Below are positions 1 through 45,821 of a stretch of 45,821 bases of DNA, piece after piece. Numbering within the stretch: the first letter of the stretch is position 1; each line of letters starts with the position of its first letter. Origin of the DNA: Candidatus Stackebrandtia excrementipullorum. Lineage in GTDB: Bacteria; Actinomycetota; Actinomycetes; Mycobacteriales; Micromonosporaceae. The notes under the pieces are model-generated. The model saw nothing but the letters and a program-made list of their open reading frames with translations, was not told the DNA's origin and searched no databases. The position numbers were made by a program, and so were the translations under genes. Location of the stretch: assembly GCA_019113825.1 (NCBI GenBank), contig DXGR01000109.1, positions 1 to 45,821 on the forward strand. The letters run 5' to 3'.

Positions 1-48
1 TCCGGCCTCAGAACCGGTGCCCGTCGACCACGAAGGATCGCCGCATGA
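1..48 (+). CDS. 3' end of an unidentified upstream gene (partial)
   Basis: The first 48 bases form an open frame that ends in TGA at 46-48 and overlaps the ATG of the next gene by four bases (ATGA). This is the coupling pattern seen repeatedly in the window. Only 15 residues are visible, rich in Arg and ending RRIAA. In integrated actinobacterial elements a primase-polymerase gene often sits here, but nothing visible proves it. Confidence 0.35.
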   Translation, partial: SGLRTGARRPRRIAA

Positions 49-1061
49 CACGTCAAGGCCAGGACACGTTCTTTGCTGAAACACTCTCGGATTCGCCCGG
101 TGTGACGATCAGTCACCCAACCGGCAACCCGGCACCGAAACGCCAGGTCGCGTGGAACGCCGCCGACCTCATGTCCATGGTGTTCCCAGAACCGAACTGG
201 GCCGTCCCCGGGATCATCGCCGAAGGCGTTTCACTGCTGTGCGGACCACCGAAGGTGGGCAAGAGCTGGGCGAGTCTCGACTTGGCGTTGCAGGTCGCTG
301 CCGGTGGCCAGGCGTTTGGGCGTATCCCGGTCGAACAGGGCGATGTCCTGTATCTGGCGCTTGAGGACACGCCGCAACGTCTCCAGTCACGGATGGGAAT
401 GCTGTTGGAGGGTCGGCCGGCACCGACGGCACTAACCGTCGTCGTCGAATTTCCGACCATGGACCGTGGCGGCTCCGAAGCGATCGACAACTGGCTAACC
501 AACCACCCAAACGCGAGGTTGGTCGTCATCGACGTGTTCACCAAAATCCGAGGCGGAAATGCCCCTGGTGTTTCAGCCTACGAAGCCGACTACGCCGCCA
601 TCGGCGCCATTAAACGCCTGGCCGACCGGCACGCCGTCCCCATCGTCGTGGTTCACCACGTCCGCAAGATGAAGGACGACGACTTCCTGTCCGAAGTGTC
701 CGGAACCCACGGTGTCGCCGGAGCCGCCGACGCCACCATGGTCCTCAAACGCGCACGCGCCCAAGCCGACGGCGTCCTGGCCGTCACCGGCCGCGACATC
801 GACGAAACCGAATACGCCATGTCGTGGTCATCCGACACCGGAGCCTGGTCACTACTCGACGGCGACGTCGAAGAGTTGACCGCCACCGACACCCGGGCCG
901 CCATCCTCGGGTACCTCCGAGACAACCCAGGCACCGGACCAACCGCCATCGCCCGAGGCATCAGCCTCGGCACCAGCAACGTCAAGAACACCTGCCAACG
1001 CATGAGAGACGAAGGCCTGTTGGTCGCCGACCCGGCCGGAAAGTACACCCGCATCGCCTAA
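45..1061 (+). CDS. RepA-like AAA/RecA-fold ATPase of an integrated element
   Basis: A 338-residue protein with a RecA/KaiC-type core. The Walker A loop is CGPPKVGKSW near residue 66, and a Walker B-like strand (RLVVIDVFTKIRG) lies near 160-170. A following VVVHHVRK segment and the SEVSGTHGVAGAADA stretch are typical of RepA-like helicase ATPases of plasmids and actinobacterial integrative elements. The last 60 residues look like a winged helix (TAIARGISLGTSNVKNTCQRM). The likely role is DNA unwinding or loading during replication of the excised element. A GAAGGA sequence sits about 10 bases before the ATG. A hairpin terminator follows the stop. Confidence 0.8.
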   Translation: MTRQGQDTFFAETLSDSPGVTISHPTGNPAPKRQVAWNAADLMSMVFPEPNWAVPGIIAEGVSLLCGPPKVGKSWASLDLALQVAAGGQAFGRIPVEQGDVLYLALEDTPQRLQSRMGMLLEGRPAPTALTVVVEFPTMDRGGSEAIDNWLTNHPNARLVVIDVFTKIRGGNAPGVSAYEADYAAIGAIKRLADRHAVPIVVVHHVRKMKDDDFLSEVSGTHGVAGAADATMVLKRARAQADGVLAVTGRDIDETEYAMSWSSDTGAWSLLDGDVEELTATDTRAAILGYLRDNPGTGPTAIARGISLGTSNVKNTCQRMRDEGLLVADPAGKYTRIA

Positions 1062-1066
1062 CCGGT

Positions 1067-1133
1067 GTGTCCCACGTGTCCGACGTGTCCACAACGCCGT
1101 GACCAGCACAAACAACGGACACACGCCGGACAC
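1067..1133. repeat. GTGTCC repeat cluster (iteron-like)
   Basis: GTGTCC occurs three times in direct orientation at 1067, 1076 and 1085, an exact 9-base period. It recurs inverted as GGACAC at 1117 and 1128. The cluster begins a few bases after the ATPase stop codon. The phasing and the two orientations suggest a binding array for an initiator, Xis or integrase arm domain of the element, but no binding protein can be assigned from sequence. Confidence 0.5.
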
Positions 1134-1156
1134 ACAACCAAACCCACACAACCCGA

Positions 1157-1182
1157 AGGGTCGCCACGGTCGTGGCGACCCT
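1157..1182 (+). terminator. Hairpin terminator after the ATPase gene
   Basis: A perfect 11-bp stem (AGGGTCGCCAC paired with GTGGCGACCCT) with the 4-base loop GGTC. There is no long T tract, as is common in high-G+C actinomycetes. It separates the ATPase gene from the xis-int pair. Confidence 0.65.
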
Positions 1183-1415
1183 CATTCACGTCGCTCAGTT
1201 GATCGAAGTTGACCCGCTCAAATCGCCTCTAACGAATCCGGCCACCCAGAGATACCCATAATGCCGCGAAAGCCGCTCAGCGTGGCTCTGGGCGGGCCGA
1301 CCAGAAGCAATCTCCCGCCAAGGAGGACCAACCCACCATCAACCGCGCGCACCACCACCCGGCCCCGCAGCGGGCCACTCACACCGCTTACCACCACACC
1401 AGAGAGGCATTCGTC
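1183..1415. other. Intergenic region upstream of the excisionase gene
   Basis: Together with the repeats and hairpin before it, this makes a 354-base non-coding gap. I see no convincing gene in it. It should hold the promoter of the xis-int pair; a GAGAGG ribosome-binding site lies just before the ATG at 1416. Confidence 0.5.
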
Positions 1416-1619
1416 ATGACCACCACCACAGTCGACCCGCTCTACACCGTCGAACAGGCCGCCCGACTGCTCTCCATCTCCCGAACCGAACTCTTCCACG
1501 AAATCCGACGCGGCCGACTCCGCTCCATCAAACGAGGCCGCTCCCGACGCATCCCCGCCGAATGGCTCAACGACTACCGAACTCAACTCATCACCGAGGG
1601 CATAGAGGAAACCGCATGA
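1416..1619 (+). CDS. Excisionase-type MerR/HTH_17 DNA-binding protein
   Basis: A 67-residue protein consisting almost entirely of one helix-turn-helix of the excisionase family. It starts with YTVEQAARLLSISRTELFHEIRRGRL, followed by the basic wing SIKRGRSRRIPAEWL. This is the normal size and layout for Xis proteins of actinobacterial integrative elements. They bend DNA at the attachment site and set the direction of recombination. A GAGAGG ribosome-binding site precedes the start. Its stop overlaps the integrase ATG by four bases (ATGA), so the two are translationally coupled. Confidence 0.85.
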   Translation: MTTTTVDPLYTVEQAARLLSISRTELFHEIRRGRLRSIKRGRSRRIPAEWLNDYRTQLITEGIEETA

Positions 1620-2812
1620 CTACAGAGGAACCGAAGGAAAAACGCGGTAGACGCGGTGAAGGCACCGTGTTCTGGGACGACCGAAAGAAGCAGTATCGCG
1701 CTGAGGTGTCGCTCGGGAAAACACCGGCGGGACAGCGGATCCGGCCGAAAGCCTATGGCCGCACGATGACCGAAGCCCGCGAGAACCTCAAAGAGAAGCT
1801 GAGAAACTACGACGACGGCATCGACACTTCTGACAAGTACACGGTGGCCCAAGCCGTCAACGACTACATCGAATCGAAGGCCGGAACGGTCGACCCCGAG
1901 ACGGTGAAGCGCCTTCGGTCCTATGCAGACAATCACGTGATACCCGGTCTCGGAGCCGCGAAAGTGAAGGGCCGCAACGCTCTCACTGCCGACGACATCG
2001 AGGGGTGGTTGAAGTCGAAGGCTCCAGTCCTATCGACTCGAATGCTGGAATCGTGCCTCTCGCTGTTGCGCCGCTCGCTGACGCACGCGAAACGACGCAA
2101 GAAGGCGCGCGACAATGTGGCTGATCAGGACATCCGGGTGCCGAAGGGGCGTCCAGGGCGGAAGCGGAAGGCCGCTGAACTTGAGCAAGCCCGGGCACTC
2201 ATGCTGGCCGCTGCCAAGGAAACGCATGGGGCGTGGATCGAACCGTACCTATGGTTGTCGATTCTCAACGGCCCACGTACCGAGGAGATTCGGCGGTTGG
2301 AGTGGTCGAATGTCTTCCTAGCGACGGCCAAGGTTGCGAATGGATCCGAGCTTCCACCCCATGTGCGGTGGATTCAGTCGGTGCGCGCGAACGACACGAT
2401 GAAGACAGCAACGTCGTATCGGTCCACTGCTCTAGCCGCACCGGTGGTGGAATCGCTGACGCGCTGGAAGGCCCGGCAAGCTGAGAACCGCCTCAAATCG
2501 GGACACAAGCACCAAGGAATACGGCTGGTGTTCGGAACCCGGTTCGACACTGTAATGACAAAAGACAACGTCCGTCGCAGGCTCTACGCGCTGTGCGATA
2601 AGGCTGAGGTGCCACGTATGTCCCCAGCAGAGACTCGGAATACCTTCGTATCGATCGCCTCGGCGCTGGGCGGCACTGAAGAGTTGATCGCCGATATCTG
2701 CGGACATGCCACGACCTCAACAACACGTCGTGTCTACCGTGACGAGTTGCGGCCAGTGATCACCGATGGGGTCACCGAGATGACTAAATGGTTCGCCTCC
2801 GGCGAGGTGTAG
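1616..2812 (+). CDS. int: Tyrosine recombinase (site-specific integrase)
   Basis: A 398-residue integrase. An N-terminal AP2-like arm-binding segment (GEGTVFWDDRKKQYRAEVSLG) is followed by a SAM-like core-binding domain at about 75-165 and a C-terminal catalytic domain. Catalytic landmarks are Arg in LNGPRTEEIRRLEW, the ETRNTFVS box, GHATTSTT and the nucleophile Tyr in RRVYRDELRP. The His of the usual HxxR box is replaced (AETR), a variation I recall from related actinobacterial integrases. The ATG at 1616 is preferred over an upstream in-frame ATG at 1562 because it overlaps the xis stop codon. The gene lies 57 bases from the 3' end of tRNA-Val, the expected arrangement for an integrase that uses that tRNA as attachment site. 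Confidence 0.93.
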   Translation: MTTEEPKEKRGRRGEGTVFWDDRKKQYRAEVSLGKTPAGQRIRPKAYGRTMTEARENLKEKLRNYDDGIDTSDKYTVAQAVNDYIESKAGTVDPETVKRLRSYADNHVIPGLGAAKVKGRNALTADDIEGWLKSKAPVLSTRMLESCLSLLRRSLTHAKRRKKARDNVADQDIRVPKGRPGRKRKAAELEQARALMLAAAKETHGAWIEPYLWLSILNGPRTEEIRRLEWSNVFLATAKVANGSELPPHVRWIQSVRANDTMKTATSYRSTALAAPVVESLTRWKARQAENRLKSGHKHQGIRLVFGTRFDTVMTKDNVRRRLYALCDKAEVPRMSPAETRNTFVSIASALGGTEELIADICGHATTSTTRRVYRDELRPVITDGVTEMTKWFASGEV

Positions 2813-2832
2813 GCTCCCTCTTAGGCTTTCAC

Positions 2833-2867
2833 GCCCCTCATCGGTTCATCCGGTGGGGGGCTTTTTT
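2833..2867 (+). terminator. Rho-independent terminator of the integrase gene
   Basis: A 12-bp stem containing two G-T pairs, a 5-base loop and a run of six T at 2862-2867. It is the most classical intrinsic terminator in the window. It lies between the integrase and the tRNA gene and also protects the opposing tRNA transcript. Confidence 0.8.
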
Positions 2868-2869
2868 GC

Positions 2870-2944
2870 TGGTGGTCGATACTGGGATCGAACCAGTGAC
2901 CTCTCCGGTGTGAACGGAGCGCTCTCCCGCTGAGCTAATCGACC
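2870..2944 (-). tRNA. tRNA-Val (CAC)
   Basis: On the minus strand a full cloverleaf folds: acceptor GGTCGAT with ATCGACC, D-arm GCTC...GAGC, anticodon stem CTCCG/CGGAG around loop TTCACAC (anticodon CAC, Val), and T-arm ACTGG-TTCGATC-CCAGT. The discriminator A and CCA end are encoded (2870-2873). The 3' end faces the integrase, so the T-arm and acceptor end probably form the element's attachment site. The tRNA reads intact, as expected when integration rebuilds the 3' end. Confidence 0.95.
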
Positions 2945-3090
2945 TTCAACGCGCGCTAACTCTACCTGAGCGGTTTTGCGAGGCCGACGAGGGCTCGCAC
3001 AAACGGCCGGTCGAGACCACGGGCTGCTCATACCCGGTAGCGTCGGCGAGGAGAGGTTCGAATCCACCGATCTCCTTGTGGAGGTGCGTA

Positions 3091-3471
3091 ATGGCACGTG
3101 AATCGGAGTTCTCCGCGTCCGAAGAAGGGCCCATGGACATGGTCGACGACGACGCGATCAGTGAACGCGAGTTGGAGGACGAGATCCTCCTGGCGGACGG
3201 TTACAAGGCAGCCAACGATTACGGGACGACTCCCGAAGAGGCGCGCAGCGGCGAAAGCCTGGAAATGCAGTTGGCGCGTGAGGTGCCGGATGTTCCTCCG
3301 GAGTCGGTGGACGACAAGTGGCCAAACGGTCCCGCGCCACGGAGCGGACAGCTGGTGTCAGAGGGAAACGATCCCGATACGACCGCCACCGAGTTCGACG
3401 GCGCCGCACCTTCGAGCGAGGAAGAGGCCATGCACATCCGACGGGAACCTCCGACCGAACCGGAAACGTGA
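3091..3471 (+). CDS. Acidic hypothetical protein
   Basis: A 126-residue, strongly acidic, apparently disordered protein rich in Glu and Asp, with no membrane segment or cysteine. I do not recognise the family, though it resembles small acidic DUF proteins common in actinomycetes. The ATG at 3091 is chosen because GAGGTG lies 6-7 bases upstream; an in-frame GTG-type start 15 bases earlier lacks this. It is the first gene beyond the tRNA and so belongs to the chromosome rather than the element. Confidence 0.7.
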   Translation: MARESEFSASEEGPMDMVDDDAISERELEDEILLADGYKAANDYGTTPEEARSGESLEMQLAREVPDVPPESVDDKWPNGPAPRSGQLVSEGNDPDTTATEFDGAAPSSEEEAMHIRREPPTEPET

Positions 3472-3570
3472 CGGAGGTCGTATCGCGTTCGACCAGCAAG
3501 GACACGTTGAAATATCGCTGCATTTCGATGCACTGTGAGGAGCCCGGGCGACGACTGCAAGAATGCCCCG

Positions 3571-4185
3571 GTGAATGATCCTGACTTGATAGAACGAATA
3601 CGTCACTGGGTCGCGCAAAACGATCAATCTCCCGGCGAACGCGCTTCGGCGACGACCATGGAGATCGCCGAAGCCGAATTGGGGTTTTCCCTGCCGCCGT
3701 TGCTGGCACGGCTTTACAGCGACATCGGCGACGGTCTCTTCGGCCCGGGAGGCACGCTGCTACCTATGGTGGACGGCGCCGACGAAACGGTTCTCGGCGA
3801 ATACAACGCTTTCATGGGAAAACGAGACGGGGCCGAATTTTATTGGCCCGCCGGCGTTATCCCGGTCCTGGCCTGGGGGTCGGGCATGTATGCGGCCGTG
3901 GATTGCCTGTCGGACAAGGCTCCTGTCCGCCTGTTCGAACCCAACGGCATCTCCGCCACCGCTTCGTGGGCGAACGCCTGGTACACCGACACCGACAACC
4001 TTGACGCCTGGCTGGAGTCGTGGATGCGAGACGACGCCTGGTTCAGCGAGAACGCCGATCCCGATCGGGTCCACGAACCGTCCTCCTGGGCCGAAGCGGC
4101 ATCGCGTCTCGCCGATCGCAAACCACTGCGCGACCTGACACCCGAAAAACGTAAACCCTCACCGGGTAAAAGAAAGAAGAAATAG
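3571..4185 (+). CDS. SMI1/KNR4 (SUKH) family protein
   Basis: About 204 residues. The SUKH signature runs from the N-terminal helix (TTMEIAEAELGFSLPPLLARLYSDIGDGLFGPGG) through the central strands (GVIPVLAWGSGMYAAVDCLS) to a charged Lys-rich tail. SUKH proteins often act as immunity proteins of contact-dependent or polymorphic toxin systems, but many are orphans like this one and no toxin gene is adjacent. The start is uncertain: GTG at 3571 gives the usual length, GTG at 3535 would add 12 residues, and neither has a strong ribosome-binding site. Confidence 0.8.
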   Translation: MNDPDLIERIRHWVAQNDQSPGERASATTMEIAEAELGFSLPPLLARLYSDIGDGLFGPGGTLLPMVDGADETVLGEYNAFMGKRDGAEFYWPAGVIPVLAWGSGMYAAVDCLSDKAPVRLFEPNGISATASWANAWYTDTDNLDAWLESWMRDDAWFSENADPDRVHEPSSWAEAASRLADRKPLRDLTPEKRKPSPGKRKKK

Positions 4186-4198
4186 TAGGCCGGAAGCA

Positions 4199-4238
4199 CG
4201 CCGCCGCGCCCCGGCCGACAAGCCGGGGCGCGGCGGCG
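4199..4238. terminator. Bidirectional hairpin terminator
   Basis: A perfect 17-bp G+C-only stem with the 6-base loop CGACAA, lying between the converging SUKH and Dps genes. It probably serves both directions. Confidence 0.85.
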
Positions 4239-4248
4239 CGTGTGTCGG

Positions 4249-4830
4249 TTAGGAACGAACCAGTGGAGTGTCCACCAGGTGTTCGGCCAGGAACCAGGCC
4301 TGCAGTTCACCGGTGCGAATCACCCCCGAGACAATGAGATCGTTGGTTCCGTCGTCGCCCATCTCGTCGGTGCGTTTCGCGGCGTCGTGAGCGGCGGTCA
4401 GGATCGTCTCGTGTGCTTCAAGCAACCGCGAGATCATCGCCGGGACCTCTTCGGCGCCGTTGGGCGGCCGCGGAACGACGGTGATTTCGGCGGCATGCCG
4501 TGGGTCGCCCACGGCCACTCCGCCCAGCGTTTGCACACGTTCGGCGAGTTCATCGATGATCTCGAGCTGTTCGCCGGCGTGTTTGTCGAGGAGAAGGTGT
4601 AGCTGGTAGAACGTCGGACCGCGCATCAGCCAGTGGTGTTTCTTGTACAACCAGTGCAACATCTGCGTGTCCGCCAGCAACTGATTCAATCGTTCACAGG
4701 CGTACATCCTGGTGTCGTAGGAGAGGCCGACCGGAAACTGTCGGACCGTTCCGAACTCCTGGATTTCCACTCCCTTTTGGTGTAGCCACGGTTGGCTGTC
4801 GTGCGGTTTCTTCTCTGTTTTTGCCGTCAT
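4249..4830 (-). CDS. dps: Dps-family ferritin-like DNA-protection protein
   Basis: A 193-residue Dps/ferritin-like protein. The ferroxidase-site region is visible as LYKKHHWLMRGPTFYQLHLLLDKHAGEQLEIIDELAERV at about 63-100: a His in the first helix, then Asp and Glu about 12-16 residues on. The C-terminal helix (FLAEHLVDT) is also typical. Dps forms a 12-subunit cytoplasmic cage that oxidises Fe(II) with peroxide and can bind DNA. The Lys-rich N-terminus (MTAKTEKK) may contact DNA. It ends against the strong hairpin at 4199-4238. A 146-base gap from the upstream gene suggests its own promoter. Confidence 0.92.
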   Translation of the reverse strand: MTAKTEKKPHDSQPWLHQKGVEIQEFGTVRQFPVGLSYDTRMYACERLNQLLADTQMLHWLYKKHHWLMRGPTFYQLHLLLDKHAGEQLEIIDELAERVQTLGGVAVGDPRHAAEITVVPRPPNGAEEVPAMISRLLEAHETILTAAHDAAKRTDEMGDDGTNDLIVSGVIRTGELQAWFLAEHLVDTPLVRS

Positions 4831-4976
4831 GCCTGCTCCCCCGGTAAGCGACCGTTGTATCGGTCGTCCAAGATCAGATGCTAGTCACCTACCCGGAATC
4901 GGGCGCTTAAACACGTAAAAACGTCGGCACCGGTGGGGTGTTTTTTACGGGAACCCTCACCTCAAGCCGGGGTGTT

Positions 4977-5975
4977 CTAGAACGTGGAAACCAGCTCGGC
5001 CAATCGTTTCCATGACGACACCTGAGCGGGTCGGTCGTAGGCGGCGGTGGTCACGAGCAGTTCGTCGGCGTTCGTCACCGCAATGAGACGAGCTAGTTCT
5101 GCCCTGACCTGTTCGCCGGTTCCATAGACGGAGTCGGCCAACGATTTGTCGAGGAGTTTGTGTTGCCTCACGGTCTTGGGTTCGGCCTGCACCTGTTCGG
5201 GCGATCGCAAGGCGGTGAATTCACCGAGAGTTCTGGACAGCACCATGGACCAGGCTTCCGATATCAGCAGGTCTCGGGCTTGTTCCGTGGTCTCGCCGAC
5301 GGCGACGGGGACGGCGATGGTCACGTCGGGCCGTCGCAGCCAGTGCGAGGGGGTGAATTCTTGTCGGTACGCGGAAATCGTCGACGCGGCCGCATCGAGA
5401 CCCGAGACCGGAGCGAGCACCAGGGGAAGGCCCAGCTGCGCGGCAATCTCGGCTCCGGCACCGGTCGCCAGTATCGCGAGGCAAGGTGCGGCCCCCTCAC
5501 CGGGGCGTGCGTGGACACCAGGGTGTGTGTCCTGGTCGCCGGTGAGGTAACCGAGAAGCAGGGCGAGACGTTCGGCGAAGTCCTCTGGTCCGCCTGTGGA
5601 TCCCAGGGCGGCGCGCACTGCGGGGGTGAACCCTTGCGACCGTCCCAGTCCGATGTCGATACGCCCGGGGTACAGGGCGTCGAGGGTTCCGATCTGTTCG
5701 GCGACGACCAATGGGTTGTGGTTGGGGAGCATGATGCCACCGGTACCGACCCGGATGGATGTCGTCGCGGCGGCCACCGCGCTCGTGAGCACGGTGGGTG
5801 CCGAACCGGCGATGCCGGGCACGCTGTGGTGTTCGGCGACCCAGAAGCGCATAAAGCCGAGTATTTCGGCGTGCCGGGCCATGTCGACGGTCGCGCGTAT
5901 GGCTGCGGCCGGTTCTTCTTCCCCCCGCAGCGCGGACCGATCGAGGACGGATATTCGTATCGGCCTGGTGTTCAC
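4977..5975 (-). CDS. LLM-class flavin-dependent oxidoreductase (MsnO8 type)
   Basis: A stand-alone luciferase-like monooxygenase of about 332 residues. The hallmarks are the RISVLDRS start, RFWVAEHHSVPGIAGSAP, the flavin-contact segment VGTGGIMLPNHNPLVVAEQIGTLDALYPGRIDIGLGRSQG, and a C-terminal LVTTAAYD strand. The substrate is unknown. The frame is open up to 6137, with ATGs at 6035 and 6008. I prefer GTG 5975 because homologues begin just before the SVLDRS strand and GGAGGG lies about 12 bases upstream. It is divergent from the radical SAM gene at 6065. Confidence 0.85.
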   Translation of the reverse strand: MNTRPIRISVLDRSALRGEEEPAAAIRATVDMARHAEILGFMRFWVAEHHSVPGIAGSAPTVLTSAVAAATTSIRVGTGGIMLPNHNPLVVAEQIGTLDALYPGRIDIGLGRSQGFTPAVRAALGSTGGPEDFAERLALLLGYLTGDQDTHPGVHARPGEGAAPCLAILATGAGAEIAAQLGLPLVLAPVSGLDAAASTISAYRQEFTPSHWLRRPDVTIAVPVAVGETTEQARDLLISEAWSMVLSRTLGEFTALRSPEQVQAEPKTVRQHKLLDKSLADSVYGTGEQVRAELARLIAVTNADELLVTTAAYDRPAQVSSWKRLAELVSTF

Positions 5976-6039
5976 ATGGTTGTCGAACCCTCCGGACGGG
6001 GTGCGCATTCCGTCGGTGTCGCGTCTCACCGCCATTCGA

Positions 6040-6055
6040 TCGAACACATGTTCTA
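6040..6055. promoter_or_regulatory. LexA/SOS-box-like palindrome and overlapping promoter
   Basis: TCGAACACATGTTCTA matches the actinobacterial LexA box (TCGAAC-N4-GTTCGA) at 11 of 12 defined positions. A good -10 hexamer, TATGCT, at 6054-6059 follows directly, and the ATG of the radical SAM gene is at 6065. LexA bound here would cover the promoter. The spacing implies transcription starts at or next to the ATG, so the mRNA would be leaderless. Confidence 0.65.
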
Positions 6056-6064
6056 TGCTGGGGT

Positions 6065-7075
6065 ATGCGTTGGCAACAACTCGAGCTGGACGGGACGTCG
6101 ACGGCCCCGGCGCTGATCGAACGTTCCGCCGTGGCACGCACCTTCAACACTCCGGATTTCGCCGGCATGACCTTCTACGAGATCCACGCCAAATCGATCA
6201 TCAACCGAGTACCCGCGTCCTCACGAGTGCCGTTTCGTCATACGGTCAACCCGTACCGGGGCTGTAGCCATGCCTGCAGGTACTGCTTCGCCAGGAACAC
6301 GCACCGCTATCTGGATTTCGACGCCGGATCCGACTTCGACTCTCGGGTGGTCGTCAAGGTCAACGCCGCCGCTCTGCTGGCGAAAGAACTGGGCGCGGCC
6401 CGTTGGAGAGGCGAACACATCGCCATGGGCACCAACGTCGACTGCTATCAGCGGGCTGAAGGGCGCTACCGTCTCATGCCCGGCATCGTGCAGGCGTTGA
6501 CCGAAGCGGCCAACCCGTTTTCGATACTCACCAAGGGAACTCTGATACTGCGCGACATCCGACTGCTGGAGGCCGCAGCCGCACGCACCCGGGTAGGTAC
6601 CGCAGTCTCGGTCGGCTTCATCGACGAGGAGCTGTGGCGTGGAATCGAACCGGGCGCTCCGCAGCCGACGGCACGGCTGGGGGTTTGTGCCCGGCTTCGT
6701 GAATCGGGGTTGCGTTGTGAGGTGCTGATCGCGCCGATCCTCCCGTACCTGAGTGACAGTCCGGCGCAGCTGCGACGTGTCGTCGCGGCAAGCGCCGAAG
6801 CCGGGGCGGTGTCGGTGACGCCCATCGTTTTGCACCTGCGTCCCGGCGCACGGGAGTGGTACCTGGCATGGCTTCAACGGGAACACCCACGCCTGGTGTC
6901 ACGGTACCGGCGACTGTACGCGGCCGGTTCCTATGCCGACCGTGAATACCAACGTCGGATCACCGGCCGCGTCCGCGCCCTGGCAGCCGAGTACGGGATC
7001 GAAGACGGCGCGCATCGGGATCGACCACCGTCGCCACCGCCACCACCGAGACAGCCCACCCTCCCGGGCCTGTGA
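6065..7075 (+). CDS. Rv2578c-family radical SAM protein
   Basis: A 336-residue radical SAM protein. The canonical cluster motif CxxxCxxC (CSHACRYC) has Cys67, Cys71 and Cys74, preceded by PYRGC and followed by FARNTHRYLDFDAG. GTNVDCYQRAEGRYRL and FSILTKGTL are typical of the Rv2578c/spore photoproduct lyase-like branch. Function is not established in general; a DNA-repair role is plausible by relatedness and fits the LexA-like box ten bases upstream. No ribosome-binding site precedes the ATG, consistent with a leaderless message. The tail is Pro-rich and ends LPGL. Confidence 0.9.
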   Translation: MRWQQLELDGTSTAPALIERSAVARTFNTPDFAGMTFYEIHAKSIINRVPASSRVPFRHTVNPYRGCSHACRYCFARNTHRYLDFDAGSDFDSRVVVKVNAAALLAKELGAARWRGEHIAMGTNVDCYQRAEGRYRLMPGIVQALTEAANPFSILTKGTLILRDIRLLEAAAARTRVGTAVSVGFIDEELWRGIEPGAPQPTARLGVCARLRESGLRCEVLIAPILPYLSDSPAQLRRVVAASAEAGAVSVTPIVLHLRPGAREWYLAWLQREHPRLVSRYRRLYAAGSYADREYQRRITGRVRALAAEYGIEDGAHRDRPPSPPPPPRQPTLPGL

Positions 7076-7105
7076 ACCGGTCGGGCTTGAAACCGGTTGG
7101 TCGCG

Positions 7106-7498
7106 TCATGAAGTGACGAGCTTGACCTCTGTACCGTTGGACAGGGACCTGCCGACCGTGCACGCCCGTGTGTGAACACGTTCGGCAACGGCTTCGAAAA
7201 CTTCGGCGGCCAATGGATCGTCGGTCGGCAGCTCAACGTCGTAGGTGACGGTTACCGGCCCGAGAAGCGTCGGTTCGACCTTCTCGGCGTCAACGGTCAT
7301 TGCCAGCCGCACCAACCGGTGGCCACGCTTGGCGGTCAACGGTTCCACGGTCACGATGTTGCATCCCCCCACTGCCGCCAACAGGAGCTCGACCGGCGTG
7401 AAACCCTCGCCGTCGCCGTTGCCGACGATGATTTCGTCGCCTCTACCGTTCTTGGCGACAAACCCCGCATCGGTGCGTTCCACTCGCACAGAAGCCAT
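7106..7498 (-). CDS. OsmC/Ohr-family peroxiredoxin-like protein
   Basis: A 130-residue OsmC-fold protein with both redox cysteines: one in LLAAVGGCNIVTVEP (about residue 46) and one in VHTRACTVGRSL (about residue 114). Such proteins reduce organic hydroperoxides with thiol or lipoyl donors in the cytoplasm. GGAGGG lies about 11 bases before the ATG. It converges with the Rv2578c-type gene. Confidence 0.88.
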   Translation of the reverse strand: MASVRVERTDAGFVAKNGRGDEIIVGNGDGEGFTPVELLLAAVGGCNIVTVEPLTAKRGHRLVRLAMTVDAEKVEPTLLGPVTVTYDVELPTDDPLAAEVFEAVAERVHTRACTVGRSLSNGTEVKLVTS

Positions 7499-7666
7499 GA
7501 CCAGATCCCTCCATCAAACCGAGCGCCCGTGTGGCGCCGCGCGCATGTGGCAAAACGCTAACCTAAGCGGGATCGGGACGGGGCTACGGCGGCTGGAGAG
7601 CACCCTCACACCCCGCATCGAAATGTTTATCGGCCTCATCTCCGTTACATCAGGTGGAGGTCTCCC

Positions 7667-8740
7667 ATGGTTGAAACGGTTGACGTAGCGGTGATCGGTG
7701 CGGGACAAGCCGGCCTGTCGAGCGGTTATTTTCTGGGGCGCAACGGTTTCAGGCCACATTCCGATTTCGTGATGTTCGATCGGTCAAAGGGGCCGGGCGG
7801 CGCCTGGCAGTACCGGTGGCCGTCACTGACGTTTGAAACCGTGCACGGTATTCATCAACTGCCGGGCATGTCCGTCCCCGAACCCGATTCATCGCAGTCT
7901 GTTGCCCCGGTGGTGTCCGACTATTTTCGCGATTACGAGGCCTCGTTCGGTTTGCCGGTTCTTCGCCCGGTCGTGGTTTCCTCGGTGAGCGGCCTTGCCG
8001 ACGGTCGACTTCTCATCGCCACCGATCGAGGCGATTGGACGGCTCGCGCACTCATCAACGCCACCGGCACCTGGGATAAGCCTTTTTGGCCTTATTATCC
8101 CGGCCAGGAGACGTTTACCGGACGACAAATACACACGGTGGACTATCGCGGAAAGGATGAGTTCCGTGGCGCACGAGTAGTTGTCGTGGGTGGTGGCGCC
8201 TCGGCCATACAGCTCCTCATGGAAATCGACAAGGTTGCAGAGACGTTCTGGGTCACCCGAAGAGAACCCACATTCGTCGACCGACCGTTCGACATGGACT
8301 GGGGACGCGAGGTCGTCGCGCGGGTCGAGGACCGGGTTCGCCGTGGGCTGGTGCCCGAAAGCGTCGTGAAGGCCACCGGGTATCGATGGACACCGGAGAT
8401 CGCGGCGGCGATTCGCAACGGCCCGTTGAAACGGCGCCCGATGTTCAAAAGAATCGACGCATCGGGCGTGGTCTGGGACGACGGCGAACGACTTGACGTC
8501 GACGTGATCTTGTGGGCAACGGGATTCCGTGCCGCGTTGGATCATCTCGCTCCACTGCGACTACGTGAGCCGGGCGGAGGAATCGTCATGGACGGGACGA
8601 GGGTCGTCAACGACCCGCGCATTCACCTTGTCGGCTACGGCCCCTCCGCCAGCACGGTCGGAACGAACCGAGCCGGCCGTACTGCGGCCCGTGAGATACG
8701 GCGCAGTCTCGGCGACAGAGCCGTTCCCGCCACGGTTTAA
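7667..8740 (+). CDS. FAD/NAD(P)-dependent oxidoreductase (flavin monooxygenase-like)
   Basis: A 357-residue two-dinucleotide flavoprotein. The FAD-binding GAGQAG is at about residues 11-16 and a second Rossmann motif VVVGGGASA is near 170. NATGTWDKP and ILWATGF are the usual ATG motifs of flavin monooxygenases. The middle segment (PGGAWQYRW) matches the FMO/BVMO superfamily. The substrate is unknown. GGAGG precedes the ATG. The gene stands alone between divergent and convergent neighbours. Confidence 0.85.
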   Translation: MVETVDVAVIGAGQAGLSSGYFLGRNGFRPHSDFVMFDRSKGPGGAWQYRWPSLTFETVHGIHQLPGMSVPEPDSSQSVAPVVSDYFRDYEASFGLPVLRPVVVSSVSGLADGRLLIATDRGDWTARALINATGTWDKPFWPYYPGQETFTGRQIHTVDYRGKDEFRGARVVVVGGGASAIQLLMEIDKVAETFWVTRREPTFVDRPFDMDWGREVVARVEDRVRRGLVPESVVKATGYRWTPEIAAAIRNGPLKRRPMFKRIDASGVVWDDGERLDVDVILWATGFRAALDHLAPLRLREPGGGIVMDGTRVVNDPRIHLVGYGPSASTVGTNRAGRTAAREIRRSLGDRAVPATV

Positions 8741-8747
8741 GTCGAGC

Positions 8748-9731
8748 TCACGGCCTGCTCAGGGCGTTTCCCGACGGCGCGACGAGACCGTGACGCGCCA
8801 ACCATGTGTCGATCTCGTCGAAGAACAGTTTGCGACCGCCCAACTGTGAGAGGGCGAGATCGTGCCTGCCGCCGTGAATACGGACGACGTCGACGTCGGA
8901 GCCGATGCCGGGCGCCCACTTGACGATGTCCTCGACGTTCAGCACCGTATCGGCGGTATGTGCCTGTTCGTCCCATTCGGTGGCGAACCACGACTGCGCC
9001 GCCACCGAGACCATGACAGGTACGGCTATCTTGAGGCCGTTGCGCAGGCGCTTCTGTGCCCTGTCGACGGCGCGCAACCAACCCAGTCGGATCGGTGTCC
9101 CGGTCACCGGCTTCCACGCGAGGTCGAAGTCCCATTCGCCGTAGTGGTCGTGGTGGAGACTACGCACGTTGATGCCCGGGCCTCCCAACCGCACGGGCCG
9201 TTTGGGGGCCAACAGCCCGGCGATGTCCAGAGGAACGGTACCCAGGCGTTGAACGGCGTCACCGACGTTCAACGCAAAGAACGGACTGTTGAGGACCAGT
9301 CCGGCAAGCCACCGGTGGTGCCGCATTCGGTGGGCCCACAACGCCGTCGTCAGTCCGCCGGTCGAATGTGCGTATACCAGGATCGACTCGTTACCGGCGT
9401 CGCGGATCAGTTGCGTTGCCTTGTCGAGTTCGGCAAAGTACTGCGGGATGTGCCTGACAAAATGCGGCGTCTGATGGGGCATCATGCTGCGCCCGGCCTT
9501 GCGAAGGTCCAACGCATAGAACGCGAAACCACGTTCGACGAAAAAATCCGCCACGTGCGGATGGAAAAAGTAATCGGAATACCCGTGGACGTACAACACG
9601 GCACGGCCCGTGGCCGGCGAGTCGTCACGGGTCACCAGGGTGGCCACGACCTCACCCTCCTCGTCGGGAGGAAGCTCGATCGTCTGCCGCCTGTAGGGAT
9701 CACCGAGCAAGTCCAATTCCATGGTGATCAT
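8748..9731 (-). CDS. Alpha/beta hydrolase (serine hydrolase)
   Basis: About 327 residues. The alpha/beta hydrolase fold shows in VLYVHGYSDYFFH (oxyanion strand), the nucleophile elbow YAHSTGG, and the late HGGRHDLALS supplying the catalytic His. The layout resembles monoacylglycerol-lipase-like lysophospholipases; the actual ester is unknown. The frame is open to 9863, but ATG 9731 is chosen because GAGG sits 5-6 bases upstream and homology-like sequence begins there. Confidence 0.85.
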   Translation of the reverse strand: MITMELDLLGDPYRRQTIELPPDEEGEVVATLVTRDDSPATGRAVLYVHGYSDYFFHPHVADFFVERGFAFYALDLRKAGRSMMPHQTPHFVRHIPQYFAELDKATQLIRDAGNESILVYAHSTGGLTTALWAHRMRHHRWLAGLVLNSPFFALNVGDAVQRLGTVPLDIAGLLAPKRPVRLGGPGINVRSLHHDHYGEWDFDLAWKPVTGTPIRLGWLRAVDRAQKRLRNGLKIAVPVMVSVAAQSWFATEWDEQAHTADTVLNVEDIVKWAPGIGSDVDVVRIHGGRHDLALSQLGGRKLFFDEIDTWLARHGLVAPSGNALSRP

Positions 9732-10128
9732 TAATACCTCAGCGGCATGAAGATACCGGCCGACCCGCCGGGGCTGTGACGAACAGACACGCCATTTTGT
9801 GTTCGAGTAGCCGGATACGCGCTCCGTACCGTACGGCAGAAGCCTGTCCACCACCCAAGACACGCGATGAGTGCCGATTTCAGCCCCCCGCTCGGCCGGT
9901 TCTTCTATCCTTGGAGGCGGTCGCTCCCCGCCACCTTGAACGAAGATATGGATGCATAGTCGCTGGTTCTCACCTCACCGTTCCCGGTCGACCGTTCGCG
10001 GTCGACACGCGCCACGGCACACCCTGAAACGGGTCGGACGGTTCGGAATACGTTGCCGCAGAATGCTAGTGCGACCGCTGCCCGACACCCGGGGCTCCGG
10101 TATCGTCACGGACCAACGGGAGGGCGAC
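9732..10128. other. Intergenic region between divergent genes
   Basis: A 397-base gap between divergent transcripts. Frames run through it on both strands as upstream extensions of the flanking genes, but they lack ribosome-binding sites and conserved-looking sequence. Promoters for both flanking genes should lie here; I could not place them convincingly. Confidence 0.5.
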
Positions 10129-11235
10129 ATGGTTGAACACGACGACCTCGACGCGGTACTTGCGGCGTGTCCCTCGTGCGACGGGCTCGGGCTGCAACTG
10201 GACTCCTGCCCCGAGGCCCACGTCGACGACCTCGACGCCTGCCATCGCTGTGAGGCAGGTAACTCCCCGTCCTTGTGTCGGTACTGCGATGCAACCGGCA
10301 TGGTGTGTGCTCAAGTGGTCATCTCGGTCGTCAACGTCGACCTGGCCACGGTTGCCTCGACGCAGGTTGTGGCCGGTGCTCATCCTCCGCGTCGGCTGGT
10401 GGACGGCGGTTGGGGCTTCGACTGTCGTGCGATCGCTGCCGAACTTGCGGGCGAGGTTTCGGTGTACGGCACAGGAGACGCGGACGAGATCATTCCGCTA
10501 CCTCGTGAGTACCATCCGGATCTTCCCGTCGACGACAGACACGAACTCGAAGCTGCGGCGATCGCCACGGCGGCGCAGCGGTCGAGGTGGCGGATACGTC
10601 AGGCGTTCCCCATATCGGCGTCGTTGACGAAACGAGCTCAAACGTCGAATTGTGACTGTCTGGGTGGACAGACACCCGCGAAGGCGGATACATGCCACAA
10701 CTGCCACGGTCTTGACACCGGTCACGGTGCTTCGATCACGCTGGCGCAGCCCACCCGTTCCTCGTCGCCGCGCGTGCGGCCGTGGACGCTTGACCACCTC
10801 GCACAGATCGGTTTCGGGTTGGGACTGCGTCTCGACATCACGTGTCGCATGTCCACCGCCGACGGCGTGGACGACCCGGTCTGGACCATGACGTGGAGCC
10901 CTACGGGAACCGTCGTCACCCCGGCGGCACCGGACGGCGTGACCGACTTCGACGAAGCCGTGAGGTTGGCCGCCGGGCGACTGAACGAGGCCCCCAACAG
11001 TATGTTCTCGCGCGGGGAACTCATCCCGGTACCGCGACAGACGGTGCCACCGATCGTGGGCGTCAGACGAGCCAAAGCCGTTCTCGTGGCTTTGGCTCGT
11101 CAAGGATCGTGTGACGCCGTCCTGTGCCAGCTTTCTGCCGGCAACTGTTCCATCAGCCTGTGTACCGGCCGTTACGTCGAACTCGTTTCGCGCGGCTCCG
11201 ATTTGGAGGCCGCCGCGACCGGCATCGGGCTGTAA
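10129..11235 (+). CDS. Hypothetical protein with DnaJ-like cysteine clusters
   Basis: A 368-residue protein with two Cys clusters that look like zinc ribbons. The N-terminal cluster has Cys14, 17, 27, 38, 41, 50, 53 and 60, including CPSCDGLG, a CxxCxGxG repeat as in the DnaJ zinc centre, plus CHRC and CRYCDATG. A second cluster around 175-195 has CDC and CHNCHG. The C-terminal half has no recognisable fold. No J domain is present, so it is not DnaJ itself. GGGAGGG lies 4-5 bases before ATG 10129, which decides the start over an in-frame start at 9952. A perfect 14-bp inverted repeat lies near the 3' end of the gene. Confidence 0.7.
   Translation: MVEHDDLDAVLAACPSCDGLGLQLDSCPEAHVDDLDACHRCEAGNSPSLCRYCDATGMVCAQVVISVVNVDLATVASTQVVAGAHPPRRLVDGGWGFDCRAIAAELAGEVSVYGTGDADEIIPLPREYHPDLPVDDRHELEAAAIATAAQRSRWRIRQAFPISASLTKRAQTSNCDCLGGQTPAKADTCHNCHGLDTGHGASITLAQPTRSSSPRVRPWTLDHLAQIGFGLGLRLDITCRMSTADGVDDPVWTMTWSPTGTVVTPAAPDGVTDFDEAVRLAAGRLNEAPNSMFSRGELIPVPRQTVPPIVGVRRAKAVLVALARQGSCDAVLCQLSAGNCSISLCTGRYVELVSRGSDLEAAATGIGL
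11066..11101. repeat. Perfect intragenic inverted repeat
   Basis: GACGAGCCAAAGCC and its exact reverse complement are separated by 8 bases (GTTCTCGT). The repeat lies inside the coding sequence of the Cys-cluster gene, 134 bases before its stop, and encodes part of RRAKAVLVALARQ. A 14-bp perfect stem would be a strong RNA hairpin within the message. Confidence 0.8.
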
Positions 11236-11240
11236 CCGCG

Positions 11241-11870
11241 CTACTCGGACGTGTTGTCGGTCAGATTCTTCCGTTCTGCGGCAATGGTCGTGTCCGGACC
11301 ATGTCCGGTATGGACGACGGTCTCGTCCGGGAGGGCGAACAGTACCTGCCTGATCGAGGAGACGATCACATCGTACGAACTGAACGACCGTCCCGTAGCT
11401 CCCGGTCCACCCTCGAAGAGGGTGTCCCCGGTGAACACCACCCCCAGGCTCGGCACATACAAGGACACGGCTCCCGGTGCGTGCCCGGGGGTGTGCAGCA
11501 CCTGGACCACTGTATCGGCCACGGTGAGCGTTTCACCGTCGGTCAACGCCCCGTCGGGGCTGCGATCCGGGTACGTCTGATCCCATAGGGCTCCGTCATC
11601 GGGGTGCAAAAGCACCGGTGCCGGCCCCGAGACAGCATCGGCCAGGTCGAATGCGGCGTTGATGTGATCGTTGTGCGCGTGAGTGCACACGATTGCCACG
11701 AGTTGCCGATCTCCCACCGCCGCTGCGATCGCCCGAGCGTCGTGAGCGGCGTCGATGACGACCACCTCACTGTCGTTGCCCAACAACCAGACGTTGTTGG
11801 TGACCTCCCAGGAACCACCGTCCAGTTGGAAGACGCCATCGGTTTCGATCTTCTCGATGCGGACGTTCAC
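11241..11870 (-). CDS. MBL-fold hydrolase, partner of the mycothiol formaldehyde pathway
   Basis: A 209-residue metallo-beta-lactamase-fold hydrolase. The metal motif HAHNDH is at about residue 63, followed by [10 protein letters not shown], the bridging Asp in [10 protein letters not shown] and a final HTGHGPDT, giving the glyoxalase II-type metal site. Its ATG overlaps the stop of the upstream mycothiol-dependent dehydrogenase by four bases. In actinomycetes this pairing is usual, and the hydrolase is thought to act on S-formylmycothiol, releasing formate and mycothiol. That role is inferred from context. Confidence 0.85.
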
Positions 11871-12952
11871 AGGACCACCACCGAACGAAGTACCTCACCA
11901 CGGTTCATTGCAGCAAACGCCTCCTCGACATCGGTCAGGCCTATCGTTTCCGAGACGAACGTATCGAGCTTCAACCGTCCGTCGAGGTAAAGATCGACCA
12001 GCATCGGAAAATCACGTGACGGCAAACAGTCTCCATACCACGACGACTTGAGCGCACCGCCACGCCCGAAAACGTCCAAAAACGGCAGCTCAAGCTTCAT
12101 GTCGGGGGTCGGAACGCCGACCAGAACAACTGTTCCTGCCAAATCACGAGCATAAAACGCCTGTTCGTACGTCTCGGGCCGCCCGACGGCCTCGATCACG
12201 ACATCGGCGCCGAACCCGTCGGTCAGCCCACGAACCGCTTCCACGACGTCGACGTCCACAGCGTTCACGGTGTGGGTCGCGCCCAACTCCCGCGCCCAGC
12301 CGAGTTTTCGTTCGTCCACGTCCACAGCGATGATCTTGGCGGCACCGGCCAGTCGAGCCCCCGCCACCGCCGCACTGCCGACGCCACCACACCCGATCAC
12401 CGCGACGCTGTCTCCCCGGCCGACGTTCCCGGTGTTGACGGCGGCTCCCAGACCGGCCATGACGCCACAACCGAGCAGGCCCGCCACCTCGGCAGGCGCC
12501 CGTTCATCGACCTTGGTGCATTGGCCTGCAGCCACCAACGTCTTCTCCGCAAACGCACCGATACCCAACGCCGCGGTGAGTTCCGTACCGTCGGTCAACG
12601 TCATACGGTTGACCGCGTTGTGGGTGTCGAAGCAGTACCAGGGTCGACCACGCCGGCAGGCACGGCACTGCCCACAAACGGCGCGCCAGTTCAACACCAC
12701 GTAATCACCGACCGACACCTCCTCGACGCCCGGGCCGACCGCCTCCACGGTTCCGGCGGCCTCATGGCCAAGCAGGAACGGATAATCGTCGTTGATGCCG
12801 CCTTCGCGATAATGCAGGTCCGTGTGGCACACGCCGCAGGCCTGCACGGCGACAAGAGCCTCTCCCGGTCCGGGGTCGGGAACGTTGATCGTCTCGATGG
12901 AGACCGGGCCGCCTTTTTCGCGGGCCACCACGGCTTGTACACGTTGCGCCAT
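11867..12952 (-). CDS. mscR: S-(hydroxymethyl)mycothiol dehydrogenase
   Basis: A 361-residue zinc-dependent class III-like alcohol dehydrogenase. The catalytic zinc region is [14 protein letters not shown] and GHEAAG. The structural zinc lobe [15 protein letters not shown] follows, then the Rossmann motif [12 protein letters not shown]. The sequence closely matches what I know of MscR/AdhE2, which oxidises the mycothiol-formaldehyde adduct with NAD. This marks the host as a mycothiol-using actinobacterium. An AGGAG site lies 5 bases before ATG 12952, and the gene is coupled to the downstream MBL hydrolase by ATGA. Confidence 0.92.
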
Positions 12953-13144
12953 GACTACTCCTGACGTGGGATACGACGCCGACTCTACTGTTTTTCGGTT
13001 GGCGGCGGGTGCGCTCATGTGGACGGGCGCGTCGAGGGAGAACCGCGCTCGCCGGGTTGAAGAATCGGTCGACCACAAGCAGGCCGGCGGAGCGTCTCTC
13101 GACGCCGACCGTCGTGCTCCTCCGGGCTGATCCAGGATCGGCGT

Positions 13145-14107
13145 TCAATCGGCCGTCGCCTTTTCCACGGCCACGTCTTTCTCGTCTACTTTCCGTGTAC
13201 TGCGCAGCCGCGGTTCGCCCGCCGAACGGCGTCGCCGCATCTCTGTATCCAGTTGTGCACCGAACAGAACGGCAATGTTCGATATCCACAGCCACACAAG
13301 GAAGACGATGACGCCGCCCAAGGCCCCGTAGGTCTCGTTGTAGGAGGCGAAATTCGCGACGTAGAGCGCAAACCCGGCCGACGCAGCACCCCACAGGACA
13401 ATGGCCGTCAGACTGCCCCACCCCACCAGTGAGAAGCGGCTCGACACATTGGGGGCGGCCCAATAAAGCACCGCCAAAATAAGGCTCATCAACACCACCA
13501 GTACCGGCCATTTGGCGATGTCCCACACCGTCGCAAACGTGTCGCCGATACCGATCAGTCTCCCCAACCACCGGGCGAGACCGCCGGTGAAGACGACAAG
13601 GAAACTGCACACGGTCAACAGGACCCCGGTTGTCACGGTCACGGCGATACGCACGGGCCACACCCACCACACCGGCCGTCCCTCCGGAACCTCGTGGATC
13701 GTGTTCGACGCGCGCATAAAGGCTCCGACGTACCCCGACGCCGACCACAGTGCTGCGGCCAAACCGACGATCGCGAAGAACGACGCCGTCGACGACGACT
13801 CCTGAAGGTTCCGAACCTGGTCCACCAGGATGTCGCCTGCAGCGCCGGGTGCAAACCGTGTGATCTCGTCAACGAGGGTATCGGTCGTGGAGGCCCCGGT
13901 AAGCCCCAGCAACGACACCAGCACAAGAAGCCCGGGAAAGATCGACAGCACCGAATAGTAGGTCAATGCCGCCGCCCAATCCAACAGACCGTGACGTCCG
14001 AACCCAGCTGCCGCCCGTTTAACCACCCCCACCGGCGAACGGTCGGCACGCAGGCTCGAATTCTCGTCGACCCGGTGCACGGGATCGGGCGGACGGTCGG
14101 TTCGCAT
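13145..14107 (-). CDS. YihY/BrkB-family membrane protein
   Basis: A 320-residue membrane protein with about six hydrophobic helices. It carries the YihY hallmark AALTYYSVLSIFPGLLVLVSLLG near residue 45 and VVFLVWLWISNIAVLFGAQLDTE near 270. The ends are charged. Function is unknown; it was formerly misannotated as ribonuclease BN. GGAGG lies 9 bases before the ATG. It follows the DUF3618 gene by about 25 bases and belongs to the same operon. Confidence 0.9.
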   Translation of the reverse strand: MRTDRPPDPVHRVDENSSLRADRSPVGVVKRAAAGFGRHGLLDWAAALTYYSVLSIFPGLLVLVSLLGLTGASTTDTLVDEITRFAPGAAGDILVDQVRNLQESSSTASFFAIVGLAAALWSASGYVGAFMRASNTIHEVPEGRPVWWVWPVRIAVTVTTGVLLTVCSFLVVFTGGLARWLGRLIGIGDTFATVWDIAKWPVLVVLMSLILAVLYWAAPNVSSRFSLVGWGSLTAIVLWGAASAGFALYVANFASYNETYGALGGVIVFLVWLWISNIAVLFGAQLDTEMRRRRSAGEPRLRSTRKVDEKDVAVEKATAD

Positions 14108-14132
14108 ACTGTGCAGCCTCCGTATAAACGCC

Positions 14133-14453
14133 TCAGCGGTGCTGTCTACGGATCAAGGCCCACGTGACGGCAGTAGCCACAACGGCCGTCACCACAGCCA
14201 ACGGAAGCCGCCACCGTATGGCCGCGTCCACCGCGTCGTCACCGGCCCTGCGCAGCCGTCTGACCGCGGCTTTGCTTTGAGTCACCGGGTTGACCCGGTC
14301 GGCGAGTTCCTCGACCGTGGAGCCCAGCGCGGTGCGTGTTGCGGCGATGTCGGCGCGTATCGCCGCCGGATCGTCCGGAGTTTCGGACGAGGCCGTCGGT
14401 TCGGCAACCTTGACGGCCTCGTCCATCCTGTTTCGCCGGTCTTCGACTGTCAT
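14133..14453 (-). CDS. DUF3618 membrane-anchored small protein
   Basis: 106 residues. The DUF3618 core is IRADIAATRTALGSTVEELADRVNP, followed by a basic stretch and one C-terminal membrane helix (LPLAVVTAVVATAVTWALI). The ATG at 14453 overlaps the stop of the preceding holin-X gene by four bases, which fixes the start against a longer open frame. Found widely beside holin-X and YihY genes in actinomycetes; a role in envelope stress is only suspected. Confidence 0.88.
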   Translation of the reverse strand: MTVEDRRNRMDEAVKVAEPTASSETPDDPAAIRADIAATRTALGSTVEELADRVNPVTQSKAAVRRLRRAGDDAVDAAIRWRLPLAVVTAVVATAVTWALIRRQHR

Positions 14454-14899
14454 CGACTCATCGCCTTTCGAACAACGGCTATGTCGGTCTTTACACCGTC
14501 CATCGCCTGCTGTGGCAACGGTTGCGAAGCCTTTTTCATTCGCCCGCGTCCCACCAGCGCCAATATTCCGGCGATCAACAACAGCGCACCCGCGACGATA
14601 AGCGCGGCCGCCCAACCGGGCAGCACCAGCGCAAGCCCCAGGACCGCTGCGGTGATCAGACACCCGAAGGCGAAGAAACCGAATACGGCGGCGCCGGAGA
14701 ACAGGCCCGCTCCGGCAGCGGCCTGCTTGGCCTTGGAAGCCATTTCGGCCCGCGCCAACGCGATTTCGTCCCGCATCAGGCGCGTCATCTGTTCGAGAGC
14801 GCGCTGCACCAGTTGTGTGGTGCTGGGACGGGTCGGAGCGTGTTCTGTGCTGCTAGGACGAGTCGAAGCCTGCGTAACTTCATCCATTACCTCGGTCAT
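14450..14899 (-). CDS. Actinobacterial holin-X / DUF1469 membrane protein
   Basis: About 149 residues. An amphipathic helix (MTRLMRDEIALARAEMASKAKQ) precedes two adjacent membrane helices, then a basic tail. This is the phage-holin-like family of actinomycetes, which is normally chromosomal and not viral. ATG 14899 is preferred to the GTG at 14908 because GGTGG is well spaced. It is first in the holin-X, DUF3618, YihY operon. Confidence 0.85.
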   Translation of the reverse strand: MTEVMDEVTQASTRPSSTEHAPTRPSTTQLVQRALEQMTRLMRDEIALARAEMASKAKQAAAGAGLFSGAAVFGFFAFGCLITAAVLGLALVLPGWAAALIVAGALLLIAGILALVGRGRMKKASQPLPQQAMDGVKTDIAVVRKAMSR

Positions 14900-15009
14900 C
14901 GGGACCACCCCCCACGCGTCCGGCTTACCCCTCGGTGTCGTGGCTCAAACTTTCCACACCGGCATGGGCGTGTGCGCCGAATCCGGCGGATCCACGTCGT
15001 TTTAACCGG

Positions 15010-15882
15010 TTAAACCACTGCCGACGATGGTCGATCGACGTAATCGGGGTGCCCGTTGAGACGTAGGACCCGCATGGCTTCCACCGTGCGCACCGCCCGC
15101 CATTCCTGCGTCGCCTCCTCGCCGGGTGCCTCCCACGTGATGCCCCAACCCCCGTCGCTTTGTTGGTCGGCGGCCAACACCGTGAGATGGTCGCCGACCG
15201 CCTTCTGCGGAAACCGTGCGCGAAGACGATCGTCCGGCGCGGGGGCCAGGTCGAGTGGGGTCAAACCGTAACCGTCGCCGGGGTACAGATGGAAGGACTT
15301 GACCGCGTCCCAATCGGCGGTGAGTCGGTCGCGTTGTCGCATCGCCCAGGAACGGTCCGGCGCCGAAACCAGGAACGCCAGGATATTCGCCAACGTGTGA
15401 CCTCCCATCTCGTCGGCCGGCATCGCCTCGATCCGGTCGACGCAGAAACGTTCGGCCGCCGCGAGCCATGGAGCATCGACTCCGAAACGCCGCAGACGGA
15501 CAACAATGCCGGCCGTCGGATTCAATCCCGCGTCGAACCGGCAATCACCCCAGTGTGCGGCACGTGCGTACGCTGCCGCGTCGGGCAGAACGATGGGCAG
15601 ACCGGCCTCGTCGGTGAGCACCGTCGACAGCCACGTCGCGCAGTCGTCGGCCAAACCGCGCAGGCGCCGACGCACGTTGTGATCGGTTCCTGCGTCGGCT
15701 TCGGTGATCCGTTGCGCCGTCTCCAAACCGAAGTCCACGGCCAACGGATGGCTGGTGGGCGCCCGCAGGTCGGGTTCCAACGCTTGGCCCAACCCGCCGT
15801 CGTCGTTGCGATACGCCAGCAGCGCATCGACGGCGGCGGCAGCGGAAACTGCGCCCGGCGAAGTGAAGAAGAGATCACTCAT
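15010..15882 (-). CDS. Prenyltransferase/terpene-cyclase-fold protein
   Basis: About 290 residues. Two QW-like repeats typical of (alpha/alpha)6 toroid proteins occur: YRNDDGGLGQALEPDLR near residue 28 and QQSDGGWGITWEAPG near residue 240. The squalene-cyclase DxDD acid and the prenyltransferase zinc ligands are not visible, so an enzyme activity cannot be claimed. ATG 15882 is preferred over a TTG 15 bases upstream, though the ribosome-binding site is weak. Confidence 0.65.
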   Translation of the reverse strand: MSDLFFTSPGAVSAAAAVDALLAYRNDDGGLGQALEPDLRAPTSHPLAVDFGLETAQRITEADAGTDHNVRRRLRGLADDCATWLSTVLTDEAGLPIVLPDAAAYARAAHWGDCRFDAGLNPTAGIVVRLRRFGVDAPWLAAAERFCVDRIEAMPADEMGGHTLANILAFLVSAPDRSWAMRQRDRLTADWDAVKSFHLYPGDGYGLTPLDLAPAPDDRLRARFPQKAVGDHLTVLAADQQSDGGWGITWEAPGEEATQEWRAVRTVEAMRVLRLNGHPDYVDRPSSAVV

Positions 15883-15987
15883 GCGCCGTTCCAACAATCT
15901 GCCGTGTCAATGGACGAATGCCAGGCCGGCGGTCAGTGCGGAAGGTGTCATACCGTCATGATTCCGTTGGGGTGCGACACCGCGTGG

Positions 15988-17496
15988 TCAATCGCTCGGA
16001 ACCCGTCGGGCACGCGCCCGCTTGACCTTGTACATAGCCTGGTCGGCCTCGTGTATGGCATCGGCGACACCGGTGAACCGAGGTTTCAACGGCGCCCATC
16101 CGATACTGACCGACACGGTCTTGTCGATGACCATCCGTTGCCACTCGTCTTGAACGACCGCCTCGCATACACGGTCGCCTATGCTTTGGGCGTCTTCAGC
16201 CGTCGTTTCGGGAAGAACCACCACGAACTCGTCACCGCCCGCACGCGCCAACAGGTCCCCTATCCGGACGCTGCGTGCCACGATCCCGGCGACGCGCTTC
16301 AGCACCTGATCTCCCGTGGCGTGGCCGTGGGCGTCGTTCACCGCTTTGAAACCGTCCAGATCGATGACGCCGATCATCGCCGCCGCTCCCCTGCTGACCA
16401 GGTCGCGCAGAAAGCGATCCAACCGGCGACGATTCGGCAAACCGGTCAACGGATCGGTCATCGCCGCGTCGGCGTATCGTGCCACCGTCTGGCGCAGATT
16501 CTCCTGGTCCAGCAGGGCAGAGGCGCTGTCCAACAGCAACGGGCGCAGCCGTTCGGTGTGTCCGGCGATGTTGCAGATGAGTTCGCGTTCCGTCGTCAAC
16601 GCCTCGGCATGTCGTCCCAGGGACGATAGCGCCAGCGATCGGATTCGCAACGGTTCGGCGACGCCGGCCACATTGCCGCCGATGTCGGGGTGTTCCAAAG
16701 CGTCCATCGCCGACTGTCCGTCACCGACCGCGATGCTGTGGCACGCGTGGGTCAGCAATCGCATTTCACGAAACAGCGGAAGGTCGACGGTCGTGCCGAA
16801 TCGGATGTCTGATGTGCCGCCGAGCGTCTCGAGGCGGCGTGCGGCAAAGTTCAGCCACACTTTGGGAATGTCTTCCAGTTCGGTTTCGTCGGGTACGTCG
16901 CTCAACAGGTTGTCGAGTAGTTTCGCGCATCCGGGTGAGTCGCCGCGGTGGTCCCTGGCCAGGGCTCTCCGGACGACCGTTTGTACGTAGCCTTTGTCCC
17001 ACATGGTGGCATCGGACAGTGCCAGGACGCGACCAAAAGCGGATTCGGCCTCTTCGTAGTATCCGATGCTCGAGTACGCAAGTCCCAGGTTGCGCCACGC
17101 CGATGCCGCAGGCTCACCGGTGTCGGACATTTTCTCAAGGGCCCGTTCCGCGTTGACCAGGTGGAGGCCGCAGTTTTTCAACGAGCCACTTTGGAAATCT
17201 GCCCAAGCCGCCAGGGCGTGGAAGTTGCCGATCAATCGGTAGTTTCGGCAGTTCTCGACTGCATCGGAGGCACGCGCCAACGCCGCGATCACGCCTGGAC
17301 GGTCGCGTAGGTTCATGTTGGCCGCCAACACGTATTGGCGGGCCTGTGCCACTCGGATCGAATCGGACACCGTCTCGGCGATCTCTTCGGCCTTGGCAAT
17401 GACTTCGTACGGTGACCCTTCGCGCATCAGGGCACGCAGGTATACGAAATCGTCCTGCCACGTCGATGTCGACGTGGATCGCCACGATGACGACAT
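15988..17496 (-). CDS. TPR-like diguanylate cyclase (GGDEF)
   Basis: A 502-residue cytoplasmic protein. Roughly residues 1-320 are a helical TPR-like repeat region (for example AWRNLGLAYSSIGYYEEAESAFGRVLAL). The C-terminal third is a GGDEF domain with an intact GGDEF motif at 420-424, and RIGD ends five residues before it, matching the RxxD product-inhibition site. It should make cyclic di-GMP and be feedback-inhibited. There is no membrane segment or PAS/GAF sensor; the TPR region may sense a protein partner. AGGGTGG precedes ATG 17496. Confidence 0.9.
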   Translation of the reverse strand: MSSSWRSTSTSTWQDDFVYLRALMREGSPYEVIAKAEEIAETVSDSIRVAQARQYVLAANMNLRDRPGVIAALARASDAVENCRNYRLIGNFHALAAWADFQSGSLKNCGLHLVNAERALEKMSDTGEPAASAWRNLGLAYSSIGYYEEAESAFGRVLALSDATMWDKGYVQTVVRRALARDHRGDSPGCAKLLDNLLSDVPDETELEDIPKVWLNFAARRLETLGGTSDIRFGTTVDLPLFREMRLLTHACHSIAVGDGQSAMDALEHPDIGGNVAGVAEPLRIRSLALSSLGRHAEALTTERELICNIAGHTERLRPLLLDSASALLDQENLRQTVARYADAAMTDPLTGLPNRRRLDRFLRDLVSRGAAAMIGVIDLDGFKAVNDAHGHATGDQVLKRVAGIVARSVRIGDLLARAGGDEFVVVLPETTAEDAQSIGDRVCEAVVQDEWQRMVIDKTVSVSIGWAPLKPRFTGVADAIHEADQAMYKVKRARARRVPSD

Positions 17497-18174
17497 CACA
17501 CCACCCTGTCAGCCGTTTGATGTTCCGATACCGCTGCGCCACTGCGTGATCACCCACCATAATCGGCTTGGCCCACACCATCAACGTCTATCCGACGCCA
17601 TGAGATCGGCTGCGGCACCGGTGTTGTCGACAGCACACCTCGAATCACCTTATAGGACGCGGCATTAGTCCAGCTCAAGTGAGATATCGACACATGTTCT
17701 GATTACGACCGACGGTCCGGAAGGCCCGGGGATCCGGCGCAACTTCGCCCCACCGTCGGTGGTGACACGGCACGGCATCGGAACCTACACCACCACCGAC
17801 TCACACGTGATCATGGCCGTCAATATGGGAGCGCTCACGGCACAGAGCCACCCAGTACGATCATCGCCGTTGATCCAACCGGCCGCCCTCGGGTCCATGG
17901 ATCAACTCAGGACGGTCGGCGTGGACACCGTCTTCGGACCCTGTTCGTGGTGACGACCATTCGAATGACTGCGACGCACGATGCAAGAGGGCCCGGCATA
18001 CCGGTGTTGTATGCAGGACCCTTCGACAACGGCGCAAGGCGCCGCCTGAACACCGCGCAACAAAACAGTATGTAAAGACGGCTTCCTACGCGACGACCGT
18101 GCGCACCCGGCCCCGTGCCCACGGCCCCCTCATCCAAAGGTGATGACGAACATGAACCGACCCGGCAAGGACGG
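17497..18174. other. Long intergenic region between the GGDEF gene and the exporter gene
   Basis: About 680 bases separating divergent transcripts. A frame is open on the plus strand at 17669-17953, but it has no ribosome-binding site and no recognisable protein. At 18152 a nine-codon frame including its stop (MNRPGKDG) starts after AAAGGTGATG and ends overlapping the exporter GTG start, a possible leader peptide. Promoters of the biosynthetic locus should lie here, but I cannot place them. Confidence 0.45.
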
Positions 18175-19392
18175 GTGAGCAACATGCGCGTATTCCGCCT
18201 ACTCGCGCTGGCCAATGCGATCACGGCGTTCGGCACCAATCTGAACACGGTGGCCCTTGGGCTTTTCGCCTATCAGACGACAGGCAGCCCTCTCCACACC
18301 GGCGCCTTCATGGCGCTGCGTCTGGGCACCGGGTTCGTCACCGGGCTGTTCGCCGGCAATGTCGTGGCACGCACCCGATACAAGACGGTCATTGTGGCGG
18401 CCAACCTGACGCAGGCGGCCGCGATGCTTATTTTGATGACGGTACCCGCGGCAAGCACGACCACAGCCCTGTACGCGGTGGCGGTCCTCACCGGGGTGGC
18501 CGGCACCATGGCCGCCGTCGCCCTGCGCAGCGCCGTGCCGGAGATCGTGGGCCAGGAACATCGTGTCCGCGCCAACAGCATGCTGGTCGCCGGACGTTCC
18601 ATCGCCATGATCGGTGGGTTCGCCGCCTCGGGCATCATCATCGCCGGTTGGGACTACTTCGGTGTCTTCGTCATCAACATCACGACCTTCGTGCTGGCCG
18701 GTCTCATCGTCGTCACGCTGCAATTGGACGTCACCCGCAAACCTGTGCCGCGACGCCGTTGGCTGTCGTCGCAGGCAACGGCGATGCGTTACATCCGTTC
18801 CCAGCCGGGGGTGGGCGGACTGATCGTCATACGCACCGTCATCGGTGTCGCCTCGGCAACGGCCGGTGTCGCGATCCCGGTCTATTCCAGTCTTCTCGAC
18901 CCCGGGCAACCCGAGGCGTTCATGGGTTGGTTCTGGACGGTGTGGGCGATAGGCAACATCGCCGTGCAACTGGGCCTGTCACGCTGGGCCCGACGCACCG
19001 GCCGCACCGTCGGCATCGACGTTTTCATCATCGCTGCCTGCACCATGTCGACGGCCTCGGTGGTGGTGTTTCTCCCCGTGCCGTTGGCCGTCGCGCTCGC
19101 CGCCGCGATGCTCACCGGCGCTGCGAGCGGTTTGGCCGAGACTTCTTACCAGTCCCGGCTGCAGGAGGCGCCCGACGAGGAGCGCAGTCACCTGTTCGGT
19201 TTGTCGTTGACTTCGGAGAACCTCGGATTCGCCGTCGGCATGCTCGCCGCCGGCTCACTACTGTCGACAGTGCCCGTGTGGACCGTGGTGACCGCTGTCG
19301 CGGCCGTCGCCGTCATCACAGCGATCGGGTTTCGGCTGTCGAGCGCATCATTGAAACGTCCGAAACCACATCACTCGGGTCACGCCTCATGA
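18175..19392 (+). CDS. MFS transporter (drug/natural-product efflux type)
   Basis: About 405 residues with roughly 12 membrane helices and the conserved RTRYKTVIVAANL loop after helix 2. It belongs to the MFS_3/enterobactin-exporter-like type. It heads the PKS-NRPS locus, and its stop overlaps the KS-ACP start by four bases, so it is co-translated with the synthases. That context suggests export of, or self-protection against, the product. The start is GTG 18175 (AAGG upstream) or ATG 18184; longer in-frame starts have no better support. Confidence 0.88.
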   Translation: MSNMRVFRLLALANAITAFGTNLNTVALGLFAYQTTGSPLHTGAFMALRLGTGFVTGLFAGNVVARTRYKTVIVAANLTQAAAMLILMTVPAASTTTALYAVAVLTGVAGTMAAVALRSAVPEIVGQEHRVRANSMLVAGRSIAMIGGFAASGIIIAGWDYFGVFVINITTFVLAGLIVVTLQLDVTRKPVPRRRWLSSQATAMRYIRSQPGVGGLIVIRTVIGVASATAGVAIPVYSSLLDPGQPEAFMGWFWTVWAIGNIAVQLGLSRWARRTGRTVGIDVFIIAACTMSTASVVVFLPVPLAVALAAAMLTGAASGLAETSYQSRLQEAPDEERSHLFGLSLTSENLGFAVGMLAAGSLLSTVPVWTVVTAVAAVAVITAIGFRLSSASLKRPKPHHSGHAS

Positions 19393-21758
19393 CGCAAACA
19401 CCCCTGGCCGTCATCGGCATGGCGGTTCGCCTGCCCGGTGCCGACACGGTCGAGAAATACTGGGACGACGCCCTCGACGGGGTGGTTCACATAGAACGCT
19501 TCACCCCCGAGCAGCTCGTCCAAGCCGGCCTCGACGAAGCGCAGGCGCACGATCCGGGCTTCGTCGGCGCGTCCGCGTTGCTCGACGACGTCAACGGCTT
19601 CGACGCCGGGGCCTTCGGAATGAGCCCCAGGGAAGCCGCCATCACCGACCCTCAACATCGCCTGTTCATGGAGGTCTGCCACACCGCTCTGGAAACATCG
19701 GGGTACAGCGGGGCGACCAGTAAGGTCGGCCTGTTCGGCAACACCGGCTTCCACCTGCATCCGCTGGGCGGGTACCTGAGAAACAACCTGGACGGGCGGG
19801 TTTTCAACGCCGACTTCGCCCGCAACCAGGTGACCGGTCTACAGGTTGCCTTCGGAAACCACACGGACTTCGTGGCCACCAAGACCGCATTCCGGCTGGG
19901 ACTGACCGGGCCGGTCATGACCGTTCAAACCGGCTGTTCCTCGGGGCTTGTGGGCGTTCATCTTGCCGGCCAGACGCTCCGCGGCGACGAGGCCGACGTG
20001 GTCGTCGTGGCGACGGCAGCCGTCCATATTCCGCAGGTTGTCGGACATCGGTACGTCAAGGGCTCGATCCATTCGCGGAGCGGAGTCTGCCGGGTTTTCG
20101 ACGCCGCGTCGGACGGTATGGTCACAGGTAACGGTGCGGCAGCGGTGGTGCTGAAGCGTCTCGACCGCGCCCTCGCCGACGGCGACTCCATCGACGCGGT
20201 CGTTCTGGGAACCGCGATCAACAACGACGGCGCATCGAAGTCAGCCTATGCCGCGCCGAGCGTCGACGGCCAGGCGGAGGTCGTCGAACGAGCCCTCACC
20301 GCCGCCGGAGTCAATTGCGGTGACATCGGTTATGTCGAGACGCACGGTACCGGCACGTTCAAGGGCGACCCGATCGAATTCGCGGCGCTGGACCGGACGT
20401 ACCGACACCACACCGACAAGGTCGGCTACTGCGGTCTGGGCTCGGCAAAAGCCAATATCGGCCACCTTGACTCGGCGGCCGCACTACCCAGCCTCATTCG
20501 AGCCATCGGCGTCATCCACCGTGGTGTCATTCCGCCGTTGGCGAATCACACCGCACCGAATCCCGGCCTGCCGCTCGACCGGAGCCCTTTCTATCTTCCG
20601 GACCGTCAACGCGAATGGCCGATCGACCTGCCCCGCCTGGCCGCCGTCACCGCCCTGGGCGTCGGAGGTACGAACGCACACCTGATCCTGGGGCTTCCCG
20701 ACCGATCCGCCGCCTACACGGACGTGTCGCGCCCGGAAGTGTCGTTTCTGCCGCTGTCGGCGGCGACATCGCAGAGCCTCACCGCCCTTGCCTCGGCCTG
20801 GCACCGACGGCTCCTCGACGAGCCCGACCTCCACCCCGCCGACGTCGCGGCGACGGCGGGAGCCGGCAGACGCCACCACCGGCTTCGGCTTGCGGTGCTC
20901 GGGTCCACGGTGGCTCAATGGTGTCAAGGCCTGAGCGATTTTCTATCGCTCAACGAGTCGGGCCGGTACCGCACCGGCGTGGCCTCCGCTACCGGTACGG
21001 CACTGGAAATGCCGCCCGACGCCGACGCCTACTGCCGTGGAGCGTCCATCGCCTGGCCCGACGGTGGCCGCCGACTGCGACTCCCCTCGTACCCGTACCA
21101 CCGAACAGCACATTGGATCGGACCGGCTCCGCCCCAGGCCGATCGATCACGATCATCGACAGGAGACGAAGACATGTCCTTCAACACCGTCCTGGCACAC
21201 ATCACGGAAGCCACGATGAAACGGCTGGGGCATCCCGCCGATCGCGTCACACCGGATTCATCGTTCCTCGAACTGGGAGCCGACTCGTTGAGCATGGTCG
21301 ACCTGGCACGAGGCCTCGAAGAAGCCTTCGATGTCAAGGTGTCCATGCGAGAACTTTTCGAAGAGGGCGCCACCCCGGGCGAACTCGCCGCACTGGTCGC
21401 TGCGCGCCTGCCGACGGACACCATGGACGAAGAACAACCGGAGCCGACACCGTCGGTCGCTCAAGCGGCGCCGTCCCCACCTTCGGTCGCGCAACCTGTG
21501 CCGCCCCCGCCGTCGGCTCCGCCAACGGTTCCCTTGCCACCGGTTCAACCACCGGCCCCGGAGCCGGTTCACATGCCCGCTCCCGTGCCGCCGCCACCGG
21601 TGTATCCGTACACGCCCGAGGCCGCGGCGTCGGCTCGCACCGTCGAGGTGTTGACGGCGCAGGTCCAGCAGCTGATCTCCATTAATCAACAGTTGACCTA
21701 CCAGGTCTCGCAGTTGACCGCCATGTTGCGTTCCCACCACGGTGGCGGCCGGGCATGA
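19389..21758 (+). CDS. AT-less polyketide synthase: KS, AT-linker remnants, ACP, C-terminal coiled coil
   Basis: 789 residues. The ketosynthase (about 1-430) has Cys183 in TGCSSGL, His in VETHGTGT and His in KANIGHLDSAA, so the catalytic triad is intact. From about 440 the sequence reads as a KS-AT linker (LPLSAATSQSLTALAS). It then jumps to a post-AT linker with the YPYHRTAHWI motif near 585, with no AT domain between. The ACP (about 598-675) has its phosphopantetheine Ser633 in LGADSLSM. A Pro-rich spacer leads to a C-terminal coiled coil (about 750-785), probably a docking element for the next protein. No KR, DH or TE is present. ATG 19389 overlaps the exporter stop; the stop overlaps the NRPS start. 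Confidence 0.9.
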   Translation: MTQTPLAVIGMAVRLPGADTVEKYWDDALDGVVHIERFTPEQLVQAGLDEAQAHDPGFVGASALLDDVNGFDAGAFGMSPREAAITDPQHRLFMEVCHTALETSGYSGATSKVGLFGNTGFHLHPLGGYLRNNLDGRVFNADFARNQVTGLQVAFGNHTDFVATKTAFRLGLTGPVMTVQTGCSSGLVGVHLAGQTLRGDEADVVVVATAAVHIPQVVGHRYVKGSIHSRSGVCRVFDAASDGMVTGNGAAAVVLKRLDRALADGDSIDAVVLGTAINNDGASKSAYAAPSVDGQAEVVERALTAAGVNCGDIGYVETHGTGTFKGDPIEFAALDRTYRHHTDKVGYCGLGSAKANIGHLDSAAALPSLIRAIGVIHRGVIPPLANHTAPNPGLPLDRSPFYLPDRQREWPIDLPRLAAVTALGVGGTNAHLILGLPDRSAAYTDVSRPEVSFLPLSAATSQSLTALASAWHRRLLDEPDLHPADVAATAGAGRRHHRLRLAVLGSTVAQWCQGLSDFLSLNESGRYRTGVASATGTALEMPPDADAYCRGASIAWPDGGRRLRLPSYPYHRTAHWIGPAPPQADRSRSSTGDEDMSFNTVLAHITEATMKRLGHPADRVTPDSSFLELGADSLSMVDLARGLEEAFDVKVSMRELFEEGATPGELAALVAARLPTDTMDEEQPEPTPSVAQAAPSPPSVAQPVPPPPSAPPTVPLPPVQPPAPEPVHMPAPVPPPPVYPYTPEAAASARTVEVLTAQVQQLISINQQLTYQVSQLTAMLRSHHGGGRA
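21161..21176 (+). promoter_or_regulatory. Internal ribosome-binding site and start within the PKS gene
   Basis: AGGAG at 21161-21165 lies 8 bases before an in-frame ATG at 21174 (codon 596), exactly at the start of the ACP domain. Translation from here would give a free ACP of about 194 residues still carrying the Pro-rich spacer and coiled coil. The site is as good as any true start in the window. Confidence 0.45.
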
Positions 21759-24700
21759 TGCGATCGACCCCTTCGCCCGACTTCGGGCTCTACTTTTTCG
21801 GAAACTATCCACAAGACGTCACCGCGGCCGACACCTACCGGACGCTGTTGGAGGCCGCTCGGTTCGGCGACGAATCCGGGTTCTCGTCGGTGTGGCTGCC
21901 CGAACGTCACTTCCACTCCTTCGGCGGGGTGTTCCCCAACCCGTCGGTCCTGGCCGCGGCCGTCGCCGCCAGGACTCGTAGTATTCGTATCAACGCCGGA
22001 AGCGTCGTGCTTCCGTTGCACGACCCCATTCGAGTCGCCGAAGAGTGGTCGGTCGTCGACAACCTCTCCGGCGGACGTGTGGGCATCGGCGTGGCGTCGG
22101 GATGGAATTCCAATGACTTCGTGTTCTTCCCCGAGCGTTTCGGCGCGCACCGCGATCTGATGTACGAACAGATCGAAGAGGTGCGGCGGCTGTGGCGTGG
22201 TCACAGTCTGTCGAGGACCGGCGGAACGGGACGGCCGGTGGAGGTGTCGTTGTACCCACGGCCGCTGCAACCGGACGTCGACATGTACACCGCGGTGGTG
22301 GGCCGTCGCGAATCGTTCGCTCAGGCCGCACGCGCGAACCTGGGCGTCATCACCAACCTCATGACGCAGGACATCTCCGCGTTGGCCGACAACATCGCCT
22401 ACTACCGTTCCGTGCGGGCACAGTCCGGTCTCGACCCGGCCGGTGGGCGAGTATCCGTGCTGGTCCACACCTACATCCACGAGGACGCTTCGACCGCTCG
22501 CCGGCGGGCGTATGAACCGCTCACCGACTACATGAGAGCATCCCTGTCGTTGTTCGGTCAGGTGACCAACAGCCTCGGTTTCAACATCGACCTCGACAGG
22601 GCCGATGAAGACGATCTGGCGTACCTGTTCTCCCGCGCCTACGACCGATACTGTGATTCGCGGGCCCTCATCGGATCGCCTTCCACGTGTGCGGCCACCG
22701 TTGAGGCTCTTGCCGATGCCGGGGTCGACGAAATCGCCTCACTCGTCGACTTCGGGATGCCGGCCGACCATCTGTTGGAGGGACTGCCTCAGCTGGACAC
22801 GTTGCGTCGCCGCAGTCACGAGGTTCACGTGCATGCCCCGATGACCGACGGCCAACAGACGATGTGGGTCCACGAGCAACTGGTTCCGGGAAACAACGCT
22901 CAGAACGAGCCCAAGGCCGTCCGACTGGTCGGGCACGTCGACATCGCGGCTCTGGATCGAGCCGTGCGGCGGCTCGTCGAGGCCCACCCCGCGTTGCGGA
23001 CCGTCTATCGAGACGTCGACGGCGTCCCCTCACAGGTCCTGCTCCCGGAAATGTCCGTCTCCGTGGAAGTTCACGATCGGACCGGTACCGATGAACTCAC
23101 CGTTGCGTCCGAGACGATCTCCCACGAAAGTCGACGCCGTTTCGACCTGGCGCAGGGGCCCGTCTTCTTCTGTTCACTGCACACCGTTGCCGTCGACCGG
23201 CACATCCTGGTCCTGTCGTTCCATCACATCGCCGTGGACGCGTTGTCGGTAAAGGTTCTGACCAGGCGGTTGTCACAGCTTTACGCGGCCGAATCGTCGG
23301 GGCGGCCCGCCGTGCTGCCGATGCCGTCGCGGCGGCCGTTGTCTATCGACGTCGCACCCGAAAAGGTCGCCCGCGACCTGGCGTACTGGCGTAGTCGGCT
23401 TGCGGGCCCGCTACCGGTCCTGCAACTGCCCACCGACAGGCAGCGCCCATCCCGACAGACGCACCGCGCGCGAGCACGGTTCGTCGAACTCGACGCCGAG
23501 CTGACCTCCGCGATTCGAGCGCTCGGGAACCGCAACGGGGCCACCCTGTTCATGACGTTGTTGACCGGGTTGGCGATCACCTTGCGTCGCTTCACCGGTC
23601 AGGACGATCTCATCGTGGGGGTCCCGGTGTCCCGGCGGAGCCCGGACCAGCAGGACGCCGTGGGGCTTTTGATCAACACGATCCCCCTACGGTTCGACAT
23701 GACGGGCGACCCGACGTTTAGTGAACTGCTCCAGCGCGTTCGCCGGGTCGCGTTGGACGGGTACGACCACGCGTCGGCTCCGTTGGAGGACATCATTGCG
23801 CAGACCGGTGCGCCGCGCGACCCGTCGCGTTCTCCGCTGTATCAGATCACCGCCGAGTTCAAGAACGGTGAGGCGTTCGATCTGGACCTTCCCGGGGTCA
23901 CCGCCGTACCGTTGGACGTCGGTCGCGAGGTCACCGCCTGCGACATCATGATTCACCTGACGCACCGCGACGGCGGTGTCATGGCACACCTGGAGTACAA
24001 CACCGATCTGTTCGACGACGCCACCGTTACACGGCTGGGCGGATACCTACGCCAGACGTTGGAGATCGGCGCGCGAGAACCCGACCGTCGGCTTTCCGCG
24101 TCGTCCGAGTTGATCGAGACCGACAGCCGGTTGCTCGAAAAATGGTCGAACGGGCCCGCCGTGCCGTCGGCGACCGAGACCGTTGTCGAGCAGATCGTCG
24201 GGCATGCGCGGCGGAAACCCGACGCGGTGGCCGTCGGCGACGAAACGGGCCACATCACCTACCGCGACATGGTGGACGACGCTCTGAGGGTCTGTGCAGC
24301 GCTACACGAGCACGGTGTGGCTCCCGGCGACGTCGTCGCCACCTGGCTGCCACGGTCACGTCGCCTTCCGTCGATCCTGCTGGGCATCATGTGGGCACGG
24401 GCGGCTTACCTGCCGTTGGACCCGGCGTTGGGGCCCGCCCGCATCGACAGGGTCCTCACCGACAGCAGGGCACGTATCGTCCTGTCGACGGACCGGCTTC
24501 GCTCAGACCTTCCGCCCTTGAGCGACCTCGTCGTCGTCGACGTCGATACCGTGACCGGTGACGAATCCGTCGTGCCGCCGCCAGAACCGCCACCGGTGTT
24601 GGACGACGCGGCATACGTCATCTACACCTCCGGATCGACCGGCCATCCCAAAGGGATCGTTGCCACACACGGCAACCTCGCGTGGTTGTCGGAGTGGTTC

Positions 24701-27178
24701 GGGCGGCGTTTCGAATTCGACGACCGTGGACGAGCAGCCGCCGTATGCGGACAAAGCTGGGACGTGTCGGTCATGGAGTTGTGGCCGATGCTGGCCGCGG
24801 GAGGCCGCGTGACGATGGCGACCGACGCCGTACGGCGCGACCCGGCGCAACTGTCGCAGTGGCTCACCGACGAAAACCTGGACTTCGCGCTGCTGCCGAC
24901 GCCGTTGGGCCAGGAGGTTTTGGCGCTGCCGAGCAGCCGTCAACCACGAGTCCGGTTCATCATGCTCGGCGGTGATCTCCTGACCGTCCTACCTCGACCG
25001 GATTCACCGTTCGCGCTGGTCAACATCTACGGTCCGGCGGAGACCACGGTCGTGGTCACCACCTACCCGACCACGTCGGGCAGCCCGTCACCGGTGCCAC
25101 TGGGTTCACCGGTCGACGGCGCGCACTTCCGGGTGCTGGACGAAGCCGGCAACCCGACACCCGTCGGAGTACCCGGCGAGCTCTACATCGGTGGCGACTG
25201 TGTCACCCGGGGCTACCTCCACGCGCCTCGGCTGACCGAGGAACGTTTCGTGGTCGACCCCTCGGCTCCGGGCGGCCGACTGTACCGCAGCGGGGACCGG
25301 GTCCGCTGGACCAACGACGGGGTGCTCGAGTTCTGTGGGCGTACGGACGATCAGGTCAAGGTGCGAGGTTATCGGGTCGAGCCGGGTGAGACCGCGGCGA
25401 TTCTTCGGGAGCTGCCCGGTGTGAGCGACGCAGTGGTTCTACCGCGGCGAAACGATCACGGCGACGCCACCCTGGCCGCATACATCGTCGCGACCGGCGA
25501 CACGTCGGGATTGGTGCGGCGTCTCCACGCCGAACTGGCGCACCGGTTGCCGGAATACCTGATACCGGGAGCATGGGCCGTCCTCAACCGTCTGCCCCGC
25601 AATGCGAACGACAAAGTCGAACGTTCGCAGCTGCCGCACGCCAAACCGTTGACGGCCTTCGAACACCGCCCCGACACACCGTCGGCTGCCCCCAACGACG
25701 CGTTGGGATCGCTGTGGATGGAGGTCCTAGATGTCGACGTCCTCGACGAGACGCAGTCCTTCTTCGAGGCCGGGGGCCATTCGATCACGGCGATGCGCCT
25801 GTTGAATCGCGTCCGTGAGGCCCTGGGCATGGAGTTTTCGGTATCGGAGTTCTACCGCGAGCCTACGTTGGCAGCTCTGCGACGCCACCTCACCTCCGAC
25901 GACACGCTGCGCAGTGGCCCGATCTCCTACCAGCAGGTGGGCATGGTCGACGGGCTTACTCGGGCCACCGGCTCCTGGAACATCGTCGTGCATCTGGAAA
26001 TGACCGGCGACCTGGACGTTGCGGCGTTGCAGGCGGCGGCGACGGCCGTGATCGAACGACATGAGTCCCTGCGTACGCGTTTCCACCGCGACGGAACCGA
26101 GTGGGTGCAGGAGGTCCTGTCGCCTCAACCTGTGCCCCTGACTCCGGTTGAGGTCGACGACTACGACGAGCTGAGCAAACGGTTCGCCGAAGAACCGTTC
26201 GACGTCGCCGTGGGGCACCTCGTGCGCTTCCGGTTGTTGAGGCGCGGTCAACGTGAGTGGCGGTTCGTGGTCGTCGTGCACCATGCCGTATGCGACGGCT
26301 GGGGCGTTTCGCTTTTGTTGGCCGACCTTGCCGCCGCGTATCGTGCGGCGCGGCGCGGCGACGACGTCGTGTTGCCCGCTGCGACGCAGAGTATCGACTA
26401 CGCCGTCTGGCAACAACGTCATTGGGATCGGTCGCTTTTCGACGGCCGGCTCGGATACTGGCGCGAGTCCCTCCGCGATCGTCCTCTCACCGTGGCATTG
26501 CCCGCCACCGGGGACCCGGCGGACGTGCCGGCGGCGTTTGTTCGCCGGGAGGTCCCCGACGGGTTGTCCGGCGACGTCGATCGGCTCGCGGCGAAGCTCG
26601 GCTGCACCCCGTTCGCCGTCTGGGCGGCCGCGTTGGGAATCGTTCTTTCCCGACGAACCGACCAGCTGCGATTGACGTTGGGCACCCCGTACGCCGGCCG
26701 TGAACATCCCGACCACGACACCGTCATGGCCGTGTTGGCCATGGTCTCGCTGCTGCGCATCGACATCGATCCGGCCGTCGGTTTCGGCCGGTTGGCCGTC
26801 GATGTCCTGTCGGATTATGCGGCGACCGTGGACAATTTCGTTCCGTTGCGTCGCATTCTCGACGATGTGAAGGAACACCGCGACGACGTGCCCGCGGTGA
26901 TGCCGGTCAGTTTCCTCTACCAAAGTTCGATGACCCTCGACCTCGAATGGCCTGATCTGGATGTCGTCGTGGACGAACGGACGTCGGGTGCACCGCGGCG
27001 ACGTACGTCGTTCTTTGTCGAACCGGGCACGAAACGGCACCGGTTCGGGGTTATAGCCGACGGATCGCTTCACGAACCATCGACCTTGGGCGACTGGCTG
27101 TCGGAGTGGCTGGACGTCTTGTCGGCCGGTGTCTCGGATCCCGACACGCCCGTGGCCGATCTTCTGACGCGAGAATGA
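21755..27178 (+). CDS. Nonribosomal peptide synthetase: LLM-C-A-T-C
   Basis: 1807 residues. Residues 1-350 are a luciferase-like monooxygenase domain of the kind built into PKS/NRPS proteins (SSVWLPERHFHSFGG). Condensation domain 1 (about 360-790) has HHIAVD at 490-495. The adenylation domain (about 815-1290) has YTSGSTGHPKG at 957-967, NIYGPAETT, GELYIGG, YRSGDRVRW and the A10 lysine at 1287. The carrier domain has Ser1343 in GGHSITAM. Condensation domain 2 (about 1375-1800) has HHAVCDGW from 1509. The protein ends there, with no thioesterase or reductase. By manual alignment the ten-residue code reads D-V-M-L-I-L-I-V-V-K, closest to proline codes. The ATG overlaps the PKS stop. A hairpin follows the gene. 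Confidence 0.92.
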   Translation: MMRSTPSPDFGLYFFGNYPQDVTAADTYRTLLEAARFGDESGFSSVWLPERHFHSFGGVFPNPSVLAAAVAARTRSIRINAGSVVLPLHDPIRVAEEWSVVDNLSGGRVGIGVASGWNSNDFVFFPERFGAHRDLMYEQIEEVRRLWRGHSLSRTGGTGRPVEVSLYPRPLQPDVDMYTAVVGRRESFAQAARANLGVITNLMTQDISALADNIAYYRSVRAQSGLDPAGGRVSVLVHTYIHEDASTARRRAYEPLTDYMRASLSLFGQVTNSLGFNIDLDRADEDDLAYLFSRAYDRYCDSRALIGSPSTCAATVEALADAGVDEIASLVDFGMPADHLLEGLPQLDTLRRRSHEVHVHAPMTDGQQTMWVHEQLVPGNNAQNEPKAVRLVGHVDIAALDRAVRRLVEAHPALRTVYRDVDGVPSQVLLPEMSVSVEVHDRTGTDELTVASETISHESRRRFDLAQGPVFFCSLHTVAVDRHILVLSFHHIAVDALSVKVLTRRLSQLYAAESSGRPAVLPMPSRRPLSIDVAPEKVARDLAYWRSRLAGPLPVLQLPTDRQRPSRQTHRARARFVELDAELTSAIRALGNRNGATLFMTLLTGLAITLRRFTGQDDLIVGVPVSRRSPDQQDAVGLLINTIPLRFDMTGDPTFSELLQRVRRVALDGYDHASAPLEDIIAQTGAPRDPSRSPLYQITAEFKNGEAFDLDLPGVTAVPLDVGREVTACDIMIHLTHRDGGVMAHLEYNTDLFDDATVTRLGGYLRQTLEIGAREPDRRLSASSELIETDSRLLEKWSNGPAVPSATETVVEQIVGHARRKPDAVAVGDETGHITYRDMVDDALRVCAALHEHGVAPGDVVATWLPRSRRLPSILLGIMWARAAYLPLDPALGPARIDRVLTDSRARIVLSTDRLRSDLPPLSDLVVVDVDTVTGDESVVPPPEPPPVLDDAAYVIYTSGSTGHPKGIVATHGNLAWLSEWFGRRFEFDDRGRAAAVCGQSWDVSVMELWPMLAAGGRVTMATDAVRRDPAQLSQWLTDENLDFALLPTPLGQEVLALPSSRQPRVRFIMLGGDLLTVLPRPDSPFALVNIYGPAETTVVVTTYPTTSGSPSPVPLGSPVDGAHFRVLDEAGNPTPVGVPGELYIGGDCVTRGYLHAPRLTEERFVVDPSAPGGRLYRSGDRVRWTNDGVLEFCGRTDDQVKVRGYRVEPGETAAILRELPGVSDAVVLPRRNDHGDATLAAYIVATGDTSGLVRRLHAELAHRLPEYLIPGAWAVLNRLPRNANDKVERSQLPHAKPLTAFEHRPDTPSAAPNDALGSLWMEVLDVDVLDETQSFFEAGGHSITAMRLLNRVREALGMEFSVSEFYREPTLAALRRHLTSDDTLRSGPISYQQVGMVDGLTRATGSWNIVVHLEMTGDLDVAALQAAATAVIERHESLRTRFHRDGTEWVQEVLSPQPVPLTPVEVDDYDELSKRFAEEPFDVAVGHLVRFRLLRRGQREWRFVVVVHHAVCDGWGVSLLLADLAAAYRAARRGDDVVLPAATQSIDYAVWQQRHWDRSLFDGRLGYWRESLRDRPLTVALPATGDPADVPAAFVRREVPDGLSGDVDRLAAKLGCTPFAVWAAALGIVLSRRTDQLRLTLGTPYAGREHPDHDTVMAVLAMVSLLRIDIDPAVGFGRLAVDVLSDYAATVDNFVPLRRILDDVKEHRDDVPAVMPVSFLYQSSMTLDLEWPDLDVVVDERTSGAPRRRTSFFVEPGTKRHRFGVIADGSLHEPSTLGDWLSEWLDVLSAGVSDPDTPVADLLTRE

Positions 27179-27182
27179 GGTC

Positions 27183-27212
27183 GGTGTGGACGGTCCGTGG
27201 GCCGTCCACACC
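27183..27212 (+). terminator. Hairpin terminator after the NRPS gene
   Basis: A perfect 11-bp stem (GGTGTGGACGG with CCGTCCACACC) and an 8-base loop, starting 4 bases after the NRPS stop. It suggests the exporter-PKS-NRPS operon ends here and tyrA has its own promoter in the 67 bases that follow. Confidence 0.75.
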
Positions 27213-27279
27213 GGCTGGGCATGGGTGGCGTCCGGTCGGCTTGGTATACATGTGACCGGGCGGCGGACGAGGAGAGACG

Positions 27280-28269
27280 ATGCGGGTCGGGGCATTGAGA
27301 TACGGCGTGGTGGGTGCCGGTTTGATCGGGGGCTCGTTGCTGCGTCGACTGGCCGACACCGGCGTGGATCTCGTTGGTTGGGACCCCGACCCCGCAGTCG
27401 CGACACTCGCGAGGGCGCACCGGATACGGTTCGTCGACGATCTCGTCCGAGCTGTCGCCGATCGTGACGTCGTCTTTTTGGCGACCCCCCTGTCGACCCT
27501 TGAGCCGGTGTTGGACCGGATCGCCGCCCATGTGGCACCGGGAGCCCTCGTGACCGACGTCGGCTCCACCAAGAGCGGTGTCGCCGCAGCGGCGGCGTCC
27601 TCGGAACTTGCCGACAGGTTCATACCCGGCCACCCCATGGCAGGTAGCGAAAAATCGGGGTTCGCGGCCGCGGACTCCCACCTGTTTGACGGGGCGACCT
27701 GGGTGCTGTGCCCCGATCCGGCGATGCCGTTGCCGACGGTTCGTACGTTGATCACGATCATTACAACGATTTTCGATGCCCATGTCACCGTCATGAGCCC
27801 CGAACGTCACGACGAGGTCGTGGCGTTGTCGTCTCACGTGCCGCATCTGCTGGCCGGGGCCCTAGCGGGCTCGGTGGAGCGGGGGGGCTTCGAGGATGCG
27901 GTGCTCGGTTTGGCCGCCGGCAGCTTTCGCGACGGGACCCGGGTGGCGGGTACACGCCCCGACCGGACCGTCGACATGCTGATGAACAACGCCGACGCAG
28001 TGGTGCGACGGTTGGCGGAGGTGCAAAACCTTCTGAACTACCTGGCAACGGCGGTCGCCGATCGGAACCGCGACGAGCTGGTCGCCTGTTTTTCCCAGGC
28101 GCAACGCGTACGGATACGCCTGACCGATCAGGGGCGGCCCCAGGTTGTTCGCCGATTCCGTCAAGGCCACGGGGAACGGGAGTTTCTGGCCACGACGGGC
28201 GAGCAGGGTGTCGCCGTCACCGGCTGCACGGCCGACGGCGACGACACCGTCTACTCCATATCGGGGTGA
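27280..28269 (+). CDS. tyrA: Prephenate dehydrogenase (TyrA type)
   Basis: 329 residues. The N-terminal Rossmann domain has VGAGLIGGSLL. TDVGSTKSGV, HPMAGSEKSGF and a helical C-terminal dimerisation domain (SSHVPHLLAGALAG) identify the TyrA family, which converts prephenate (or arogenate) to 4-hydroxyphenylpyruvate (or tyrosine). No fused chorismate mutase is present. It could be the housekeeping tyrosine gene, or a precursor-supply gene for the adjacent NRPS; the sequence does not decide. GGAGAG precedes the ATG. Confidence 0.9.
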   Translation: MRVGALRYGVVGAGLIGGSLLRRLADTGVDLVGWDPDPAVATLARAHRIRFVDDLVRAVADRDVVFLATPLSTLEPVLDRIAAHVAPGALVTDVGSTKSGVAAAAASSELADRFIPGHPMAGSEKSGFAAADSHLFDGATWVLCPDPAMPLPTVRTLITIITTIFDAHVTVMSPERHDEVVALSSHVPHLLAGALAGSVERGGFEDAVLGLAAGSFRDGTRVAGTRPDRTVDMLMNNADAVVRRLAEVQNLLNYLATAVADRNRDELVACFSQAQRVRIRLTDQGRPQVVRRFRQGHGEREFLATTGEQGVAVTGCTADGDDTVYSISG

Positions 28270-28381
28270 ACAGCGGGTTTTCGGGGTTTCGACCACGCAC
28301 GCCCGGCATAACGGCATGATATTGACATCGGCCTAGACGCGCTGCCCTGTCGGAAGCGAACCTTCACACGGAGGGCCTGTC

Positions 28382-29134
28382 GTGCACCACGTCACTTCAA
28401 CGGACGGAACACCCATAGCCGTCGACCGCACCGGCACAGGGCCCTCGTTGATCTTCGTCGACGGTGCCCTGGCCACCCGTGAAACCGGTCGCGCGCTGGC
28501 CGACGAACTGGTGTCGGAATACACGGTGTATCGCTACGACCGGCGCGGCCGTGGCGACAGCGGCGATACGCCCCCGTACGTGGTCGACCGAGAGATCGAG
28601 GACCTTGCCGCGGTGATCAATCAGTGCGACGCCCCGGTGTTCGTCTACGGGTACGGCTCGGGCGCGGTGCTGGCTCTTCGAGCGGCCGAAGCCCGACTAC
28701 CCGTAAACCGAATGGCTTTGTTCGAGCCGCCGTTCGTGGGCTCGGACCCCGACGCGATACCTCACGTGTCGCACTATCTCGACCGTGGTGACCGATCCGG
28801 GGCCATACGTCACTTCCTCGATTCGGGGACGGTCCCATCGGACATGGTGAACGCCATCGTGACACCCGACATGGAGCACCTGGCTCACACGATCGTCTAC
28901 GACCACGTCCTCCTCCGGGACAACGACGGCCTCGTGCCGATCGATCGGCTGTCCCGCATCGATATGCCCGTCATGCTGTTGACCAGTTCCGGCAGTCACC
29001 AAGCCCTTCGGCGTGCAGCCGCCACGGCGGCAGCGACGCTTTCTCACGGCGTTCACCGAGAAATGGCGGGCAGCCGCCACGGACCGCCCGACCAAGATCT
29101 GGCCGATCTACTGCGCCAGTATTTCGTCGCGTAG
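28382..29134 (+). CDS. Alpha/beta hydrolase
   Basis: 250 residues with an alpha/beta hydrolase fold. RYDRRGRGDSGD is the strand-4 loop, VYGYGSGAVLALRAA the nucleophile elbow (Ser in GYGSG), and GSRHGPPDQ near the C-terminus supplies the His. It resembles the small hydrolases that often accompany biosynthetic genes and could release a product from the thioesterase-less synthetase, but that is inference. It begins with GTG after GGAGGG and converges with the radical SAM gene, with only three bases between them. Confidence 0.85.
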   Translation: MHHVTSTDGTPIAVDRTGTGPSLIFVDGALATRETGRALADELVSEYTVYRYDRRGRGDSGDTPPYVVDREIEDLAAVINQCDAPVFVYGYGSGAVLALRAAEARLPVNRMALFEPPFVGSDPDAIPHVSHYLDRGDRSGAIRHFLDSGTVPSDMVNAIVTPDMEHLAHTIVYDHVLLRDNDGLVPIDRLSRIDMPVMLLTSSGSHQALRRAAATAAATLSHGVHREMAGSRHGPPDQDLADLLRQYFVA

Positions 29135-29137
29135 AGC

Positions 29138-30466
29138 TCAGGCAGGCTGCGTCGTCGCGTCCGGTTCCGCCGGCAGACAGTCCATAAAAGAGCTCACCGA
29201 GAAGACGGCGTTGCCTGCGCCGGGAGGGCCGTAACCGGGCGGGCTGGTTAGACCGTTTCGGTTCATGGTCGCCTGATAGGTCTCCAAGAGGCGAATGTGG
29301 TACTCCAGGGGCGCACCCTGCGGGTTCATCTTGCCCAGCGGCGTAGTCGGCTCGGGACACCACGTGGTAAAGCGCGGAGTGATGCCGCGCGACATGAAGT
29401 ACTCCAGACCTTCGGTCGTGGAGTCGATGGCCGCGTCGACACTGGTGAACCCGTGTGGTGCCGCCATTTCGACTCCGGCGACGAAGTTCGGGATCACGTT
29501 GCGCGCTCCGAAAACCTCGGCCGATTCGAGGATGCGTTCATGCCACAGCTCCCGCCCGACGTAACGTTCCTTTCCGGGGCAGTACAACTCGAACAGTCGC
29601 TTGTCCCACACCTCGTAGTTGGGGTGATAGATGCGAATGCCGTAGTCGTAGAACCGCTGTACGTCCTCACGGGGCAGAGCCTGCGCGACGACCTTTCCGA
29701 TCCATCGCCCTGGGAACCTCTCCTCGATGGCCTTCGCGTAGCGACCGTAGAAATCAGCCTCGGCGAGTCCATCCACTTTGGAGGTGACGCTGCCGCCGGT
29801 CAGTGTGTACGCACGCGAGGCACCCGTCGTGTCGTAACGGTCGATGATCTCCATGGCCTCCAAGATCTCATCGACCGGCTTGACCCCGGTATACGGTCGG
29901 CCGGCTGCCTTGTGCTGGCGCCAGTTGTGGTTGATGTCGCAGTACTGGCACTCCTCTTTAGCACCGAAATACTGGCAGACCCGGAACACCGTCAAATAGA
30001 TCAGGTATCCCCATTGAATCGTCGGGGCCACCTCCATGACCGACTTACCACTGGCAAGTGTGTGGCGGTAGTACTCCGGCATCGGCGGAAGCCCGACGTC
30101 GGCGATCGGCCGACCGTCCAGCGTCAGCTGCAACACGCCGTCGTCATCGGCTTGCACGCGGTACGGCGAATCGGGATTGACCCGTACCGACACCACGGTT
30201 CGCCTAAGGTCATACGGCCCACCGGTCAACACGATCTCCTCGGGTGGCCTCCGCAACGCCGCCGTGCCGAGCTCGGGCAACGTCCGATGGTCAAACGAGA
30301 ATATGAAGTACGACTTCGGCTTGACCTCTCCGTCCTCGTTGTCGGTCAGCGCCGAATCGTCAAAGGCCATCCCGCCGCGAAGCAGGTCTTCCTTGATGAC
30401 GGCCTCGGGTGGAACCTGGGAGAAGCGACCCATCAGGTCTTCGATCAGTTCTGTTCGAGTCTGCAT
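29138..30466 (-). CDS. Radical SAM protein with CX8CX2C cluster motif
   Basis: 442 residues. The only plausible Fe-S motif is VFRVCQYFGAKEECQYCDINHN, with Cys164, Cys173 and Cys176, a CX8CX2C pattern instead of CX3CX2C. Downstream features fit a radical SAM barrel: YTLTGGSVTSK (GGE-like), GKVVAQALPREDVQRFYDYGI, HPNYEVWD, VIPNFVAGVEM and TTWCPEP. The N-terminal 150 residues are a strand-rich extension (YDLRRTVVSVRVNPDSPYRV). I do not recognise the exact family or substrate. ATG 30466 is chosen for its AGGAG five bases upstream; the frame is open to 30502. Its position beside the NRPS locus suggests, but does not prove, a tailoring role. Confidence 0.8.
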   Translation of the reverse strand: MQTRTELIEDLMGRFSQVPPEAVIKEDLLRGGMAFDDSALTDNEDGEVKPKSYFIFSFDHRTLPELGTAALRRPPEEIVLTGGPYDLRRTVVSVRVNPDSPYRVQADDDGVLQLTLDGRPIADVGLPPMPEYYRHTLASGKSVMEVAPTIQWGYLIYLTVFRVCQYFGAKEECQYCDINHNWRQHKAAGRPYTGVKPVDEILEAMEIIDRYDTTGASRAYTLTGGSVTSKVDGLAEADFYGRYAKAIEERFPGRWIGKVVAQALPREDVQRFYDYGIRIYHPNYEVWDKRLFELYCPGKERYVGRELWHERILESAEVFGARNVIPNFVAGVEMAAPHGFTSVDAAIDSTTEGLEYFMSRGITPRFTTWCPEPTTPLGKMNPQGAPLEYHIRLLETYQATMNRNGLTSPPGYGPPGAGNAVFSVSSFMDCLPAEPDATTQPA

Positions 30467-31158
30467 AGCGCTCCTGTCAAGCCGATAGGTCCGGCTCATC
30501 ACATCATCCCGGGCGAGTCCCCCCGGTTGGGCCGATCCTCCTCGTGTTACCGATCACGGTCGGCCGCCCCTGGGGACAAAACCACTGTAATGCTCCACGC
30601 CCGCGAACCCGAAACTCGAAAAGCGCGCAAAAGGCCGTCTTTCTCGGACTTGGTGCCCGACACGGCTTCGACAATCTCGACCGGGTCACCCCGACACATA
30701 AAGCAACCACCAAACATCACAACATAGGGTTCGCCGTGTCTCCTGCCCAGCCGTTCACACTGCCCGCCCTCCCGACCACTTCGCTGAGGCCCTCGGTCGC
30801 GGGGATTCCGTTCCTGCAACGCGATCGAAAGAGGCCCGTGCCACCGATGGTGGCCGCCATCGCGAAGGACCGTTACGTCCCCGAGAACCCGGTCCCGGTT
30901 TTCGCGTGCCGTCGGTGCAACGAACCCTCTACTCCGCACCGTCCGGATGAGGGCGCGTCCCGCACGATGCCGGAACTCGTCGAACGGCCCCGGTCGCCCA
31001 CGGTGTTGGTGTGACACGCGAGGCAACAGGATGCGCCCGCACTCTATCGGGATCGAACAAGATCTGTGATGCGGAACCGGCAATGTGGTTGCCAGCCATG
31101 CTGGTGAGGTAACCATTTCATCGTAACCACGTCCACAATCTCGCTTAGGCTTGCCACC
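30467..31158. other. Long intergenic region with doubtful small frames
   Basis: About 690 bases between divergent genes. On the minus strand a 56-codon frame at 30547-30717 begins MFGGCFMCRG and ends about 80 bases before the radical SAM start; it has no good ribosome-binding site. On the plus strand a frame at 30736-31014 is open but has no recognisable features. Neither is called as a gene. Promoters for both flanking genes should lie here. Confidence 0.45.
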
Positions 31159-32394
31159 ATGGTCAGTCGGCGAGGGCACTTTGTACTGGTACCGATCGGC
31201 GTGGTCGCCGTGGCTGCGGGCGGGCTCACCGGATGTAGCGATCAAGCCGAGGAGGCGACGTTCGTGCCATCACCCGAGCCCGCGGCGTCCATCGAACTAT
31301 CACCGCCCGAGGGGCATGACGACGCCCCGCTCAGTACCGAATTGAGCATCAAGGTGACCGACGGGGAGGTGGCGTCGGTCGAGATGCACGACGACGACGG
31401 TGACCGGTTGTCGGGTGAGCTCAGAGCCGACGCCTCGGCTTGGGTTCCCGACGAACCCCTGCAACCGGCTACGACCTACACCGCCACCGTCGAAGCCGTG
31501 GACGAGAATCGGATTTCCACCGAAGCCACGACGTCGTTCACCACGATGAAGGCGCCGGGAGAGCGGGTCACCGCGAGCCTGTGGAACAACGCCGATTACG
31601 CCTACGGCAACGCGATGCCCCTCATGATCGACTTTCCTCAAACTTTTGAAGTCGCCGAGAAACACCGCGCCGGGGTCGAGAAACGATTGTTCGTATCCAG
31701 CCAGCCGCCACAGGAAGGCGCCTGGCATTGGTTCACCGGAAACCACCTGGAGTATCGCCCACAGGAGTTTTGGGAACCGGGGACGGTTCTCACGGTGCGA
31801 GCGGCGCTCGACGGAGTACCGCTGGGCGACGGCAAGTACGGCGCGAAGGACATCCGGCGGACCATATCCATCGACCCGACCGAACGGGTCATCAAGGTCT
31901 CCAACGCGGACAAGGAAATGGTGGCCGAAAAAGACGGCGAGGTCGTGAAATCGATGCCGATCAGCCTCGGCAAGGAGAGCACGCCCTCCTACTCGGGAAC
32001 CATGACGATCATGGAGCAGACGGCACACACCGTTTTCGACACAACGGCTCAGTGCGGCGGCCGTGTGATGGGCGACGACTGCTACCGCACTCCGGTGGAC
32101 TGGGCACAGCGTCTGACCTGGAGCGGCCAGTTCATCCACTCGGCGCCCTGGTCGGTTGGCGACCAGGGGGTTCGCAACGTCTCCCACGGATGTATCAACG
32201 CCTCACCCGCGGACTCGAAGTGGGTCTTCGAGTTCGCGAGGGTCGGCGACCCGGTCCTCGTAGAAGGAACCGAATCCGAGCTTCCCTACGGCGACGGATT
32301 CACCGCTTTCGACATGAGTTGGGAAGACTTCCTGGCCGGAAGCAGCCTGCACGCCGACGACGCATCCGAGTCCGGAGCCGGCGACGGCGACTGA
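31159..32394 (+). CDS. Lipoprotein L,D-transpeptidase (YkuD domain)
   Basis: 411 residues. A lipoprotein signal peptide ends in the lipobox LTGC at about residue 28, followed by a Pro/Glu-rich spacer. Two Ig-like strand-rich domains (about 50-250) are typical of actinobacterial Ldt enzymes. The catalytic YkuD domain has IHSAPWSVGDQG and SHGCIN, with Cys345 as nucleophile and the conserved His just before it. It should make 3-3 crosslinks in peptidoglycan on the outer face of the membrane and confer resistance to classical beta-lactams on that reaction. A hairpin follows the stop. Confidence 0.93.
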   Translation: MVSRRGHFVLVPIGVVAVAAGGLTGCSDQAEEATFVPSPEPAASIELSPPEGHDDAPLSTELSIKVTDGEVASVEMHDDDGDRLSGELRADASAWVPDEPLQPATTYTATVEAVDENRISTEATTSFTTMKAPGERVTASLWNNADYAYGNAMPLMIDFPQTFEVAEKHRAGVEKRLFVSSQPPQEGAWHWFTGNHLEYRPQEFWEPGTVLTVRAALDGVPLGDGKYGAKDIRRTISIDPTERVIKVSNADKEMVAEKDGEVVKSMPISLGKESTPSYSGTMTIMEQTAHTVFDTTAQCGGRVMGDDCYRTPVDWAQRLTWSGQFIHSAPWSVGDQGVRNVSHGCINASPADSKWVFEFARVGDPVLVEGTESELPYGDGFTAFDMSWEDFLAGSSLHADDASESGAGDGD

Positions 32395-32412
32395 CGTGAC
32401 GTTGACGTTTCA

Positions 32413-32440
32413 GGCGGGACGGGCCGCGGCCCGTCCCGCC
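32413..32440 (+). terminator. Palindromic hairpin terminator after the L,D-transpeptidase gene
   Basis: A perfect 28-base palindrome (half site GGCGGGACGGGCCG) with no formal loop; in RNA it would fold with a small apical loop. It lies 18 bases after the stop and before the convergent yebC gene. Confidence 0.75.
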
Positions 32441-32518
32441 GCATCGGGTGTGGAACCGTCGACTGAGAGCACGGTCGCCGCCTGAAGGCTTATCGCAGTC
32501 GGAGGCGCCCCTCCGGGC

Positions 32519-33274
32519 TTACGCGTCCAGCTTTTCCAAGACCTCGTCGGGAACGTCACAGTTACTCCAGACGTTCTGCACATCGTCGGAGTCCTCCAGG
32601 GCATCGAGCAGGCGGAACACCTTTCGTGCTCCGTCCTCGTCGAGCGGCACCTCGACGCTGGGGATGAAACTGGCCTCCGCCGAGTCGTAGTCGTGTCCCG
32701 CGTCCTGCAAAGCGGTACGAACCGCCACCAGGTCGGTTGCCTCGCTGTGAACCTCGAAGGTTTCACCCTGGTCGTGAACCTCCTCGGCGCCTGCGTCCAG
32801 CACCGCCATCAGGACGTCGTCCTCGGCCAGTCCGTCTGTTTTGGGGACGACCACGACGCCTTTGCGGCTGAACATGTACGACACGCTGCCGGGATCGGCC
32901 AGCTGGCCACCGTTTCGGGTCAGCGCCGTTCGGACCTCGGCGGCGGCCCGGTTACGGTTGTCGGTCAGGCATTCGATCAACACGGCGACACCGCCGGGGG
33001 CATAGCCTTCGTACATGATCGTGTGGTATTCGGCGCCGCCACCCTCGGCCCCGGAGCCGCGTTTGACGGCACGGTCGATGTTGTCGTTCGGGACCGAGTT
33101 CTTCTTGGCCTTCTGGATGGCGTCATACAGGGTGGGATTCCCCTCGGGGTCGCCTCCTCCGGTACGGGCCGCAACTTCGACGTTTTTCACCAGCTTGGCG
33201 AAGAGCTTCCCACGCTTCGCGTCGATTGCAGCCTTCTTGTGCTTGGTAGTCGCCCATTTGGAGTGGCCGGCCAT
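32519..33274 (-). CDS. YebC/PmpR family protein
   Basis: 251 residues. The family start [28 protein letters not shown] and the [21 protein letters not shown] segment are diagnostic. YebC proteins are cytoplasmic; long called transcriptional regulators, some members are now linked to translation of difficult proline stretches. It lies 18 bases after pdxT on the same strand. The ruvC gene that usually follows yebC in actinomycetes is absent; a convergent transpeptidase gene is there instead. Confidence 0.95.
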
Positions 33275-33292
33275 CGATCCTCTTTCTACGCC

Positions 33293-33916
33293 TCATATAG
33301 TCGCCATGCATCCTGCTAAGGAGTCGCGCACCATTTCGACGAAGGCACGGTGTACCCGCGCGTCCCCCGTAATCTCAGGGTGAAATGCGGTCGCCATCAC
33401 GGAGCCGGCGCGCACCGCGACGATCCTACCGTCTGCTGCGCCACCGGTAACACGCCCAACCACTTCGACCTCGGGTCCCGCCCTCTCCACCCAGGGCGCA
33501 CGTATGAAAACTCCTCGAAACGGCTCGTCGCCCATGCCCTCGAGAACGACGTCATGCTCGAACGAGTCAACCTGACGACCGAACGCGTTTCGGCGGACCG
33601 TCATGTCGATCGCCGACAACAACCGCTGGTCGTCGCCTCCGTCGAGCACCTCGGCGGCCAACATGATCATGCCGGCGCACGAACCGTAGGCGGGCATACC
33701 GTCCGCCAGTCGATCGCGTAGCGGATCCATGAGCCCGAAGGACTGCAGTAGTTTGCCGATCGTCGTCGACTCACCCCCGGGTATGACGATGGCGTCGGCC
33801 CTGTCGAGTTCGGCGCGTCGACGTACCGACACCGTCGAAACCGAGAGACTTTCCAACGCGGCCAGATGGTCCGCCACGTCGCCTTGAAGTGCGAGAACAC
33901 CGATCGTCGGGGGCAC
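33293..33916 (-). CDS. pdxT: Pyridoxal 5'-phosphate synthase glutaminase subunit
   Basis: 207 residues. A class I glutaminase with [17 protein letters not shown] at the N-terminus, [11 protein letters not shown], nucleophile Cys80 in GSCAGMIML, and the His-Glu pair in TAFHPEI. It releases ammonia from glutamine and channels it to PdxS for vitamin B6 synthesis. GTG 33916 is the start, with a strong AAGGAGG upstream. The pdxS gene, usually directly upstream, is missing: the next gene upstream faces the other way. Confidence 0.95.
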
Positions 33917-33996
33917 GTTCCTCCTTTATAGCGTCGGACATTGTGCCACCGCGCGAAATTCTGGCATCGGCACCTCCAAAAAGGCGCACTTTTCTC

Positions 33997-34014
33997 TTAC
34001 TGACTTGTCAGTAA
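33997..34014. promoter_or_regulatory. TetR operator upstream of the GH64 gene
   Basis: TTACTGACTTGTCAGTAA is an 18-bp palindrome with perfect 8-bp halves and a 2-base centre. The first six bases (TTACTG) can act as a -35 with a TATTGT -10 at 34021-34026 (18-base spacing). The same geometry is seen at the GH3 operator. Binding here would block the promoter of the glucanase gene. Confidence 0.8.
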
Positions 34015-34110
34015 GCATGTTATTGTGACTTCCGTCGCATGGCTCTTGCGCAGCACCTGCGGGCAATGCCATCGATATCTCTGCATTTTTAGATCCAATT
34101 GGAGGTCTGG

Positions 34111-35319
34111 ATGATTTCTAGACGCACGCTTCTCGCCTCCGCCTCCCTCGGAGCCGTCACCGCGCCGCTGTGGCTCCCCGGCACAGCCATCGGCCGGCGA
34201 ACGGCCGAGTCCCCCGAAACCTGCGAACTCGCGCTCGAAAACCGCGGCTCGGGGACACTCAACGCCTACGTCACGGGGCGCGAATTCGGCACCGACAAGT
34301 GGGTACTTCTGAGGGCCGACTCGAGCCTCTACCACCTCGAAGAGCCCGCCGCACCCGAGACACCCCTGCCAGTCGACTGCGCCATCCCCGTGAACGAATC
34401 GACCGTTCTCACCCTGCCGCGAATGTACGGCGCTCGGGTGTACTTCGTTCACGAGGACACTCTGGACTTCTTCGTCAATCCGGGGCCGTCTTTGGTCGAA
34501 CCGGCCTTCGCCCATCCCGAGGATCCCAATTACTCCAAGGTCTGGTCGTTCTGCGAATTCACCTTTAACGACTTCCAGCTCTTCGTCAACATCTCCTACG
34601 TCGACCTGGTAACCGCGCTGCCGATCGGGCTGACACTGGTGGGTGACGACACTCACACCGTGGCGGAGCTACCCGACGGTGCAGTCGATCGCATCGCCGA
34701 CGAGCTCGCCGCCCAGGCCGACCGCGACGGACAACCGTGGAACGACCTGGTACTCCGCGACGCGGGTGGCTCGGTACTGCGAGCCGTGTCCCCACAGTCC
34801 GTCATGGCCCCATACTTCGACCGTCCCGACGAAATGCCATTCCGCGATCACTGGAACACCTACATCGACCAGACCTGGTCGAAGTATCGCGACACGGACC
34901 TGCTCGTGGACAACCAAGGCGGGCGCGGCGTCTTCACAGGGCGCGTCGTCGACGACGTCTTGACCTTCGAAGGTGGCCATACCTTCGTCAAACCGGAGTC
35001 GCGCGACATCTTCACCTGCGATCACGGCCCGTTCACCAACAATCCCGACGATCCGGACGACAAGAAGGGCATCCTCGCCCGACTTGCGGCGGCATTCAAT
35101 CGCAGCACCATATTGGATGTCTCCGAGCAACCCAACGGAGCGACCGCCGCCGATTACTACCAGCACTCCGATACCAACCACTGGGCGCGCGCCGTCCATG
35201 AACATTCGCCGATCGGGTACGCGTTCCCCTACGACGACGTTCGCCCGGACGGACAACCCGACGAGTCGGGCGCCGCCCACGACGAGAACCCACAACGCCT
35301 GACCATTCACGCAGGCTGA
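34111..35319 (+). CDS. GH64 endo-beta-1,3-glucanase, Tat-exported
   Basis: 402 residues. The N-terminus MISRRTLLASASLGAVTAPLWLPG is a twin-arginine signal peptide. The mature part matches glycoside hydrolase family 64: GARVYFVHEDTLDFFVNPGPSLVEP, WSFCEFTFN, FVNISYVDLVTALPIGLTL, DNQGGRGVFTGRV and FTCDHGPF. The family cuts beta-1,3-glucans such as laminarin or fungal wall glucan, typically releasing laminaripentaose. ATG 34111 is preceded by GGAGG five bases away. A TetR operator lies upstream, linking it to the GH3 and transporter genes. Confidence 0.88.
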   Translation: MISRRTLLASASLGAVTAPLWLPGTAIGRRTAESPETCELALENRGSGTLNAYVTGREFGTDKWVLLRADSSLYHLEEPAAPETPLPVDCAIPVNESTVLTLPRMYGARVYFVHEDTLDFFVNPGPSLVEPAFAHPEDPNYSKVWSFCEFTFNDFQLFVNISYVDLVTALPIGLTLVGDDTHTVAELPDGAVDRIADELAAQADRDGQPWNDLVLRDAGGSVLRAVSPQSVMAPYFDRPDEMPFRDHWNTYIDQTWSKYRDTDLLVDNQGGRGVFTGRVVDDVLTFEGGHTFVKPESRDIFTCDHGPFTNNPDDPDDKKGILARLAAAFNRSTILDVSEQPNGATAADYYQHSDTNHWARAVHEHSPIGYAFPYDDVRPDGQPDESGAAHDENPQRLTIHAG

Positions 35320-35324
35320 CGCGC

Positions 35325-35353
35325 GGTGGGGGCGAGACGAGCTCGCCCCCACC
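35325..35353 (+). terminator. Hairpin terminator after the GH64 gene
   Basis: A perfect 12-bp stem (GGTGGGGGCGAG with its complement) and a 5-base loop, 5 bases after the stop. The glucanase is therefore a single-gene transcript and the GH3 operon starts anew. Confidence 0.8.
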
Positions 35354-35502
35354 ATCCCCTTCGCAACACCACGGGCTTGACACACGTATGGGGTACGTCA
35401 CAAACTGACCGAGGCGATATTTGTAAAGTTTAAATACTTAACGACTCGTCGCACCCCCAACGACAGCCCTCCCCCCCCCAAGAACAAATCGGAACTTTGG
35501 AC

Positions 35503-35520
35503 TTACTAACCCGTCAGTAA
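35503..35520. promoter_or_regulatory. TetR operator upstream of the GH3-transporter operon
   Basis: TTACTAACCCGTCAGTAA matches the GH64 operator with one change in the left half and a different 2-base centre. A -10 TAGGAT lies at 35527-35532, exactly the same distance (24 bases from operator start) as TATTGT at the GH64 promoter. The shared geometry supports co-regulation. Confidence 0.8.
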
Positions 35521-35582
35521 GTTTGCTAGGATCGGCGAAATTCTGTGACGCGCACAACTTCTTACCCCGCCCAGGAGGCCGC

Positions 35583-38033
35583 GTGAGCACGTCCCACACC
35601 AGCCCCGTCCCCGGCCCCTCGTCCGACCGGCCGCTGTCACCGTCACTCACTCTTCACGACAAGGTCCGAGTCCTGACCGGCTCAGGCCCCTGGACTCTTC
35701 ACCCGTTGCCTCAGGTCGGGCTACGTTCCATCGTCGTCAGCGACGGACCCGCCGGCGTTCGTGGAACCACCGACTCCCCCACCGAAACCGGCGCCTCCTT
35801 TCCCTCCCCCACCGCGTTGGCCGCCACCTGGGACACCGACCTCGCCCGGCGCCTTGGGCACCTGTTCGCCGCCGAAGCCCGACGCCACGGCGTCGACGTC
35901 GTCCTGGCACCGGTCGTCAATCTGCAACGCACGCCTGTCGGGGGACGCCATTTCGAATGCCTGTCCGAAGACCCTCTACTGTCCTCACACGTAGCCTGCG
36001 CCGTGGTTTCGTCCATGCAAGAGCACGGAGTCGCCGCCTGCATCAAACACTTCGTCGCCAACGATTCCGAAACCGCTCGGACCGAATACGTCGCCCACAT
36101 CGACGAACGCGCACTACGTGAGGTGTACCTTGCCCCTTTCGAGGCCCTCGTCAAGGACAGCGGAGCCTGGACCCTCATGGCCGCCTACAACGGACTGGAC
36201 CTGAACGGGGAGGTCGCGAGCGCCACGGACCACCACGGCCTGCTGACGCGGCTTCTGAAAGAGGAATGGGGGTTCGACGGAGTCGTCATCAGCGACTGGA
36301 CGGCCGCCAATACGACCGCGACGTCGGCAAACGCCGGTCTGGACGTCGTCATGCCGGGCCCCGGCGGACCATGGGAAGACGCCCTGTGTCAAGCCGTGAT
36401 CGACGGCGACGTAGCCGAATCCACCATCGACGACAAGGTCCGACGCATCCTCCGTCTGGGGCAACGCGTCGGTGCCCTCGAACCTGCGACCCCGGTAGAG
36501 GTGAAGCCGGTCGACACCGGCGATCTCCTCCGCGAAGTCGGCGCGCGATCCACAGTAGTCCTCAAGGACGACCGGGGGCTGATCCCCCAAGCCCCCGGCA
36601 CCATCGAACGCCTCGCCCTCATCGGCCCCAACGCCGTCGACACGTTCTTCCAGGGTGGCGGTAGCGCCCACGTCAACCCCGACTATGTCGTCACTCCGTT
36701 CGAAGCTCTCACCAGGGCGCTCCCCCAGGCCGAGATCACCGTTCACCGCGGCGGCTACGCCCGACCTCACGAGCCCGACATCGAACCGAGCCTCCTGGCC
36801 GAAGACGGCGCCGTGGTCGACCTCTACGACGACGCCGACAACATCATCGAGTCACGTCCGCTCCCGGCCGACGGGTGGCTCCGAGGCATTGACGCGAAGG
36901 TTCACCTGGCACGACTTCGCGCCACGGTCCGCCTGGACGAAGTCGGCGACCATTGGCTCGGCATCGGTACCGTCGGTCGGTTCGACGTCCATCTCGACGC
37001 CGCATCGGTTGCCCGCGGTGAACACTTCGCAGGCCATGACGTGGTACTGAACTCCAGCGTCAACGCTCCCCCGTCGCACGGAGGGCACGTCACCGTCACG
37101 GAACCGCGAAACGTCGAGGTCAACGCCGATCTCCAGATCATCGAAGCCTGGGGCCACGGTCGTTTCGCGCGGGCCGTCCTGCGCCACCGTGGACCCGACG
37201 CCACGGTGTCCGAAGAGATTGGAGCAGCCGAAACCGCCGCTCGTAACGCCGATATCGCCGTCGTCGTCGTGGGAACCAACAGCGAGGTCGAATCCGAGGG
37301 CTTCGACCGCACCGACCTTGAACTACCGGGAAACCAAAACGAGCTGGTGCGACGCGTTTACGCAGCCAATCCGAACACCATCGTCGTGGTCAACGCCGGA
37401 GCGCCCGTCGTACTGCCGTGGCTGGAGCAGGTCAGCACGGTCATGTGGGTGTGGTTCCCGGGGCAGGAGTGCGGCAACATTATCGCCGACTCCCTGTTCG
37501 GACATACCGAACCGTCGGGGAGGCTGCCGTGGACGCTGCCCGCCTCCTACGAAGACGTTCCCGTACCGCACGCCGTCCCGGAAGACGGCATCGTGACCTA
37601 CCACGAAGGCATCCACATCGGATACCGCGCGTATCTGCGTGACGGCATCACGCCGGCCGCACCGTTCGGTCACGGATTGGGTTGGACCCGGTGGGAATAC
37701 GGCTCGGCACGGGTCACCGTCTCCGACGACGACCCCTCGGTATCGGTCACGGTCGAAAACACCGGCCTGCGGCGCGGGTACGAAACCATTCAGGCCTATC
37801 TCGAATACTTCGGCGACGGCCCGCCCCGTCCACGGCGTTGGCTGGCCGGGTTCGCCACCGTCGCTGCCGAACCCGGCGGCACGGCCGTCGGTGTCATCAC
37901 GTTGACACGACGCACGTTCCAGGTCTGGGATCCGGATACGTCCGCATGGGTCACGCCCCCCGGCACGTACACACTCCATATCGGTCGATCCATCACCGAC
38001 ATTCGGATCTCCGTCCCCGTCCCCACTCCATAA
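35583..38033 (+). CDS. GH3 beta-glucosidase, cytoplasmic
   Basis: 816 residues and no signal peptide. The (beta/alpha)8 domain carries the nucleophile Asp238 in GVVISDW, with KHFVANDSETAR and the GGRHFECLSEDPLL substrate loop. The alpha/beta sandwich follows, with a PA14-like insert at about 420-540, and a C-terminal fibronectin III-like domain. It hydrolyses terminal beta-glucosyl units; the operon suggests imported beta-1,3-gluco-oligosaccharides. GTG 35583 has AGGAGG four bases upstream, which decides it against an upstream in-frame start at 35523. The lipoprotein gene follows after 35 bases. Confidence 0.92.
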   Translation: MSTSHTSPVPGPSSDRPLSPSLTLHDKVRVLTGSGPWTLHPLPQVGLRSIVVSDGPAGVRGTTDSPTETGASFPSPTALAATWDTDLARRLGHLFAAEARRHGVDVVLAPVVNLQRTPVGGRHFECLSEDPLLSSHVACAVVSSMQEHGVAACIKHFVANDSETARTEYVAHIDERALREVYLAPFEALVKDSGAWTLMAAYNGLDLNGEVASATDHHGLLTRLLKEEWGFDGVVISDWTAANTTATSANAGLDVVMPGPGGPWEDALCQAVIDGDVAESTIDDKVRRILRLGQRVGALEPATPVEVKPVDTGDLLREVGARSTVVLKDDRGLIPQAPGTIERLALIGPNAVDTFFQGGGSAHVNPDYVVTPFEALTRALPQAEITVHRGGYARPHEPDIEPSLLAEDGAVVDLYDDADNIIESRPLPADGWLRGIDAKVHLARLRATVRLDEVGDHWLGIGTVGRFDVHLDAASVARGEHFAGHDVVLNSSVNAPPSHGGHVTVTEPRNVEVNADLQIIEAWGHGRFARAVLRHRGPDATVSEEIGAAETAARNADIAVVVVGTNSEVESEGFDRTDLELPGNQNELVRRVYAANPNTIVVVNAGAPVVLPWLEQVSTVMWVWFPGQECGNIIADSLFGHTEPSGRLPWTLPASYEDVPVPHAVPEDGIVTYHEGIHIGYRAYLRDGITPAAPFGHGLGWTRWEYGSARVTVSDDDPSVSVTVENTGLRRGYETIQAYLEYFGDGPPRPRRWLAGFATVAAEPGGTAVGVITLTRRTFQVWDPDTSAWVTPPGTYTLHIGRSITDIRISVPVPTP

Positions 38034-38068
38034 AACTCCCAACAGCGCTCCGGTCAAGGAGACCACCG

Positions 38069-39712
38069 ATGAAACGACGCACGATCTTCAAGATGATGGG
38101 TGGCGCCGGCGCCGTCACCCTGCTGGCGGCTTGCGGTGGCGGCACCGGCACCGCCGCCCGCATACTGACCGTCGGGCTGCCCAACGGGGCCTTGACGGAA
38201 AACCACAACCCCTTCATGCCCGATTCCGCGGCCAACAAACTCGGGTACCGTTGGCTTGTTTACGAACCGTTGGCGCAGGTCAACATGATCGCACCGGACA
38301 CCGAGCCGACGCCCTGGCTCGCCACCGAGTGGGCCTGGGCCGAGGACTTCACCGCGGTCGACCTGACGATCCGCGAGGGTGCCGCATGGACCGACGGTAA
38401 TCCACTCACACCCGACGACGTCGCCTTCACGTTCAATCTGATGCGAGACGACACCGCTTTGAACGGTGAAGCACTACCGTTCGTCGACGCCACCGTCTCC
38501 GGAAACGTCGTCACCGTCACCTTCGAATCGTCACAGTTCATCAACCAGGGCAAAGTCCTGTCGACCATGGTGCTGCCCAAGCACATCTGGACCACCATGG
38601 ACGATCCGTCGACCGACATCAACCTCGACCCCGTCGGCAGCGGACCTTACAAGCTAAAAAGTTGGACGACGCAAGTCGTCACCGTCGAACCCAACGAGCA
38701 GTACTGGGGCGGCACACCTGAAATCCCCGAAATCCGTTTCACCTCATATAACGACAACAACGCGCAAACGACCGCTCTGGTCAACGGAGAATGCCAGTGG
38801 TCGTACGTGTTCATCCCCGATTACGAGAAGATTTTCATCGACAAGGACCCGCAACATCATCATCTGTGGTTCCCGTCGGGCCTGGGCATTCACGCACTGT
38901 GGATCAACCACACTCGTCAGCCGTTCGACGACGTCGCGTTCAGGCGGGCCGTGAACCTCGCCATCGACCGAGTCGTCGTCCACGAGATCGGCGAGTCCGG
39001 ACTGTATCCGTTGGTCGACAGTCTCACCGGGATCCCGCGTCCCGCCGGCGATACGTTCATCGCACCCGAATATCGGGATGCGGTGCACGCCGTCGACCTC
39101 GACGAAGCGCGTCGACTGCTTGAGGAGGCCGACTTCACCTGGGATTCCTCGGGCAACCTTATTGCGCCCGACGAGCAACCGGTCACCATGGTCCTGTGCG
39201 CCCCGGCCGGCTGGTCCGATTACCTCGCCTCCCTGGCCATCATCGCCGACAACCTAAAGGCGCTGGGTATCCAGGCCGAGGTGGACGCGCTCGAACCGGA
39301 CGTCTGGTTCGACGCGATCGCCGTCGGTGACTTCGACGCGATGCTTCATTGGACGGCCACCGGGGTGACGCCCTACGAGATCTTCGCCAACTGCATGGAC
39401 AAGGCCTACTACAAGGAGATCGGCGACAACGCCACCTGGAACTTCGGACGGTTCGACAGCGACGAGGCCACTCGGGCGCTGCGCGACTACGCCGAAGCCA
39501 CCGACGACGAAACACGTGACGAGACCATGGCAACCCTGCAACGCATCATGGTCGAGGAAGTACCGATCGTGCCGCTGGTCGCCGGTCCCATCGGCGCCGA
39601 GTTCTCCACCAAACACTGGGTCGGCTGGCCCACCGAGGACGACCCCTACGCCATGCCGCAACCGACCCAACCCAGCATCTCGCAGGTCGTGATGCGTCTT
39701 AAACCGGCCTAA
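38069..39712 (+). CDS. ABC transporter solute-binding lipoprotein (SBP family 5)
   Basis: 547 residues. A basic start and hydrophobic segment end in the lipobox LLAAC at about residue 21. The SBP_bac_5 body shows AWTDGNPLTPDDVAFTFNLM, DPVGSGPYKLKSW, HALWINHTRQPFDDVAFRRAVNLAIDR and DEARRLLEEA. The family normally binds peptides, but members in other organisms bind cello- or laminari-oligosaccharides. Placement after the GH3 gene suggests a beta-glucan oligosaccharide here. AAGGAG precedes the ATG. A hairpin after the stop may raise its level relative to the permeases. Confidence 0.9.
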   Translation: MKRRTIFKMMGGAGAVTLLAACGGGTGTAARILTVGLPNGALTENHNPFMPDSAANKLGYRWLVYEPLAQVNMIAPDTEPTPWLATEWAWAEDFTAVDLTIREGAAWTDGNPLTPDDVAFTFNLMRDDTALNGEALPFVDATVSGNVVTVTFESSQFINQGKVLSTMVLPKHIWTTMDDPSTDINLDPVGSGPYKLKSWTTQVVTVEPNEQYWGGTPEIPEIRFTSYNDNNAQTTALVNGECQWSYVFIPDYEKIFIDKDPQHHHLWFPSGLGIHALWINHTRQPFDDVAFRRAVNLAIDRVVVHEIGESGLYPLVDSLTGIPRPAGDTFIAPEYRDAVHAVDLDEARRLLEEADFTWDSSGNLIAPDEQPVTMVLCAPAGWSDYLASLAIIADNLKALGIQAEVDALEPDVWFDAIAVGDFDAMLHWTATGVTPYEIFANCMDKAYYKEIGDNATWNFGRFDSDEATRALRDYAEATDDETRDETMATLQRIMVEEVPIVPLVAGPIGAEFSTKHWVGWPTEDDPYAMPQPTQPSISQVVMRLKPA

Positions 39713-39719
39713 CGGCAGC

Positions 39720-39749
39720 CCGTGCGGCCCCCGTGCGAGGGCCGCACGG
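39720..39749 (+). terminator. Intercistronic hairpin after the binding-protein gene
   Basis: A perfect 11-bp stem (CCGTGCGGCCC with GGGCCGCACGG) and an 8-base loop, between the binding protein and the rest of the transporter. Such hairpins commonly stabilise the upstream mRNA or partly terminate, giving more binding protein than membrane complex. Confidence 0.75.
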
Positions 39750-39796
39750 ATCAGCTTCGGGACTTGCAGCTCAACCGACGGGTAGGTACGAAAATC

Positions 39797-40810
39797 ATGG
39801 CGACCATCCGGACAGCGCCGGCCTCCACCGATGAGGAGGCCGTTTTGTCGGCGCGTTCACTCAGCAAACACTTCCGCCTTCATCGTGGCCGACGGAGATT
39901 TCTTCACGCCGTTGACGATGTCGACATCGACCTGTTTAAGGGCAGGGTTGTCGCACTGGTCGGCGAATCGGGGTCAGGAAAGTCCACTGTGGCCAGACTG
40001 CTGGCGCAGCTACACCCCGCAACGTCCGGAGAGATCCGACTGCACGGGGAGCCGATCGCGGTGAAAGGGGGCCGAAAGCTACGCGCCTACGTCAAACGGG
40101 TGCAGTTGATACTTCAGGACCCGTTCGCCTCCCTCAACCCCGTCCATCGGGTGCGTTACGTGTTGACGCGGTCTCTCAAGATCCACCATCCCGGTATCGG
40201 TGGTGGCGAACTGGAACGATCGCTGGCGGAATTGCTGGAGAAGGTTCACCTCCAACCGAATCGCCATCTCGACAAGTTTCCATACGAGCTGTCCGGTGGC
40301 CAACGCCAACGCGTATCGATCGCGCGGGCTTTGGGCGCCGATCCCGAAGTGCTGTTGGCCGACGAACCCGTGTCCATGCTGGACGTATCGATCCGTTTGG
40401 GTGTCCTTAATCTACTGACCGAACTCACCAACGACCTGGACCTTGCCGTCCTCTACATCACCCACGACATCGCCTCGGCACGTTACTTCGCCGACGAAAC
40501 GGCCGTCATGTACGCGGGTCGGATCGTTGAACGCGGTGATTCCGAAACGGTGACACAGGACCCCGCGCATCCGTACACCCGGTTGTTGATCGCCTCGGCA
40601 CCAGACCCGGACGCCCTGGGCCACCACAACGCGACCACCGACGCCAAAGGGGACCCGCCCAGCCTGATCAACCCGCCTCCCGGTTGCCGCTTCGCGACAC
40701 GTTGCCCTCGGGTCATGCCCCGATGCACGACGGAGTCACCCCCCACCTTCACCACCCCGCAGTCGGGACGCAGCGTGGCCTGCTGGCTGTATGGAGAGGC
40801 AGACCAATGA
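39797..40810 (+). CDS. ABC transporter ATPase (OppF/DppF type)
   Basis: 337 residues. Walker A GESGSGKS, signature [15 protein letters not shown], Walker [13 protein letters not shown] and the switch His in YITHD are all intact. The C-terminal Cys-containing oligopeptide-transporter extension ([20 protein letters not shown]) marks the OppF/DppF family. One of two ATPases energising this importer. ATG 39797 follows a weak GGTAGG; the frame extends upstream without better starts. The stop overlaps the next gene. Confidence 0.93.
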
Positions 40811-41787
40811 AATACCTGCTGCGTCGAGGCGCTTTTTACCTCATCACGGCGTGGGCCGCCATCACCCTCAACTTCTTCATCCCGCGCATGCTGCCGGGAG
40901 ATCCCGTTCGATCACTGATCAACCGTTTTCAAGGCCGTATCAGTGTCGAGGCCACCGAATCGTTGTACGTGCTGTTCGGGCTGGACGAGGAAAAATCCCT
41001 GTGGCGTCAATACACCGACTACTGGGCCAACCTGTTCGCCGGTGACCTTGGCCTGTCATTCGCCTACTTCCCCACGCCCGTATCGGATGTGATCGCCCAG
41101 AGCCTCCCGTGGACGCTGATCCTCGTGGGGATTTCCACGATCCTCAGTTTCGTGCTCGGCACGATGATCGGCATCTGGGTGGGCTGGCGACGCGGGACCT
41201 GGGCCGACGGTCTGCTCCCCGTCGCCAACTTCTTCTCCGCCATTCCGTACTTCTGGATCGGTCTCATCGCCATCGCCGTATTCGCCGTGGCATGGCCGAT
41301 CTTCCCCGCCTCCGGCGGTTTCGACGGCGGGCTCATTCCGGCGGCCGACCCGGAGTTCATCGCCTCGGCCGTCTACCACGGCGTTCTTCCCGCGTTGACG
41401 ATCGTTATCTCGTCCATGGCCGGCTGGATCCTCGGCATGCGCAACATGATGGTGACCGTGTCTTCAGAGGATTACGTCACCGTGGCCCATGCCAAGGGAC
41501 TGCCCGAACGAAAGGTCATGATCGGCTACGCCGCCCGCAACGCGATCCTTCCCAACGTCTCCGGCTTCGCGCTGGCGCTCGGTTTCATCGTCGGAGGAAC
41601 GCTCGTCACCGAGATGGTCTTCACCTACCCGGGAATCGGTTACATGCTGTTTCAGGCCATCGGAGCGAAGGACTACCCGTTGATGCAGGGGTTCTTTCTC
41701 ATCATCACGCTCTCGGTACTGGTCGCGAACATGCTCGCCGACATCGCCTACGCCGTCCTCGACCCACGCACCCGCCAGGAGGCCTGA
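40807..41787 (+). CDS. ABC transporter permease (DppB type)
   Basis: 326 residues with about six membrane helices. The N-terminus ([30 protein letters not shown]) is diagnostic for DppB/OppB permeases. The EAA loop reads [32 protein letters not shown] 40807 overlaps the stop of the ATPase gene by four bases, which sets the start. Confidence 0.93.
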
Positions 41788-41792
41788 TCTCC

Positions 41793-42812
41793 ATGGTCGC
41801 CGCAACCGGTACCCCTATCACCTCCACCGAAGAACCGCCGAACGTCCCGCACAAACACCGTCGTGGATTTCTGAGGGGCCTGACCTTCCTTCGGAACCGC
41901 AAGACCGTCGTGGGACTGGCCATGCTCGCGTTCTTCGTAGTCCTGGCGCTCGTCGGCGACGTCATCGCCCCTTACGATCCGTCGGCGACGTCAACCGTCG
42001 GGCTCCAAAGTCCCAACGCCGATCACCTGCTGGGCACCACGTCTTTGGGCCAAGACATTCTCTCCCAGATACTCGTGGGTACCCGCGGCGTCCTCTGGGT
42101 CGCGTTTCTAGCCGGCATCGTGGCCACGGTCCTCTCGGTGGTCGTCGGTGTGACCGCGGGCTTTCTCGGCGGGATCGGTGACGAGTTCCTTTCCCTGCTG
42201 TCGAACATATTCCTGGTCATTCCGGCTCTACCGCTGATCATCATCGTTACCGGCCTGCTGCCAAGCGCCGGTGGCGTCACCATCGCCTTGATCATCGCGT
42301 TCACGGGTTGGGCGTGGGGCTCACGCGTACTGCGAGCCCAGACGTTGTCACTACGCAAAAGGGACTTTGTGGAAGCTGCGCGAGCCAACGGGGAGTCGAC
42401 GTGGCGCATCGTCTTCTTCGAAATTCTTCCCAACCTGACCGCCATCATTGCGTCCGGTTTCATCGGCACCGTCATCTTCGCCATGCTGTCCGAAATCACC
42501 TTGGCCTTCATCGGAGTCACCAGTATCAGCGACTGGAACTGGGGGACCATCCTGTTCTGGGCGCAGAGCAACCAGGCATTGGCGATGGGGGCATGGTGGT
42601 GGTTTGTCCCGGCCGGACTGTGTATCGCGGCCGTGGGCACAGCACTGACGTTGATCAATTTCGGCATCGACGAATTTGTGAACCCACGGTTGCGAACCAC
42701 CGGACAAAACGCCAAAACCCTTCGTGCCAAACGCATTCGTGCTCGAGTCGGATTCACACCGGTTTATCGCGGCGGCACCACGACGCATGACGACGTCAAG
42801 GAGAACGCATGA
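41793..42812 (+). CDS. ABC transporter permease (DppC type)
   Basis: 339 residues. After a 40-residue cytoplasmic start it has about six membrane helices, with the DppC motifs HLLGTTSLGQDILSQILVGTRG and the EAA loop KRDFVEAARANGESTWRIVFFEILPN. ATG 41793 lies 5 bases after the previous stop. The stop overlaps the next ATPase gene. Confidence 0.93.
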   Translation: MVAATGTPITSTEEPPNVPHKHRRGFLRGLTFLRNRKTVVGLAMLAFFVVLALVGDVIAPYDPSATSTVGLQSPNADHLLGTTSLGQDILSQILVGTRGVLWVAFLAGIVATVLSVVVGVTAGFLGGIGDEFLSLLSNIFLVIPALPLIIIVTGLLPSAGGVTIALIIAFTGWAWGSRVLRAQTLSLRKRDFVEAARANGESTWRIVFFEILPNLTAIIASGFIGTVIFAMLSEITLAFIGVTSISDWNWGTILFWAQSNQALAMGAWWWFVPAGLCIAAVGTALTLINFGIDEFVNPRLRTTGQNAKTLRAKRIRARVGFTPVYRGGTTTHDDVKENA

Positions 42813-43858
42813 GACCCACCAACGACGACCGTCCGGTGCTCGAGATCCGGGATCTCAGTGTCGCCTACGGCTACGACGACGACGCGGTACACGCACTCCG
42901 CCATGTAAACCTGACATTGCACGCCGGTGAGGTTCTCGGCCTGGCCGGCGAAAGCGGATGCGGCAAATCGACGTTGGCGTACGCGGCCACCCGGCTTCTA
43001 CCGCCTCCAGGGCTGATCACCTCCGGCGAGGTCGTATTCACCAGTACACGCGACAACCGAAAATTCGATCTGTTGAGCGCCGACGACCGGCAACTGCGTC
43101 GATCACGGTGGACGGACACGGCGATCGTGTTCCAGGGCGCCATGAACTCGTTGAACCCGGTTCACCGTGTCGGGCGGCAGATGACCGATGTGATCGCGGC
43201 CCATCGCCCCGGCCCGGCCGCCCTACGCACCGAACGCGCGGCCGAACTATTGGATCTGGTGGGTATCCCACCGGACCGAATGCGCAGTTACCCCCATCAG
43301 CTGTCGGGCGGTATGCGACAACGGGTCATGATCGCCATGGCCCTGGCTCTGGAACCACAGATAGTGATCATGGACGAGCCCACCACTGCCTTGGACGTGG
43401 TCATGCAACGTCAGATCGTCGAACAACTCATGGAACTTCGAACCCGACTGGGCTTTTCGGTCATTTTCATTACGCACGACGTCTCGTTGCTTATCGAACT
43501 GGCCGATCGCATCGCGATCATGTACGCCGGTCAGATCGTTGAAGACGCCTCTGCACGGGAGGTCTACAGGGCTCCGCGTCATCCGTACACGGCCGACCTG
43601 CTGCATTCGTTCCCACCGCTTCACGGGCCACGGCGGACTTTGGGAGGTATCGGTGGGACACCTCCGGATCTGGTGGCGCTGCCACCGGGATGTTCGTTCG
43701 AGCCTCGCTGTCGGCACGCCTTCGATCGGTGCGCGCGCGAGGTGCCGACTTTGACCCCCACGGCTGTGGGCGAGAGCGAGTCGCACCGCCGCGTCGCATG
43801 CTTTCAACACTGCCGTGAGATCACGAATATTCCCGAATCACTTCGACGCACCGTCTGA
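42809..43858 (+). CDS. ABC transporter ATPase (OppD/DppD type)
   Basis: 349 residues. Walker A GESGCGKS, signature [15 protein letters not shown], Walker [13 protein letters not shown], and the OppD-type extension ending in [18 protein letters not shown]. It is the second ATPase of the importer and the last gene of the GH3-transporter operon. The tetR gene starts about 125 bases later with its own operator. Confidence 0.93.
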
Positions 43859-43940
43859 GGCCGTCGGAGTCAGAGGTTCCCACTCGGGTTGCCGTGCCCG
43901 GCGCCCGTTGGCGTCGAAAGCATGTTCGCCTGCCGTATAC

Positions 43941-43958
43941 TTACTGACAGTTCAGTAA
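43941..43958. promoter_or_regulatory. TetR operator upstream of tetR (autoregulation)
   Basis: TTACTGACAGTTCAGTAA is the third copy of the operator, with one change in the right half. A good -10 TATACT at 43936-43941 overlaps its left edge, so the operator would sit over the start point of the tetR transcript. This implies autoregulation. Confidence 0.78.
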
Positions 43959-43982
43959 GCAAACGCCGACGTTGGGTGCCCT

Positions 43983-44672
43983 ATGACGAACACCGACCAA
44001 ACCGTGGCCACCGAAAAAAGCAAAGGACCTCGCCGACTCCGCTCCGAGCAACGACGCCGGGAGATCCTCGAGGCCGCCATGGCAACGTTCGGGGCCCGCG
44101 GATACCGCAACGGCTCTCTGGGCGAGATCGCCGACCAGGTGGGAATCACCCACGCCGGCATCCTTCACCACTTCGGCTCAAAAAATCAACTCCTGCTGGA
44201 AGTGCTCGACTACCGCGACGAAGCGGACGTCGAACAACTCGAGGGCCGACACCCACCCGAGGGGATGCCCCTGTTCCGTCACCTGGTCGACACCGCACGA
44301 AACAACACGACGCGCCCGGGCATCGTCCAGACATACGCGGTCCTATCGGCGGACTCGGTCACCGACGACCATCCGGCACAGGACTATTTTCGCACCCGAT
44401 TCACAGGACTGCGAAGCATGATCGCACGGTCACTTGCCCAGATCTGCAACCCCGACGCCATGCCGTCCGACGCCGCCATCGACACGGCCGCGTCCGCAAT
44501 CATCGGCGTCATGGACGGTCTTCAGGTGCAATGGTTGCTGGACGACCGCGCCGTGGACCTCCCCGACGCCACCGCGTTTGCCATCGACGCCATCCTTACC
44601 GCACTCGTCGCGGGACGAACCGGACAACGACTCGGCGCCTCGACTCCACCCGACGAAACGCCACACCGATAA
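43983..44672 (+). CDS. TetR-family regulator of the glucan locus
   Basis: 229 residues. The N-terminal helix-turn-helix is textbook TetR: RREILEAAMATFGARGYRNGSLGEIADQVGITHAGILHHFGSKNQLL (about 22-68). The C-terminal ligand domain is all-helical. The identical-class operators upstream of this gene, the GH64 gene and the GH3 operon make it the probable repressor of all three. The inducer is unknown; a glucan oligosaccharide or glucose derivative is the natural guess. No clear ribosome-binding site precedes the ATG. Confidence 0.92.
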   Translation: MTNTDQTVATEKSKGPRRLRSEQRRREILEAAMATFGARGYRNGSLGEIADQVGITHAGILHHFGSKNQLLLEVLDYRDEADVEQLEGRHPPEGMPLFRHLVDTARNNTTRPGIVQTYAVLSADSVTDDHPAQDYFRTRFTGLRSMIARSLAQICNPDAMPSDAAIDTAASAIIGVMDGLQVQWLLDDRAVDLPDATAFAIDAILTALVAGRTGQRLGASTPPDETPHR

Positions 44673-44854
44673 CCGGCCTCCATAAAAACAAACACCGAAA
44701 TGAGCCGGATTCGCCGTTTTTGCCCCACCGATCGCCTGTCACGAGTGTGTCGCGCATCGGACGTGGACGGCCGACTCGGGCGGGTCGCATCACCATGTGA
44801 TATTGACACCGGTTAACCTGCTCGGGCAGAACTACACCATCCCAAGGAGAAGCC

Positions 44855-45256
44855 ATGGCCAAGCAGCTCAACCCGATGCCGATGTCGGCGCAGACGGCGA
44901 GACGCGCGATATGGGTTCAGGTGCTGGTACTTTTGGGACTGGCCGGATGGGTCTGGTATGGACACGAAAACCGCCACGAGTGGATTCCCGGGCTCATCGC
45001 CGATGACGTCTACCGCACCGCAGTGGGAATGGCCGCCGCCGCGCTCGCCCTACTCGTCCTGAGCGTGCTCATGCGTTACCAGTGGCGCTGGGTCTGGGCC
45101 CTTGTACTGCTCATTCAACTCGTCTGGCTCGCCGGAGCCGTCTGGCTCGGTATCGACGGGTTGAACTGGTGGATCGTCGCAGCACTGGCGGTTCTCCCCG
45201 TCGTCGTGGCCGTCCCCATGATGAACCGAGTCTCGCGACGCTGGTTCCACCACTGA
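44855..45256 (+). CDS. Small four-helix membrane protein
   Basis: 133 residues with four predicted membrane helices (for example IWVQVLVLLGLAGWVWYG and WVWALVLLIQLVWLAGAVWLGI) and short charged ends. I do not recognise the family. AAGGAG lies close before the ATG. The next gene encodes a protein of similar layout 38 bases downstream, so they form a small operon. Confidence 0.75.
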   Translation: MAKQLNPMPMSAQTARRAIWVQVLVLLGLAGWVWYGHENRHEWIPGLIADDVYRTAVGMAAAALALLVLSVLMRYQWRWVWALVLLIQLVWLAGAVWLGIDGLNWWIVAALAVLPVVVAVPMMNRVSRRWFHH

Positions 45257-45294
45257 CCTGTGGTCACCGGTCCCACTTCACGAAAAGGCAGGCC

Positions 45295-45780
45295 ATGAGT
45301 TTTCTTTTCCCGTCGCGGTCAGACAAAGGTGACCAGCCCGCAAATCCGATCCTTGTACCCCGGATCCTCATGTGGATCCAAGTCGTGGTTCTCGGGGTCA
45401 CCGTTGCCGGAACCGCCAACTCGATGCTGACCATGCGCGGGTTGACGGACGAAGAACTCGCCGAAATCACCGACGGCGCACTGACCGGTCAAGCCGACGT
45501 CGGCTACACGACCGGCTGGACAGTCACGGTCGTCTTGGCTCTGATCGCGATCACCCTAGCCTGGTGCGCCTTGAAACTGGGCACCCGCAACAAGCAGATT
45601 CGCACCATGACTCTGGCCACCGAAGGCCTTTTGACCGTGGTCATCCTGGTCACCATGGCCGGTCTGTGCAACCTGCTCCTTCTTGTGCTTCCCGCCCTCG
45701 TCGTCCTCGCGGTGCTGTTCAAGGAACCCGCCAAGAGCTGGTTTATCGACCCGGCCGCAGACCAGACGAACGGAAACTAA
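45295..45780 (+). CDS. Small membrane protein, second of a pair
   Basis: 161 residues with about four membrane helices. ILMWIQVVVLGVTVAGTAN comes first, then an acidic external loop, TGWTVTVVLALIAITLAWCAL, and a long hydrophobic C-terminal segment. Its topology and IQVVVLG start echo the preceding protein, suggesting diverged paralogues. ATG 45295 follows an AAAGGCAGG site. Function unknown. Confidence 0.75.
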   Translation: MSFLFPSRSDKGDQPANPILVPRILMWIQVVVLGVTVAGTANSMLTMRGLTDEELAEITDGALTGQADVGYTTGWTVTVVLALIAITLAWCALKLGTRNKQIRTMTLATEGLLTVVILVTMAGLCNLLLLVLPALVVLAVLFKEPAKSWFIDPAADQTNGN

Positions 45781-45793
45781 CAAAAAACGGGGC

Positions 45794-45821
45794 GGCCGGG
45801 CGGGTGTACACCCGCCCGGCC
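45794..45821 (+). terminator. Palindromic hairpin terminator
   Basis: A perfect 28-base palindrome (half GGCCGGGCGGGTGT) beginning 13 bases after the stop of the membrane protein gene. It ends exactly at the window edge, so a following T tract cannot be seen. Confidence 0.75.

Follow-up and report, generated by a model that had tools for sequence, protein, structure and literature searches.

The locus described here, from a soil actinobacterium, together with the regulatory circuit proposed below, very probably constitutes a beta-1,3-glucan utilisation regulon under the control of one TetR-family repressor. Beta-1,3-glucan is a sugar polymer of fungal walls and of algal laminarin. The preliminary description had proposed a 'three-operator' TetR regulon for the use of this polymer and had called such a switch unusual; comparative genomics supports the regulon well, with the locus's own TetR protein as the predicted ligand of its operators, but neither the number of operators nor the unusualness stood. 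Within the window, i.e. the whole 45,821-base stretch of DNA analysed, profile matches agreed with the gene contents claimed earlier (GH64, GH3, transporter and tetR; Table 1). The GH64 protein gave structure matches to 7vtl (4.4e-177) and to the laminaripentaose-producing enzyme 3gd0 (2.9e-36). The GH3 protein, whose best NCBIfam model was NF052330 (1050 bits, under its cut-off of 1300), is predicted to be an intracellular beta-glucosidase, no signal peptide being recognised by eye. Relatives of the solute-binding lipoprotein include one binding protein for a chitin oligosaccharide and one for a mannoside, and the Opp-type transporter is likely to carry a sugar cargo. The TetR protein is the sole match of its kind in its own genome at E <= 1e-15, and its AlphaFold2 model is all-helical (pLDDT 91.4). 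Among the 50 Foldseek matches listed for this model, only general TetR folds were found (TM 0.44-0.66 by query), with drug, steroid, acyl-CoA and other ligands, which gives no pointer to the ligand of this protein.

Table 1. Genes, predicted operators and predicted promoter elements of the locus (window coordinates).
Feature	Coordinates	Strand	Remarks
Operator O1 CTTACTGACTTGTCAGTAAG (predicted)	33996..34015	.	perfect outside 2-nt spacer; 95 bp upstream of GH64 start codon; 35.6 bits
Extended -10 TGTTATTGT of GH64 promoter (predicted)	34018..34026	+	starts 2 nt after O1
GH64 beta-1,3-glucanase, 402 aa	34111..35319	+	PF16483, E 2.6e-113; twin-arginine-like signal peptide by eye
Operator O2 CTTACTAACCCGTCAGTAAG (predicted)	35502..35521	.	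61 bp upstream of GH3 start codon; 30.8 bits
Extended -10 TGCTAGGAT of GH3-transporter operon (predicted)	35524..35532	+	starts 2 nt after O2
GH3 beta-glucosidase, 816 aa	35583..38033	+	N- and C-terminal GH3 domains and Fn3-like domain
Family-5 (Opp-type) solute-binding lipoprotein (SBP_bac_5), 547 aa	38069..39712	+	PF00496, 3e-63
Opp-type ABC ATPase 1	39797..40810	+	domain match
Opp-type permease, OppB-like	40807..41787	+	domain match
Opp-type permease, OppC-like	41793..42812	+	domain match
Opp-type ABC ATPase 2	42809..43858	+	domain match
Operator O3 CTTACTGACAGTTCAGTAAG (predicted)	43940..43959	.	23 bp upstream of tetR start codon; 29.9 bits
TetR-family regulator, 229 aa	43983..44672	+	PF00440 (TetR_N, E 2.7e-14), PF13977 (TetR_C_6)

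A 20-bp palindrome, CTTACTGACNNGTCAGTAAG, is present in three copies, upstream of the GH64 gene, the GH3/Opp-type transporter operon and tetR. Searching the window with TTACTGACNNGTCAGTAA (up to three mismatches) gave matches at 33997 (no mismatch), 35503 (one mismatch; TTACTAACCCGTCAGTAA) and 43941 (one mismatch; TTACTGACAGTTCAGTAA). The near-identical palindromes reported earlier at these positions were confirmed; 100 dinucleotide shuffles of the window contained a mean of 0.07 matches, and none of them (0/100) reached three. All three are present in the 18-bp form first described, but only the first is perfect outside its spacer, and all of them extend to 20 bp (C...G).

Outside the window, a fourth operator (G000:C20:10079-10098, 27.9 bits) was found 55 bp upstream of an unlinked GH16 laminarinase gene, raising the claimed three operators to at least four; the genome has one GH64 and one GH16 gene (E <= 0.001), and each is preceded by an operator. 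Scores were obtained with a matrix trained on 15 sites from five relatives (G004, G007, G026, G046 and G066), with the sites of the window's own genome excluded, and applied to the window and to fetched stretches. Left out of the training set were sites of G004, G014 and G021 with more mismatches or another context, those of two weak GH16 genes (L208 and L210) and two G046 sites (L058 and L059). The next best score in the window after the three operators was 5.6 bits, and the top scores in three random Markov sequences of 4.17 Mb were 12.7-19.7 bits, compared to about 28-36 bits for the four operators. The genome-wide search suggested in the preliminary description (18-bp form, up to three mismatches, 4.17-Mb genome) returned one tandem pair and four single sites, among which that at GH16 is the one further convincing hit. 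Because the four single sites lie at glucan genes or tetR and the tandem pair scores low, the idea of a generic TetR box was not borne out. The pair, with three mismatches (contig C101, L005/L006; 5.9 and 3.4 bits), was rejected as a regulon member; it sits between ORFs recognised by eye as MarR-like and YceI-like. A search of the genome for further beta-1,3-glucanases gave no GH55 match at E <= 1e-20, and its other GH3-type matches (C115, C35 and C142) were absent from the genome-wide operator matches.

The regulator, the cluster and the sites recur in related genera. Among 101 family genomes, the 20-bp motif (up to two mismatches) was found in 7/8 genomes with a TetR of at least 53% identity, compared to 3/93 of the others (Fisher p 5e-8); a reversed control pattern was present in 5/101. 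In the genomes with this cluster, all five GH64 genes have a site (up to three mismatches), as do five of the six strong GH16 genes, the sixth (in G046) lying directly behind GH64, while five of the seven weak GH16 matches are without one. In G083, a genome of the same genus with no TetR match at E <= 1e-15, the motif, GH64 and GH16 are all absent. Two of the four G046 sites (up to two mismatches) precede genes for small secreted proteins without an assigned role (L058 and L059). In G021, one locus encodes a 53%-identical TetR and a sugar transporter of CUT1 type (SBP_bac_1) bearing the operator, and none of the four GH16 matches of this genome carries one, suggesting that the clade is not strictly devoted to beta-1,3-glucan. 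No tetR operator was found in G046 or G007 (8-9 mismatches at best), indicating that autoregulation is not universal. A count of GH3-paired paralogues gave 10/22.

The wider clade was represented by 80 TetR loci, the best 80 of 536 relatives, of which L073, L075 and L078 belong to genomes G066, G026 and G007, respectively. Within these best 80, a GH3 gene was present at 74 loci and an SBP5 gene at 71, GH16 at two and GH64 at one, and 72 had a site with up to five mismatches in the 420 bp preceding the TetR match, compared to one for the reversed control. The identity of the GH3 protein to that of the window was 43-67% at Cellulomonas-type loci and about 28-36% at Microbacterium-type loci of this set. 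Twenty-five Cellulomonas-type genomes were then drawn from the 80 loci, mostly for having a locus site already, so that the occurrence of the motif in 24/25 of them is a figure biased by selection; unlinked sites had no part in this choice. In Cellulomonas and its allies, 9/11 unlinked sites precede genes for GH55 (six, in six other genomes) or for a GH3-type exo-beta-1,3/1,6-glucosidase (three, in three others). One further unlinked site in the allied genera precedes an SBP5 gene, and site L180 of G122 has no adjoining glucan gene. In 14/25 genomes the site was found at the TetR locus only and in one it was missing; a beta-1,3 specificity is at most presumptive there.

The promoter geometry is suggestive of repression. 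At the GH64 and GH3 promoters the operator covers the -35/spacer region, and an extended -10 of the pattern TGnTAnnnT is found two bases past the operator end in 10/11 of such promoters from the own genome and five relatives (raw count), an arrangement that fits repression. An extended -10 at this fixed offset was not seen at the GH16, tetR, GH55 and second-GH3 sites and at the Cellulomonas-type TetR loci. The GH16 operator is placed just downstream of the likely -10 and the tetR operator adjoins the start codon, and such varied placement across the units suits a blocking repressor. A possible -10 (TATACT, 43936-43941) recognised by eye overlaps O3.

In the proposed circuit, a TetR dimer would occupy the 20-bp operators without substrate and keep all four transcription units low. 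Basal or foreign glucanase activity would release laminari-oligosaccharides, which the lipoprotein and its Opp-type ABC transporter may import. Binding of a short beta-1,3-gluco-oligosaccharide, the inducer probably being a laminari-oligosaccharide, would then free the operators, whereupon secreted GH64 and GH16 would cut the polymer for uptake of the products by the transporter. The cytoplasmic GH3 enzyme would convert these to glucose and so deplete the inducer, closing the loop.

Some TetR proteins act as activators, and with an operator near the -35 position at GH64 and GH3, it could be argued that this TetR activates the glucan genes or regulates them in both directions. Such a role is highly improbable given the shift of the operator from the -35/spacer at these promoters to positions downstream of the likely -10 (GH16) and beside the start codon (tetR); we infer repression rather than activation. 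Many TetR proteins have palindromic sites of broadly this form, and the tandem pair on C101 might be taken as a sign that the motif is a generic box of another TetR protein, with the neighbouring tetR being incidental. The co-occurrence of the motif with this TetR in the family and the sites upstream of the TetR gene at 72 of the best 80 loci make this the least credible explanation, one that we regard as close to negligible.

A reading that we consider unlikely, yet worth weighing, is that the operators are TetR-bound but serve general beta-glucosides (cellobiose, gentiobiose or plant glucosides) as signal and core task, the glucanase genes having been recruited later in some lineages. Indeed, the constant partners across the best 80 of 536 relatives are GH3 and SBP5 rather than glucanases, the GH3 partner itself varies between Cellulomonas-type and Microbacterium-type loci, and the TetR relative of G021 adjoins another sugar transporter. 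Bifidobacterial BgrT was likewise assigned to beta-glucosides and beta-galactosides (PMC4746261). However, the further convincing operator of the own genome precedes a beta-1,3-glucanase gene, and the site lies before genes for GH55 in six other genomes and for the GH3-type exo-beta-1,3/1,6-glucosidase in three others. In S. nassauensis, a putative cellobiose transporter is encoded by an operon of the LacI-type CelR (PMC3377646).

The TetR family is associated more with responses to drugs and lipids. Among the open-licence papers listed in literature searches, titles and abstracts name no TetR protein controlling genes for laminarin or beta-1,3-glucan, and secreted beta-1,3-glucanases were not found under a TetR regulon. 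Extending the beta-1,3-glucan regulon beyond this genome, we tentatively raise the possibility, for which the balance is still slightly adverse, that one orthologous TetR in several actinobacterial orders is an unrecognised master switch for beta-1,3-glucan catabolism which directly senses an imported laminari-oligosaccharide. Its reach would include yeast-wall-lysing enzymes, which are known from Cellulosimicrobium/Oerskovia-type bacteria. Such a protein would be a sugar-sensing TetR whose polysaccharide regulon spans several loci. If the proposed regulon is right, the regulator controlling the degradation of beta-1,3-glucan in many actinobacteria would be named, a ready 20-bp motif would be at hand to find targets in any genome, and a polysaccharide regulon with secreted depolymerases would be placed under the TetR family. 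A single protein, a single DNA site and a small set of oligosaccharides would then suffice for a direct test of sugar sensing by TetR proteins.

The sequence comparisons point to a TetR switch that occurs widely in its class. With GH3 at 74 of the best 80 TetR loci and BgrT, a group of TetR regulators of beta-glucoside use in bifidobacteria, predicted in 2016 and reported from other Actinobacteria lineages too, the switch can hardly be called unusual (PMC4746261). By its described features, the window's switch lies close to the BgrT group: a TetR-family regulator (here a PF00440 match, an all-helical model and TetR-family structures as best folds), genes adjoining beta-glucosidases and sugar transporters (here with a presumed sugar cargo) and palindromic sites of 18-22 nt, such a palindrome being present here upstream of genes predicted to be regulated. 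Unlike the BgrT regulons, which are described as local sets for beta-glucosides or beta-galactosides with transporters of the MFS or ABC type (PMC4746261), the present regulon adds secreted GH64 and GH16 (elsewhere GH55), an Opp-type (SBP family 5) transporter and unlinked operators.

The contrast drawn earlier with the LacI-family regulators CelR/CebR of cellulose and cellobiose use holds (PMC3377646). Those systems likewise combine secreted hydrolases, an oligosaccharide ABC importer and an intracellular beta-glucosidase, all controlled by one repressor that senses sugar and has palindromic sites; they serve cellulose, however, and the regulator here is TetR_N/TetR_C_6 with a different site. 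The CelR site TGGGAGCGCTCCCA (up to one mismatch) occurs once in the own genome, on contig C114 and not in the window (C94), as often as its control. The locus also resembles a Gram-positive polysaccharide utilisation locus (gpPUL) in joining a regulator, a polysaccharide-degrading enzyme and an ABC transporter, the latter with a presumed carbohydrate cargo. Compared to the mixed-linkage glucan gpPUL of Blautia, which has a GH94 phosphorylase (PMC10318527), it has a GH3 hydrolase, an Opp-type transporter, a TetR regulator and a partly unlinked regulon.

The three palindromes that the preliminary description had placed before a GH64 gene, a GH3-transporter operon and tetR all lie where it had put them (see table), against an expected count of 0.07 in shuffled windows, and all three reach a length of 20 bp, CTTACTGACNNGTCAGTAAG. 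Signal peptides were recognised by eye in the GH64 enzyme and the binding protein and not in the GH3. The solved relatives of the binding protein include chitin-oligosaccharide and mannoside binding proteins, yet many peptide and nickel binding proteins too, so that carbohydrate is a plausible cargo of the Opp-type system. The structure predicted for the TetR protein is confident (pLDDT 91.4), and its matches in the PDB are general folds.

Operators and other features in the window, the source genome (G000) and relatives
Feature	Location	Position	Details
O1	window	33997	exact; 35.6 bits; upstream of GH64 beta-1,3-glucanase gene
O2	window	35503	1 mismatch; 30.8 bits; upstream of operon for GH3, family-5 solute-binding lipoprotein, two Opp-type permeases and two Opp-type ATPases
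O3	window	43941	1 mismatch; 29.9 bits; upstream of TetR regulator gene
GH16 site	contig C20, G000		2 mismatches; 27.9 bits
Tandem pair	contig C101, G000	L005 1500-1550	3 mismatches each; 5.9 and 3.4 bits; flanked by MarR-like and YceI-like ORFs (by eye)
Operator	G021	L064 10202-10221	between CUT1-type sugar transporter (SBP_bac_1) and xylose-isomerase-like gene
Operator region	G014	L065 9518-10497	3 mismatches; between tetR and remnant of second ATPase gene
Motif copies	G046	L058 6887-6906; L059 6130-6149	upstream of small secreted proteins without Pfam match
Unlinked site	G122	L180 4727-4746	1 mismatch; no adjacent glucan gene
Biosynthetic genes	window	18648-28269 (+)	beta-ketoacyl-synthase/ACP protein (18648-21758); 1807-aa luciferase-like monooxygenase-condensation-adenylation-PCP protein (21755-27178); prephenate-dehydrogenase-like gene (27280-28269)
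Contig start	window	45-2812 (+)	AAA_25 ATPase and phage-type integrase

Across the source assembly (4.17 Mb in 149 contigs, the window being all of contig C94), the 18-bp form with at most three mismatches occurs in six places, namely the three in the window, one on contig C20 and a tandem pair on contig C101. The C20 site lies 55 bp upstream of a gene for a secreted GH16 enzyme (PF00722, E 1.2e-28), whose best solved relatives carry the names glucanase and beta-1,3-glucanase (3atg, 2hyk); the predicted regulon is thus not confined to the three operators that had been proposed. At E <= 0.001 the genome holds one GH64 and one GH16 match, both preceded by an operator, and no GH55 was found in it at E <= 1e-20. 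Scored with a matrix derived from 15 sites in five relatives, the source genome excluded, no place in the window other than the three operators exceeded 5.6 bits, and the maxima in three random Markov sequences as long as the genome were 12.7, 19.7 and 13.7 bits. Since the genome-wide counts and matrix scores set four sites apart, the objection that the motif occurs at many unrelated genome sites does not apply. The low-scoring C101 pair, two copies of one palindrome (TTGTTGACACGTCAGCAA) at a spacing of 30 bp, probably represents operators of a separate regulator.

A TetR of at least 53% identity was found in 8 of 101 family genomes, the source genome counted, and the 20-bp motif (<=2 mismatches) was present in seven of these eight vs 3/93 others (Fisher p 5e-8); a reversed control pattern occurred in 5/101. 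The order GH3-SBP5-ATPase-permease-permease-ATPase-TetR recurs in five relatives (G066, G004, G046, G026 and G007), with GH64 ahead of the cluster in the first three and followed by GH16 in G046, and GH16 genes at other places in the genome have an operator in G066, G004, G026 and G007. In the cluster-bearing genomes all five GH64 genes have a site (<=3 mismatches) and five of six strong GH16 genes have their own; the sixth, in G046, lies directly behind GH64 and therefore probably shares its promoter. Five of the seven weak GH16 matches carry no site (L203 and L207 in G066, L204 in G026, L205 and L211 in G046) and two do (L210 in G066, L208 in G046). In G021, whose TetR is 53% identical, the same switch is apparently wired to another sugar; none of its four GH16 matches has an operator, and its GH64 pieces sit at a contig end, which keeps their promoter out of the comparison. 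The locus of G014 is an apparent decay of the glucan operon, and G083, of the same genus as the source, gave no TetR match at E <= 1e-15, motif, GH64 or GH16. One of the two additional G046 copies (L058) lies 84 bp from a CelR-like site with one mismatch (2825802), hinting at dual control.

An eight-TetR alignment was used to scan 84,980 species genomes; of 536 relatives the best 80 are considered here, from Cellulomonas, Microbacterium, Demequina, Cellulosimicrobium, Oerskovia, Nocardioides, Blastococcus and other genera. Among these best 80 loci, 74 contain GH3 and 71 SBP5, and the identity to the GH3 of the window is 43-67% in Cellulomonas-type and about 28-36% in Microbacterium-type loci, so the partner GH3 is not a single orthologue. 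The 420 bp preceding the TetR match contain a site in 34/80 loci (<=3 mismatches) or 72/80 (<=5), compared with 0/80 and 1/80 for the reversed consensus; the degenerate form CTTACAATCAAGTAAGTAAC is found in eight of the 80 and near variants in others. Four Cellulomonas loci (L083, L090, L141 and L143) carry a pair of operators, spaced 55-67 bp, ahead of tetR in the stretch divergent from GH3; each promoter may have one of them. In 25 genomes taken from these loci, a biased choice as most already had a site at the locus, the motif (<=2 mismatches) was present in 24 (38 sites) and restricted to the TetR locus in 14. All 11 sites unlinked to tetR, from ten genomes, were inspected: six precede mutually similar GH55-type secreted proteins, three precede GH3 proteins above the exo-beta-1,3/1,6-glucosidase cut-off (NF052331) and one an SBP5 gene. 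Two GH55-type proteins that were searched match SacteLam55A (4pew; E 1e-133 and 8e-178), an exo-beta-1,3-glucosidase as named in a passage of PMC10637969. Because the unlinked sites precede both GH55 and GH3 exo-enzymes, the same predicted operator is carried by unrelated beta-1,3-glucan enzyme families in different genera. At L181 and L182 the site falls within the longest reading frame, yet ahead of the signal-peptide start judged by eye. Next to the eleventh site, at L180, lie a tetrahydrodipicolinate-succinyltransferase-like gene and one for a small secreted protein.

The three-palindrome finding is real and stronger than the preliminary description could show, yet less singular. In passages of PMC3377646, LacI-type CelR is the predicted regulator of putative cellobiose transporters in actinobacteria, among them S. 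nassauensis, and of cellulases in several species. A TetR switch was not borne out as unusual, given the frequency of GH3 in the best 80 of 536 loci and the TetR group BgrT, which sections of PMC4746261 predicted in 2016 to control beta-glucoside and beta-galactoside use, on the basis of ten bifidobacterial genomes, by way of palindromic sites of 18-22 nt; it has homologues in other Actinobacteria. In a comparison by features, the TetR of the window shares those of this group that could be compared. GH3 also adjoins 10 of 22 loci of a paralogous TetR set in the family (36-48% identity; flanks of 1.5 kb at most), and in a class-wide sample 66/296 genomes have a TetR match at E <= 1e-30, with GH3 in 18/29 short loci. 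Taken with BgrT, these loci make TetR control of beta-glucosidase genes look like a theme common to many actinobacteria. The apparently new element is that such control extends to a regulon spread over several loci, which comprises secreted beta-1,3-glucanases and an Opp-type importer; among the papers listed by searches of the open-licence literature, none was an earlier report of one. A drifted palindrome, CCTACCGANNNNTCGGTAGG, is exact in paralogue loci L021 and L027 and near in L031 and L035, with GH3 alongside, an observation of operator drift within one TetR-GH3 family.

An extended -10 (TGnTAnnnT) begins exactly 2 bases past the operator in 10 of 11 GH64 and GH3 promoters from the source genome and five relatives, the lone exception being the GH64 of G026, so the operator is predicted to cover the -35/spacer region. 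This fixed offset was not seen at the 21 other sites listed (GH16, tetR, GH55, second GH3, SBP5) or at Cellulomonas-type TetR loci. For each of the five strong GH16 genes that have a site of their own, TAnnnT (GATACAGT or GATACCGT) occurs 16-21 nt upstream of the operator, which would therefore probably lie near or after the transcription start, and the tetR operator stands 23 bp before its start codon. Such varied placement would fit a repressor. We infer both the binding of TetR to these operators and the identity of the inducer: GH64 and GH16 would produce short laminari-oligosaccharide, the logical inducer, which the Opp-type system would import and GH3 would destroy.

Elsewhere in the window, the biosynthetic genes look like a small hybrid PKS/NRPS cluster, and the contig start may mark the border of an integrated mobile element.
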